Source: Trametes villosa
Taxonomy: Eukaryota > Basidiomycota > Agaricomycetes > Polyporales > Polyporaceae
Assembly (NCBI GenBank): GCA_002964805.2
Contig: PUDQ02000102.1
Coordinates: 186,001-250,000, forward strand
Length of the DNA: 64,000 nucleotides
Direction of reading: 5' to 3'
Positions 1 to 64,000 of the stretch are shown piece by piece. The translations under genes were made by a program, and so were the position numbers. Within the stretch, counting starts at the first letter, position 1. Each line of letters begins with the position of its first letter. The notes under the pieces were generated by a model, which saw only the letters and a list, made by a program, of their open reading frames with translations, was not told the DNA's origin and made no database searches.

Positions 1-2118
1 TATCCATCCCCATAGGCCGATATCCGTCGCCCTCCGGATAGTACTTCGGGTCGTTGTACCGGGCGCACTATGGTAGGTTTGCTTAAGTCATGAGCGCCAT
101 AGGTTTCAGTATAAGGACTGACGTGGAACGTTATGTTAGCTTTCTAGTCGTTATTGACGTGCTGCACCACCTGATCGACCAGCTGTCAGTCCCACTGTGA
201 CACATGAGCATATAATAAGGCCAACCTGGCTGTGAGTCGCTTGCCCGACCATACCAGACGTCTTCAGCTGGCGCCAGGCTGCATCAAAGCCCGGATGACG
301 GTGCTGCAGAGCCACAGGAGGGAGGAAGACCTTGGTCCTGTTGTACCACATAATCTCGCGACGCTGGACGGCCACGCTCGCCTCGCGGTGCAGACGTTCA
401 ACATGCTCTCTTATATTGGCGTCAACGATCGCGCCGCCTCGCGCTCGGACAGCCCGCGACCCATGTGTGGAAGGCCGATAGGTGTCGAGACAGGCAGGGT
501 CCGCAGCTTCGTCTCGTACATCCTGCTCCTCTCGAAGAAAGAGTCGCAGGACTCCTCCTGAGACAGCTCATCACCGCTGCCGAGCCGGGGCCCCGTGCCT
601 TGCTGCCCGAAAGAACTGATGTGCGCATGCTGGGAAAGGACACGGCGGGTATCCTTGCGCGTGTTGAGCCAGTACTCGAGCGCCCGCTTCACCGCGGGAA
701 TCGAGTCGGCGTCAAGGTGCAACCACGGTGGTAGGCTAGGGGGCGTCTCGGATAAACGCTCCCGAAGGTTTCGAGCGAGATTCATGAATCTAACATGTAA
801 ACGTGTGAGTAGGCGAACATTGGCAGTGCGGGCGGATACCTACCGATCGTAGCAATAGCTGGGCATGACGACCGCAAGGAATGTGTACATGAGCGTCGCC
901 TTGATTTCCACCCGGGCTACCGAGTTGGTTGACTCGTTATGGAGTAGCTTCAGCGTACAGAGATTACGGGCGACCATTGCAGGTTGTATGTCTAGCAGGG
1001 TCAAATGCGCATGGAATGCCGACTGGCGCGCCCTCGCGAGCCGTTTGTATCCTTGAAATAATCCCATGAGCGTCCCCAGGGCATGCCGACCTACAATGGT
1101 AAGCGTCTATGAGTGGTTGTTGACGGAAGGAAAGACATGATCGTATACCATCCCCCACACCGCCGAAAAGAAACGAGAGCTTTGACAGGTTTTCCGAAGA
1201 GATTTTGTCGACGTCAAGCGGGCACGGTTCTTCATGAGGAGACCAGCCTTGTGTGAGGTCAATGATGCGGTTCATGCCGATCTATGAGGGCGTTAGGGTT
1301 GTCACACCATAGGCAGGAAGCGTAAAGCGGACAGTGCAGTATTGTAATGCCTCGTCGCTACAGGAAATGTCAGTCGAAACCTTCATGAGAAAGAGACGCT
1401 GCTCACAGTTGCTGCGAGAAGTGAGGCATGCGCGCGAAATCATCTTGGCATTGGCTGCGTCTAGGGCCAGTGGATGTCGTGGCCTCCTTCTCTACCAACA
1501 CCCAGTCATACCAAGCACGGAGCAGTTCCTCGTTCGCTGTAGGCCCGCGGATTCGCAGTGCGCGCTGAACCGTTATTTTCCGCAAGGCTTCGATGGCCTC
1601 CTTGTGCTGCACCTCCGCGAGCGAGACCTTCTTGGCGCATACTCCCAGACACAGCGCCTTTGCGAGCCGGGTGGAGAGCTTGGTAACGAGAGCGTCCTCA
1701 TCTATGCAGCCGCGCAAGAGCGCCCATGCACGAAGGATGGCGGCGACGCAAGCTGTGTAGTCTCCCGCCTCGAAAAGTGCGGCGCTGAGGTTGGACGGGT
1801 GAACAGGGTCCGTGGGGTCGGAGTACTCTTCCTGAGGGGTTTACTTAGTGAGATGGCCTGCCAGTTATGTATCCGTGCTTGCCTTGGCGTATAACACGGC
1901 TGCCCTGGAGGATGCGAAACGAATATGAGTCCCGGTCCAGGCCGGCCGTACCCTTTCAGATGGGTACGAACTTCCACATACTTTGAGAATTGGCCATTAC
2001 TGAAGTAGTCGTCGCCATCCTGTTCATACGCCTCTGCAGTTCCGGGTGGATTCTGGTGGCATGTGTCGTTGAGGGGTTGACGGGATAGCCAAGAGAGAGG
2101 GGGAATGGAAAGTTGCAT
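1..2118 (-). CDS. DUF4470/TPR-like domain protein, 3' end off window
   Basis: The minus strand carries a multi-exon gene that runs off the left edge. The first exon has a TPR-like start (EQDGDDYFSNGQFSKYVE, near 2010). After an intron, a second exon from about 1831 reads EEYSDPTDPVHPSNLSAALF, followed by a helical stretch to about 1480. A later exon near 1170 has LSKLSFLFGGVGDG, which I know as the core of DUF4470 in basidiomycete TPR/MYND-like proteins. Further exons follow near 1020 (HLTLLDIQPAMVARNL), 785-411 (PPWLHLDADSIP) and 375-250. The biochemical role of the family is unknown. The start at 2118 is the most upstream in-frame ATG of the first exon and is uncertain. The 3' end lies outside the window, so the protein is incomplete here. 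The gene lies in tandem behind the MoCF-domain gene on the same strand. Confidence 0.7.
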
Positions 2119-2468
2119 GTGGCCGTGAAGAGGAGTCCTTGAAGCCTGAAGGTGGCGGATGGTAACGAGGAACGCGTTCAAGTTGTCCGGATTGTGAGAT
2201 TGATCCGACCCACACTACGAGACTCCAGAGCTCCAGCCCCGGCGTCACCCGCGCCGCTGCTGTCATTCGCCATCGCCACGTTTCGTACCGGCACAATGAT
2301 TTTGACGGAACTACGGGGCGAGCAGGAGCCGTGGAAGTTGAACGCACTGGTTATGAACATACACATCGCCTTCAGACGCTGAAAGCGAACGATAAAAGAC
2401 ATATCGACAGTCTGCGTTATAACAGATGAAATGCCCTGCTCTTACGAAAGCAGCGCTGGTGCGCTTCT

Positions 2469-3840
2469 TTAGAGCGCAGCTTTCTCCTTCCGCGCCTCTT
2501 CCTCGCTGACGAGCCTGCCGTTGAGCTCCTGCGCGACCTCCGCGCCGAGCGCGCGCACCGCGTCCGCGTCGCGCCCGATCAGCGACACGTACACGCCCTT
2601 TGACAGGAGCGGGTACGAGCCGACGCGCACGCCCGCCTCCTTCGTGCGCGCCTGGAGCGTCGTGAGGAACGGCGCAATCGACGACTCCGGGAGCCTGTGT
2701 GCGTGCGGGCGTGATGATGAGCGAGATGCGGGTGTAATGATAAGTGAGAGGCAGGCGGCAAGGAGGGAAGGAGGGAAGGACGCACTCGGTGAAGACCTGC
2801 TGGCGGAACGGCCGCTCGCTCGCAGGGGGCAAGGGGAGGAAGGGAACGAGGCCGTCGAGCATGCGCTGAAAGAGGCGCGGGATGCCGGGGAACACGCAGA
2901 GCTTGCCTTCCAAGCGCACAACGGGCTACGCAATTGAATGTTACTCAGTCAGCTGAGCCTCCACTACCATGCTCAGCAATAGGGAACCGGGAAAGGGGCT
3001 TACCACCCAGATATCGGGCGCGATGTAGAGCACCTCCGCGCGCGCGGGGAAGAGCGCCATGCGCTCGCGCGCGGTGCGCTGCTCGTCCGTCTGCTGCGCG
3101 AGGTCCGTACGGTGCCGGATCATCTCGTTCATGCGCCGCAGCGCCTCCTGGTCGTGCTCAAGCGGCTGGTCGAAGGCCTTCGCGAGCGACGCGTAGGTGA
3201 TATCTACAACGCCCGCGAAGGGGGTAGGGGGCGCAGGGTCAGCCGCGCGTGCGCGAAGGGAGGGAGGATGGAGGAGAAGCACCATCGTGCGTGGGCCCGA
3301 TGCCCCCCGAAGTGATCACGAAGTCGTACGTCTTGACGAGCCGGCGCGCGGCCTCGATGCTGCGCGGCGCCGTCAGCTTCTAGCACGGGTGGGGAGGAAG
3401 AGAGGAAGAGGAGCAGACGCACATGTCGTCCTCCTCGTCGGGCACGACCTCGATCCGCTTCCTGCGAGCGTGAGCGCGTGTGACCCCGGCGTCCTTACAC
3501 GGAGGAGGAAGCGGGGCCGCTCACAGCTCAATCCCGTTCTCGAAGCAGAAGCGCGCGAAGTAGTTTGAGTTGCGGTCGAGCGTCTTGCCGTTCAAGATCT
3601 CGTCGCTGTGCCCCGCCCCGCGTCAGCCAGCCGGTCCTCTACAAGCTATGCGGTTCAGACGCACCCGATGATCAGCGCCGCGGCAGTCTTGATGTAGTTG
3701 CCCTCCCCGAGCGGGTTCGCGGGCACGGGCGACACGGGGAAGTTCCACTGCGGCTGCTCCTCCTCCGCCTTCCCCTCCGCCTGCGTCTCCCCAGCCGGGC
3801 GGGGCTCCGTTGGTGCGGCGTTGGAAGTACTAGTCGACAT
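2469..3840 (-). CDS. MoCF_biosynth (molybdopterin-binding fold) domain protein
   Basis: Six or so exons can be joined on the minus strand. The N-terminus is a short Ser/Glu-rich leader ([13 protein letters not shown]). Then follows the MoCF_biosynth fold: [18 protein letters not shown] near residues 55-75, [20 protein letters not shown], and [19 protein letters not shown], the signature shared by CinA, MoaB/Mog and the N-terminal half of eukaryotic FAD synthase (FLAD1). A second half has [12 protein letters not shown] and ends [18 protein letters not shown]. Introns split IIG/DEI and HDD/ITY with clean GT..AG ends. No PAPS-reductase-like FAD synthase domain follows, so this is the stand-alone type of fungi. 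Family members bind or hydrolyse nucleotide-like substrates; the exact reaction of the fungal stand-alone proteins is not settled. The start at 3840 is the ATG just before the leader. Confidence 0.85.
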
Positions 3841-4046
3841 GGCCTGCTTCGATACGAGAGGGTAAATGGGGCGTATTGCGTGCGCCGAGTAGCGTGATAT
3901 AGGTGTCGTCTGCGCGTATGACAAAGACGGGGGTGCACGAGGGCAGGCGCGCCGGGGGCTTGATAAACGTGAGAAGTCGCGAACTCCGTGGCGAGCTAGG
4001 CTGAGGGCTCGGGCGTGCTGCATGCGCACCAGCTGGGGGAGGGGGT

Positions 4047-4056
4047 CTTATATATA
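4047..4056 (-). promoter_or_regulatory. Candidate TATA box for the MoCF-domain gene
   Basis: On the minus strand the bases read TATATATAAG, about 207 bases upstream of the ATG at 3840. Distance and orientation fit a core promoter with a long leader, but this is by pattern only. In the rest of the gap 3841-4756 I see no credible coding exon, RNA gene or repeat. Confidence 0.35.
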
Positions 4057-4756
4057 CCGGGGGCCGGACTATGTCGGGATATGACGGTCGAGCTCGCGAC
4101 TCGGTGCACGCCCCGGGTTCGATGGAGTCTCAGAGTCACTAAGTTGATGCCGATTCGAACGCCTTAGCTTAAGAACTAGTACGCACTGCGAGCCCTTGTG
4201 CAAGCTGGAGCTCCAGTGAAGATGTAAATAAGAACCCAGGAGACCGCCGACACGGAAGGGATGATGTAGGAGGAAGAGGAGATGCGGGCGCTTAATTCCA
4301 GGGCAAACGTCATTGACATCGGAATAAGTAGTCTACAACACCCGTTAGTAACTTGGTCAACAACGCTACATACCTCGTGAACATTCCGACGTTCCGACAA
4401 AGTGGCAGACACCGTTATTCCGGAGATCAGCAATCGTGCATTAACGAGCGAAAGCGGGGGCCCTGGGCCGGTGCCATACATGTACATCTAGCTCATGACG
4501 GTTCGTTCAAGGTCATCTCGAGTGGACGCACACAGGCGGGGAGACCGGCGGCCGGGCGGTCGGAAGGGGACACGATCCTGTATTTCTCCTACTGACCAAA
4601 GCAGAACGAAACGGAGACAGAAACCGAGTAGACGAAAAAGCGAAAGCTGGACGGGGTAGTAGCTGTGGGTACCTAGGTATCAGATCGGAGCAGCGCCGTA
4701 GATCGAGGGCGGATGCAGGACGCCTCTGACTCTGCCTTGCACACGCTGCGAGACGC

Positions 4757-5806
4757 TTAGAAGAGCATCGAGAGCGCGGCGACGGCGACACCGGCGAGGC
4801 CGACGGCGCTGCCGGAGAGGGAGGTGGCGGCGTTCGAGCCAGCCGCGGCCTTCGCAGACGCAGTGCTCGACGGGGCGTGCGACGAGGTCGCGGCCTTGGA
4901 GGTCGCAGCGTTCGAGGTCGCAGATGCGGCAGCCGAGGTGGAACCGGCGGCACCAGTGGTCGCGGCGGCGGCGCCGGACGCGTCGTTGGACTGGCCGGCG
5001 GCGATCTGCGCCTTAGCATCGGCAGTGAACGCACCAGTCATGCCGGAGATGCTGGTATCGCTTATGAGCATAGTATCGAGTAGATGCATCCACCGAGCGA
5101 ACGTACGCAAACTTGGCAGAGAAGGCCAGCGCGGGGTAAGCCGAGTTGGTCGCATCCTTCAGGTTGATCGACTCGATGCGAACGAAGCTGGATTGTTGTC
5201 AAAATCTGGGCTGCAACGGCGGAGTTGCCATGTTGTACGCACTACTGGTTGCTGTTCTCGCCCTTGCTGGCATCGGGAGTGAAGACGACGGAGCTAGTGG
5301 TCGACACATCGACGGACGGAGCGACCTCCTGGATAAGGGTCTACAAGTACGATGTGTTAGAAATCGATGCAAACCGATACAAGCCGGGGAGATATGGCGG
5401 TGTCTGACGCAGCGTCCATCGAGGGTGATTGGCAATTACTGCTCGCCTCGACGGTACACCATGCCGAACTTCATACCATCGAGGATACTTCGAAGGCCTC
5501 GCCATCCGTGGCAACCAGAAGAACGTACATACCTGCTGGGTCGGGCTGCCGACATAGACAGCGACCTTGGCGTTGCCAAAGTCCTTCAGAGTGGGCGCCT
5601 GGCCGTCATCCTGCCAGGAGATGGTGGCCTGCTGGCCAGCGGTCCAGCTGGTAGCCGCAACCGGGGAGGTCATCTGGCATGAACGACACACGACATTAGC
5701 ACCGGCTGTCTGCAGACACGGGATGTCGTAAAGAAAAACGCACGTAAAGAGCGCCGAAGGCGGGGGACGCGACGGCGAGGAGGAGGAGGGCAGCGGAGGC
5801 GAACAT
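4757..5806 (-). CDS. KRE9/KNH-like GPI-anchored cell-wall protein
   Basis: Five exons on the minus strand make a small secreted protein. It opens with a signal peptide (MFASAALLLLAVASPAFG, residues 1-18). An Ig-like KRE9/KNH N-terminal domain follows at once: MTSPVAATSWTAGQQATISW and then KVAVYVGSPTQQ. Next come a Ser/Thr/Ala-rich stalk (from about residue 125) and a hydrophobic tail (SAVGLAGVAVAALSMLF) typical of GPI attachment. The family name refers to yeast Kre9/Knh1, needed for beta-1,6-glucan assembly; basidiomycete relatives are abundant and mostly uncharacterised. Introns fall after ALY, after SPTQQ, after ENSNQ and after SAKFA, all GT..AG. The start at 5806 is the only ATG that precedes the signal peptide directly. 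The role in the wall is inferred from the family. Confidence 0.85.
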
Positions 5807-5995
5807 GTTTATTTTCCTAGCAAGGAGTGTGGTGCTGAAAGAGCGGAAGGGTGCGCTGGACGGCGAGCGGGAGGGCGGGGGCGTCGAGGACGTGGGCGTT
5901 GAGGATGGGAGTCGCCTGACAACCGATTTTGTATCCTTCCCGGCGTCGGGCGGAGTTCCAATCCCGAAGGCGCGTACCTGACTCGCCATACGCGT

Positions 5996-6001
5996 CTTAT
6001 A
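5996..6001 (-). promoter_or_regulatory. Candidate TATA element of the KRE9/KNH-like gene
   Basis: TATAAG on the minus strand lies about 190 bases upstream of the start codon at 5806. A second AT-rich stretch (TATAAATA on the plus strand) sits near 6031. From 5807 to 6962 I see no credible coding exon; it holds the promoter of this gene and the 3' flank of the kinase gene. Confidence 0.3.
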
Positions 6002-6962
6002 CCCGCCTTACTTATTCTTGGCCTCGGCAGCTATAAATACTTGGCCTCCAGCACTTAATCACCCAGCGGGACCCCGTGCATATGTTCTCGCTGGAGAAGG
6101 CTTGACAATCTGTACACAGACAGCGCGCGAGTTCATGACACTCTTAAGCTTCAGCTTCAGCGCTCTTCAACATGGAGCGAAAAGACGAAGACCTCAGGCA
6201 GCCGGGGAATGAGGTCATCGCCAAAACAACGGGCCGCAGCGTTAACGTTTTAACATGCATCGCTCAACTTGGCACCGGCCACGGATCCAGCCTCGATCGG
6301 CCGCCGTACAGGCTACAATCGCCTTCAGAGCCCGGAGGTCGTACCCATGGGAGGCTTTTCATCTGTCTTGAAAGGACAGCGTCGACGTCGACGGGCATGC
6401 GCTCATGGTATATAAGCATCACTTCCGAATGTTCTTACATCCGCTCCTGCACTCAACTTCGTGCTGCGAACAGCTCGCTGATCTTCCTGTGCACATACCT
6501 CTGGGCATTTCATAGACCTTGCAGACAGGCCCAGCGAAACGAGAAAGCGATTCTGAGGGGCTTTGAAGGCTGAACAAGCGTGCGTCCAATGTGGACGATG
6601 AGGTATGGTCATTGATAATATACGTCGGTGTCTTCAGTCTATTAGTGCCTGTCCGATGCCCCGTGAAGGTTATCAACAGCACATCTTCGCGAGGTTGACA
6701 GGGATGTTTGGCCTACCCGGGCTATGTCCTGACAGGATATCTTGCGCTGATGTGCGGCGTTGGAATCAATGACTCAACATTAACGCACCGATTGACAGAT
6801 AGAAGGACAATATTCATCATGTACCAGTACATACACATCGCGCCAACGACAGCCCAGAACAAAACGATAGCTTACTGGATCCAACGACCCGCGGCAGGCC
6901 GGATCAGAGCCACGACGCGTGCCAGGGTGTGGTACGTTCGGAGGGCGGCCAGACAGAACAGC

Positions 6963-9547
6963 CTACGCAAGACGCTTGCCCTGCATCCGCCGGAAGAACG
7001 CCTTCACCCTCGCGCCGCCCGCACCTCCTCGCTTCGCGTCGGCCTCGTTGCTCGCACCCCGGCTGGTCGGGACATGCGGGGCTCTCGGGCCCATCGTCGC
7101 CAGCATCGCGATGGTGATCTGGTGCTCGAAGCTCAGCGCACTTGCGCCGGGCACGACGGCCTTCGGATGCGCCGACGCAGGACGTGCAGAAGACGCTGGC
7201 CTGGCCTGGTAGATGTGTGGGTAGACTGCGCGAGGGGCGAGAACAGGCGTAGAGTGGTAGGCCTTCCGGAGGTCGTAGATGCCATGTCGACGGCGAAGAG
7301 TGTGCGGATAGTGTTCTGAGCTGGGGAACGGGAGGGAAGACGGCGCCAAACTTCCCGAATGCACGATAGGAGTATTTGGCGGAGACTGCAGGGTGGACGT
7401 CATGGAAGGCGCTGCGCTAATAGCGGCCGGCAGGAGAAGAGGCGGCCGCAGCGCGTCCAAGTCTGGGGAGTTGTCCGCGGCACACTTCAGCGTCCCCGCC
7501 GGGACCCGCGCGGACGGGTCGAACGGAATGTCCGCGAGATGCTCGTCCCGCCAATGCTCCTCCGAACTCGCCAGGCTGTCCTGCGAGTCCGCGGGCCCGC
7601 TGTATGCGCGCAAGTCGAGCCGGGTGTCGTCGTCCGGTTCCTGCCATGCGACCTCGGGGAACGGAGGGAACTGCAAGGCGGCGACGTCGTCCCAAGAGCC
7701 CGAGATGGGCTCGAAGAACGGGTGGTCCTTCGCGGCGGGTCCATGGAGACGCTCGTTCGGATGGTGTGCACTTAGCTAACGCCATTGGAGTGAGCCTCGA
7801 CGAACAGCTCGCACTACATTCGCTCGACGTACCTCGCTCGTAAAGTCTTCAAAGTCCGGGTCCAGCTGCACCCCGTCCACACGGACGCGATGCCCGTCGC
7901 TCGCGCGCTCCCACGCGTCCTGACGCTTGGCGTCCGAGCCATCCGCCGACTCCCCGAGAGCGAGTTCGCGCAACATGATGCCGAGGCTGTAGAAATCAAC
8001 GCGCTCGTCGTACACCAGGATGCTGGGGCCGTGGCCGTTTGCGGCCAGGCCGCGGCCTGCATGTGCGTGCACCCCCAGGAGCTCCGGCGCTGCGTACCGC
8101 CGCGTGAACGACACCTGGTCGTCTGCGCCCAGTATGATCGGGCCATACCTCTTCAGCGCGCCTTGTGGCTCGCGGCGAAAGGACACGTCGTTCATGTTTG
8201 AAGCATGATATCCGCGGGAGGCGTTCATCTCCGGCAGCTCAGGCATGAACCGCGACGAACCGAAGTCGGTGATGACGGCGTGCCCTGTATGAGACACAAG
8301 GATGTTTGCGGGCTTGATGTCTTGGTGCACGATACCCCGCTCGTGGAGGAACAGCAGCCCGAGGATGAGCTCGGCGGAGAGAAAGCGCAGGGATTGAAGC
8401 GCCTCATCATAGGGTGTGAATATGGATGGACATGAGGGGAACGCAACGGGGAGGGAGAACGATTGGGGAAGCGGGCTGAGGAGGGGAGGTGGCGCAAGGG
8501 TGGGGGTAGGATGGCCGCGTAGATGAAGGCATCGCCGGAAGTGCGGGTGAGAGAGGGGCGCGCAGTGACAGTCCTGACATTGTATGCTATCAAGGCTAAT
8601 CGCTGGACAATCCGGGGGAAACGACGCACCATGACGATGAATACATGCTCCCGCGTTTGAAACACGTTTTGCAACTTCTGCTGGAACTCTAACCCACGCC
8701 CATGTGGGGTAGCGTCCGGGCCCCAGGCTATGTCGCGCAGAATACGGACTTCGGTCTTCAGCTCCTGAACATCGTCGAGGTTCATTTGCCTTTTCGTCAA
8801 CACCTTGACAGCGACTTGAGAGCCATGGCCACTTGTGATGCCAGCGTCGGGCGCACGTTCAGCCAGGAGTACTTTGCCATAGCCGCCGCGGCCGATAGTG
8901 CCAATGAAGCTCAAGGACGAGAGACAGAATCCAGGGGAGAAGTCAAGATCCACTAGTCCAGATGTTTGCATCAGAGAATCCTCGTTATCGTCATCGTCTA
9001 GGTCCAGCCAGGGTTTCTCTAGGGAATCTCGCTTGGTATCGCGCTGGGGGCTAGTAGATTTCTTAGATTTTGTGCACGGCAGGGAGTCCGCTGCGAGGGT
9101 GTTGTCGTCAGACCACGAGCCCAGAGGCGCTCTAAGTGAAGAACCAGTGAGGAACCCAAGAGCGTTGCAGGAGTTGTCGTCAATATGCCCCAGATCCGGC
9201 GCCGAATGAGAGGCGGGCCAATACCCCAGTGTGTTGCCAGACGGACGCGTGTCAAGACAAGTGAGATCTTCAACGAGAATGCTGGGCACTTCCAGTGCAG
9301 CGTCATGGACTGCGCAGAGGCTAGAGAAGGCGGTTGCATATGCGAGGCTGTCAGGAGAAGAGTCATGGTAAGCTGAAGAGGATCGCAGAGAGGTTTTGTC
9401 GAGGTGTCCTAGAGGATGAGGCGAGTAGTGGGATGTTCCCGAACCACCAGAGCGAGATGTGCATAGCGTGAGCCCTGAGCATGAAGAAAGCTGATCAGGG
9501 TAGCTTGACGAGCTACCACCGGTCAGATAACGCCCAAAGTCCATCAT
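6963..9547 (-). CDS. Large AGC-like Ser/Thr protein kinase, non-RD type
   Basis: Three main exons give a protein of roughly 810 residues. Residues 1-205 are low-complexity Ser/Asp-rich. The kinase domain starts with the Gly loop IGTIGRGGYGKVLLAE and the VAVKVL lysine. After an intron at EHVFIVM comes a long Pro/Ser-rich insert, then LRFLSAELILGLLFLHERG, the catalytic loop VHQDIKPANILV, ITDFGSSRF (DFG) and RRYAAPELLG (APE). A third large exon starts RLHGPAAKDHPFFEP; HPFF after the domain is usual in AGC kinases. A basic C-terminal tail of about 240 residues ends QGKRLA. The catalytic loop has HQD where most kinases have HRD, so it is non-RD and probably not controlled by classical activation-loop phosphorylation. 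The family is common in basidiomycetes; I cannot name an orthologue. An in-frame ATG at 9667 is an alternative start. Confidence 0.8.
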
Positions 9548-9949
9548 GAATCGAAGATTGACAGCAGCCGGCAAAAAGTCGTGAAGCCTGGGTATCGAGG
9601 GCGCAGATGAAGTGTTGCGAGCCGAGTGAAGAGGTAGAGCTACACAGGGTCCCGTGTGTGCTCGCACCCACAGGTACTACAGCCCGCGGGATGTCGCTAG
9701 CAGATCTGAGATGTCGCAAGGAGGCGGAACGCAACGAAGGTAAGAAAAGAACCAAACCAGACGGCGGGAGGTTCGTATTCCTTCCTTATCGAGGTACACG
9801 TTACGTAACTGTGCCAAGCGCCCGTGGACATGGTGTGCATCAAAGCTGCACCCCGCGCCTTAGTGCTGTACCACATCCTTGCTCACAACCGCATTCACCT
9901 TCACTGCTCTGCCAGGCTATTTGTCTCTTGCTTTATTGTCGAAACTCCA
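9548..9949. promoter_or_regulatory. Shared intergenic region between kinase and SYF2 genes
   Basis: About 400 bases separate the divergent start codons of the kinase gene (minus) and SYF2 (plus), so both promoters must lie here, or in part within the possible 5' extension of the kinase. I see no clear TATA box. Confidence 0.4.
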
Positions 9950-11153
9950 ATGGCTTCATCATCAACTGCGGCCGCCGCATTACAAGACGTTGCTCATGCG
10001 GCGGAGGAGTTTGTGGACCAGTTGAACCCGACACCACAGGGGGCGGACGGGGAAGAGCAGTCGCCTGAGGGCGACGAAGGAGAAAAGGACAAACTTATGG
10101 AGGAGCGGAAGAAGAAGCTGGAGCAGCTTAGGAAGAAGATGGTGAGTACTGTGCCTGTTCCGGCCCCAATGCTGGCTAACTCATCGACACACCGCTTTCA
10201 GAGATCCTCCGCGCAAGCGAACCGTGCATCCGTCATCGAGGAGAGCGCGAAGGCCAAGGTCACCGCGCGGGAGGCGGCTAGGATGGAGCGACAGCGCAAG
10301 CTCGCGGAAACGCTCCGGCAAAAGGCGGACGCGGAGGACCGGGGGGAAGACATTGAGCGGCAGAAGAACTGGGAGTACACCATTGAGGAGAACGACGAGT
10401 GGGAGAAGAAGCAGGCGCGCAAGGCGCGGCGGGCTGACTTCTCGTTCAATGGTGAGTCTCATATGTCCCACTCGCGCCAAATGTGCTTGGTGTTCAACGA
10501 GCCAAACAGATGACGCGGACGCGGCACGGAGGAAGTACAAGAAGGACCTGGACTTCATCAAACCCGACCTCGAAGCCTACAACAGGCAGAAGGAGATTGC
10601 GCTAGGGCTAGCACCTGGGTCACTGTCGAAGCAAGGTGCCGCAAGTGGGTCGTCTGCAGTGACGAACTTCGACCCCTCCGGCGGAGCATCGTCATCACAG
10701 GTGCGTTTTTTCGCGGATGCCCTGACGCATATCCACTCACATCTGTTTTGAAGGTTGTGCCGTCGAGTTTGCAGCAACAGCTGGCTGCGGAGAACCTGTA
10801 CCGCGACGCGAACACCTTGTTGTATGCCGATAGCAAGCCTAGCGAGGAAGCGATCGACAAGGTCATCTCGAAGATTAATAAGGAGTACGTCTGCTTCCCG
10901 CTACCGTTCCATTCAGTCTCTCATTCCCGGTCAGCGTCGACAAGAAAAAGAAGTTCTCGCGCAAGCGGCAGAACGAGGATGAGGGCGATGTCACATATAT
11001 CAATGAGCGCAACCGCGTCTTCAACAAGAAGGTACGCACATCCTGCTCAGCACGTAAACCCCATTCTCATCCCTGTTTTACCAGATCGCGAGGTACTACG
11101 ACAAGTACACCGCGGAGATTCGGGCCAGCTTCGAGCGTGGAACCGCCTTGTAA
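9950..11153 (+). CDS. SYF2: Pre-mRNA splicing factor SYF2
   Basis: Six exons join cleanly. After an Ala/Glu-rich leader, the SYF2 domain shows KLMEERKKKLEQLRKKM, then RQKNWEYTIEENDEWEKKQA, DDADAARRKYKKDLDFIKPD, a variable linker, ENLYRDANTLLYADSKPSEE, and the C-terminal helix RVFNKKIARYYDKYTAEIR ending FERGTAL. This order is that of the SYF2 family (PF08231), a member of the Prp19/NineTeen complex of the spliceosome acting in the nucleus. Introns follow KKM, FSFN, GGASSSQ, KINK and NRVFNKK. ATG 9950 begins MASSSTAAAA; an upstream ATG at 9824 would only add a hydrophobic, unconserved leader. Length (about 280 residues) fits the family. It is divergent to the kinase gene and lies some 300 bases upstream of the truncated SAE2/CtIP copy. 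Confidence 0.9.
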
Positions 11154-11245
11154 CGCCCCCATGTTCTGCATCTTTGTATCACGCCTTGCGAACTCTGTAC
11201 TACTACTCTAGATGTATGCTACACATAATGCTCATGACGTGCAAA

Positions 11246-13033
11246 CCGTTTGTGAACGACGGAGCAGGTTTCCCCTCGAAAACGTCGACTCGAGAGTCGC
11301 GCTGTGGCTTGCGGTCACGTGAAAACGCGTTGACCGGCGCGTCTTGGGCGCCAACGCCTTCTCTGCACTGACCACCACATCCTACACCTGCTTCTCTATC
11401 CGCTCTAGGCAGCCGCTGCCGACGCTGAAACTCGGGGAGGGGGGAGATATGCCCAAGGCATCAGCAGCGGACACTACTAGCAAGCAGGTCCAGCTCTTAG
11501 AGAGCAAGGTACGTCGCGTCTACTCGCGGAGTGCACTGGCCGTTCTCAGCATACACCCAGTTAAACAAGCTGCGATGGATCAACAACGACCTCAACAAGC
11601 AGATCTTTGACGCTTCTCACCGCGGGCATCGGCTTGCAGGGAAGCTCGGCTACCAGAGCCTCGAGGAGGCGGAGGCAGCCCTTGCCACCCAGGTCGCGCA
11701 GGACGGACAAAGCCAGCTCGAGCAGCTCAGCCAACACCCCAACGAGGAGCTCGCATCTCATGTCCAAGAGCTCCAGTCGGAGCTTCTTAAGCACATTAAC
11801 CTGGGCAAGACCACGCTCACCGCGTTGACCGATGCAGTAGAGGGGATGTCGGCGCTGCGCGACGAGAACGCGGCTCTCCGCGCTGAGCTCGGCAGGATAT
11901 CCGCCGTAACGGTTCAGGACACCCCTGCCCCCGCCCCGGCTCCCTCAGAGACCGACTACCTCCGTGAGGAGCTCGCCACCCTGCACAAGCAGTACGCCGA
12001 TCTGCAGGAGGCGAAGGCGCGAAGCGACGCCAAGCACGCGGAGGACTTCAGGCTCTGGCGAGGGTTCAAGGAGTGGCTCTTCGGGGAGGAACGCAGGGAG
12101 AACGAGGATACCGAGGAACCCGCGTCGAAGCGCAGGAAGTTAAGTTCGACGAGCGACGACAAAGAGAACGCCGGCAGTGTGAGTCCACATCGCCTTCCAG
12201 CTGCAGAGCGGGAGAGGCGGTTTGGCCATATCAAACGCCGGCTGCAACGGACGGGCCCTCGACTGGACGCAGACACGCCGACGCGGGCGCGGGCTTCAGG
12301 TGCGTGTGCTGTGTTCCAGTGAAGTTACGCTTGTTAATCCGTGGACAAGTAGCCCCGAAGACGTCTCGGAAAAAGACAGCCGTCTTAACGTCTCGGAACC
12401 TCAACTCCACATCTGCCCAGTCACCTCTTCCTATCTCGTCCACGTCGAAGCTAGCGGAAGCTCCCTCTCAGTTGTCGAAGAGCGGTGTTGGCAGCGATGC
12501 AACAGTTCCACACCCTGAGGTTCTCGCCTCGTCCGAGACAGAACCGGACTCGCAGCGTAAGCTCTTTCCAATCATGCTACCATGCATATACTAACATCTC
12601 ACAGCCATAGCGTACTTCTATCCCTCCACGGTTGATGTCACTGCGGTGCCCTCGACAATACCCCAGAAGCGACCGCGTCCGCCTGTCCTCGACCACGACT
12701 CATCGGAGACCGAGATCGAATCGCAGGGTATGTTCTTCCTCCTCCAGCAGATAGGTGTATCTCATAGATATCTCTAGCTCCGAGCTACTTCTTCCCGTCT
12801 CAAATGGAACCTGAGCCATCTGCGCGAATAACAAGCGCAACACCAAAGCCACAACCTGCGATTCGACGTGCTGCTCAGCTCTTCACCCCGGTCTCTGCAC
12901 CGCGGCCACAGCAGCGCCGAAAGGGCAAGGAGAACGCCAGGTCGTCTCCTGAGAATGCAGCTCCTCCCTCCGAGGTGTCATCTTCGGACCCGTTCCGCCG
13001 CACCAGGTGTTACCTGATACACCGATGTCTCTT
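11246..13033 (+). repeat. Segmental duplication, copy A (partner 24584-26365)
   Basis: By eye, this block matches 24584-26365 closely across promoter, exons and introns, with scattered substitutions and a few indels. The left edge is the shared CCGTTTGTGAAC. The right edge lies just after ATGTC..CTT, where copy A runs into unrelated GC-rich DNA while copy B goes on through the rest of the gene. Copy A lacks some 40 bases of copy B just before the right edge. Confidence 0.9.
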
Positions 13034-13079
13034 ATTCATGTGCATCACAGGACCGTCTCCCTGGTGTGCGCTTGTGTGA
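11449..13079 (+). pseudogene. SAE2/CtIP-like gene copy A, C-terminal domain lost
   Basis: This copy begins MPKASAADTTSKQVQLLESK and keeps the coiled-coil half (LNKLRWINNDLNKQIF, LREELATLHKQYADLQEAK) and every splice site of the intact copy through the exon starting near 12778. In that exon, after SSDPF, about 40 bases are missing. The reading frame shifts, and translation would end at 13079 after some 20 unrelated residues. The CtIP/SAE2 C-terminal domain is absent, because the duplicated block stops at 13033. In full-length relatives the N-terminal coiled coil gives oligomerisation, while the C-terminal domain activates the MRX/MRN nuclease, so this copy should lack end-resection activity. 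No other stop or frameshift is visible in the shared part. It may be a young pseudogene or a transcribed short form. Confidence 0.8.
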
Positions 13080-14179
13080 TATCCGGTGCTCCGTTTGCGC
13101 CCCTCGAGCGACACGCGGCGGGCGGGAGGATCGGTTGCGAGGGAGGGCGAATCTCCCGGATGGATTGGCGGACTCTGGACGGACGGTGTGTGCTACATAG
13201 GCGCACAGCGTGCTGGGCGGACAGTGTGTGGTGGTTGGCGCCGACCGCGCGTACTCGGTGGCCCGACAATGGCTGTTCGCGGCGAGGGGGCGACCCTTGC
13301 AACAGACGCCTGCGTCCGCGAACGGCCACGCGCGCCGCGCGCGCGATCTCACTCTCACTCTCGCGATCGTCGACTTCGACTGGTGCCCGCTCTCGTCTCT
13401 CTTCGTCGCGACCCGCCTGTGGTACACATATCGGCGCCCGCTCGTGCTCGATCCAACGACGTTCCGGCGCCCACAGCTTGCATCAAGATCGCCGCAGCCG
13501 CGACGAGCACTGCATCGCAAACATCCAGGTTGGCAACGGCGCCCGCTTGCCCCCGCATCGCACTCATCCATCTCCTCCCAGATCTCCGATCTCGAATCTG
13601 GTGCCTACGAGTCCGCCGCCCTCCGCCCTCGCGACCGGGATATCTGGTACTCATCTCGCAGCAGCCGGTACCGCGACGTCGGATCCCGCGCTCCACCCCA
13701 TCTCGGCGCCGCGCATGAGAGGCGCGCCTCCGCCGCCCTCGGGAAACCCCAGAACGCCACTACAGTACGACTCGGTGCGTCTGCTCGCTGCCCCAGCGAT
13801 CGCGCCGGGAGCTCACCGATGCTAGGAAGCCCGTCGGGGGCTACGTCACCAGGCAGGCGACCCCAGACGACGGCCGCCGCGCATTCCCATCGAGACGGCC
13901 CGCCCGTATTCGACGTCTAGAAAGCGCGCCGGGAGCTGCTCCGCGCGCGAGCGCAGAGGACCGGAACGGCACCCCGCGAACGCGCACTGGCCGCAGCAGG
14001 CGCGCCTCCGTGCTCAGCGTGGGAGCCACACAGGTCAGCTTCGCGTATCGCTTCCGCGGCGATGCGTGCTCAAGGCGCTTCCTCAGTGCTCGTTCTCCGT
14101 GCTCCCGGAACGAGGCCGGTAGTACCTAACAGCGAACAGTCGTAGGAAACCGCGGTGAGTATCTGCGCATGGAGCGAAA

Positions 14180-14690
14180 CGACTCGCTCACCTCCATCGT
14201 GCGGTACCGCAGGTCACAGACCAAACCGCCGCCTGCGCACTCCCAAGACGCGGCCGTTGGCCCCGGACATGTGTCGTCCCCCGAAGCGGCCGTAACGCGA
14301 CCGCACGGCGCCTCTGGGCGGCAGCGCGGACGGGGGAGGCTGCATACCTGCTCAATACCACAGGTGAGCTTCTCGTCTTTCCTCCTCTTCGGAGCTTCCT
14401 CACCGCGCGACTTCAGCCCTCGTCGTCTGTCCTCCGCGCTCCCGGTAGACACAATGAATGTAGTACGGTAAGTACCGGGCGTACGACTTGTAGCAGGCAG
14501 CAGAAAGAGCTCACCGAGTCGATCGCGCAGCACCAGAGGACGGCCCGCTCGCAGACCAGACCGCTGCACGCGGGCGCGTGCAGGACGCGGCTGTTGGTGC
14601 CGCCCCTCGTGCCGTCGGATGAACGCAGGGGGAGTGCATCGTCTCCGTTACCTCGATGTCCCTGTGCGATCTGTTGTGCATGGGACGGAG
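14180..14690. repeat. Degenerate tandem dimer, period about 337 bp
   Basis: ACAGACCAAACCGCC at 14215 recurs as GCAGACCAGACCGCT at 14551, and ACGCGGCCGTTGG at 14246 recurs as ACGCGGCTGTTGG at 14584. The spacing is 336-338 bases in both cases, so two diverged units lie head to tail. Unit edges cannot be fixed by eye. Confidence 0.5.
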
Positions 14691-15238
14691 GGGAGTCGTG
14701 CGCGGGAGGCGCGGTAGCTCGGACTCGGAGATGCTCGTGTTGTCTGGTATGGCGCAGCTCCGCGTTGAACTCGAGCGCGAACGCGGCGAAGAGAACCGCG
14801 GGTAGTGATACTAGGCGACCGCGACGGGAGGACGGAGGAGACACAGGACGACCACGCCGGACCAGATCCGGGAGCACGACCCGGCGCTCCGGACATCCTT
14901 GTCTGGGCGTATTGTGTTCATAGCCGCCGGCGCGGGCGCGCACCTCGCGCGAGGCCTACGGGATGGGAGAGACGTTCAGAATAGGCTCGCGGGAAGAGAA
15001 CGAAGCGTACGGGGAATGTACGTACAGCGAGGGCGCGTGCTACTGCTGAGGGGGCGCCGACAGCGTCCGGAAACGGGCACTTCGGTATCCTCGGTACCGC
15101 AACGGTAAGCGCTTCGTCTCTCACTGGTGACCACGCGTGTTCATGACGTCTCCCGAGACACTCAGTCTCCAGTCGGTCGTGTATGCTTTCGGAACGCGCC
15201 AACGGCCGGCAGCGCGCTAGACGGCGATGCGGAGGGCA

Positions 15239-16357
15239 CACAGCGTGAAGCGCCGGATTATGGTTCTGGAGCATCTCCGTCGGATCTTGGGATCCTTCAC
15301 CCATCCTGTAGACATTTCGCCCGGATTTCTATGGTTCCAGCATGGGTTTGCGATCATCACGTTCCCGTGGGATTTCAGCGACATTCCGTGCATATACCCC
15401 CGACATTCCTGGGTTATAGCATCTGAGGCAGGGCCCGGATGCATGCGCGCTGCCCGTCCGAATAATTTATTCCCGGCCTCTCTTGTGTTTGGATGTGATA
15501 TGTGCAAGCCCGTGGCTTTCAGATGAAACAAAAGTATATTTATACGTATAACGGCAGCAGGGGACGAATATGTACATCGTGGTTGTCGCGATACACCACC
15601 CGGCTGAGTGGCCTCCCGTGGGCGCCTCGAGATATAGCATATACTCACCTGCAGCCTCACCCCGTGCGCCCGCCTACAAGTACCTATAAGCACCAAATAT
15701 ATCAGCACACACATGACTGCCCTCTCGAACACGCGCAGAACATCCCGTGATACTGAAACGAACTTACCGTGGCTAACAGTCAGACACCGGCCAGCCTAGT
15801 AGTTCCCAGAGAGCAAGTAGTCGCCAGCCTAAGAGAGTCCCCTAGTAGCTGCCGAGACCAGATTCCAGAGGGAACAAGGCCACTAACGTCAAATGTGAGT
15901 GGTTCGGGAAAAGTGAGCATGGGCGGGGACGATATCGATATGTTGGGTTACTGCACTCACCCGATGGCCGAGCTTACCTTTGCTTACCTTTTGCGAGCTT
16001 AACAGCCACTACCGTACTCGCACCTGATCTCCATCCCGATTGATCCTGATGAGACGGGGTCATATGCACGCACGGGAAACAGGGTGAATGCGAGGTTGAT
16101 AGGCTGTCGGGGGGCGGAAATGGGAAAAGAGTCGACATCGTGGGGCGGAGCAAGATGGGGGTTCGTTATTTGCCCCCGTTTGTTGCTGACGTATACCTAG
16201 CCTAGAGAGAAATCCCCACAGCATCGCCAGAGTATCCACGTATCCTGTTGAGATTACAGGAAAAGGGAAATGTTCACAAAATGTCTGTAAGATCCGAACA
16301 GGATGCGCAGATTCGACAGCGATGCTCCGGCGTGACAATCCGGCGCTTCACGCTGTG
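15239..16357. mobile_element. Candidate relic DNA transposon with inverted ends
   Basis: A 21-base word at 15239-15259, reading CACAGCGTGAAGCGCCGG.. on the plus strand, recurs exactly as its reverse complement at 16337-16357. Similarity continues inward for perhaps 150 bases in patches (GATGCTCC, AAGATCCGA, GAAATCC.CAC on the reverse-complemented left side and on the right side). About 1.1 kb lies between, without a recognisable protein. This fits a non-autonomous element with long decayed terminal inverted repeats. Confidence 0.4.
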
Positions 16358-19300
16358 GCATCTGCACGCAGTGAGCCTCCACGCCCATATACAGGTCAAA
16401 AACTCACTTTATTCATGCAGAGACTCTGTCTGATGCCTCGCGCAAGCGTCGGGAGGCCACAAAGTGCGTAGGAGTAGACGTACTTGGCGTCGTGCGTGTT
16501 CTAGGACGACATGCGAGCGTTGTCAGAACGACGACGTGCGAGCACTGTTCGGCGTCGGCGAGGTACTGTGCATGCACGCGGCAGCGCGCCGGATCGCCTC
16601 CGCAGTGTGCCGGTACGTGGCGCGACCGCGCCCGCGGCGACGGAGCCTTATTCCCAGCGGAATGGTACGACCAGAGCGCCCCACAGTGAACGCGCTCGGA
16701 ACGCGACTTGTTGGCCGTCAGACTCATACAGGCTGACAGCCTGGGCTTCCGATGGCGAGGCGGGCGACTCACGAGACACCTGTCGGGCGACAGAGGCGGT
16801 CACGCCGGGTGTCCAAAACGGAAGTTGAGCGGGTGGGGACTGTGCGTACCTGAAGTGCGCGCGTGCGCGCTGCGAATGCGCCACGACCGGGTGCTGGAAG
16901 TGGGACGTCCGTTGGTGTTTCCGGGATGCGGGGTGGGGCGTTGCAGAGTGAGCACGATCTGAGAGGCGCAGGAGCCGGAAGTCTGACGCTTTGGGAGCAG
17001 TTGTCGTGAGCGGAGTGGTAATGCATGGGGGCGCATCCGGGCGACCTGCGCGCGAGCCGCGAGCATGCCGCGGGCTTCTCGAGACGGTGTGGTGGGCGTA
17101 CAGGTGGCAGGCGGTGTAACAGGACACGGGGGCAAGCGGGAGAGGAGGAGGGTGGTAGGAGGGTATGCCTGGGTGTACGGTCGAGACTGCCGTCTGTGAG
17201 CGATGTAACGGTGCTTCTGATGTGATACGCACTCACCGTTGTCCTGCGTGCGCAGTCCGCGCCATGCAATGCCCTCGCGGAATGCCGCGCGCGCGTCCCT
17301 GCTAACGCCGTGTGTGCGGCATGCTCTCCACGGCCTGCAGCTCCTTTAGGACCTCGCGAGAGGTAGGAACCGCTTCCGCGGCAAGCCCGCGCGGTGTGAG
17401 CGTAACTCGGGGAAGGAGAAGGACGGCAAGTCAGTGTCTGCACTCTAGAAGCCGGAGGCACTCACCCTGCGGCAGGTACTCTGCATCGCGCACTCTGCGC
17501 GGCCAACCATCCTAGGGTACCGGGCTTCCGGAGCGCACTACTGCGTGTTCACGCGACTAGGACGGGCGGTGCATGCCCTGGAAACCCGCTCCGGGAGTGT
17601 AGGTGAGTCGACCTAGGCCGGGAACAGCAGTGGATGGTCCCGGGCGGGCACAGGGCATGCAAATTGTGATTTGCGTACCTGTTCCATGCCCGGGCGAATG
17701 TGTAGCGCAGTGAACCTCGCCTGGTATGCCCTGACGAACACGCGAGGCGGGAGGGGCTCGCGGGACAGTGCCGCCCCAGCAACAGGCTGATGGGCGGCAC
17801 AACCGGGAGCAGGCTGCAGGGCGGCTACTGGGCCTGGTCTCCCACTCGCCATGGCCACAGACTGCCACGTCTCTGGCCCTGACAAGTGGGAGATCTTCCC
17901 CTGATGGCATGCCGCAGACTGGCTGCGGTCAGAAGATTCTTCTGCACCCGAAGCAAACCACACAATGGGGGCAATGTAAGAGGCCGGGGCAGGAGGAGAG
18001 TATTCACAAGCCTGAGAATGCTGGTTTGAGGGTAAATTCCCTCATAGCACCCTATAAAACTAATTAGACATCCATGTCATCGTAGGATAGCAGTGGAGAC
18101 GGCCAGACAGCGGGGGGACACTTCCGGGAGGGGCCTGTGCAAACCAGGCAGTCAGCATCTCAGATTGTACTAAGCGAGCTCGGTGTGCGACTGAACTCGG
18201 AAGCAAGCATCTGAATTTGCATTGAGGTATCTCGGAAGTTGGCGATCAGAGCAGTTAGGGACGACTGCGCGCATTTTCGGAAGCACATCACACTTCAGTA
18301 CTGTGGGAAGACTGATATGAGGTCGGGCTGCACACACTCACCCTTCCTGGCGCCTTGTGCACTCAAAATAATCGCATCTTTCACCTTACATGTACTACGG
18401 TGCTAGAAGTAGCACCGAGGCACAGAGCTCACACAGAAATCACACTCGGAATCACATCCGGAGAGGGAATGGGATTGGGGAGGAGCACAGGGACGGGCAG
18501 CAGCATGCGTGCTTCCCAGCCTAGTACCGCTCCACAAATCCAGCAGGAAGCGCGTCCCTCCTATTGGAAGCTTACTTCACCCCACCCCAAAACCCGAGAT
18601 TGATGACCGCGGGGAGGTCCTCGTCAATCGGAGCCATCGCGCGGAGACCGCTCGTAAGCGCCAACCCGAGCGCCCACGTCCTCCACGCGGACGGCATTCA
18701 GACTCCCAGATTACCGTAGTCGGTCGCATAATCATACCGTACAGCTCGCAGAGCGCCCGAGAAGGTGGTCCCTGAGTTTGGTGGCGGCGCGACCCAAGCA
18801 GAGGCCGTGGTCGAAGGTGCGAGCGTGTGCACCAGGTGAAGGTCCAGATAACGGTTTCCCAATCGGGGGCAAGTCGTTCGCACAGTGCGCACCTGCGCAG
18901 AACAGAGTCCAACAGAAGGGAGCATGCCGGCGGCCTCAATATTACAACCAGGGACAACATATGGTAGCGTGCAGAGAACTATGCGAGGGCGGGAGGCTGC
19001 GGGACAGGTCTAGAACGACTCCTCAATCGGGTCCTCCGGCAGCTCGCCGTGCAGCCGCCTCGGAGGCAGGGTGGCGCTCTCCTCGCACTCAGCGGCCTCG
19101 ACGACGCTTGCGCGGGCCTGTACTTGTGCGACTCAGCGTCCGCGGCCCGCACGCGACGCTTCCCAATGTCGTTCCGGACCGACCTTCACAGCTCGCAGCC
19201 TGGAAACCCTTGTACCACATCGTGTTCCTACGGCGGGCGACGATGCAGCCGTACGACGCGAGCGTACTGCGCAGGTAGAATCGATCCTTCTCGCAACATG

Positions 19301-19859
19301 GAAGACGCGTGCATCCGGCGAGCAGCCCTGCAGCGAAATATATGTTTGGGAGGACACCTTGCGCCACCACCAACTCGGGCGCGTGGCTGAACGATGTTCA
19401 CGCGAGGTATACTGCAAGATTACAGCGCGCACTGAGTATCAGCGCGCGGACGGTCTCTTTACGAGTATAGACGTCACGATACACACCTTACGCGTCCGTT
19501 TATCGCGTACGCGGGGAGTGCGTCTGGTACAGCGGATGAACGGAGGGGCGAGGGCCTACTCGGGGGTGCAGCGGCGCGCGTTCCGGTTCCGGCGAGATAC
19601 GAAAATAACAGGTCTTGAGGACAGCGCGTCGGGCTTGGGTGAATGCATCTCGAGACGCATGCAAAACAGCCGTGTGTGCACCAACGCGTATGTAGGGGGA
19701 AGCCTCCGACGAGCTGGTATTAGAGTCCCAGGGACCGGGTGGCAGCTACTACATCCGTGTTTGCGCCGGTGTTCGCAAAAGGAATGAAAGCACGTACTAT
19801 ACGATTTCCACTGAACTGAGGACCAGCTCGTGTGTGCTACGAGGCACGTTGAGCTCGCG

Positions 19860-20450
19860 CCACGAGCTGCAGAAGGTTAGTCGGAAACTGCACATGCAGC
19901 CCGCCTCCGATTGCGAGTACGCTATCGAGCGGGATATGCAGTGCCTCAGGATGCGGCGGCATGCTACACTCCGGATTCACCGCCTGGTACAGGCAGAACA
20001 GATATTTATGGGTGTCCGTGCACGCGTCGATGCCACTGCCGATACTCACCGGAGGATCGCACGAAAGGTGCAGAAACTCGGAAGCTGCCGCCGCGAAATA
20101 GTGCTCAACGTTGAATGAAAGCGCGGCACTCACCGTCTACAACTCGCAAAGCAGCAAGAATCCTGCGATTTCTCGCGCGACTGCCTGCAGGAAACTAGTT
20201 AGAAACAGGCCGAGCGAACGGTCTTGAGTACGCCAACGCGCGGGGTGTGGAGTGTCTCCGGACGCGGCATGCTACACTGTAAGTCCGCCGCCCCGCGCTG
20301 GCGGAACCACGCCAATTGTCGAGGCTCGCACTCAGTAATGCCGCGGCCAGTGTGCGCGATGGTACACAAAGGGGCGCATCCTAATTGTACAGAGGCTGCC
20401 GCCGCGAATATACGCAGCCCATGGGAAACGCGGGACTCACCGTCTACGCC
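19860..20450. repeat. Degenerate tandem dimer, period about 308 bp
   Basis: GGCATGCTACACT at 19958 recurs at 20267, and ACTCACCGTCTAC at 20128 recurs at 20435; GCTGCCGCCGCGAA also lies in both units. Spacings of 307-309 bases show two diverged head-to-tail units. On the minus strand both units translate to a similar peptide core (FAAAAS... and CSMP..E.LH.P), which may be the trace of a decayed coding repeat. Confidence 0.5.
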
Positions 20451-22984
20451 TCGGCCCAAGGTAGGCATCCCGTCGGGCAGGGTCTTGTTCGCATTCGTGC
20501 ACGCCGTGCGCACCGGCCAGAGCATTGTATTTCGTTCTCTGCTCGTACACCGTCAGTCGATGCGACTACACGCAGCACCGAGTCGTGCTACCAGCCCAGG
20601 ACCGTCCCACAGGACGAGCTCGTTCGGCCACAGATGCGCAATCTTCTAGTACGCGTCCGGCCTGTCTGGATCTGCGCACAGCACCAACGGCGTGCTGTGC
20701 AAAGAGCCTGCACGTACAAAGTTCGGACACTGCCCTCTGAAGGCAACGAACGGCCTGCACGCGCCGCTCTCCGTCCTCGCAACCCAGCCGTGCCGGCTCG
20801 TTCTCCACGCACCTCGTTCTCCAGCCACGCCGTCCGGGGACCCACCGTTTACGCCGCAGATATGCACGCCGCGCCGGCCCCTCTGAAAGAGCGTGTTCGA
20901 CTCGCGCAGAGGCACTGCGAGCCTGCGTCCCGAGCCGCAGATTCCTCCCTACCTGCCCTAGCTCCGTACGAGCACCTCCGCGGGCTCACAACGCACTCAA
21001 AACATAACACCCACCTGCAAGCCCTGTCTCCGCGTCCGGAGTGCACGTTCAGGCGGGCGCACGCCTCCCCGCGACCCCGCGCGCATCATGCGCAGCGGGT
21101 CGATCTCCCACCTCCCATCTTGGATCTCCCGGCGCCCGCGCCCGCTACGCGAGCCCTCCGACGATCACCCACGCAGGACCGCGCCGCGCGAGCCCGCTCA
21201 CCTGCTCGCGACGCGCTCTGCCCGTTCTCCCGGAACCGGGCTCCAGGGGCACACCCCTCCGTCCATTGTCCCTCGTCCCAGAGCCCCGGGCGTGTGTCGT
21301 CCGCGCCCGTCGCGCGTTTCATCCGCGTCCTGCTCCGTGCATATTGGCCGTCTCCCGTCCCTGAGACGGGTGCGAGGGTGGGTCGCGCGGCCGGGTGTCC
21401 GGTTTGTACGTCGCGCGGGTGCGGTCGTCCGTGCTCGTCGCGAGGGACGAGTTCCGGCATGAAATTAGTGTCCCGCCGACGAGATGCACGGCGCGCTGTC
21501 GGCGGGCGGGGCCCTCGAGTCTGCGCTCAGACGACTGTGTCCGACGTCCCAAACGGGTGCGCGCTGGGAGGCAGAACTTTGAGTGAGTTTGCGAACACAG
21601 GAACCGGCCGAACCCTACGGACGCAGTGCGTACCGGGCTCGTCCTGGTACAGGCTGCACAGCAGACGACCAGGGCCTTACGCGAGAACGCGCGGCCGCCC
21701 TCTGCGTTGCGTCCCTGCCCCGGTAGTCGCCTTGGCGAGCGTCGCCGACTCGCCCGGGCGCCGTCCCGCCTCGCCTCGCGTTGAGATACTGGGTGATGGG
21801 TTGAGAGGGACGGTTTCGGGGTGCACGCACGGCTGGTCCGTGCGTGCGTCAGCGCGGCGAGCGGATTAAAAGGCGGGCGCGGAGCTCACCGTCCTCCATC
21901 TCATCTTCCCATCCACCGCCGACCCGCTCGTTCGAGCCGACTTGCGGAGTCCCACCCCGCTTTGCCTCTCCTCGCCGTCGTCGTCCTCGGCACCGTCGTC
22001 GGCCATGGGTATGTGCCGCTCTCCACTGGGGCTCCTCGCCGCTCACCGGTGTGCTTGGGCGTGCCAGGCGACTCCCGGGCACCCTTCTGCGCCGCGGCCT
22101 GACGCAGGGCTGGTGTGAGGCTTGACTGCGCCTGCCAGACGCCTGTGAGTGGCTTGACGCAATGGTCCGGGTGTATACGCTTACCAGACGCGTCTGTAGG
22201 CCCCGCAGATCGTGCGACGTCTCGAGCCTGGCCCGCAGACGCGTAGCACGTCGCGACGGCCCGCCCATCTGCCGCCCCACCCTCTCTCCGTCTGGCCCTC
22301 GTCTCCAGCTCCCGACGGCCCCGTTGCTTCCGGCGTGCGCATCGTGAAGCCGAAGCCCCCGACACGCTTTCGCCCGCACAACCCGCCGCATACCACTCCC
22401 GGCACACCCGTCGCGGTCGACGTCCCGCCTCGGCACGACGAGTCTGACACATGGTAAGTCAGCTACTGCCGGAATCATACGCATTCCTGACGTACTTGTT
22501 CCCCCAGCGCGCGATCCCGCCTTCACGATTCGCACAGCGGCCTCCCCGACGCACAGCGGCCGGTGGGCGCCGCCACAGGGCGTAGTCCTCGCAGGGGGTT
22601 CACGCCGACTCGGAGGCAGCCGGCGGCCGAGGAGGTGAGCCGTCGCACCCGCTCTTCTCGGAGCGAGCCAGCGCTGACCGTGCCCGTCGTGACTTCAGCG
22701 CAGCTGCCGATGCACCCGCAGTGCCGTCCAATCGCATACGCCGGCGGCGTGCGCGCCGCGAGTGCACGTGCGTGTCTGCACGCGTGCAAGTGACTCTGTG
22801 CGCGAGGAGGTAAGCTCCGTGCGGACGAGACGCAGCCGCACACGGCCATCCATCCTCCTCTCGGCGCTCGACAATGAGGCACACCATGCGAGTGTGTAGA
22901 CGGCGCGCACGGCCGGCCGCGCGCGATGCCCTGGGCGTGGAGGGCGGATACCACTCGGCGCGCCCGCGACACACCGCCGGTGGC

Positions 22985-23920
22985 CGGTTTCCCGACCGCC
23001 CCCGATCCGGCTCAGAACTCGCATGCCGGCGAGGAGACGTCCATAGACACATCGCGTGCGGGTGGCCGCGCGCGAAACACCGTGTGGCGCGGCGGAGAGG
23101 GCGGAAGCAGGGGGCGCGAGGTGGGCGCTTAGCGGAATCGCATGAATCGCGACGTTTTGGGTGTGGGAAAATGTCGTCGGCGCGCCGCGGGAAGTGGGTC
23201 GTCTGGCTCGTATAGTGTAGTGTATCTGTAGCGTGTGTTTATCAGGGTGTAAATGGAGGAGATGCGAGAGGTACGGACGAGTTTGCGCCGCCCGGCCCCG
23301 AGTGTCCCGGAAAACGACTTGTTCCCGGCGTGCTCCCGGCTTCGTTCGTAGATGCGGGACAGTTCTATGCCACGAGCGTTATAGTCAACAAGAATCAAGG
23401 GACTAGCACGCACCTGGAGCGCGCGGCGACGCACCCGGTGCCGTCCGCCCCTGCCCATGCCCATGAAATGCCGCCATTGGACGGCTTCTTCGACCTCCTC
23501 CGATCCGGCTCAAACTGCGCGTGTGGCCCGATAGGTGTACGTGGAGGCGTCGCATGTGGTCGGCCGTGCGCGGCGGGGCGTGTGGCGAGGTGCAGAGAGC
23601 GGGTTATGTGGACAGATGGGCGCCTAACGAACCCCATGAATTGCGATGTTTTGGACCGTCGAAAAAGACGTCGGCGCGCCGCTAGGAGCAAATTTCCTGG
23701 CTCGAGATGTGTTGCATACCTGGGATATCTGTGCGTGAGCGCGAGATTATGGGAAATGCGAGAGACACGGACCGTTTTGTGATGTCCGTCCCCGAGTTTC
23801 CCAGATAGCGACGTGTTCCCGGCGTGCTGTCGGCTGCGTTCATCGATGCATGGTAGACCTAAACCCAGCGCGTCAGGGAGAGAAGAAAGGGAGCGACAAG
23901 CACGCACCTTGGGCGCACAG
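22985..23920. repeat. Degenerate tandem dimer, period about 495 bp
   Basis: Landmarks recur at constant distance: CGATCCGGCTCA near 23003 and 23501, CATGAAT at 23141 and 23635, and GTTCCCGGCGTGCT at 23321 and 23815. Spacings are 494-498 bases. Two whole units of about half a kilobase are visible, with weaker traces upstream near 22800 and downstream near 24050-24230. Confidence 0.55.
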
Positions 23921-24583
23921 CGAGACATTCGGTCCTGGACGCGGAGGTTCCCCGTCCCTAGCTAGACCGGACGGCGATGGCCCGTCTCTCAGAGGACCTG
24001 CGCAGCATACGGCGCATGTCTCAGCGCTGTGCGCGAGATTTACGCCAACGCCGCGGTGGGACGGGCGAGCGACGAATATATTTCGTCCGGAAATGCGAAA
24101 ATGCCTATGCGCGGCGGACAGGATGAGTAGCGTGCATTGGCAGAAAACGGAAAATACGCACTTTACGGGCGAGTTTCTGCACGATCCGGGCGTATGCGGT
24201 GTCGTCCGGCAGGGGGCGCTCGCGCGCGGTCGATATATGCACTCCGCGCGGGTGGCCGGGGCGCAGGCGGGCGGGAAACGGCGGCGGAAGGGCGCAGAGC
24301 GCGTCGGAGGCGGGGAGCAGAGACGAGCAGCGGCCAGCCGGGAGTAGCAGCTCCAGGCAGTGTGAACTCGCGGCTCGAGCGTCGAGAGCAGGGCAAGGCG
24401 GGAGGGAGAGAGGACCGGGCCCTGCGAAAGACGCGGTCAAGCAGCGTCGGCGGGCGCCTAGTGCGGGGCGCGATCGCAGCGCGTGTCGTCATCGCCGCCC
24501 GTCTCGCCGCCCACACCCTGCGCCTCACAGGGCGCATGAGACGTCGCGAGGAGGGAGGTCGCGCTCCCATCGATCGTTGCAGG

Positions 24584-26365
24584 CCGTTTGTGAACGGCGG
24601 AAGAGACTTCTCCTCGAGCACTCTCGCTGTGGCTTACGATCACGTGAAACGCGTTGACTGGCGCGTCTTGGGCGCCAACGCCTTCGCTGCACTGACCACC
24701 ACCAGCCACATCCTACACCTGCTTCTCTATCCGCTCTAGGCAGCCGCTGCCGACGCTGAAGCTCGGGGAGGGGGAGATATGCCCAAGGCATCAGCAGCGG
24801 AAACTACTAGCAAGCAGGTCCAGCTCTTAGAGAGCAAGGTACGTCGCGTCTCTCCGCGGAGTGCACTGGCCGTTCTCAGCATACACCCAGTTAAACAAGC
24901 TGCGATGGATCAATAACGACCTCAACAAGCAGATATTTGACGCTTCTCACCACGGGCATCGGCTTGCAGGGAAGCTCGGCTACCAGAGCCTCGAGGAGGC
25001 GGAGGCCGCCCTTGCCACTCAGGTCGCGGAGGACGGACAAAGCCAGCTCGAGCAGCTCAGCCAACACCCCAACGAGGAGCTCGCGTCTCATGTCCAAGAG
25101 CTCCAGTCGGAGCTTCTCAAACACATCAACCTGGGCAAGACCACGCTCACCGCGTTGACCGATGCGGTAGAGGGGATGTCGGCGCTGCGCGACGAGAACG
25201 CGACTCTCCGCGCTGAGCTCGGCAGGATATCCGCCAATGCGGGCAAGGACGCCCCTGCCCCCGCCCCGGCTCCCTCAGAGGTCGACTACCTCCGTGAGGA
25301 GCTCGCCACCCTGCACAAGCAGTACGCCGATCTGCAGGAGGCGAAGGCGCGAAGCGACGCCAAGCACGCGGAGGACTTCGGGCTCTGGCGAGGGTTCAAG
25401 GAGTGGCTCTTCGGGGAGGAACGCAAGGAGAACGAGGATACCGAGGAACCCGCGTCGAAGCGCAGGAAGTTAAGTCCGACGAGCGACGACAAAGAGAACG
25501 CCGGCAGTGTGAGTCCACATCGCCTCCCAGATGCAGAGCGGGAGAGGCGGTTTGGCAATGTCAAACGCCGCCTGCAACGGACGGGCCGGTCTTCAGGTGT
25601 GTGTGCTGTGTTCCAGTGAAGTCACCCTTGTTTATTAGTGGACAAGTAGCCCCAAAGACGTCTCGGAGAAAGACAGTCGTCTTGGGGTCTCGGAACCTCA
25701 ACTCCGCATCCGCCCAACCACCTCTTCCTGGTCCCTCCACGTCGAAGCTAGCGGAAACGCCTTCCCAGTTGTCCAAGCGAGGCGCTGGCAGCGATGCAGC
25801 AGTTCCACACCGCGAGGTTCTCGCCTCGTCCGAGACAGAACCAGACTCGCAGCGTAAGCTCTTTCCCAAGCACGCTACGCTGCATACACTAACGTCTCAC
25901 AGCCATAGCTTACCTCTATCCGTCCACGATTGACGTCACTGCGGTGCCCTCGACAATACCGCAGAAGCGACCGCGTTCGCCTGTTCTCGACCACGACTCA
26001 TCGGAGACCGAGATCGAATCGCAGGGTATGCTCTTTCCCCTCTAGCAGATGCGTGTATCTCATGGATATGTCCAGCTCCGAGCTACTTTTTCCCGTCTCA
26101 AATGGAACCTGAGCCATCCGCGCGCATTACGGGCGCAACACCGAAGCCACAACCTGCGATTCGACGTGCTGCACAGCTGTTCACCCCGGTCTCTGCACCG
26201 CGGCCACAGCAGCGCCGGAAGGGTAAAGAGAACGCCCGGTCGTCTCCTGAGAATGCAGCACCTCCTTCCTCCGAGGCGCCATCTTCGGACCCGTTCCGCA
26301 CGCGCCAGCGGGTCGTTCCCCAAGAGGACGTCAAGCCGGTGTTACCTGATACCCCAATGTCCCTT
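24584..26365 (+). repeat. Segmental duplication, copy B (partner 11246-13033)
   Basis: This is the copy in which the gene is complete. It includes about 195 bases upstream of the start codon. The upstream DNA beyond 24584 is unlike that of copy A, where the SYF2 gene lies next door, so the duplicated unit includes the promoter but no neighbouring gene. Confidence 0.9.
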
Positions 26366-27171
26366 GGACCGAGGAAGGGTAAGGAACGACTCGTGTTGGA
26401 GAGCGTCAAGGCTGGGGAGAACGACGAGAATGCCGCCCCCAGTACGAGCAGTGGCAAGAAGCGTCCGGACGATTACTCTGCCTTCAAGGGCCGGGGACGC
26501 TATGCAGCAGAGCTACGGTGAGTTGCTCGTGCTCCTGGCTTCGCTGCGCTGTGCAGAATGGATGGTGTTGACGTGTGTCTGTCAGCGCTGCTAAGGAGAC
26601 GATCAATGCGCACTACGAGCTCGACCCGGCGCACAACAGCGGCGTCGGCTTCCAGTACGAGGAAGTCGTGCGCGACAAGCAGCGGCGTAAACAGATGCAC
26701 GCAGGCGACTGCGAGTGCTGCCGCGAGGTGCGTCGCTCTTGTGTCTCTGTCCTACGGCTTACTCAGGCAACTTTCCGCGCGAATAGTACTACGAAGCTGT
26801 CGGACCGCTCCCACCACGCGCCCAGGCACCGCTGTGGCGTTCTCCCGACTCGACACCCTCGAAGCCGCCGCGTGGCGACTCGTTCGGGGACGTGACGGCG
26901 GCGGCGATCGAGGAGCACAAGCAGGCGATCTCGCGGCACCGGCAGCATTGGCCACGCGCAAAGACTCCGCCAGGGTACTGGAACATCGGCTTCCCCGACA
27001 CGCAGGAGGTTGCTGCGATGAATGCAGAGGCAGCGCGTATGCACGAGCAGAAGCGTGCCATGGTCGCGCAGGAGGCTGAGTGAGTGGTGTGGCGCCTGCG
27101 TGCGGTACGCTTCCGATGCTGATGCCTGTTTTTCGTGGTATAGGCGCGGCGGGAGATTCAAGAGGCGATGA
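24779..27171 (+). CDS. SAE2/CtIP-like DNA-end resection factor, complete
   Basis: Eight exons give roughly 680 residues. The start MPKASAAETTSKQVQLLESK leads into an N-terminal coiled coil of about 250 residues, then a long Ser/Pro/Lys-rich disordered middle (TSRRKTVVLGSRNL, PRSPVLDHDSSETEIES). The C-terminal CtIP/SAE2 domain (PF08573 type) has HAGDCECCREYYEAVGPLPP, SRHRQHWPRAKTPPGYWNIG and FPDTQE; the Cys pair and the RHR...P.TPPG.W...FP motif are the family hallmarks. It ends GGRFKRR. CtIP/Sae2, when phosphorylated by CDK, activates the Mre11-Rad50 nuclease to clip DNA ends in recombination and meiosis. Seven GT..AG introns, mostly about 50 bases, can be read. ATG 24779 is preceded by GGGGGAGAT, as in copy A. 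This is the only functional copy in the window. Confidence 0.88.
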
Positions 27172-27878
27172 CGACGACTATGGACTCTTATGGATATGTA
27201 TCACAGGATTATCTTACTGACACACGCTTCATGTTTAAGCGGAATCGCTTTGTATGATATACATACAATACTCTTGGCCGTTATGCAGGCATCGACGCTA
27301 CGTACTCCTTGTGCTTGCCGCCACTTAACTGACGTCTTCCGCGCGGCAGAGCATGCATCGTTGGTTATTTCCAGTCGTTCGCGACAGCATCTCTCCGGAA
27401 CTCCCCGCTTGCACTGCTGCCCGTGAACAACTCACCCAACCACCCGGTCGCAAGACGCGTGAACACCTTGTGGTAGAAGCATCGCCTTGAATAGCTGGGA
27501 TGTGGCACTCGGTGCTCCGCCGTCTGCAGCCAGGGCGAACGTTACTGCAGCGTCGCTCCGATGAACGTGCTACTAGGCCTTTCGCTCGCTCTGTCTCCCC
27601 GTTTGTGCCCCTTGAGTGAACGTTCCGCGGCCGTAACTTGTGTCATTCCACCAGTACCCATACCACTGTGCCGAAGACGGCGTTACATCTGTCCCGACAT
27701 ACCCTATCGACCCTGCTTCCCTTGCGTAGCTGCACGGTTTGTTCCGCCTACCATGGCACCCGGCCCTCAAGGTAATCAAGGATGATATATATACAGGGGC
27801 CAGTCCTGCTTGGGTTAATACAGCTCACAGGGAATACGCCAGCGACGACATACCTGACCACAACATCCCAGCGCTAAC
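27172..27878. other. Intergenic stretch without recognised gene
   Basis: Seven hundred bases between the SAE2/CtIP gene and the tRNA. Short open frames here have no domain, no splice-supported extension and no repeats that I can see. A TATATATA run near 27786 is about 90 bases upstream of the tRNA. Confidence 0.4.
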
Positions 27879-27949
27879 GCATTAATGGGGTAGTGGTAAC
27901 CTGGGTCGTTGCCATCGACCCGCCGGGGGTTCGATTCCCCCTTAATGCA
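27879..27949 (+). tRNA. tRNA-Gly (anticodon GCC)
   Basis: A 71-base cloverleaf with no intron. Acceptor stem GCATTAA pairs with TTAATGC, discriminator A. The D arm holds GGGTAGTGGTAACC. The anticodon stem GGTCG/CGACC closes the loop TTGCCAT with anticodon GCC. The T arm is GGGGG-TTCGATT-CCCCC. Box A-like and box B-like (GGTTCGATTCC) internal promoters are present, as expected for RNA polymerase III. Confidence 0.95.
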
Positions 27950-28221
27950 ATCAGCGGTATACTGCTTTTTGTGCTCTCCACGCTTCTCCACGGCGACTCA
28001 CTTTCAAGTTTCAGCCAATAGGGCATGGGCATAGATGACCACAGCTCCGTTAATGCGTAGGCAAGAGCAAGTGTACACGCGAAGTCGCTACGAAGGTCTA
28101 CCAACATTGGCTACGAATGAATCGGGCATCTAGCCAGCTGAGCAGTGCACCAGCTCGCTCTTTGCCTCTCGTCCACCACCACAACCGTAACTAAACTCAA
28201 TATTACACTCCTCCCGGCATC

Positions 28222-30001
28222 ATGTCTCCTTATCGAGACCTCGGGCGTGCCTCATACAACCCCAACCCTCTATCTGACACTGCATGCCACCGCGCCCTAC
28301 GATGTGCTGAGATTTTCGACCTAGTCCTTCACGAACTCTACTCGTGGGACCGCCGGAGCAGAGCTCGTACCTCCCGCAGCGTCGCTCTCTCTTGTCGGGC
28401 TTTCCTCGATCCCGCGGTTGCGGTACTCTGGAGCGATCTGCCTGATATGCAGCCCTTGTATACCATTCTCATCCCGGAGGACGTCTTGAAGTCCTTTGCA
28501 CAGCGTTGGAAGTGGCTGCCATCTGGCAGTGCTGCGCCTGTGAGTGCGCCCACTGGCACCTAGAATTCGTTACAACGCTGATACCTGGTGTGTACAGCTG
28601 CAGAGCGAGAAAGTGCCTCAGCCTCATACCGAGGCATGGTCGCGCTTCCTCCGCTACGCGGCGCTCGTCAAAACACTGCGCGACTTCGCGCTCAGAGGCT
28701 ACGAGGTTGAGCTCTTCCCCCTCCTAGTTGGCCGGAACTGTGGGAGAACGCTCCTACCATCCTTGCAGCATTTCGGGTATGACTACCAGGGTGGGAAATC
28801 AAGCTCAGAAGCCGCACGCTTGAGACAGCTATCCCTACTCGCGTCTCCCGCCGTGCGTACCGTCGAGCTTCGCGGCGATGTCTACGACTCGGAAGTACTC
28901 ATCTTCCAACGTCACCTTGTTCCAACGCTCGAAGAGGCCTTTCCGTCCCTGAGGTCGCTAGTCCTCGACTTGTGCGCTCCATGGGCTGCACCCCCCCAGT
29001 TTTTTGCTGGCTTTTCCATCTTGCGGCGGCTGCAGAACCTCACAATCGTCCAACCGGGCTTTCGTCTTGGGCCCACTCACCTGCAAACACTGCTCTCCGC
29101 GCTCCCGCAGCTCGAAACCCTCGAGATGCGCGCCGCGGATTTCGGTGTGCTACAATCCGAGCAAGGACGCGCCCCCGCGCAGTCTCTCCGCCGCCTCGGC
29201 TGTCAGGGTACGTGGGAGGAGCTCGCAGTGCTGCCGTCTTTCCTCCGATGTCCTGCCCTGGAGGAACTCGCCCTAACGATGTGGCCCACCGTCGGCGGTC
29301 CGGCTTCCCAGGTCAACTGTAGTACGCTTTACCGGGGCGCCCGCGAGGTTGCGAACCCACAGTTCTCCCCCGGCCTTCGCAGGTTCACCCTGGAGGCGCG
29401 TACGTCGCACCAGCTCAGACGCACCCATGGTACGCCAGACCCGGAGCGCATGTCCATCGCGGACATCCTCGGGCCCCTCTCTGCGCTGGAGCATCTGGAG
29501 GACGTACACTTCGGCATGACGTTCGAGACCCGCGACACATTCCTGCAACCATACTTTGGAGACGACGACATGCGTGCGGTGGCCGTCGCACTGCGGCGTG
29601 TCCAGGACCTGTCGCTGCATCTCGAGTACCCACCGGCGGGCACCTTACCCTCGCCTGCACCCACGCTCCTCTCGCTCGTTCACTTCGCCACCCTTTGCCC
29701 ACGACTCGTCAGCCTGTCCATACCGCGGGTTGACCCTCTTGCACCCCTTCCTGCAATAGTACCCGAGGAGCAGCCACCGTGCGTGACGCTGCGAACCCTG
29801 CGCCTTACCAAACACTATCCTCCTTGTGCGCTTGAACGCTTCGCCGCGTTCCTGCACGGCCTCTTTCCACACTTGGATGTCTCTTCATGCACCATCTGCG
29901 AGGACAGCACGATAGAAGCCACCACGAAGGATCATCTGCGAGCTCTTCAGGCGGCTCCGGCACGCGTGACGCGGGCCCATAATTGCTTGCAGGCTTCGTA
30001 A
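28222..30001 (+). CDS. F-box/LRR-like protein
   Basis: Two exons give about 575 residues. The first 100 residues resemble the loose F-box of basidiomycetes (CAEIFDLVLHELYSW ... SVALSCRAFLDPAVAVLWSDL). One intron follows SGSAAP, from GTGAGT to CAG at about 28599. The second exon carries leucine-rich, irregular repeats (LVPTLEEAFPSLRSLVLDL, LRRLQNLTIV, LLSALPQLETLEM, LRCPALEELAL, LEHLEDVHF, LCPRLVSLSIP), typical of the substrate-recognition part of SCF ubiquitin ligase adaptors. Such genes form large, fast-changing families in mushrooms, so no target can be named. The start is the first ATG of the frame. It stands alone, some 270 bases after the tRNA. Confidence 0.8.
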
Positions 30002-30715
30002 TATATGATCGTCCCCGGTCCCGACGGTTACGAATACTTGCAGGCTCATGGATATGGCTTTGTACCTCCAAGGCTAGGGTCTGACAAATGCGCGTACGCA
30101 CTGTGTATACAGTATCATGATGCTTGCCCCCCATAGTGTACTTCTGTAGTACGACTGCACCGCCACAAAACACTTTTCGCTCCCGCGGCGGCAGCTCCTT
30201 CCGACGAAGCGACTCACGCACTTTAATCCATCGACGACGAGCAAGTCGTTTCTGTGTGCTGATTCTATCGTCCCGCTGCCTAGAACCGTACCGTCGGCGT
30301 GAATCGAGGAGCGCAAGGCCAAAGTATTCCAGGAATCGGCATTCAGGAATGGCCGGCCTGGAACACCCGAGTCGCTTACATGTATTCCCGCTCCGCGAAA
30401 ATGGTACACGCCGGCGCCTACCCGGGATAACCCAGAAAGCGTCCGCGACGTTGCGCAACGCTCGAAGCCGTCGTCGGCACATTCCAAAGTCGGTTGTCGA
30501 CTGGCCAGGATGGTCGCCGGTGCTTTCTTCCGACCCGCGCACGCGACGATCAGAGCGCGCCGTCCCCCTCGGCCGAGGCGCGACTGTGATTACGACGACG
30601 CGCCACAACGAGCAGGAGGATTGCCGGGCCCGGATGTAGCCCGACCGTCTTACGCCCAGGGCATACACAACTCTGTCTCGTACTCTCACCACCGGCCAGC
30701 TGTCCCCTTGCCGCC
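30002..30715. other. Intergenic stretch without recognised gene
   Basis: About 700 bases between the F-box gene and the acyl-CoA synthetase gene. Minus-strand open frames overlap several plus-strand ones and show no domain. The last 100 bases should hold the promoter of the downstream gene. Confidence 0.4.
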
Positions 30716-33551
30716 ATGTCGCTCTTTCGATCCCCTATTCCCTACGTCGAGCCGCGCGACGACCTCACTATACCCCAGTTCGCGTTCAGCGAGACGTTCG
30801 CGCACCCGACCAAGTCGGAGCACGTCGGCAAGTTCCCATGCATGATCGAGGAGGAAACAGGGCGGAAGGTCTATCTCTCGGAGGTACGTGTCTCAGGAAT
30901 GTGCCTCCGCGAAGCGAAACGTCGTCTCTGAGTGCGCGCAATGATAGTTGCAATACCGAACGGATGCGCTCGCGAGAGCTTTCAGCGCTTTGTACAATAT
31001 TCGTGCGTAACGCGTCAGCCGTGAACGGAAGCGACGCTAACGTACTCCAACTGATACCAGGGGACGGAGACATTGGTTTGTAGGTTGCGCTTAGGCCATG
31101 TGCATGTTGCTGATATGATCGTAACTGTAGTTTCGCTTTACCTTCCTAACCATGTCGGTAAGTGCCACTAAGCTGTATCGCCTGTCTAAGACTTTATACT
31201 CACCTTCTACCTCCAGACTACCCTGCGTTGACTTGGGCAACGCAGAAGCTTGGCGGCATTGTGGCGTACGTATTGTAGGCCACTGCGAAGGGCTGCGAAC
31301 TAATGTTCCCACAGAGCGCTGAGCGCTTCCTTGACTGCTGACGAGCTCGGTACGCGCAACGCCGGTCTGTTCGCAGCCAACGCTCATTGCTCCCTACAGC
31401 ATACCAGCTCACCGTCGCGAAACCGTCTCTCCTGGTCGCCTATGTCGAGAACCTGCCTGCTGCGATCGAAGCTGCGAACGCAGTGAAGCTGCCCCACTCG
31501 CGCATCATTGTGCTCGACGGCCATAAGTCGCCGAAGAAGCTGCCTCTCAAGACCGTCGAGGACCTCGTCAGCGACAAGGTGCTCCCTCCCTACCAAGAGT
31601 ACAAGTTCACAAAGCCGGGCCAGGCGCGCGAGAAGATCGCGTTCCTGTGCTTCTCGTCGGGGACGACCGGGAAGCCGAAGGTATGTACGACGCGTCACCG
31701 AGTACGCAGCGCCGTCTTCTGGGCACAGTGCTAATAGGCATGATATAGGCGGTGGCGATCTCGCACTACAATGTGATCAGCGACTTGATCCAGTTCGCAA
31801 CTTTCTCCGGGGCGAACCAGAACTACGCGCCTCACGACGAGATTCGATTCCGCCCAGGAGACGTAGCTTCTGGAGGTAAGCGCTTCCTGTGCAATAGTGC
31901 TCGATGCGAAGGCTAAGACTTTTTTGTAGTTTTGCCGTTCAGTCGTAAGTAGGGCATTTCTTGAACTGGCTTTGCTACCGACTCACCTTCGCGACAGACA
32001 TCTATGGATTGGTGATCAACGTAAGTCTCTAGCCGTATCTGCATGGTGTTATGTTCTAAAGTTCCGGGTACAGCTGCACGCCATCTTCTACCTCGCTGTG
32101 CGTACTGCAATATCGTAAGACCGTCATGCTCGAGATATTAACGCACACTGCGCAGATGACCGCGGTCGTATCCGCTAAGTTCAACTACGAGCGGTTCCTC
32201 CAGAACATCGACACCTATGGCATTACGCACCTCCTGTGAGCTTGACACAACACTCTCCAATATTTCGAGGCTCGGACTGACCGTCACCAGTATTGTTCCT
32301 CCTCAAGCAGTACTGCTTGTCAAGGTATGCTCCGTTGCCGCTTTTCTCCGCTCAACTCAGCTGATATCCCCTTCAGCACCCCGCCACCAAAAAGTACAAG
32401 CTCACATCCCTCCGCGTCCTCGTCGCGGCCGCCGCGCCAGTGTCTGCCGAGCTCACGACGCAGCTCGTCGAGGCGTTCCCCAAGCTGCAGATCGGCCAGG
32501 GCTACGGTCAGCGCCCTCTCTCGTCCTATCTCGCCCGACACTCACGCTCAGCATCACTGCATTAAGGCATGACCGAGACGACGGCGGCCGTCACCGTGGT
32601 GCGTTTCGCCGCCAGCGACTTCTTGACACCTTCGCACTGACGGGCCTGACGCGCTCCTAGTTCCCCATCACCCAGAAGGTCGGCACGCTTGGCAGCGCCG
32701 GCCAGCTCGTCCCCGGGATCGTCGCGAAGGTCGTCAAGGCGGACGGCTCCCTCGCTGGCGTCGGCGAGCCCGGAGAGCTGCTCCTCAAGGGCCCGCAGAT
32801 CGCGCTCGGGTACTACAAGAACGAGCAAGCGTACGTGGCCGACCATCGTAATGTGAACGTTGCCGTTCTGACTTGCCTCGCTTGACAGGACGAAGGACAC
32901 TTTCATTGACGGGTGAGTATCGTGTGCGTGCATCGATGCGGAGCCGCCAAGACTGACCAGCGTGGGCATCAGCTGGCTGAAGACCGGCGACGAGGTGCTT
33001 TTCGCGGAGAACGGCGACATGTTCGTGACGGACCGCATCAAGGTTTGCAGCTTTCTCCGTTTCCGACCCGTCCTCCAAATGCCCTAACGATGATTTCCGC
33101 CGCTCCACAGGAGCTCATCAAGGTCAAGGGCAACCAAGTCGCGCCCTCCGAGCTCGAGGGCCACCTTCTCGACCACCCCGACGTCGCAGACGTTGCCGTG
33201 ATCGGCATCCCCGACGACTTCGCCGGCGAGGCCCCGCTCGCGTACGTCGTCCTCAAGCCCGCCGTCGCCGCCTCCGTCGCGAAGACGCCCGCGCTCGCGG
33301 ACGAGGTCAAGGCGCGCCTGCAAAAGGTACGCATTCTCTCCTGGCAGAGATGCGGTGTAGAAAGCTGACGCGCGACGGGGGCTGCACAGCACGTCTCCGC
33401 GACGAAGTCGAAGTACAAATGGCTCACGGGCGGCGTTATCTTCATCGACGCGATCCCGAAGAGCCCGAGCGGGAAGATCCTCCGGAGGGTGCTCCGGGAC
33501 CAAAGCAAGGCGCTGCGCCTGCAGGCGCAGAAGACGACCGCAAAGCTCTGA
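30716..33551 (+). CDS. 4-coumarate-CoA-ligase-like acyl-CoA synthetase, peroxisomal
   Basis: A gene split by more than ten short introns codes for an ANL-family adenylating enzyme of about 560 residues. Motifs in order: N-terminal [36 protein letters not shown]; the P-loop-like AMP site [107 protein letters not shown]; and the catalytic lysine motif [13 protein letters not shown]. The enzyme first adenylates a carboxylic acid, then forms the CoA thioester. The last three residues AKL form a type-1 peroxisomal signal, so it probably acts in peroxisomes. In fungi such enzymes serve phenylpropanoid or fatty acid breakdown; the substrate cannot be read. It ends 13 bases before the inverted terminus of the large element. 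Confidence 0.9.
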
Positions 33552-33563
33552 GCGTCCGACACA

Positions 33564-33617
33564 GGGGACAAAGCCCGATGTTTGCGTGAAAAACATGCCG
33601 TTGATATGCCAGAAAAG
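33564..33617 (+). repeat. Left terminal inverted repeat
   Basis: The first 20 bases match the reverse complement of 63954-63973 with one mismatch (GGGGACAAAGCC, then C against A, then GATGTTT). Weaker similarity goes on for about 54 bases. It lies 13 bases after the stop codon of the acyl-CoA synthetase gene. Confidence 0.75.
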
Positions 33618-33630
33618 GAAAAACCATCCG

Positions 33631-34120
33631 CGCCATAGTGTATACCCCACCATGACAAAGACATAGCGGGAATCTATCATATGTTCCCATGCACATTACA
33701 GCCATGTTTCGAGATTTGAACATTGCGTGAACATGCCGGTCATGTTGCTGTCTCAAACATGGCGGAGAGCACTGCGCGAACATCAGACATGTTCGCGGCA
33801 TATTTGCCCTGGCGAAGTGGCCCAGAAATGACAAAAACATGACTAATGTTTCAGGCGCTGTGTCTAAACGGTGTTTTGTCCCATAACGTGCCAAAAATGG
33901 GCAGTATGTGCTCGCCATTTCCGGCGTCCAAACATGGCTTGAGAACATAGAGGGAACAAACCAAGTATACACTGCATGTTCTTGGAGAGAACATCGCAAA
34001 TATGTACAAAGAACCTTTACAAATATTCCTCGCATGTATTCTACGTGTTGTCTCGGCATACACGCCGCCCCCATCTTTTCTACTCTTGCCATATTTCCGC
34101 CATGTTTTCCCAGGAAAACA
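33631..34120 (+). repeat. CATG-rich 490-bp direct repeat, left copy
   Basis: Almost identical to 63470-63958 in the same orientation; I see one substitution and one single-base indel near the right end. It holds twelve CATG words and many ACATG/CATGTT variants. It ends in a short palindrome, ATGTTTTCC-CA-GGAAAACAT, and has no credible coding capacity. The CATG words resemble the repeated subterminal transposase-binding motifs of DNA transposons. Confidence 0.9.
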
Positions 34121-34469
34121 TAGCAACTCAAATCGGGCCACAGATCGCGCTGCGAATCGCTGTGTGATTCAGCGCCCGACTCGCAGAGCCATTCGCATAA
34201 TGATTCGCACCGTACCAACGGCGATTACAACGTAGGGTATATATATACATCAGGCATATTGCCACTTCTCAGTAGATGCCGCTAATGCGCTGCTGTAGGA
34301 CGCAGACGACGAAGGGGGCGAAGGGGGCGAAGGGGGTGCTTGACATACCGGAAACCGCCCTGACCGCCAGGACTGCCGACCTTGATGGCGTACCGATGTT
34401 GAGTAGAACATTGCAGGTGGGGATGCATGCTAAGACGAAGCAGAGGCAGGACATGCAGCGTGCGGGGCG
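34121..34469. other. Left spacer between direct repeat and outer arm
   Basis: No gene. It holds several copies of CGAATC/GATTCG words (34145-34215), a TATATATATA run near 34240 and a short GGGGGCGAA tandem at 34313-34337. It is unlike the right spacer except for the GATTCG words. Confidence 0.5.
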
Positions 34470-35606
34470 GATCACGGCATGTTGTCGAGTCGCCACGCAC
34501 CAGTATACGCCTCTGGATAACCGTCGATGCGCGTCCCTCCGAGGATTCTCCAGGGGCGCGTCGCGGCCTCACCTGCTGGCATTACGGTCGGTAGCCCTCT
34601 GCTAGACGCATGCTCCGGATGCCACAGTGTACACCCCATAGCGCATACGCAAGCGTTGCGGACGTCGCCATGGGTGAACACTGTGTCGCGGAGCACGCGC
34701 GCGCGCCACGCGGGAGCTCCGTGCTCCAGTGGTAGTCGGCGGAAAGCGTCCTCGCGGCAGCGTCATCGACGAGCGGCGCGCCCATGGCTACTCCGGTCGG
34801 AGGCGACGAGGAAATGCTCGTTGTAGCGGGCGATAGCGGCGTGTTCCGCCGGGGCGTGGATGTTCGTGTTCTGGGTCGGGACGTGCATGGCGAGGGCCAA
34901 CTCCGGAAGCTTGAGGTGTAGGCGGTGTCGAACAGCGGAGTGTCTACAGGAAAGCGTGAGTGCTCGGCAGACGAGGTTCGTGTGCGCTGACCAGATTGGT
35001 CGCGCGCCCCGATGGTTGGGAGCTGAACGCGGATGTCATGAGGGTGAGGAGGACTAAGAACATCCGCGATTCACCGATGATTCGAAGGAGGGCCCGAATG
35101 GTGAGCGAGGTACTGCAGGTGAGCGACTGAAGAATCCGGGCGATAATATGCCGATAGGAGCTCATGTCGCTTTCACACGGACAGGACCTGGCTCAACAGA
35201 CAGCAGGGGGTCCGCTACGATCGTGGATAGTCGTGGCACTACGAGCAGTGTGGTAGAACGAGCTACCCTCCGAGTCGTAGGACGAGATGGAGAGTCGATG
35301 AAAGCGAAGAAACCACTTACTTTGTCCAGGATCTCGCCGATCGGCTCGAGACACTCCTCTGCACAGCGTCAGCCGAGACTATGGGCTCGATGGGCAATGC
35401 GTTGGGGTTTAGTTTGGTGCGGGATTGCTCGAGGGTAGTAGGAATGCGCCTTCGTCGCGGCGGAGCGGGTGAGAGAAGCGAGTACAAAGCGCTCAGCGCT
35501 CAGCTCGGAATCCCCGCGTCCGGAAGCGCCCGTTAGTCCCGCGTGAGCCGCGGCACGCACCGCACCGCAGCTCACTCACCACGGCCCAGCTACGCTTCCT
35601 CAGGTG
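34470..35606 (+). repeat. Outer inverted repeat, left arm (1,137 bp)
   Basis: Reverse complement of 61895-63031, with the same length and only a few substitutions seen (one near 34484, one in CTGGATAACC against CTGGAGAACC, one near 35432). On the minus strand it shows an apparently decayed coding trace (HVPTQNTNIHAPAEHAA, then RYNEHFLVASDRSSHG near 34790-34880), which I cannot name. Confidence 0.92.
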
Positions 35607-35742
35607 AGCGGGACCTTATTCCATACAACACATACTACGTAACGTGTAAGTCTTTGAATGGGATGAGATACATTCCAACGGAAGAGCACGACGGCCGCCC
35701 CCAAGTTACCGCCCTTAACGCAACATGCACTTGAAGTCCCCT

Positions 35743-36890
35743 CTACCACTCATCGTCGTCAGTCTCCCAGAGCCTTCCCCGAAGCCTACCCACCCGCGCG
35801 AGCCGCCTAATCCGCCGTAAAAATCGCAGGTCGCGGCGGATGATTTCCACCTGGCTCTCGATGACGACGCGCGCGACTTGCATAGGGTAGAACTTGGGGC
35901 CTGCGGGCTCGGGAGTATCGACCAATACGTCTCCTATGTCGACCTGCAGCGTCGATCGCAACAGAGCCAGTCCGCCAGAAACAGGGGACAGGAGGTCGTT
36001 CCCATGAAATAGCGGGTAAATCGCGTCGTGGCGTGGCCCGGGTAAGAGTGGATCGATGCGCTCTGCAGTACCGTCCTGACCGAAGTAGTCTAAACAAGAG
36101 GAGAGAGAAGAGACGAGGGATGTAGCGTGGTGCACTTCTTGCAGGACGTGTTCAGCGGAATCTAAACTCGCGTTCATGGAAAGCACGACGATGTGGTCGA
36201 ATCGCGTCCCCCGTTCGAGCTGGCGGCCAGCGGTGATGAAGCGCATGCCATCCAGCACCGCAAGTCCGGTAGTCACGGTACTCTGAATGGATGCGATGCT
36301 AAACGGCCATCAGTCCGGGGGGATGACCGTCGAGGCACAAAGGGTGCTTACCGTGCTATCGCCGTCTCAATATGCAGGACGATGTTCCCCAACGAAACCA
36401 GTAGCTCGCGTGACCGATCGCGAATACCTGATAGTACTTCGATCGCCTCCTGCTGCTGGGCGTCGGTGCGCTGTCGCGTGTCGGATCGCAGAGGAATGGA
36501 GTTGCTGAGGCTGGAGGCGATGTCGGCGGCGCGTTGGATGGAGAGGATGGCTGTGAACATTCGCGGGGTAGGTGAATAGCGGGCCAATTGGCTGACGAAA
36601 ACCCGCTGCGAAACACTGATATGCTGGAGAACGAAGCTGCCGTGTAGATCGCCCCCTTCTGAGGTCGGAGGGCAGACACGAGGCACAATGGGGAGCGGCG
36701 AAACCTGGCACAACATCGCAGTGGCGATTCGATAGATTGAACGCGAGGACGCCGATATGTGCGTGGCGAGCGGATTGGTGCGCAGGTCGTCCACATATAT
36801 TCCGAAGAGCAAGAGGGGGGCGTATATGGCGAAGAGCGGGAGAACAAAGGCAGATGACAGGGAGAGAATCAAGATCCACAAAAAGCGCAT
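35743..36890 (-). CDS. Membrane-anchored coiled-coil protein, left arm only
   Basis: Two or three exons. The N-terminus MRFLWILILSLSSAFVLP runs into a second hydrophobic stretch (LFAIYAPLLLFGIYV), so one long or two short membrane segments lie within residues 1-33. A helical, polar region follows (AILSIQRAADIASSLSNS, QQEAIEVLSGIRDRSRELLV). After an intron (donor after ETAIAR) come IASIQSTVTTGLAVLDG, a further helical stretch, and the very basic tail RRDLRFLRRIRRLARVGRLR, ending in the acidic WETDDDEW. I do not recognise the family. It is the last gene on the left arm; the mirror position on the right arm is taken by the transposase gene. Function unknown. Confidence 0.6.
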
Positions 36891-37095
36891 AGTTGGTACT
36901 ACAATTCTGCTGCCAGCCGATGTCAGTAGATTTCATGGTAAGCCTGCTGGAGGAATATACGCACACTGTGGACGGGCTGGGTGATGGTGGGATGTAGGAG
37001 GGAAGTATGTTGCCCCGCGGTACGCATGCCCCCTTTCATGTGCTAGACACGTGATTACGGCGCATCCCTCGCGGATTTCCCTACGCGTCGGCCTC

Positions 37096-37365
37096 CTACT
37101 GTCGACTATAAGGCCGCCATGTACTGTTGAACTCGCGGATAAGACCTGAGGTGTACAATGAGATGATCACGAGCATACCAAGAGAGCAATTGATCGCGTC
37201 GCAGAAGCCCCGATAGAACTCAGTTTGTTGAACCAGACGTTGTCCCTTTCCGCGCAAGAACATAGCCTCTTCCTCTCCACGTATGAACGTTATGGTGATG
37301 GTGTCCGTATACGAACAGCGAGAGAAGGGCGAATAAGCGCCAGGGGTTCTGAGAGCATCTCCCAA
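37096..37365 (-). CDS. Small putative membrane protein or exon
   Basis: An open frame of about 90 residues holds AINCSLGMLVIISLYTSGLI, a likely membrane helix, close to its C-terminus. A spliced 5' extension to about 37465 is possible (donor GTACCT, acceptor GAGCAG). It lies between two minus-strand genes of the left arm and might be a lost exon of either. Nothing recognisable; low confidence. Confidence 0.3.
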   Translation of the reverse strand: MGDALRTPGAYSPFSRCSYTDTITITFIRGEEEAMFLRGKGQRLVQQTEFYRGFCDAINCSLGMLVIISLYTSGLIREFNSTWRPYSRQ

Positions 37366-37526
37366 ATTGAGCGCCGTGAGCGCTGCTCGGCAGTCAGCGC
37401 TCGTCAGCGCCTAGGTACCTCGGAGGTCGCGGCGACAAGGACATTCAGATACACGTTCTGCAGGCTACTAATGTACAACAAACCCCCAAAACTTCGGCCC
37501 TCCCACAAGTCCCCCTCACCATCCAG

Positions 37527-38852
37527 CTAGTATGAATAGGCCCTAGCAAGCAGCTCGCTTCCGCGGAGGAGGCGAACATACTGTGTGAGCATCTCTACGA
37601 TCGGCTCGGAAAGCTGCGATTATCCGTAGTCAGTCTCCATGAAGTACGGTGAGGTGGGAAATCCAACCTGCAACATCTCAGTGCAGCTCGCGCGGATGTG
37701 CTCGTACCCATCGAAAGCCTTGCGTAGGAGTCCGACGGGAATCTCTCTCCCATCCGCACCGGGGAGCGTGGCAGGAGTAGCTAGCGCGGACGCTTCGAGC
37801 TCCTGTAGACCAGAAGACTCGATGAGGTACACGCGCGGCACCAGGGAGGAAACATACCCGAATGAGAATGAGGGCGGCCTCGTGAGAGATCTTCTTGGAA
37901 CAGGCGCGATCACGCAGATCGTCGAACTTCGCGAGCTCTCGTTCGAACTCTTCCAACGCGACGTACTCACTTGGGAGGGAGCACCACGCTATCCCGTCGT
38001 CGATGGCGAGCTGCATAGAGTCCTGAATGATCGTAGCCCGCTCTTGAGCGAGAGCAGACAGCACTGTGAAGGGCGCCGTCGCCTGCTGTTCGACTTGGCT
38101 CCTAGTGAGCTTCCGAGCGCTCAGCAGTTGTTGGCACCACTTTGAGTCGCGCTGCGCACAATCACGGGTCAACAAGCAGCGCATCAGAGGTTTCCGCAGC
38201 TTACCTCGTACGCGATGACATAGAAAGCCGGTTTGAAGGTATCGAAGAGATCCTTCACCTGTTTGGCTTGGAGGGATAGCTGGTCGCTGCACCGCACGAG
38301 GTCGGGGAGCGACTTGCGCATGAAGACGCGGTCAGCGAGAGCAAGTCGACCCTCTCTGACCAGAACGTCGTGGAGCGTGGTACACTGGACGACGAAAGTC
38401 AACGAATAGCTTCTTCCAAAGCTAGATCGAGACTAACCTCCTCGAGGAGCGCGTTCATGCGACGATTGTCGTCGAGGGCCGTGATCACCATTGTAACCAA
38501 GAGCTGCATGGCGACGGAACTATGCGGACCGTCGCCATCTCCCCCTTCCGCATAGAGATGCTTGAGGTTGTGCCCTGCGCTTTGTAGGTCGTGCTTGACG
38601 TTCTGGCGATATTCTTTGTTCACGGCTGCGAGCCTAGAAGCGAAGATGCGGGGCCACTGCTGCCTGTCAGCGGGGAGGGAGTACGACTCTTGAAGTCTAG
38701 AACGGCGGTACAGATCAGTTGAGAATATCGACATGGAGGGAGGAGGATACTAGCCTGGCGACGCCTTTGTCAAATACTACGACAGCGTTGCGCACTGCGT
38801 CCTCGCGCTCCTGGAGACTGTTCAGCACATCTTCCAGAGGTATGTCCGACAT
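37527..38852 (-). CDS. Outer coiled-coil paralogue, left arm (pair of 55591-56867)
   Basis: A spliced, all-helical protein of about 380 residues. Landmarks, with the right-arm partner in brackets: start MSDIPLEDVLNSLQEREDAV (MIDVDVALGIMHEKEMAI); NKEYRQNVKHDL (NKQYRISVKNDL); FMRKSLPDLVRCSDQ (RLRRSMPTLRKGIQQ); RKAFDGYEHIRASC (REAFAQFKRIHMVC); last exon LSEPIVEMLTQYVRLLRG (LLRPIRETLRANTDGLRG). Introns lie at matching places, for example just before the RL(R)Q motif and before the last exon. No catalytic motif, signal peptide or membrane helix is seen. I do not know this family. Because order, spacing and introns are shared while residues differ widely, this is an old paralogue, not a recent copy. 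Confidence 0.7.
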
Positions 38853-39317
38853 CGACGAAGAGCAGATCTTTCGTGGTACTCGACAATCTTTGTGCTCAGT
38901 GGCGCAGTGCGCGGTGGTGAGTGAGAAAGCGAAGACAAGGTAAGCACTGTCCACCGCGTGCCACTCAACCACTCGGGATATCCCTCTCCACGCGTGCCGC
39001 AACGTGCACACAGGTCCTGTCACACCATCCCGTGAGCGATTCTATCACAAACGGTTCAGAATATACCTGAGACTCACGGCGCAGCATTCACGATGGCTGT
39101 TGTAGCTTTCAAGTTGACTAGCCACGAACCTACTGCATTCGCGCAGATTTCGATCGCGTAGCGTTGCGCCGCGGCAGGCTGAAAGATGAGTTCGATGCTC
39201 TGTTTAGTCTTGCATGCGCTCGCCATTCCGCTCGATACACCGCGAACATGCCAGGCTTGTAATGGCCCGGAGCCAGAGGGCTTGAGGTACAGAGCGACTG
39301 AGGACTAAGTAGTGATG

Positions 39318-39347
39318 GGCGTGCGAATCAGCAGCGACTCGCACGCC
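39318..39347. repeat. Perfect 9-bp hairpin
   Basis: GGCGTGCGA at 39318 and its exact reverse complement TCGCACGCC at 39339 enclose 12 bases. It lies in the gap between the two arm genes. Similar GCGACTCGC words occur near 34183 and 55220. Confidence 0.4.
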
Positions 39348-39576
39348 GAGGACTTTGAAGTCCCGACGGCCATTAGTGTCGCGCGCTTTCTGATGCGTAT
39401 CGCGGCGGATTCCCAAGTTGGCGGGCGTGCCCGACCCCGCCCAACCCCAACTATCTTCTCCACCTACAGTCACCCCGCCCTACCCTCTTCTTGCGCTTCC
39501 GCCTCCGTCCACAACCTGGAACGACAGACCGCTTACGCTCATTACCCCGCCGACTGGCCCTCACATTCTCTCAACT

Positions 39577-40044
39577 ATGAACGACCCGACAGCCTCGTGA
39601 GCCTCTGTTTCCATGGGTCAAAATTTTGTACTCGAGCTGACGCGGCTGGAACCGCTCACCAGCGACATTTTCGTGACCGATATCGCGTTTCGCAGCAGCC
39701 AGGAAGAGCGCGCTCACTTTAACGCCCTCCGGCTTCGGCTTCAGATGCTGTCGACTGTATACAAGGAGCTCGGGGCTCTCCTGGACTCCCTACATACGAT
39801 GCAGTCGGGGATAGAAACCCAAGTGGTCGAGCTCCAATCATACATCTCTACCTTGGCTCCTCAGATCGAAGGAGACGAGATTCCGTTGCCCCAGTCTAAG
39901 GTGGTCACGAAGAGGACGGACCAGTCCCTGCGTGGCAAACCCGGCTGGCGTTCAAAGCGTAAAATCACGGTAAGCCTGTCCACTATATGCGAGAGCTGTG
40001 TCTCAAGTCTGCAGAGTATCTTCAAGGGGCTCTCCCGCACGTAA
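39577..40044 (+). CDS. Small helical protein on the left arm, plus strand
   Basis: The body reads DIFVTDIAFRSSQEERAHF and then a heptad-like stretch (LRLRLQMLSTVYKELGALL, LHTMQSGIETQVVELQSYI). It may begin at ATG 39577 (MNDPTAS), joined by a 65-base intron (GTGAGC..CACCAG), or at ATG 39613. The end at 40044 may also be an intron read-through. It is the only plus-strand gene of the left arm outside the inner pair, and I find no mirror partner. Coiled-coil content suggests a binding role; nothing more can be said. Confidence 0.35.
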
Positions 40045-40464
40045 CTTCGGGGATCAAGTCCACCCCGTACCCCGGTTTCCGCCTCTCGTTCCCAGTGTCG
40101 CCGTCGCTCCTTGCACCGTACCTCGATTTGCTCTACTACATCCGCTTTACTACACTATCGCTGTCGTGTTACCGCCGCTACCTTCTCTTCGTGCTCCGCA
40201 TTGCACCGTCACCGTCCCGTCTATTCGCCCCGCTAACACCCCACATTTCGCTATCGTCAGGACTTGGATTGGAGTTGAGGTTCGCTTATGTTACCTTGTC
40301 TTCGTATACCACCTCGGTCATATGTTGTTCGCCATCCCGCCCAATAGGCGAACTCGTGCATCGCTCATTTCACACCGAGCCGCAATAGTCGGGACGTGTA
40401 TGGATTCGTCGGACAAACAGGGTAATGTACACAGGGCTTCGGAGAACGGACCAGGTTTATGGAT

Positions 40465-41678
40465 CTAGGACGGCACGATGACATGAAGGAGTGAGCGGAT
40501 AAGGACGAGAAGGATTCGGATGACCCCGAACATGACGTTGGCGCAAAGCGACACCACGACGGCATATCCGGGCGTATAGCCCGAATACTGCCCGCCGTGA
40601 AACATGTACGCGTCGAAGTCTTGCGTGGCCCGTTGAGTCGTCAGACTTTCCGGGAGATGTTGAGCGATCATACGAAGTTCGTCGACGAAGACGGCGGGGG
40701 ACACAGGATTGAAAACCTGTCGGCAACCGGTGGGCTAGCGCGCCCGGATGAGAGGCTTAGAACGTACCTCATCGGCGGGTACTCCTACGAGGACAATGCG
40801 AGCTTCTCCGACGTTGTCAAGGCATTCGCGGTCGATGAACCCTATACGAAAGTGTTAGACGCGTGGGTACTGAGATCGGGAACCGTAACTATGCTCACAA
40901 ATCAGCGCTTTGGCGAGGATTGCGCGCAGTGTCTCTTCGGGGATGGTCAAATCCTCGCGGTTCTGACCGGAGTAGAGGCGCTAGTAAGGCGGTCATTTGG
41001 ATGAGCGGGAGAGAGGTCGTGGACAGTACTCACCGTAGCCAGGGAGACGCGGTTGGCAAGGACATCGAGAATGAAACGAGAGGTGGTGGTGGGCGGGTAG
41101 ACTGCGGGCCCTTCCCGTCGAGTGGGCGTCGCGAGGGGTACGTCCTGGGGCGCTGCGCTATGGCGAACAGAAAACGAAGGCTCGCGAGAGGCACGGCTTA
41201 ACGCGATGCCGTCGACATCTCGGTCGCTGAGAGGAAGGAACTCGCACTGTATGGGGATGGTGAGCTGCAGCTCAACGCGGGCATGAGCATGACAATGACT
41301 ACGCACGTCGCTTTCAGCATCGGCCATTTCGACGTCCGAGCTAAGCTGCTGAGCTCCAGAGGCCGAGCTGGGGACGGAATCCGGCATGATACGGGCCTCG
41401 TCGAGAGAACGAGTGTCCCCGTGAGGCTGCGGGGCGACGTCGTTCGGTGGCTCGCCCCGTTCAAGGCGTGCAAACCAGGTGTCCGGGTTGAGCGCACAAT
41501 GCTCCTTCAGGGCGGCATCGTTATCCCACGCAGGAGTTGGGTTGCTTCTGGGCTCCCGATTGACGTTGCGGAGAGCCTCGTAGCGGGCAAACCCAGCATC
41601 TGGATTGAGCGCACAGTGCTCTTGCAGAGCGGCGTCGTAGTCCCACTCCAGAGCGCTGTTGTTGCTGTTGTGCTCCAT
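40465..41678 (-). CDS. Arm membrane-protein paralogue, left (pair of 53849-55066)
   Basis: Four exons and about 360 residues. The first nine codons (MEHNSNNSA) lie inside the inner inverted repeat and are the same in the right-arm partner. Just after the repeat edge the protein reads LEWDYDAALQEHCALNPDAGF (partner PPFDYAAAMEEHHAKFPDSAF). Here this motif occurs twice: WDNDAALKEHCALNPDTWF follows. After a disordered middle comes a conserved core: SRFILDVLANRVSLATV (partner RRWVRFLENPRSVAIL), LRAILAKALIWFIDRECL (LRYLFKDAIDWYLKEHGI). A C-terminal hydrophobic segment (AVVVSLCANVMFGVIRILLV) should span a membrane, and the protein ends HVIVPS. No known domain. Introns follow SLATV, AKALI and PADE. 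The order core-then-membrane-tail is shared with the partner. Confidence 0.72.
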
Positions 41679-43034
41679 GACGGTCTGGGAGGTGAAGATG
41701 GCTGATGGAAGGGTGGATGGCGATGAAAGGAGAGCGGGGGAATGGGCGGTCGTTGGACGGGATGTTCAAGAGCGCGTTGAGAGGTGCTGGGAGTGGCACC
41801 TTCCTATCCTCACCGCTCCGGGCACGAGATAGACATGAGGCCCAGGATTGTGCGTGCGCGTACATCACAGCCGATCGGGCTTCCCAGCCGTTCGCCGGAG
41901 GTCAGTCGAACCCTGTATCGTGGTGCCCTGGAGACGGCGCGACGGCGCGCTGCCTCCTCGGACGGGATAGGTTCCCTACAGACAGGTAGCCCGTTCAGGG
42001 AATTCCCGAGTGGCACATAAGCACACGACGTACCCGAACTTGAGCATCGAGGCGCGCCGCCCAATCCAGAGCTGGGACCGTCGGCCATGACGCTACCATG
42101 AGGACGGCGTACCAGGACCGCCGGTTTCATTTGGCGCCGCAGAACAAAGGCAAGCCGTGGCGGATGCGAAACGACGGGTCCCATGGGCGAACTCCACCTC
42201 GGGCTTCTACCTGTAGGATGGCCTCGGTGCGCCATGGCGGGGCCTGGAATGAGAGCATGGCCGGTGTGTATTAATGGAGTAGCCGACGAGAGAACTCACC
42301 GTCCGAAGCATCGTGGGGGATGGCACCCAGCACGAGACCGTCGAAGCCCCGTCCTGTGCATGCTGGGGTTGATGCAGGCCGAATGTACGTGCCCTCGTTC
42401 CGTATGGATCGGACCGATATCCACAGGAGATATCGTGCCACGAGCTCGGATTGGCCGGATTGATCTCCGCGCGGAGGCAGGCGAAATAACGTCGTATACA
42501 GTCGTCCAGGGGATAGCGAGAGGGCGGACAGACGAGGCAGCAGTATATGCTAGGAGTAATCGTGCATGGTCGGGATTAAGTCTGAATAAGCGCTCGAGAA
42601 AGCTTGTGAAAGCGAAGGGGATTATCACCAAATCCAGCAATCCAGCTAATCCGGCCACAATCCGCAGGGAGTCGCGCCTCCGGGGACTCTGCGCGAAAGT
42701 CACAATGTGACGTAACCAGCTGCTTTTGGGCGGCTCCCGCATAATTCTGCTCCTTTCGCTTCTAGTTGTTGGTCCGCCAACCTTAACCTCGTAGGTTATT
42801 CACCGACCGTCTCCGCACGTTGCGGTGTGCTCCCTCCCTCTCCCTCACACCTTCACTAGACCACGCTACCACCGGAGAAGCTACCTCGCAATCCTTTGTC
42901 CTCAGAACACCTGCCGCATATATCATGGCTCTCGGGACGCGCAACGCTCTCAGCCCCCCGCCGCCTCCAAGCTTTCCTCGATAGCCTCCTCTCGCCTTTG
43001 TTCGCCCGTCCGCCTACTCGCCCTCGACAATGCC
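41652..43034 (+). repeat. Inner inverted repeat, left arm (1,383 bp)
   Basis: Reverse complement of 52493-53875, the same length to the base. I found no difference in any stretch I compared, and every open frame in the two copies gives the same protein. The left edge lies nine codons into the outward gene (start codon 41678); the right edge lies two bases after the start codon of the inward gene (43030). It therefore is the whole intergenic, 5' control region of a divergent gene pair, plus the first codons of both. Confidence 0.95.
42296..42742 (-). CDS. Putative membrane peptide gene inside inner repeat, left copy
   Basis: An open frame of 148 residues begins MREPPKSSWLRHIVTFAQSP and has a strong membrane helix (VAGLAGLLDLVIIPFAFTSF, about residues 30-50). 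It continues as a polar region and may splice near its end to a further exon (donor GTGAGT at about 42300). The same frame lies on the other strand of the right arm. With no homologue known to me, it is a candidate only; it could instead be transcribed leader sequence. Confidence 0.35.
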   Translation of the reverse strand: MREPPKSSWLRHIVTFAQSPRRRDSLRIVAGLAGLLDLVIIPFAFTSFLERLFRLNPDHARLLLAYTAASSVRPLAIPWTTVYDVISPASARRSIRPIRARGTISPVDIGPIHTERGHVHSACINPSMHRTGLRRSRAGCHPPRCFGR

Positions 43035-43970
43035 GTACGCTACCTACCTCAGTCGTAAGTGCGATCATGAAGTACTAGACCTAGTCCTAACTCCCTCCAT
43101 CATTCACCTACAGGTCTTCAGCGAGCCCTTGGCGACCTTGCGAAACAAGACAAGGAGTCCGCCTCCTACCTCGAGATTGAACAGAACAGTGCGTCCTGGA
43201 CGACCATCTCGTGCGACGCCATCACTCACACGCCTACAGTTCGCGCCCAGTACCGGAGCGATAATGTGACGCACGGGCCGCGGTATCGCGACCACATCCT
43301 CGACGCGTTGATGCGAGAGGTGCGTCTTGTAGATATCCGCTTGCGCGGTACCCTTCATCCCAGCGTCCCCCTAGGCCCGTTCTCGTCGCGTGATCATGGA
43401 CGTAGCATCCGGCTCTGCGCGCGTCTTGATGACCCCTGCGGGCCTTCTCTTGTACGTACTTCGTCTGGGTACTGTCCTGCTATGCTAATGACGATGGTGG
43501 CAGCTATAAGGAGCTAGGCACAATCCCTTTGTACGACGCCGATCATCCGCGTATGAGGTACATGACTATACGAAAGGTGTGTTTCGATGCTCTTGCCCCT
43601 GTGTGCTCGCTGATGGACAGTGGCCTACTTAGCTCCGTGGCCATTCTCGGGTCCTGCGCGACGTAATCGGGGAGATAGGGCGTATCTTCGCCGAGTTTCG
43701 CCCTGATCACGTCCCGCGCGAAGATGGCAGCGATCTTCCTGACGCGGTAAGTGCTTCTCTGTAACTTACACACATCTCCTCAACGTCGACGCAGATCCAA
43801 GACGTTCGCAATGATATAGACCATCTGAAAGCTCAGGTATGTGTGCGCGCCTTCGCTCGCGAGTTAGATGACTAATTTACCGCCGTCAGAATACCGAGCT
43901 CGAACTCGAACTTATGTTCGAGGAGGGTGACAAGCAGCGCTTGCTCCAGCGGTTGAGCCTAGTCGATTGA
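43030..43970 (+). CDS. Inward coiled-coil paralogue, left (pair of 51215-52497)
   Basis: Seven short exons give about 210 residues. The start codon sits at the very edge of the inner repeat (MP shared, then divergent). Exon 2 has SRLQRALGDLAKQDKESASY (partner ERLQQVLSHAVKNNQQY), then GPRYRDHILDALMRE (partner MSPYRSAVRDAVVEE), VLMTPAGLLLYKELG (partner LYLTPDGAYL), and a helical C-terminus with IQDVRNDIDHLKAQNTELEL ending RLSLVD. All introns are 47-60 bases with GT..AG. No domain known to me. It points to the centre, away from the outward membrane-protein gene with which it shares the 1.38-kb control region. Confidence 0.7.
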
Positions 43971-44315
43971 GCTTCAGGGAGAACCGGCAGGTGAGCGTAG
44001 TGAGGCGGTTTTGCGGCGAAGCGGTGGCGTATCCCGATGTACAGTCTTATATTTATAATCCAATCTACTCCCTACACCTACGTCTACATGCTCCGCTCTC
44101 GGGGTGGGCCTCTCTTCGCGTAGGTTGTAGTAAGGCACGTGAAGACATGCATGGTGGACTTCAAGCTCGCGTCGCCGGGCCACAAGCAGTGCAGCCCCCA
44201 CGAGCGTAGACGTAGACGTCTGAGTCTCTAGGTCTGGTCCGCGCACGTGCTCGAACCGTCTTGACTGAGCAGGCGCCCCGGATTGTGAGGACTATAAACC
44301 ATGATATTCCACACA

Positions 44316-45665
44316 TCACGCGTACAGCAAGCTATAAGGACAAGGACGTAACGAGACACTACACAGTCGCTGGGGAGCTCGGCAAGTGCGCCGCTGGAAA
44401 GCGCCTTGAGAGAAGTACTTCAAGCAATTCGACGCTGGACACTCACTGCTCGTCGACCCGGGCTCAGGAGAACGCTTCTTCTCCTGCGTCTTCTCCAGCT
44501 TCTTCGCGCGACCTTTGTAGGTGCGCATGGTATCCTTAGTGACCCACGACGGCTCTCCGTTGGCGCAAATGTTGAGGATATACCCCTTCAAGTACGGGTG
44601 GGGATGGCCGAGGTCGACCGAGAGCCACTGGGAGGCAGAAGTACGGAGCCAAGCCTGCTTGGTGCCGTGAGGGGATGAGTGGACGTACAGGTCGCCGAAG
44701 CGAGCCGTTTGGATCTCCGGGGGCGCAGAGAGGATGGCTTGGCTTTCCGACGAGAACCAGGTGGTCTTCTCGCCTCTGCTGCGAATGCCCCGCTCCTGAC
44801 GGGAGACGCTCATCTCACGCGAGTTGACGTCCGAGCTACTAACGACACAGGGGTAAGTATCATGTCCTCCCGCGACCCAGGAATGCCTACATGTGTGGCG
44901 CCTCAGGGGCTAACACGAAGGGCACCTCTGACGGGATAGATGGCGACGCGGGCCCGGGGGCGGGGGGTGATATAGTACCAGCCGAGACGGGGAGTGCGTT
45001 CGCCACTGTCCTGCTGCCACCGGTGTCCGTTGACTTGGAAGTAACAGGCGGGACCTGCGGCGCGATATCCTCCGCATGAGCCGCCGAGACGGTCGTAGCC
45101 TGGACAGCCTGATAATAGAGCTTTAATGCACTGTAGCATACGGGGAGGTCGGAGCGACATACACTTCGAGCCGGGAGAGGTACCGAGGTAGCGCGAGTGG
45201 GTTTGGCCCCTGGGTTGCCCGCGGGAGGCAAACTAGTACCGGGATGGTGAGAGGTGTCGTTCTGGGGATGTATCGAAGCGTTACTCACCCTTGAATCAAC
45301 CGCTGTTGCTGGACTAGATGGCGATGCCGCAGGATCACATACGAGGGCTTGAGCGGTTTGCCTTCGTCGCTCTCAAGCAGATATGCGGGGAACGGAGAGT
45401 ACTTTGCGTATATCGTGATCGGCTTGTCGGGCTCATACATGTTGACCTGGAAGTAGTGGCGAGGCTGCTGAGCAGGTGATGCGGGTTTGACGGAGGTTGA
45501 GATGATCCTGCAGCAACGCACCTGCGATTTTATACATCTCAAAGAGTGTCCCGTACAAAGAGCGGTTGGGTCGACAACTTGTCGGCAGACGTGGGCGTGG
45601 ACGTGAAGGGACAAGCTTTGTGGAGCCACGAGAGTGACCCGGCTCGGCCTTACCCATGGCCACAC
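44316..45665 (-). CDS. Unrecognised Pro/Ser-rich protein, element centre
   Basis: Several exons can be joined on the minus strand: PRHYFQVNMYEPDKPITIYA near 45450, then AKYSPFPAYLLESDEGKPLK; a Pro/Ala/Thr-rich exon (45285-44890); and, after a 52-base intron, GEKTTWFSSESQAILSAP, FGDLYVHSSPHGTKQAWL and GYILNICANGEPSWVTKDTM, followed by a Lys-rich helix. The last part has the look of a small beta domain found in transposon-linked hypothetical proteins of mushrooms, but I cannot name it. The start (45665) and the join near 45300 are uncertain; a very short apparent intron there may mean a frameshift and decay. Confidence 0.45.
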
Positions 45666-46166
45666 ACCTGGACCTCGGAGGAGATTGCCGGTCTAGATAA
45701 TCACACCGCCAGCCTCCGGACCGTGCTTCCGTAGCGGAAGCTGCACACGAGGAATTCATCACTGAACGAAGCGGCCGGATGGGATGAGCGAGATAATGCA
45801 ACATAAGGACAGTGGTACTACAAAGGAGTGGCTGTGGTACTACGAAGGAGTGGCTGAGGTCGGATGGTAGGAAGGTGGGGGCCACGACGATGGGCATAAT
45901 GTCACTACAAAGGAGTGCGGGATACGAAGGAGGGGCTAAGTCAGCGGGGCGCAGGCGCGGAAGAGATACACAGAACGGTGAGGGTGGAGCTGAGAAGCGG
46001 GGCGCGGACGTAGACAACGACGTGAGGTTCCGGGGTTACGAACAGAGGGGAAGGGCGCGACGACGGAACCATCTTCTGACGGCCTCTCGCGAGGGGGCCC
46101 TCAGAAGTAGAGGCCGAGAGGGTTGTGCTTGCCATTGTAGTCTCTGGCAAAGCTGTAGAGCGACTA

Positions 46167-48005
46167 TTAGAACACCCTCACAGAAGCAGAAGATGCGACG
46201 TACTCGAGCATCGTCTTGTCGTGAGAGAAGTCGTAGTCCACCTCCTTCACGCCCAGCTGCTTCTGGTCGTACTGGTGAAGCGATGCAAGCCAGGCCGGGT
46301 CGTACGCGTTGCGGGGCAGGTACTTGACGGGAGGGCGGCGATTCGAGGTTCTGTCAGAATAGAACCGGTTGTGCGGCGCGGATCCAGGGCTGTTTTGATC
46401 CACGTCGTTCATGCGAAGGCGGCGGTAGAGGCTGTCGAAGACACGGAGCCAAGGGGTTATGCGAGGGTTGCGCCACTCCTTCCTTAACACTCCGTATTGC
46501 GCAACGCCGTTCCGGTTGTCGGACTCGTCGGAGCTCATCCCCTTGACACCAAGTGACATGAGCATTGGGATGTGGCGTCGGAGGGGAGCGTAGGCATGGG
46601 CAACCGCGAGGCGGCGGTAGTAGAGCTATCACGGAGTCAGTGAGGTTCAGTGGAGCGAAGCGAAAGGGTGCCCTCACGTTGCGCTGACGCTCGGATCTGT
46701 TCAGAAGCCTCTGCCTCTCACGCAGCTTCTGGGGGTCGAGCGCCGACATCTGCCACCTGTGGCACAGATACTTGAGGTGGCCGCTAAAGAGCTCATCCAC
46801 CCGCTGCTGCGGCGCATCCGGATGAAGCTCCATGAAGTGGTCAACGAAAACTTCGATGACGCAGGCATTCCACGTAGAATGCGAGGGCGAGTTGAGATCC
46901 GGACGAAAGGTTTGGACGGTGCAGCAAGGGCCCTGGTGAGGGTCGTACTCGAGCACGGCCTCGTCGGTGGGCAGCATCTCGTCCGTGAGTGGATCCTTGG
47001 CGTTCTTGCGGTTCATGAGCTTCCGAGTCAACGCGCGAACCTGATCCTGGAGAGCGGAAACATGTCAGCAGGGCGGTATGGGCAATGACAGGACATGTCT
47101 TACAGCCAAGGTAACGTCGTCTGGGTCACGTTGCGTCGGCAAACCTTTGAGCTTGGGCTCTTGGGTACGTCCGCGACGAGAACGGCGAGGGATCGGGACA
47201 AAATCGGGAGCGTCCACGTTCATGTAGTCAGGACCATTCGGCGGCGCGGGGGGAGCAGCCGGAGGGGTGGTGGTGCTAGACGCGTCCGAGCGCTCGAAGA
47301 AACCCCTGGCCTGCAGGGTCGAGAAGAACTTGGTTTGCTGGTCCATGATGTCGACGAGACGCGAGATGTTGTGATTCATCTCGTGCAGGTCGTTCTGCAT
47401 GTGCGACACCTGCAATTGTGTCGCGAACGTCTGCGGAGGTTCCGTAAGCTAGGCATGGATGACTACAACAAACTGACTGATACCTGAGAGGACCGGGGAG
47501 GCGATCGCTGCGGAGGGTTCCCCCTCGCACGAGCCTTCCCTTTCGTGCGGGTAGTGTGCGCTTCATCCTCGGCGTCGGCGTCCTCGGCGTCCTCGGGATT
47601 CTCGGCGCCGCTGAACAAGCCGTCGTCGTCGTCGTTCTCTTCCTCGACGAAGCTACGTCGGTCGGTTGCAGAATTCTTGCGAGAGGGGCCATTCGCGTCG
47701 TCGGGGTATCCCGGCGCCGACGAAGCCCTTTCGCCGGCTGGCGCGCGACCGGTAGGAGCTTCGATAGCTCGGATGATCCCCGGTTGGCCTCCTTGCGTGT
47801 TTGCGGCGAACGTATTGGCGTGGAATGGGACGAAGTGCACAGTGTTAGAGGAGCCAGACGCTTGGCGGTCTTCGGCGGATACCTGACGACGGCGCTTGAA
47901 TATGGTTGGAACGTCCTTTCCCTGCATCGCGTCGTCATCGCCTGCCTCCGTCTGAGGCGCGGAACGCTTGCTAGCGGAGATGAAACTGGACAGAGGGGTA
48001 TACAT
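46167..48005 (-). CDS. Basidiomycete repeat-associated hypothetical protein
   Basis: Four exons, about 530 residues. N-terminal region acidic and disordered (VEEENDDDDGLFSG). Then follows a coiled coil (NDLHEMNHNISRLVDIMDQQ), ALTRKLMNRKNAKDPLTDEM, a helical stretch (VIEVFVDHFMELHPDAPQQR), and a conserved C-terminal block with KGMSSDESDNRNGVAQYG, EWRNPRITPWLRVFDSLYRR and PRNAYDPAWLASLHQYD. I recall this GMSSDE..W..P....L...D block, followed by R.P...LP.N.YD..W, from multicopy hypothetical proteins often near transposons in mushroom genomes; no biochemical role is known. Introns follow PRSSQ, DVTLA and SERQRN. The start at 48005 is provisional; an upstream exon reaching 48256 is possible. Confidence 0.65.
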
Positions 48006-48915
48006 GAGCTTTCTTTCAAGATGAAAAAGAGCGCTCGCGCGTCGGAGCTGACCTGCGGGGCGGAACGAACGGGGCTGTTTGATGGAAGATTCCCAGACTC
48101 TGCGGGATCGCTAGAAGGTCGACAGTGCATAAACATCGGGTATCGAGATGCGTAGGTGCGCAGAACAGAAGAGGACGAACCATTAATGTGACCCATGGCA
48201 ACCTGTTGCCTCTGAATAACGTTGGGGTATCGTAGCTGCTTCGGACCTGCGCCCATGAACGTGAGCTAACGGTGAGTATAAATGCCGTTTATGCTCAAAC
48301 CTGGAGGAGAGCCGGCAGGAGTCGTGGGCGCGTAGCTAACAGACAAATAGGGGTCTTGAATCATCATAGCATCTGCGAGGCTCTATAAGACAGGCTACTG
48401 GCTATACGCTCGGCGGACATACCGAGGAATCGGCTGGAGTTATCTGTATCTTCATTGTCGTGGGGCATACTGAGCGAAGTCGAGCGGATTGAGAGCTGTG
48501 CGAAGTGTGTGGGGAGAAGAGTAGTTGCGAGGGCGGACGGTCAAGCGCAGGTGCGGCAGGCTTCACATACCTGTATGCGTATACGGACAAAGGGAAACCT
48601 AGCCCGGTGCCACTCCGGACTGCAGGACGGGCCGAAGTGGCATGAGGCGCCGCCGATCGCTCATCTTGGAGCGCGCCGGCTGGTGTGAAGTCGGGGCCAG
48701 AGAGATGTGAAGGGTCTACTCGACCCTCCCCTTCTCGCACAACGTGGGCGACATGAGGTAGCAACGTCGGCCGGAACAGCGGATATGCGGCAAGGCAAAT
48801 AGCATGCTCATGGCCTGAGGTACACGATGCTAGATACAGATGTAGGAGACAAAGGGTGCGGGGGCGATGCAGATGTCCGTAAATCACGAGGCGCAACTCG
48901 CTGACCACCGCGAAC

Positions 48916-50845
48916 CTACAGGTCGGGATGCGCGACGGGTTCTCCGAGACGGTGTGCGAAGTGAAGGTCTTCGCGACCAGCGGGTTCGACGACACCGTGC
49001 GCGACGCCTGCTGCCAGCTCAGGAAGTACGGAGAACAGGAACTGGCGTAAGGCGAGACGTCCGAGTTCTTGCAGGTACGCCGCGATCGCACAGAGGTACC
49101 CGACGAGTACGAGCGATCCGTGATGGCACGCGACGCCGAACGCCCTCGCGGTACCCAATGCGATCGCGCCAGCACCATACGCCTGTCAGAAGTTCTTAAG
49201 ATGAACATCGAGGAACGTATTCGGGAGGAACACGTACATAGAAGACGGTGGTATCGAGGAGAGCGGCCCACGGGGTCTGCGAGCACGCCCAGACGCAGCC
49301 GATGGCGACCGCTATCAACAACAGAACGGCGAAAAAGTACAGCGGAGCTTGACGTGGCTGCGAAACGGTTAACGGAAAATGCGATCAAGGAAGGGGCTAC
49401 GAACCTCGAACGACTGCACAAGATCCACGACAGACTCGCGGAGGCTACTACCTCTTTCTTGAGCTACAATCGCCCCGGTGTCAGGTAAAGTGCAGTCACA
49501 TCGCAAGGCAAGTGGGCACATACTAATCCTGGCCCTCCAGATCTTGATGTACGTGTCCTGGCCGCAGGCTGCGGTACCCGCCGCGATGTAACAGAGCTTG
49601 TCTTGGATAGTAGCCTGGATGGGCGTCAATACGGAGATATACAGACTTTCTTCGCCGCCAAACGTACGTCGACCGCCTGCACAACATCATCTGTTACAGC
49701 GCAGAGATACCATGAGTACATTGTTAGCATGGCCACTGGGCACTCACTGCCGTGCTCGAGGTTCTGGCACACCTCGCCGGACGTGGTTTCCCAGATGCAG
49801 ACCTGGCCACAGGTCGTCCCGGAGATGATACCGTGCCCCTCATGAATGTACTTGACTTGTAGATGGTGCTTCGACCGCGGGGCGTTGTCGAACTTGAAAG
49901 ACTTCTTCGCTTTCGCCTTCTTCTGCGGGCCGAGAGTGTAGAGATCGAGGCCGTCCTTGACGTTGTAAAGCACGATGTAGCGATGACGAGCGCTGATCGC
50001 GGCTCCTCCGCTACGCGAACGCGCATGAGTCGAAGTCCGGGACTGGAAATCGGAAGGATACCTGCATCAAGGGCTTCGCAGTCGGCATCGCGATATGCCA
50101 ACGGGCCTCCCAGGTTGACGTATCCCAGCAACTACACATTTTGAGCTCACGACAATACGTCCTGGAGAAGCGAATACTCTACCTTATCCCGTGAGCAAGG
50201 TAGGAAACCACCAAGGACGTGCCGTCTTCATTGAACTGTAGGGCTACGGCGCGCAGCCGCGGGTCCTCTTCGTCCAACCCCTTTGGCTCGGGCGGGCGGG
50301 CAAGAACGACGTCGCCAGAGTAGTGATCTAGACGTTGTTAATTATTGTTCAAATCGAGGATAGAGACGAGATTCACTGGGTGTCCTTTCTCTCGTGATGT
50401 GCACCTCTTCGCCCATACTGACCGCCAGTCTGCCCGAGGTTGAGTGGTAATCGAGGTAATGGATAGTACTCCTGGCCCCCAAGTGAATATCATGCTGCTC
50501 GCTGTTGTTCTACTGGGCGTTAGGAGGGAACCTACGGTCCATTCAGAGTGCCAGAGAGCTTACCAAGGAAAACTCGTGTATTTGTTGCAGAGAACCGTTG
50601 GCACAGCCAACGATAACGGTGTCAGGAAGTGTCGGATGCCAGAGGACGTAATCCACGCCGCTTCTAAATAATGTGCGGTAAAGCTGGCGTCCTTGCAAGA
50701 CGTGCCAGATGACGAGAACGTAGTCGTCCCCGCCACTCGCCAGATACGCGCCGTTGGGCGAGAAAGCGACGCAGTTCACAGTGTTGCTGTGACCACCTTT
50801 CAGCTTGTGCAGCTCAACGTAAGCAGATACAGGGAAGCTCGACAT
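48916..50845 (-). CDS. WD40-repeat protein with C-terminal membrane region
   Basis: About ten short exons. It begins MSSFPVSAYVELHKLKGGHS, then NTVNCVAFSPNGAYLASGGD and DYVLVIWHVLQGRQL, a classic WD40 blade. More blades follow: IHYLDYHSTSGRLAVSMGEE, VALQFNEDGTSLVVSYLAHG with CWDTSTWEARWHI, KYIHEGHGIISGTTCGQVCI with WETTSGEV, and LCYIAAGTAACGQDTYIKIW. After a linker there is a membrane helix (LYFFAVLLLIAVAIGCVWAC) and, if splicing continues past 49196, a second hydrophobic part (GSLVLVGYLCAIAAY). Otherwise the protein ends at 49196. WD40-membrane genes of this shape are multicopy in mushrooms; the role is unknown. It sits at the centre of the palindrome, 370 bases from the inward right-arm gene. 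Confidence 0.7.
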
Positions 50846-51214
50846 GGTGGTCCTAGCAGGCGGCGGTTGCAAGCAGAGAAGAAAGCTCTGAGTCTCAAGC
50901 TGGGAGGGGTGGCGTTCACCAGTCGGCCTCAGCGAGTGCCCACGAGTGCGATTGGTTCCGAGTCCTTCTGGAGTGCGCGTGTCTGGCACGTGATTCACGA
51001 GCGCGGCTAGTACTCCGATTCGTGCGGATCCAGAACCGGCCGACGGCTGATCATAATCTCCCAGAAGCCAAGGCACGAGCAGATCCCAACGCGCGTTGTA
51101 GCAGGCCGCAAAAGCTGGAAGTTCTAAGTTCACCGAGGACCTTGGAATACGATACATCTGTCTCGAGTAGTGTACTACGCCTACACTCCAACAACCCCGC
51201 TCCCTCGACCTCAC

Positions 51215-52497
51215 CTAGACGTCCGGGAGGTCAGCGTACTCGAGCTCGCTGCTATCGTCCCCGGCCGGACTGCGGCGTTCGAAGGAGCCGCTGTACGCGA
51301 CAGGATCGGCTTCCCCGGGAGCGCGGCTTCCCGGGTACATGAGCTCAACGTCGGCATCGTCGTCCTCCGGGTACATGAGGCTCCCCTCGTACTCCGAGTC
51401 GCTACCTGTCTCGTATTCGTAGAGGTCGTCGTCGATGATGATGCTGCCTTCGCGGCTGGAGTGACTTCCTTCGTACGCGGTGAGTGCGACCTCGCTGTCG
51501 TAGACGATGTCGTCTTGATCCTGCGCGGAGACGTCGGTCTCCGTGGCGGTCATCTCATTGAGTTGTACGCAAAACTCGTCGACTTCGCGTGTGAGGTCGT
51601 TGAGGCGCACCACGAGACTGGAGTTCTGTACCGATGGGTGAGCTCTTCGAGTGTATAGAGAAGAACGCGTATCGCACGTACATCGGCGCGCAACTTTTGC
51701 TGGGACTCTAGGTAGGAGCGGATCTGTCGTGCACGGCTGAGGACCAGGAGGAGACGCAGCTAGAGAGAGGTACGTACCGCCTGCGGCAGGCGCTTCACAA
51801 AATGCGTGTCGGAGTCCACGGGGTCGAAGGACCGGAGAGTAGTCTGGATGGACCTGACGATGGCTGCGAGAGCAACGTACTCGTCGATGGCCTGGGAGCC
51901 GTGAGCATTCTGTCGAGCGACAGAGCAAACAACTCACTGGCTGACGAAGCGGGCCGTTCGTTGGGTTCGGGGCGGCGGCACCATGATAGCCGGCAGGAAT
52001 GGGAGCGAAATGAGCGAAGCTGGGGGTTGATACGTCATCAGCTGAGAATGTTTTAAACTGCGGCATGGTACATACAAGTACGCGCCGTCCGGGGTAAGAT
52101 ACAAACGCGGGGAAGCGTATTGTATATTCAGGACAACGTGTCCGAGGAGCATCTAGTAGGAGGTGAGCCTAGCACAAGCCGAACGGGAATTTTGAGATGC
52201 TCACCTCTTCGACAACAGCGTCGCGCACTGCACTGCGATACGGAGACATAGGGGTGACGGTGCTTCTCAACACCGTCTTGCGAACTACAACATAGGGTCA
52301 GTGAACATGAAGGGATTGTAGGCACGAGAAATGAGCGTACTGAGACGAGGGAGATTACGGTAGAGGACATATTGTTGGTTGTTCTTGACGGCGTGGCTGA
52401 GAACCTGCTGCAGACCTGGAGCGCAAAGATGAGCGTTGTAACTGCACAGGTAGGTGATCGACCTACGCTCATGAACATAGTACGGGGCCGAAGGCAT
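51215..52497 (-). CDS. Inward paralogue, right (pair of 43030-43970)
   Basis: The start codon is at the edge of the inner repeat (MPSAPYYVHE; only the first codons are shared with the left partner). Spliced exons give ERLQQVLSHAVKNNQQY, IRKTVLRSTVTPMSPYRSA, VRDAVVEEM, LYLTPDGAYL, FKTFSADDVSTPSFAHFAPI, a helical part (RQIRSYLESQQKLRADVRAI, then LVVRLNDLTREVDEFCVQL), and a long acidic tail (DDDLYEYETGSDSEYEGSLM ... EYADLPDV) which the left partner lacks. An intron of 41 bases near 51640 is needed to keep the frame; if it is not real, the gene carries a frameshift there. No known domain. Order of motifs and first introns agree with the left partner, while residues are mostly different. Confidence 0.65.
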
Positions 52498-53875
52498 TGT
52501 CGAGGGCGAGTAGGCGGACGGGCGAACAAAGGCGAGAGGAGGCTATCGAGGAAAGCTTGGAGGCGGCGGGGGGCTGAGAGCGTTGCGCGTCCCGAGAGCC
52601 ATGATATATGCGGCAGGTGTTCTGAGGACAAAGGATTGCGAGGTAGCTTCTCCGGTGGTAGCGTGGTCTAGTGAAGGTGTGAGGGAGAGGGAGGGAGCAC
52701 ACCGCAACGTGCGGAGACGGTCGGTGAATAACCTACGAGGTTAAGGTTGGCGGACCAACAACTAGAAGCGAAAGGAGCAGAATTATGCGGGAGCCGCCCA
52801 AAAGCAGCTGGTTACGTCACATTGTGACTTTCGCGCAGAGTCCCCGGAGGCGCGACTCCCTGCGGATTGTGGCCGGATTAGCTGGATTGCTGGATTTGGT
52901 GATAATCCCCTTCGCTTTCACAAGCTTTCTCGAGCGCTTATTCAGACTTAATCCCGACCATGCACGATTACTCCTAGCATATACTGCTGCCTCGTCTGTC
53001 CGCCCTCTCGCTATCCCCTGGACGACTGTATACGACGTTATTTCGCCTGCCTCCGCGCGGAGATCAATCCGGCCAATCCGAGCTCGTGGCACGATATCTC
53101 CTGTGGATATCGGTCCGATCCATACGGAACGAGGGCACGTACATTCGGCCTGCATCAACCCCAGCATGCACAGGACGGGGCTTCGACGGTCTCGTGCTGG
53201 GTGCCATCCCCCACGATGCTTCGGACGGTGAGTTCTCTCGTCGGCTACTCCATTAATACACACCGGCCATGCTCTCATTCCAGGCCCCGCCATGGCGCAC
53301 CGAGGCCATCCTACAGGTAGAAGCCCGAGGTGGAGTTCGCCCATGGGACCCGTCGTTTCGCATCCGCCACGGCTTGCCTTTGTTCTGCGGCGCCAAATGA
53401 AACCGGCGGTCCTGGTACGCCGTCCTCATGGTAGCGTCATGGCCGACGGTCCCAGCTCTGGATTGGGCGGCGCGCCTCGATGCTCAAGTTCGGGTACGTC
53501 GTGTGCTTATGTGCCACTCGGGAATTCCCTGAACGGGCTACCTGTCTGTAGGGAACCTATCCCGTCCGAGGAGGCAGCGCGCCGTCGCGCCGTCTCCAGG
53601 GCACCACGATACAGGGTTCGACTGACCTCCGGCGAACGGCTGGGAAGCCCGATCGGCTGTGATGTACGCGCACGCACAATCCTGGGCCTCATGTCTATCT
53701 CGTGCCCGGAGCGGTGAGGATAGGAAGGTGCCACTCCCAGCACCTCTCAACGCGCTCTTGAACATCCCGTCCAACGACCGCCCATTCCCCCGCTCTCCTT
53801 TCATCGCCATCCACCCTTCCATCAGCCATCTTCACCTCCCAGACCGTCATGGAGCACAACAGCAACAACAGCGCT
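52493..53875 (-). repeat. Inner inverted repeat, right arm (1,383 bp)
   Basis: Mirror copy of 41652-43034. Its edges lie two bases after the start codon of the inward gene (52497) and nine codons into the outward gene (53849). The exact same length of both arms, without any indel, points to a recent copy event or continuing gene conversion. Confidence 0.95.
52785..53231 (+). CDS. Putative membrane peptide gene inside inner repeat, right copy
   Basis: Same 148-residue frame as the left copy, starting MREPPKSSWLRHIVTFAQSP with one predicted membrane helix. It lies between the divergent starts of the inward and outward genes and is read in the same direction as the outward gene. A GTGAGT donor near 53228 and a CAG acceptor near 53283 suggest splicing onward. 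A candidate only. Confidence 0.35.
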   Translation: MREPPKSSWLRHIVTFAQSPRRRDSLRIVAGLAGLLDLVIIPFAFTSFLERLFRLNPDHARLLLAYTAASSVRPLAIPWTTVYDVISPASARRSIRPIRARGTISPVDIGPIHTERGHVHSACINPSMHRTGLRRSRAGCHPPRCFGR

Positions 53876-55066
53876 CCGCCATTCGATTACGCCGCCGCCA
53901 TGGAGGAACATCACGCGAAGTTCCCGGACTCTGCATTCCCTGGCCATGTCGCGCCTTCTGCTTGTATCCCTCAACTCAACACGTCTTCGCTGCCCGTCGT
54001 GGATGCACGCCCGCAGGTTGCAGTTCCCCCTAAGCCGGTATCTTCCTCTCCGGAGGGCGACACGGGGAATGAGGCTGTATGTGATCCCATCCCGTCGGCA
54101 GTCCCTCCCTGATGGCTCCTTCTCAGTATCCCGCCGTTGCCGCTCCCTCGACTGCGCGGTTGACTTCCACGGTAGGTTCTATTTTCTCGCTGCTGCTGAC
54201 AACATTCACTGACGCTTGTGCTCCTAGGTCACGTACAGCGACCTGCCCGGCGGATACGATAGGGTTTCCGTCGTCGAAGTCGAAGTTGGCCCTACCATCA
54301 AGGGTGCTGAAGACAGAAGCAACTCGAGGCGCTGGGTGAGGTTCCTGGAGAATCCCCGTAGCGTCGCAATCTTGGTGGTACGTGTTCTCTCATTCACGCG
54401 CATGTTCATTCCTTCATCGCCGTTCCTATTTAGGTCACTCCCATCGCTGCAGACAACTTTCATTCGGACGTCGCCATAACTCATAGAAAGCTCCGCTACC
54501 TATTCAAGGACGCTATAGACTGTGAGACGCTCTGGCTCCTTACTACTTCTACATCACTGAGAGATCATTTCCTTTCAGGGTACCTGAAAGAGCACGGCAT
54601 CGCCGTCAAAGGAGGCGTACCCGCTGAGTTCATCAAGGTGGACACGAACACTGTGAGTCACGGTCGCGACTGCCGCTCCTCGCCTGACTGAGACTGTTTT
54701 CAGGACGCGCACGACGCCAGCGCGCCGGTAGGAGTGACCTACATGCGCGTCTCTCCTTCAGGACTCGACTTCCGCGCCCCCACCGCCGAGGCCTATGCGC
54801 CATCGACCGCGGGAATCATCTTCGCCCTCGTCGCCATGGCCTCAGTCACGTTCTTGGCAGTGCAGGTTTATCTCCTCGCTCATGGCGTCGGCGGAGGCGT
54901 GTACGTCCAAGCTGCACTCAGGATCTTCATCACGGCCTGCGACGCGATTCACGTCGTCATCGACATCTTGCGTCAGCTCGCTGTGCAGATGCTCAAGCTC
55001 TTTGGCAAGGCCGTTCTGCACTTCGACCGCATTCTCGCCCGCGCCCGCGAATTGGGGGAGCTTTAG
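53849..55066 (+). CDS. Arm membrane-protein paralogue, right (pair of 40465-41678)
   Basis: Six or seven exons, about 310 residues. MEHNSNNSA is shared with the left gene; then PPFDYAAAMEEHHAKFPDSAF shows one copy of the motif that occurs twice in the left gene. After a Pro/Ser-rich part come TYSDLPGGYDRVSVVEVEVG, RRWVRFLENPRSVAIL, ITHRKLRYLFKDAIDWYLKE and GGVPAEFIKVDTNT. The C-terminal third holds two hydrophobic stretches (IIFALVAMASVTFLAVQVYL and GGGVYVQAALRIFITACDAI), so it is probably membrane-bound, and it ends in a helix (LARARELGEL). Introns follow TGNEA, LTST, VAILV, KDAID and DTNT. No known domain. The differences from the left gene are far beyond allelic. Confidence 0.72.
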
Positions 55067-55590
55067 GCTCTCCGGAGGTGTAGCTCTTGTACGATATTGA
55101 TTGCTTGAACTAGTTGTGTACTGCGGGTGCCTGAATAGAGTTTTTGGGTGAAGTCATAACACGCTGCGTAAATAGCGGGCCGGCGGGACCGGGACGCGAG
55201 ATTGACTGAACCTTAAACTGGCGACTCGCTGCTCGCCGCCTATGCGGGTGAGTTATCGGAACCTCGACAGCTTCGACCACAACCGCCTGCTCCCTAGGAG
55301 TGCAAGCCCAATCCGCCTCCTATGCTCGCATCCACCTCACAAAACGCCGCTCTACACATCAATGTCGGAGGAGACCTTCTGGTGCCAATCGGCCGTCGCC
55401 CTGCGCGAGAACGCCTCGTGTCTTCCGCCGCTTCACAAACAGATCTAGAGCGCGTGGCGAGAACGGAATGCGAAGGGAGAGACAAAGGGCCTTTGTGACG
55501 AGTGGCTCACCTCGGCAACAATATCAGGTGCGTATCGTGCGCACTTTCTCCTACTCTGCTACCTCACCTACTCTCTCCCCAAGTCCAGAA

Positions 55591-56867
55591 ATGATTGACG
55601 TTGACGTTGCTCTTGGTATCATGCACGAGAAGGAGATGGCGATACGGTCTGCCTGCATCGACTTCGACCTAGCAATCTCTACGTAAGTCTCCTAATGCCA
55701 AGCCTACGCGACTTTGTCTGACTGGAATCGTCAAGGTTGAGGCAGACTCTACAACTCCCCGCCTCGCGGGACGCATGGGCCGCATCCTTGGCTACGCGGA
55801 TGAATTTCCTCAACAAGCAGTACCGTATCTCAGTGAAGAACGACCTGTACGCGCTATCTACTCGCATGCGACAAATCTACATCCCGCAAGACGCCCAGTC
55901 CGACCTAGTGTCTGTGCTGGACGAACGCGTAAAGCAGGCGACGGGATTACTTGTGATAGCAGAGTCGTTGCTGGTCGATGTGAGTTTTCTGCTTTCCCAT
56001 GCGTGTGTAGCTCACCGGTGTTTCAGTGCGAGGCTTTATACACCAAGCGCGTAGGGGAGAAAAATCTCGACGCCTACGAGCGCGTTCGCCTCCGCCGCTC
56101 CATGCCCACGCTCCGCAAGGGCATTCAGCAAGCTCGAGAGCACAGAGACGCTATGCGGACCATCATGGACGAGTGGCGAGAGTACTTCCGCCTCTTCTCG
56201 TGCGAGGTGAGCATATCAGTTGATCGAGGTGCTGCGATGGGTGACACAATCTATGTAGGAGGAGCTGGCCAAATTCCTTCAGCTCCTTCACGCTCGCAAG
56301 TTAACGAAGACGGCAGCAGAGGGTATAGTAGCGCCCGTCCTCGAGCGCGTCGTCCAGGCCAATGCCACACGCGACGAGCTCATCAACAGCAGCTCTGCTA
56401 TCGGGTTGAGCGTCGAGACCCTCTGGCTGCAACGTGCTCGTCACGGCATACGCGAACGCGAGGTCCGGCGTATTGTCCGCCAGTACGACGCGCTGTTGGA
56501 CAGAGCTGACGCAGAGAAGTCCACTCAAGCCCTCGTCGTGAAGGAAGCCGAGGTCGGTCTCTGCAGCTCAGCGTTTCACATCCTCTGACTTTCATGCGCA
56601 GGCACTCGCCGGCCTCGCTCGCTCGCCGGTCAGCATCGAGGGCCCAGACGGGGGCCAAATCTTCTTCGACCGTCTACGTGAAGCGTTCGCACAGTTCAAG
56701 CGAATCCACATGGTGTGCGACTCCATGCAGACCGTCAGTCTTCGACGTTCTCTCCATGTTTCGATTCTAACATAACTCTTCGCTAGTTGCTCCGTCCTAT
56801 CCGCGAGACGTTGAGAGCCAACACCGATGGTCTGCGCGGCGACACGATCACGCTGGTCGTTCTGTAG
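55591..56867 (+). CDS. Outer coiled-coil paralogue, right (pair of 37527-38852)
   Basis: Six exons, about 340 residues, nearly all helix. Start MIDVDVALGIMHEKEMAIRS; after the first intron RLRQTLQLPASRDAW and MNFLNKQYRISVKNDLYALS; then CEALYTKRVGEKNLDAYERV with RRSMPTLRKGIQQAREHRDA; KLTKTAAEGIVAPVLERVVQ; RQYDALLDRADAEKSTQALV; a late exon with GQIFFDRLREAFAQFKRIHM; and the short end LLRPIRETLRANTDGLRG. Introns match those of the left partner. No catalytic motif, signal or membrane helix. It stands about 470 bases upstream of the transposase gene on the same strand. Confidence 0.7.
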
Positions 56868-57339
56868 GTGCTGTACGCAGCAGTAGGCGTAGATGGTCCT
56901 TGGTGCACGTGCTCTGCAGCTTCCACAATAATATGTCCTTGTCGCACGTGCTGTAGTGCCGCCGCTCCTCGTACTCCCATCCCAATCCCAACCATCCCGC
57001 CAGACGGGGCTCTGTTCGTGAGCCCCGAAGTTGTTGGTAACATAGGAGCTCTGGCCTCCCACCAGATCTTGTTGAAGACGGGACGCGGCGTTGATCGCAG
57101 CTCAAGCCCGCAAGGTGAGTGATCGATATCGCCGAGGAGGATGAATCGATGACGTCTCTAGAATGTGCCGCGCCCGCCTTTGTTCCGTCACGCTGCCACC
57201 GATGAGCGCTGTGCCACTACCGCTACCATCGCCCTTCCGCGCACGCTCATTAACCGGTCTCCCTCGGTGTGTTTCCGCCCTAACAGACGTGAGTGTCGTG
57301 CACAAACCCGGTTAAAAACTGTTCTGATTCTCGATAGAT

Positions 57340-60300
57340 ATGACCGGGCCGAGCGCGACCACGGCCTGGCGCCGTAAGCGTTGGACGCGACTGCGTGAGA
57401 TGCTCGGGCCCGAGGACATCGCTTCGGACACTCCGCTCACCGAGGACAGGGGGGTTCCCGTCACCCCTTCGCATCCTACCGCTGCCAAGCGCGGCGATGC
57501 AGTCTCTGGGGAGCGTCCTCGGCCAGAACCAGACCCCACGCCAGCGCCGCTCACGATTCCTCCACCACCACCCAACGTCGCCTCGCAATTGGACGATCTC
57601 ATCCACCTTCACCTCGCTTTCATGCAGGGCATGGTCACATTCTCTTCCTTCGGCCGCCCCCTCTCCTTCATCAAGAATCCTTCATCGGACGGGCCTTTCG
57701 TACGCTGGCGCGTGCAATCGAGCGAGCCATGCAACAGTGGGAAGAGTTCCCTCGACCCGAAGAGCTCTGGCAACCTTCCCTTCTTGGAGTACCAAAACTG
57801 GCTCACAATGTCTTACATCTTCCTCAAGTCCTCGAGCGCGGGCGGCAACGAGGAGGTCATCGAGTATCAAGAAGGCCTTTCGTCTCAGATCCTCGAAGAA
57901 CTCAATAGGCTCGAAGACCTGAAGGAATGGGAGTGGGAGCGGCAGGCGAGTGGGCGATCGGGAGCAGATGGCGCGTCGGGAGATTCGCAATTCGTGGTCA
58001 ACACCGGTGCGTACTCATAGTGGCTCGCTCGCTGTATGCGACGTTGACGTACTCCTTCCAGAGCGCCATCTTGACGCCCAGTGGACTTCGTGGACAGTTC
58101 CGGTCACTCCGGTGTACGCCTATTTCATAGTAGCTGCGACGTCGAACTTGCTACTTGGATTCTCACGGAAAGCGACGGGTCTCTTGATGGCTGGCTTAAG
58201 AAGCACCATTCGGCTGACGCTTGAGTACGCTCGCGCGCCGGGATCGCTACTTCCTCAGGACCATCGACTCTTGCGCCAGCTAGCTCGCGATCCACGGACG
58301 GTCCTGAACGCTCTTGACCTGGACCCGCACATCACGGCTTACAGCTGTTGTTCCCAGTGCTTCGCTCTATACGCGCTCGCCGACACCGTCCCTCTCACAT
58401 GCACCGAGCGCGCAGCTCCCGAGAGCCCTCCGTGCGGCGCCAAGTTATCGCGACGACGAAGGATCGGCCAAGAACCCATGCCGATCCCCGTACGCAAGTA
58501 CCTTCACCAGTCTCTCAAGCACTGGCTGGGCCGCATGCTATGTCGCGAGGAGATCGAGAAGTGGCTGAAGATGCGACGGTGGAACCAAGGGCGCTCGTCT
58601 ACGCCGATGAAGGATATATTCGACGGAATCGCGCTTCAGTACCTGCAAGGTGCCGAACCGGGGAAGGCTTTTCTGGACGCTCCTCTCGACGAACTTCGCC
58701 TCGTATTTGCCCTCTCGGCGGACGGGTTCAACCCATACCAAATGAAAGAGGCGAAGCAGAGCGTGACAAGCACCGCGGTGTACATGATCTGTCTCAACCT
58801 CCCCGAGAACTTGCGCTACCTCCCCGAGAACCTCTACCTCGCGGGCGTCATTCCCGGCCCCACGAAACCTTCGACTTCCCAGATCAACCATTTCCTGAGG
58901 CTCGTGATGGACGAGCTCCTCGATTTGTGGAATCCTGGAGTCTACTACACCAAGACTGCTTCGCGACCTCAGGGCTGTCTTGTACGCGCCGCTCTTGTGC
59001 CCTTGGTTGCGGATCTGCTGGCTGCTCGACAGTTATCGGGACTCGGACCTCACAATCATTCTCGTGTTCTTTGTAGTGTCTGCACTGCGACGGCGGACGA
59101 CGTCGAAAATCTGGATACCGGATCTTTCGCGCCTCGCGACTTGGAGCAACACCGTGCGCATGCGGAATCGTGGCTAAACGCCCGTACCACTTTCGAGCGG
59201 GAGAAGCTGTATGAGCGTACTGGGGTTCGATACTCTGAACTTCTACGCTTGCCTTACTGGAACCCATTCCTCTACACAGTCGTCGATACCATGCACAATC
59301 TCTATCTCGGAATCCTTCAGCGGCACATTCGTTACATCTGGGGAATCAACGTCGACGTGGAAGACGGCGATGCCTCAGGAATCGTGTCCGGAATGATCCC
59401 AGAGCGCCCCTCCGAGGAGAAGATGAAGGTCGGCGTCGAGCTGCTCCTGAACTCGAGCGCCGACAAGCTTCGCACAGCTGGAAAGGCAGTCCTGTACCAC
59501 TTGTGTCTGGACCGAGGCATACGAAGGGCTGGCACCGTATCTCAACTGGTGAAGAACCTTTCTGCATGGGTATGTTGGATGCTCCATCATGGACTGCACC
59601 GATGCTGACTGTAAGCGGTCGACAGCGCAGGAAGGAAGGCTTTCCTGTCGAACAGCAGACGGCAAGGAATACCGGCATTGCACCAGGTGAGATTCACTCC
59701 TCCGGCATATCCCCTATCTTCACGCACAGAGCAGACCTCGACCCAGCGCTGTTGCCCGACTACACCCCTGCCGACTTCACGCCAGAGATACAGTCTGCCG
59801 AGAAGACACTTCAAGGCCAGAACGCTCGCAAAGCTCTCCCGCGTAAGAAGCTGGCCGTTTTGCAGGAGATGTGTCGGGTGCGCGACCTGGACATGGACGC
59901 CAAGAAGGACATCCTCGCTCAGCGCCTTATCGCTTGGGTAAGCGCGCACTCTTTCAGGGATCCTACGCAGCTGACAGGTCGACGGCAGCTCGAAGCGAGA
60001 CGTCTCTCACTCTCCCTTGAGAAACTTGTAAGTCGATACCTTCGGACCCTCCGGAACTCCTGCGCGAATTAATCTCATGTCAGACACTCGCCGGCGATGA
60101 TGATGACGATGGTGGTGGTGGTGATGGTGGTGCAGAGCGACGACCTGTGAGCCCTCACTATGCTTATCCATTCTTACATGCTGACTTGTTGGTATCAAAA
60201 CAGGGCTCGTCAACTTCGGTAGCGTCATCGTCCGCTGCCCAGGTAAGATCCTCATCTCTTCACTACGCGGTTTCTTACCATTTGCTACCCTCAAGAGCGC

Positions 60301-61791
60301 ACCCATAACACCGCACCGACATGATCAGGCGGCGATCGGACGCGATACTCTGGGCGCATATATGGAGGACCGCGCGCGAATGCAGCTGCCGAGCTGGGTG
60401 AACGCCCCGCCTGCCGCGTTCGGTACGAAGCAGCACGGCAAGCTCAGCGCGGATCAGTGGCGTGCACTGTGCGTTATCAACCTCCCGGTGACTTTAATCC
60501 GCACGTGGAGTTTCCAGGAGGAGCGTCGCGTAAAGATGCTTGAGAACTTCCTCAAGATCGTCGAGGCGGTGGAGACCTTCGGCCTGCTGGAAATCGGCGA
60601 GAGCCAGATCGCGACTGCCGAGATCCTGTTGCGTCGGTATCTCGAAGGCGTGAAGGAGCTCTACAAGGGTACCAAGATCCTGCCCAATCACCATCTTGCT
60701 CTCCATATCGGCGTGTTCCTGCGCCTCTTCGGCCCCGTCCACTCCTGGCGGTCATTCGTGTTTGAACGATTCAATTTCTACCTGCAGTCGATCAACACCA
60801 ACATGACCTTCGGTGAGTGTTCATCGCGCGATCGCGCGCAATACATAGCTGATGATCAATGTCAGGGGAGCTCGAGATGACGTTCATGATGCATAGCTGC
60901 CGCGCAGCAAACTTCCAGCCCTATCTGCGCAGTCCCATCGTACAGCAATACATGCAAGACTTCTCGCAAACGCTTGGGGCCGCGAACGGTAAGGATCGCA
61001 GGGGAATGCGGCTCGACGCGGTCCTACGTTCGGACGCGAATCGCGGATCGCCTTCTGCACAGGGCGAGCCTTTCAAGAACGCACGCGCCGTGCCGTTAGG
61101 TGACCCAGAGTACAAGGCGCTGTTAACACGACTGTCGTTCGACGACGATGGCGCATACCTCGACGAACAGGAGTTCTTCGCGAAGCGTCCTGCCGGAAAA
61201 GCGCCACTTCCTCGCTCCGCGACACGCTGCTCCTCGCTGCTCCTCTCAGGCGTGCTTTACAAGCCGTGGAGTAGGTCCGCAGGTGATAGTAACACGATGT
61301 TCCGCCATCCCGCACTCGGCGGAAAGAAGTCACACCCAGGCCGTATCGAACAGATCATCCTCCACACCCGACGCACCCCTTCCGGAGAAGCTGTAGAGGA
61401 GACCTTCCTCGTGCTCAAGCGTCTGAAGCCTCTGAATCGCGCAGACTCAGCCCTGGATCCTTTTCGGAGGTATCCCACTATTGGAGGCCGTCTATACTAC
61501 TCGGCATACGACGACGAGGTCCTCGTTATCCGCCGTCAAGATGTTGTATCCCACTTTGCGTCAACTGCCATGGAGCATCTCGTGGTCAGAGCACCGGACG
61601 CTTTGGACCCCACGCTGAGTCGTCCTTGTCATATCAGCCGGCGATGCGTTCATGTAAGGCCTCTCGATCGAGTGAGTATCCTCAGTTTGTTGTAGTCCTA
61701 CGTCCGTGCTGATCATCTTATTATCACGTAGCTCCTGCGCGAGGCGCACATACTTCACCGGGTGGATGCAGGATTGCGCGATGAATCGTGA
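57340..61791 (+). CDS. Tnp2-type (Transposase_21, CACTA/EnSpm) transposase
   Basis: A long spliced gene of perhaps 1,250 residues. After a variable N-terminus: DPRTVLNALDLDPHITAYSC with paired Cys (CCSQCFALY ... CTERAAPESPPCGAKL), VRKYLHQSLKHWLGRMLCRE, ALSADGFNPYQMKEA, ENLYLAGVIPGPTKPSTSQI, MDELLDLWNPGVYY, LVADLLAARQLSGLGPHNH with CSVCTA, and LPYWNPFLYTVVDTMHNLYL. A second half has HGKLSADQWRALCVINLPVT, NHHLALHIGVFLRLFGPVHS with RSFVFERFNFYLQS. This order is that of basidiomycete Tnp2 proteins, which cut and paste CACTA-like DNA elements. It ends LLREAHILHRVDAGLRDES. I see no internal stop in the spliced model, so it may be intact. An exon at 57165-57290 may extend the N-terminus. A dozen introns are needed and some joins (59580-59700) are uncertain. 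Confidence 0.8.
60096..60132 (+). repeat. GAT/GGT microsatellite in transposase exon
   Basis: A GATGATGATGACGATGG-type run codes for an Asp/Gly tract (DDDDDGGGGDGG) between two introns of the transposase gene, probably a flexible acidic linker. Confidence 0.7.
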
Positions 61792-61873
61792 CTGCCGCAA
61801 CAGGGGTGAGCATTTGTAGGGACGATTACGGGGCGGAAGCCCTAATGCGCCTCATCTGTATCATAAGTTGCTC

Positions 61874-61893
61874 ATATATATATATATACATAT
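61874..61893. repeat. TA-rich microsatellite at the outer-arm edge
   Basis: An ATATAT run ends one or two bases before the right outer inverted arm starts at 61895, and 80 bases after the transposase stop codon. No matching run borders the left arm at 35606. Confidence 0.6.
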
Positions 61894-61894
61894 G

Positions 61895-63031
61895 CACCTG
61901 AGGAAGCGTAGCTGGGCCGTGGTGAGTGAGCTGCGGTGCGGTGCGTGCCGCGGCTCACGCGGGACTAACGGGCGCTTCCGGACGCGGGGATTCCGAGCTG
62001 AGCGCTGAGCGCTTTGTACTCGCTTCTCTCACCCGCTCCGCCGCGACGAAGGCGCATTCCTACTACCCTTGAGCAATCCCGCACCAAACTAAACCCCAAC
62101 GCATTGCCCATCGAGCCCATAGTCTCGGCTGACGCTGTGCAGAGGAGTGTCTCGAGCCGATCGGCGAGATCCTGGACAAAGTAAGTGGTTTCTTCGCTTT
62201 CATCGACTCTCCATCTCGTCCTACGACTCGGAGGGTAGCTCGTTCTACCACACTGCTCGTAGTGCCACGACTATCCACGATCGTAGCGGACCCCCTGCTG
62301 TCTGTTGAGCCAGGTCCTGTCCGTGTGAAAGCGACATGAGCTCCTATCGGCATATTATCGCCCGGATTCTTCAGTCGCTCACCTGCAGTACCTCGCTCAC
62401 CATTCGGGCCCTCCTTCGAATCATCGGTGAATCGCGGATGTTCTTAGTCCTCCTCACCCTCATGACATCCGCGTTCAGCTCCCAACCATCGGGGCGCGCG
62501 ACCAATCTGGTCAGCGCACACGAACCTCGTCTGCCGAGCACTCACGCTTTCCTGTAGACACTCCGCTGTTCGACACCGCCTACACCTCAAGCTTCCGGAG
62601 TTGGCCCTCGCCATGCACGTCCCGACCCAGAACACGAACATCCACGCCCCGGCGGAACACGCCGCTATCGCCCGCTACAACGAGCATTTCCTCGTCGCCT
62701 CCGACCGGAGTAGCCATGGGCGCGCCGCTCGTCGATGACGCTGCCGCGAGGACGCTTTCCGCCGACTACCACTGGAGCACGGAGCTCCCGCGTGGCGCGC
62801 GCGCGTGCTCCGCGACACAGTGTTCACCCATGGCGACGTCCGCAACGCTTGCGTATGCGCTATGGGGTGTACACTGTGGCATCCGGAGCATGCGTCTAGC
62901 AGAGGGCTACCGACCGTAATGCCAGCAGGTGAGGCCGCGACGCGCCCCTGGAGAATCCTCGGAGGGACGCGCATCGACGGTTCTCCAGAGGCGTATACTG
63001 GTGCGTGGCGACTCGACAACATGTCGTGATC
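61895..63031 (-). repeat. Outer inverted repeat, right arm (1,137 bp)
   Basis: Mirror copy of 34470-35606, with no indel and only a few substitutions. Read on the plus strand here, it holds the coding-like trace HVPTQNTNIHAPAEHAA near 62620 and, further on, VFTHGDVRNACVC near 62825, interrupted by stops. I take it as a decayed gene or chance and do not annotate a protein. Confidence 0.92.
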
Positions 63032-63469
63032 GGCTCTGACTGGTGCATTAGCCTCGCTGGTCGCCCAGCGCGCGCGCAGGACGCCTTCGTTCCGCGACCA
63101 TCCCGCCTTTGCGCACGATCACGCGCGCACTGCGTCACTGGCATGCGCAAGCCATCGGGAGATGTAGGTTCCTAGTTTGCGCCTTTGTAGGATGCGTGCC
63201 TTCGCGGGGTAAGCCTCGGGTTCGTGAACGGTACTTTCGCCGTTCACAGCTAGCCGTACCTTCCCTTTGCTCCGCACTTCGACATGGCCCATTGCCTCGC
63301 GATGTATATTACGCTGTAATCACACTCGAAGAACCTCGGTACGAATTGCGCTATGATTCGGCGTGTGATTCGTGGGGCGACTGGTGGTCCGATTCGTAAC
63401 GCGAAACTGAGTTATTTTTGCTTACCATGTTCTCCACGGGAACACGGCAGAGAACACAACATCTGTCGC
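63032..63469. other. Right spacer between outer arm and direct repeat
   Basis: About 440 bases without a gene. It holds several GATTCG words (63355-63400). Next to the direct repeat there is CATGTTCTCC..GGGAACACGG, in the same style as the CATG-rich repeat itself, so the repeat family may begin earlier here in diverged form. Confidence 0.45.
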
Positions 63470-63958
63470 CGCCATAGTGTATACCCCACCATGACAAAGA
63501 CATAGCGGGAATCTATCATATGTTCCCATGCACATTACAGCCATGTTTCGAGATTTGAACATTGCGTGAACATGCCGGTCATGTTGCTGTCTCAAACATG
63601 GCGGAGAGCACTGCGCGAACATCAGACATGTTCGCGGCATATTTGCCCTGGCGAAGTGGCCCAGAAATGACAAAAACATGACTAATGTTTCAGGCGCTGT
63701 GTCTAAACGGTGTTTTGTCCCATAACGTGCCAAAAATGGGCAGTATGTGCTCGCCATTTCCGGCGTCCAAACATGGCTTGAGAACATAGAGGGAACAAAC
63801 CAAGTATACACTGCATGTTCTTGGAGAGAACATCGCAAATATGTACAAAGAACCTTTACAAATATTCCTCGCATGTATTCTACGTGTTGTCTCGGCATAC
63901 ACGCCGCCCCCATCTTTTCTACTCTTGCCATATTTCCGCCATATTTTCCCAGGAAACA
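63470..63958 (+). repeat. CATG-rich direct repeat, right copy (489 bp)
   Basis: Same orientation as 33631-34120 and nearly identical. It runs directly into the right terminal inverted repeat, while the left copy instead is preceded by the left terminal inverted repeat. Put together, left end plus repeat plus right end would make an ordinary MITE-like element of about 570 bp. Confidence 0.9.
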
Positions 63959-63973
63959 TCTGGCTTTGTCCCC
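63920..63973 (-). repeat. Right terminal inverted repeat
   Basis: Reads GGGGACAAAGCCAGATGTTT on the minus strand from 63973, matching the left end with one mismatch in 20 bases and about two thirds of the next 34. The window ends 27 bases further on, so only a little of the right flank can be seen. Confidence 0.75.
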
Positions 63974-64000
63974 GGTGCGAGCTGCGTTGTGCTACGGCAC

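Follow-up and report, generated by a model that had tools for sequence, protein, structure and literature searches.

A giant EnSpm/CACTA-type transposon of Trametes villosa with a probably invertible centre between identical inner arms

The window (the whole 64,000-nt stretch of Trametes villosa DNA analysed) harbours an EnSpm/CACTA-type element of 30,418 bp, the ends of which read CACAGGGGACAAAGCC on one side and CACCGGGGACAAAGCC on the other, with CGA immediately outside both. Two nested pairs of inverted repeats lie within it, with arms of 1,383 bp (inner) and 1,140 bp (outer). The initial annotation dealt with the inner pair, and its reading of the role of these arms is supported in part, but it overlooked the larger 30-kb transposon with its outer inverted and terminal direct repeats. 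Two diverged relatives, of 35.5 and 27.9 kb, are present elsewhere in the 46.7-Mb genome; the elements are denoted here by the contigs that carry them, C99 (the element in the window), C20 (35.5 kb) and C9 (27.9 kb). The features of the C99 element are as follows, with gene models taken from a custom splice-site and codon-usage script, without transcripts.

33557..33559 and 63978-63980, no strand: target-site duplication CGA, left and right
33560..63977, + strand: whole element, EnSpm/CACTA-type giant transposon, from its ends and the flanking CGA/CGA
33631..34117, + strand: left copy of the terminal direct repeat D1, differing from the right copy at 1 of 487 positions
34467..35606, + strand: left arm of the outer inverted pair, 1,140 bp, 4 mismatches
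35743..36890, − strand: gene N, N-terminus hydrophobic by eye, with relatives in C20 and C9
37620..38852, − strand: gene M_L, paralogue of M_R (gene model and comparison)
39613-40044: small predicted gene
40465..41678, − strand: gene O_L, left outward, C-terminal hydrophobic stretch (by eye), first nine codons in the arm
41652..43034, + strand: left arm of the inner inverted pair, 1,383 bp, identical to the right arm (base-by-base alignment)
43030..43970, + strand: gene I_P, left inward, C20 relative on the right side
44316..45440, − strand: gene X, centre, C20 centre relative 43 % alike (amino acids)
46101..48005, − strand: gene Y, centre, family matched alongside a transposase on 12 contigs, with homologues from Trametes and Cerrena
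49369..50845, − strand: gene WD, centre, WD40 protein
51215..52497, − strand: gene I_Q, right inward, C20 relative on the left side
52493..53875, − strand: right arm of the inner inverted pair, 1,383 bp, identical to the left arm (base-by-base alignment)
53849..55066, + strand: gene O_R, right outward, C-terminal hydrophobic stretch (by eye), first nine codons in the arm
55591..56867, + strand: gene M_R, 65 % to Trametes pubescens TRAPUB_13840
57400..61695, + strand: transposase gene, Transposase_21 (tnp2), 3′ end at 61657 or 61695 (two models)
61895..63034, − strand: outer inverted arm, right, partner of the left outer arm
63470..63956, + strand: terminal direct repeat D1, right copy, orientation as the left copy

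All three elements possess 5′-CAC..GTG-3′ inverted termini and a 3-bp target-site duplication, CGA in C99 and TCT and TGG in the other two; no empty target site was seen. On these sequence features, and on the tnp2 transposase (scanned in C99), they classify as EnSpm/CACTA-type, a type characterised in PMC12730594 by a tnp2-type transposase and, as given for Puccinia families, by CAC..GTG ends and 3-bp target duplications; the likeness to the fungal elements of that account may extend to LCSVC and, by eye, HxxxH..E motifs. The C99 transposase matches PF02992 (E 1.7e-14; 54 bits against a cut-off of 28.6), and those of C20 and C9 were identified by comparison with the C99 protein, the Pfam scan being on C99 only. 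LCSVC (C(2)C) and S[A/S]DGFNPY motifs occur in all three predicted transposases, and HxxxH..ER was read by eye in the predicted proteins; these are candidate counterparts of the catalytic D, D, E with C(2)C and H(3-4)H expected of the type. Pfam scans covered ten window proteins plus the transposase, leaving out the small predicted gene. Among these proteins there is no tyrosine-recombinase captain domain, no piggyBac transposase and no herpesvirus gene, and Starship and Teratorn-like identities were rejected. A Plavaka identity was likewise rejected, as the available descriptions of that group require TGT..ACA (A) or CATCA..TGATG (B) termini and the ends here are CACAG/CACCG. D1 sits within the CAC ends, and was thus dismissed as a target duplication.

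Gene N has relatives in both other elements (C20, 25 % alike at the amino acid level, E 7e-22; C9, 30 %, E 3e-36). For M, no Pfam family scored above the cut-off and solved structures gave a single match (E 0.28); the fold predicted for P0001 without alignment, all helices at a mean pLDDT of 52.5, was set aside. The protein-database relatives of M amount to one protein, from Trametes pubescens, also when a six-sequence profile was used (some 8,000 candidates being scored in either search); residues 270-560 of Y have five, including those of three Trametes species and Cerrena zonata. Elsewhere in the genome, M and O have weak matches on C106 (E 0.1) and C78 (E 0.7), respectively, whilst X is weakly matched on C14, C24 and at C99:387428, and clearly on C74 (E 2e-34), where no transposase, Y or WD match is listed. 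The outer arm shares 275-291 bp at 78 % with C47 and C48, and matches to D1 on C39 form part of a 3.3-kb palindrome.

The inner arms are of equal length and align as reverse complements with 0 mismatches and 0 gaps (1,383 versus 1,383 bp), as had been noticed from the outset, and their edges fall 27 nt into both outward open reading frames (nine codons, MEHNSNNSA) and 2 bases past the start codon of both inward frames (ATGCC). Similarity collapses at once outside the arms on both sides, confirming that the edges at the start codons are real: outwards, identity is 27/50 in the first 50 bp, 19/50 in the next and then lower, and inwards it is 13/50 in the first 50 bp and then mostly 8-18/50 across 1.45 kb, with a single rise to 28/50 and 21/50 at 43385-43484. 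The arm sequence is matched at least twice in the 46.7-Mb assembly, both listed matches being the two window arms. Each arm makes up, as proposed, the entire 5′ region of two divergent genes, kept identical (0/1,383 differences) while the genes diverge. The initial annotation also regarded the genes beyond the arms as homologous but very different, which holds for the inward pair (I_P/I_Q with arm-encoded residues removed, profile comparison probability 86, E 5e-6) and for the next outward gene (M_L versus M_R, 29 % alike in amino acids, E 3e-28), but weakly for the outward pair itself. For O_L and O_R the profile comparison spans 28 columns (probability 3.5, E 0.012), and the 35 % found over their first 89 residues includes nine that are arm-encoded.

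The C20 element has inner arms of 1,799 bp with 3 mismatches, all within the last 13 bp. They do not align with those of C99, yet both pairs stop just inside the starts of the same genes, the C20 arms encoding residues 1-61 of each O model and residues 1-20 of each I model. The gene orders, with strands and with Tnp for the transposase, are:

C99: N−, M_L−, O_L−, arm, I_P+, X−, Y−, WD−, I_Q−, arm, O_R+, M_R+, Tnp+
C20: N−, M_L−, O_L−, arm, I_Q+, WD+, Y+, X+, I_P−, arm, O_R+, M_R+, Tnp+

The five centre genes are thus reversed in C20 relative to C99 whilst the outer genes are not, and the inward genes swap partners. Both the inversion and the re-pairing of inward with outward genes had been predicted as outcomes of recombination between the arms, and both are seen between these two elements. 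Gene correspondence is given by same-type pairs between C99 and C20 (I_P, E 3e-19; I_Q, E 9e-19; O_L, E 2e-12; O_R, E 1e-28; M_L, E 2e-61; M_R, E 1e-63). Crosswise, the six pairings of M_L with M_R are weaker (E 1e-22 to 2e-43), so that the left/right split of M probably predates the divergence of the elements. Y and the transposase are both matched on 12 contigs, with Y on the opposite strand and 5′ of the transposase in 9 of the 12, on the same strand and 5′ in two (C20 and C10), and on the same strand but on the 3′ side in one (C100); from this, the C20 orientation of the centre is probably derived.

Between elements, transposase DNA still aligns at 67–71 %, the terminal blocks align weakly, and the inner and outer arms are unalignable. 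Within elements the repeats are close to identical, with 4/1,140 (C99), 2/2,785 (C20) and 5/2,888 (C9) mismatches in the outer arms, and 1/487 (C99), 0/511 and 0/421 (the other two) in the terminal direct repeats. The inner arms, where both are kept (C99 and C20, two of the three elements), are 99.8–100 % identical within an element and share no alignment between elements, which fits the earlier suggestion of conversion limited to the control region. No second inner arm was found in C9, nor any match there to X, Y, WD or I_Q; as it holds at most one inner-arm region, this element, which carries two inserts with arms of their own (84 and 80 % alike), is uninformative on inversion.

Reversal of the C20 centre alone argues that the centre has been inverted between the arms since the C99 and C20 elements diverged, with the arms homogenised within each element. 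We consider it quite likely that the 1,383-bp arms are the inner repeats of a 30,418-bp EnSpm/CACTA-type transposon, and that recombination between them occasionally inverts the 9.5-kb centre and keeps them identical. The mirror layout would have arisen by a single old inverted duplication of an I-O-M unit, an origin that would rest mainly on M and I since homology of O_L and O_R beyond the arms is weak. Coding parts would then have diverged, whilst gene conversion and crossover kept homogenising the non-coding parts; homogenised tracts would end where coding divergence blocks pairing, which would place the arm edges at the start codons. Each arm comprises, for both of its divergent genes, the start codon together with the sequence upstream, so in either orientation every gene is predicted to stay whole and to keep its promoter, and inversion would be cheap and able to recur. 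The C99/C20 inversion could also be one old event, given that the proteins of the two elements are only about 25–65 % alike. No dedicated serine or tyrosine recombinase was found by Pfam in the ten window proteins and the transposase, and host homologous recombination is therefore the likely agent.

Identity of the arms might instead reflect a recent insertion, the copying by which the element was created or transposed having equalised the arms a single time, with no continuing recombination. All repeat pairs of an element have similarly low divergence (0–0.4 %), as one common age would give, but we think this explanation rather unlikely: arms that are unalignable between elements whose transposase DNA aligns would need repeated homogenisation in each lineage, and the inversion itself requires arm-to-arm recombination. 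Moreover, C9 looks decayed, with no centre found and two inserts whose arms are only 84 and 80 % alike, yet its outer arms retain near identity, though the lower similarity of its inserts' arms may have been there on arrival. An improbable alternative is a programmed switch, in which inversion re-pairs or re-times O and I expression in the manner of phase variation and is selected for. The exchange of O/I partners between C99 and C20, and the inclusion of the first residues of both O and both I models in the C20 arms, are in its favour; the scanned proteins include no recombinase, however, and all four genes retain the same upstream sequence either way, so that position alone turns no gene off. 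For the same reason, the cassette system with alternative products envisaged initially is not borne out.

A misassembly, in which a collapsed repeat or two diverged haplotypes were fused head to head, is very unlikely. Identical inverted repeats are well-known sites of misjoining, and arm identity could partly stem from assembly or polishing, but the transposase, N, X, Y and WD each occur once in the element, the entire structure is bracketed by ends with target duplications, and C20 and C9 repeat the plan with other sequences. Divergent, strongly diverged gene pairs also resemble fungal recognition loci, and the arms could be viewed as part of a duplicated locus of the host itself, for instance a gene pair for mating type or incompatibility, with incidental transposon signals. 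This we judge the remotest of prospects, and a mating-type, receptor or heterokaryon-incompatibility locus was rejected, as the ten scanned proteins hold no homeodomain, receptor or HET-type domain (Pfam) and the gene set travels with a transposase at two further sites.

Inverted repeats that permit isomers, as here, are a feature of the 2-micron plasmid and of herpesviruses, which differ in having episomal genomes and, for the 2-micron plasmid, in encoding a recombinase of its own. Elements of the EnSpm/CACTA type usually have one or two open reading frames, and examples of 16–20 kb with 4–5 in a red alga are called significantly enlarged in the pertinent section of PMC6431247; those described here, in contrast, measure 28–35 kb, have some twelve predicted genes, and combine nested inverted repeats of great length with an apparently invertible centre. 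The Saccharomyces flip/flop region, as outlined in PMC9731477, is similar in its continually homogenised inverted repeats and in a 24-kb region that occurs in both orientations and has been re-inverted repeatedly, but it is not a transposon and its 4-kb repeats contain whole gene pairs, whereas the repeats here are shared 5′ regions of diverged genes. Teratorn of medaka, in the portions of PMC5601938 and PMC6431247 devoted to it, is likewise a giant DNA transposon with long inverted repeats and internal terminal-repeat copies, two subtypes of which are distinguished by an 80-kb middle inversion, but it measures about 180 kb and carries a piggyBac transposase and herpesvirus genes, neither of which is among the proteins scanned here. 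Among the literature matches listed, from a search light on subscription journals, giant fungal transposons are represented, in the text available, by the Starships of Pezizomycotina, and no fungal EnSpm with an invertible centre appears.

EnSpm, a classical cut-and-paste superfamily, here reaches 28–35 kb with a common gene set in a polypore, and presents an inversion layout like that of the yeast flip/flop region, but within a mobile element. Tentatively, and with somewhat less than even confidence, the lineage may be seen as a self-homogenising, invertible double mirror, in which recombination would keep the non-coding terminal, outer and inner blocks identical as the intervening genes diverge, the inner arms would act as universal bidirectional promoters, and flips would be expression-neutral whilst repeatedly reshuffling which I and O products arise next to each other. 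The presence of diverged copies in one genome provides a system for asking how repeats stay identical while the intervening genes change. The arrangement may also show how a transposon escapes damage by the inverted repeats it carries, namely by letting breaks fall within gene starts that are shared.

The inner arms of the element on contig PUDQ02000102.1 of Trametes villosa (C99), at 41652-43034 and 52493-53875, are identical as the initial annotation had claimed, with base-by-base alignment of the 2 x 1,383 bp giving 0 mismatches and 0 gaps. The edges that it placed at the start of the genes hold as well, the outer falling after the first 27 nt of each outward gene (MEHNSNNSA in both), and the inner two bases after the ATG of the inward gene; all gene models are computed predictions. 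Identity in the first 50 bp beyond the arms is 27/50 and 13/50, and thereafter mostly approximates background, with a single rise (28/50) at 43385-43434. Diverged homologues had also been described past these edges, and for the outward pair this is to be qualified, as homology beyond the arms is only weakly recognisable. A search of the genome (46.7 Mb, 140 contigs) found at least two copies of the arm sequence, both at the C99 locus.

Short inverted ends, CACAGGGGACAAAGCC and CACCGGGGACAAAGCC, enclose two further repeat pairs, with CGA flanking each side.

Repeats and extent of the C99 element (positions within the window, C99:186001-250000)
33560-63977: whole element, 30,418 bp, entirely within the window
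34467-35606 and 61895-63034: outer inverted pair, 1,140 bp, 4 mismatches
33631-34117 and 63470-63956: terminal direct pair, 487 bp, 1 mismatch

The left end lies eight bases past the stop codon of a neighbouring gene, which, naming it by eye, we take to be a putative acyl-CoA synthetase. On the right, a transposase gene (57400-61695) matches Transposase_21/tnp2 (E 1.7e-14), and by membership tests the C99 element is an EnSpm member; CAC..GTG ends with 3-bp duplications are consistent with EnSpm, as described for Puccinia families (PMC12730594). The nearest proteins in databases are from Trametes and Cerrena. Three near-identical copies of approximately 72 bp occur at C99:213879-213949, 250282-250353 and 254266-254337, the first called tRNA-Gly(gcc), and one starts 305 bp beyond the right-hand end of the element. 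Elsewhere in the window, a gene (MPKASAA..) is directly duplicated at 11375-12864 and 24706-26162, 13.3 kb apart and 88-99% alike by block.

Searches with the proteins of the outward genes (O) and of the next genes out (M) led to loci on two other contigs, C20 and C9, both of which show the plan of the C99 element.

Related elements (contig positions)
C20:594900-630354: element, 35,455 bp, duplication TCT
C20 outer arms: 2,785 bp, 2 mismatches
C20:594933-595443 and 629811-630321: direct repeat, 511 bp, 0 mismatches
C20 inner arms: 1,799 bp, 3 mismatches, all within the last 13 bp
C9:89651-117508: element, 27,858 bp, duplication TGG
C9 outer arms: 2,888 bp, 5 mismatches
C9:89697-90117 and 116986-117406: direct repeat, 421 bp, 0 mismatches
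C9:95610-98427 and 104163-106767: two inserts, each with its own inverted arms of ~910 bp, 84% and 80% alike

One of the C9 inserts interrupts the left M gene (M_L), and the other adjoins the match to the inward gene I_P. Comparison of the C9 element gave no match to the centre genes X, Y and WD (a WD40 protein) or to the second inward gene, I_Q, and a second inner arm was likewise not found. Neither inner nor outer arms align between elements, except that the C20 outer arm does so over ~30 bp at its outer tip, a stretch overlapping the terminal motif. Alignment of the terminal 500 bp is only weak, whereas transposase DNA aligns at 67-71%.

In all three elements a terminal block of ~420-510 bp is duplicated in direct orientation inside the inverted ends. 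In C20, copies of the end sequence, 30 bp long and inverted, lie on either side of the block, an arrangement that looks as if the block at one end had been flipped. By raw frequency, AACATGG-type motifs are densest in the outermost 500 bp of the C99 element (33560-34060 and 63477-63977), and are found at the C20 ends and, less clearly, those of C9; this distribution resembles the subterminal repeats of EnSpm elements. A palindrome on another contig (C39:139140-146118), with 3,344-bp arms 99.94% alike and a 291-bp spacer, contains two ends of the EnSpm type, both with CTAA in front, and is possibly an assembly fold-back.

The C20 inner arms, too, reach a short way into the same genes, taking in 61 codons of each O gene and ~20 residues of each I gene. 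As a result, the first 61 residues are common to the C20 models of O_L and O_R, and the first 20 to those of I_P and I_Q. Between C99 and C20, M_L matches M_L at E 2e-61, and among all three M_R matches at E 1e-63 to 4e-94, with the six M_L/M_R cross pairs at E 1e-22 to 2e-43. Similarly, O_L matches O_L (E 2e-12) and O_R matches O_R (E 1e-28) between elements; within elements the only O_L/O_R matches are at E 3e-9 and 2e-37, both counting arm-encoded residues. Judged on sequence, both the left and the right copies are probably of old origin. The I_P type lies left in C99 and right in C20, with the converse for I_Q; X, Y and WD are reversed in C20 together with the inward genes, and the leftmost gene (N), M, O and the transposase are unchanged. 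A single inversion with both breaks inside the arms would explain the two gene orders.

Transposase matches occur on at least 17 contigs (35 of 94 candidates scored), Y matches on 18, and the two together on at least 12. Y is on the opposite strand, 5' of the transposase, in nine of these 12 (C99, C111, C88, C116, C24, C47, C18, C1 and C106), and on the transposase's strand in the others, at its 5' side in two (C20 and C10) and its 3' side in one (C100). WD matches at E 1e-6 occur on 11 contigs, every one with a transposase match. The order Y-WD-transposase, with strands as in the C99 element, is found on C99, C111, C1, C24, C47 and C18, whilst C40 and C3 have WD and transposase so arranged without a Y match; the WD arrangement is reversed on C20 and otherwise on C10 and C100. 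Judging from these arrangements, it is probably the C99 element that has the earlier orientation. In this EnSpm lineage, Y and WD seem to be resident genes rather than chance cargo. In a record from Trametes sanguinea (P0005), one predicted protein combines a Y-like part with a weak beta-propeller match. Transposase-Y pairs 9-28 kb apart are also present on C111, C10, C100, C88, C116, C24, C47, C18, C1 and C106, and giant EnSpm elements, or what is left of them, probably number about a dozen in this genome.

The arms are thus identical within elements and turned over between them, and the inversion is bounded by the arms. Among the published systems compared, the closest mechanism is the flip/flop region of Saccharomyces, described as undergoing continual homogenisation of inverted repeats with recurrent inversion (PMC9731477), and the closest mobile element is Teratorn, in which an 80-kb inversion of the middle separates two subtypes (PMC5601938, PMC6431247); neither, as described there, is an EnSpm element. 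By analogy, the C99 element would work like the flip/flop region. A programmed inversion system is not shown, and no recombinase domain was found among the proteins scanned.

The family may have originated by inverted duplication of an I-O-M unit, the coding parts of which would then have diverged. Host recombination, as conversion and crossover between the arms, would act on the copies, with conversion tracts halted by the divergence of the coding sequence, which would place the arm edges at the start codons. Because the start codons of both genes and the sequence upstream of them lie within each arm, every gene would be left intact in either orientation; inversion would therefore be nearly harmless, and this may account for the persistence of such a repeat.
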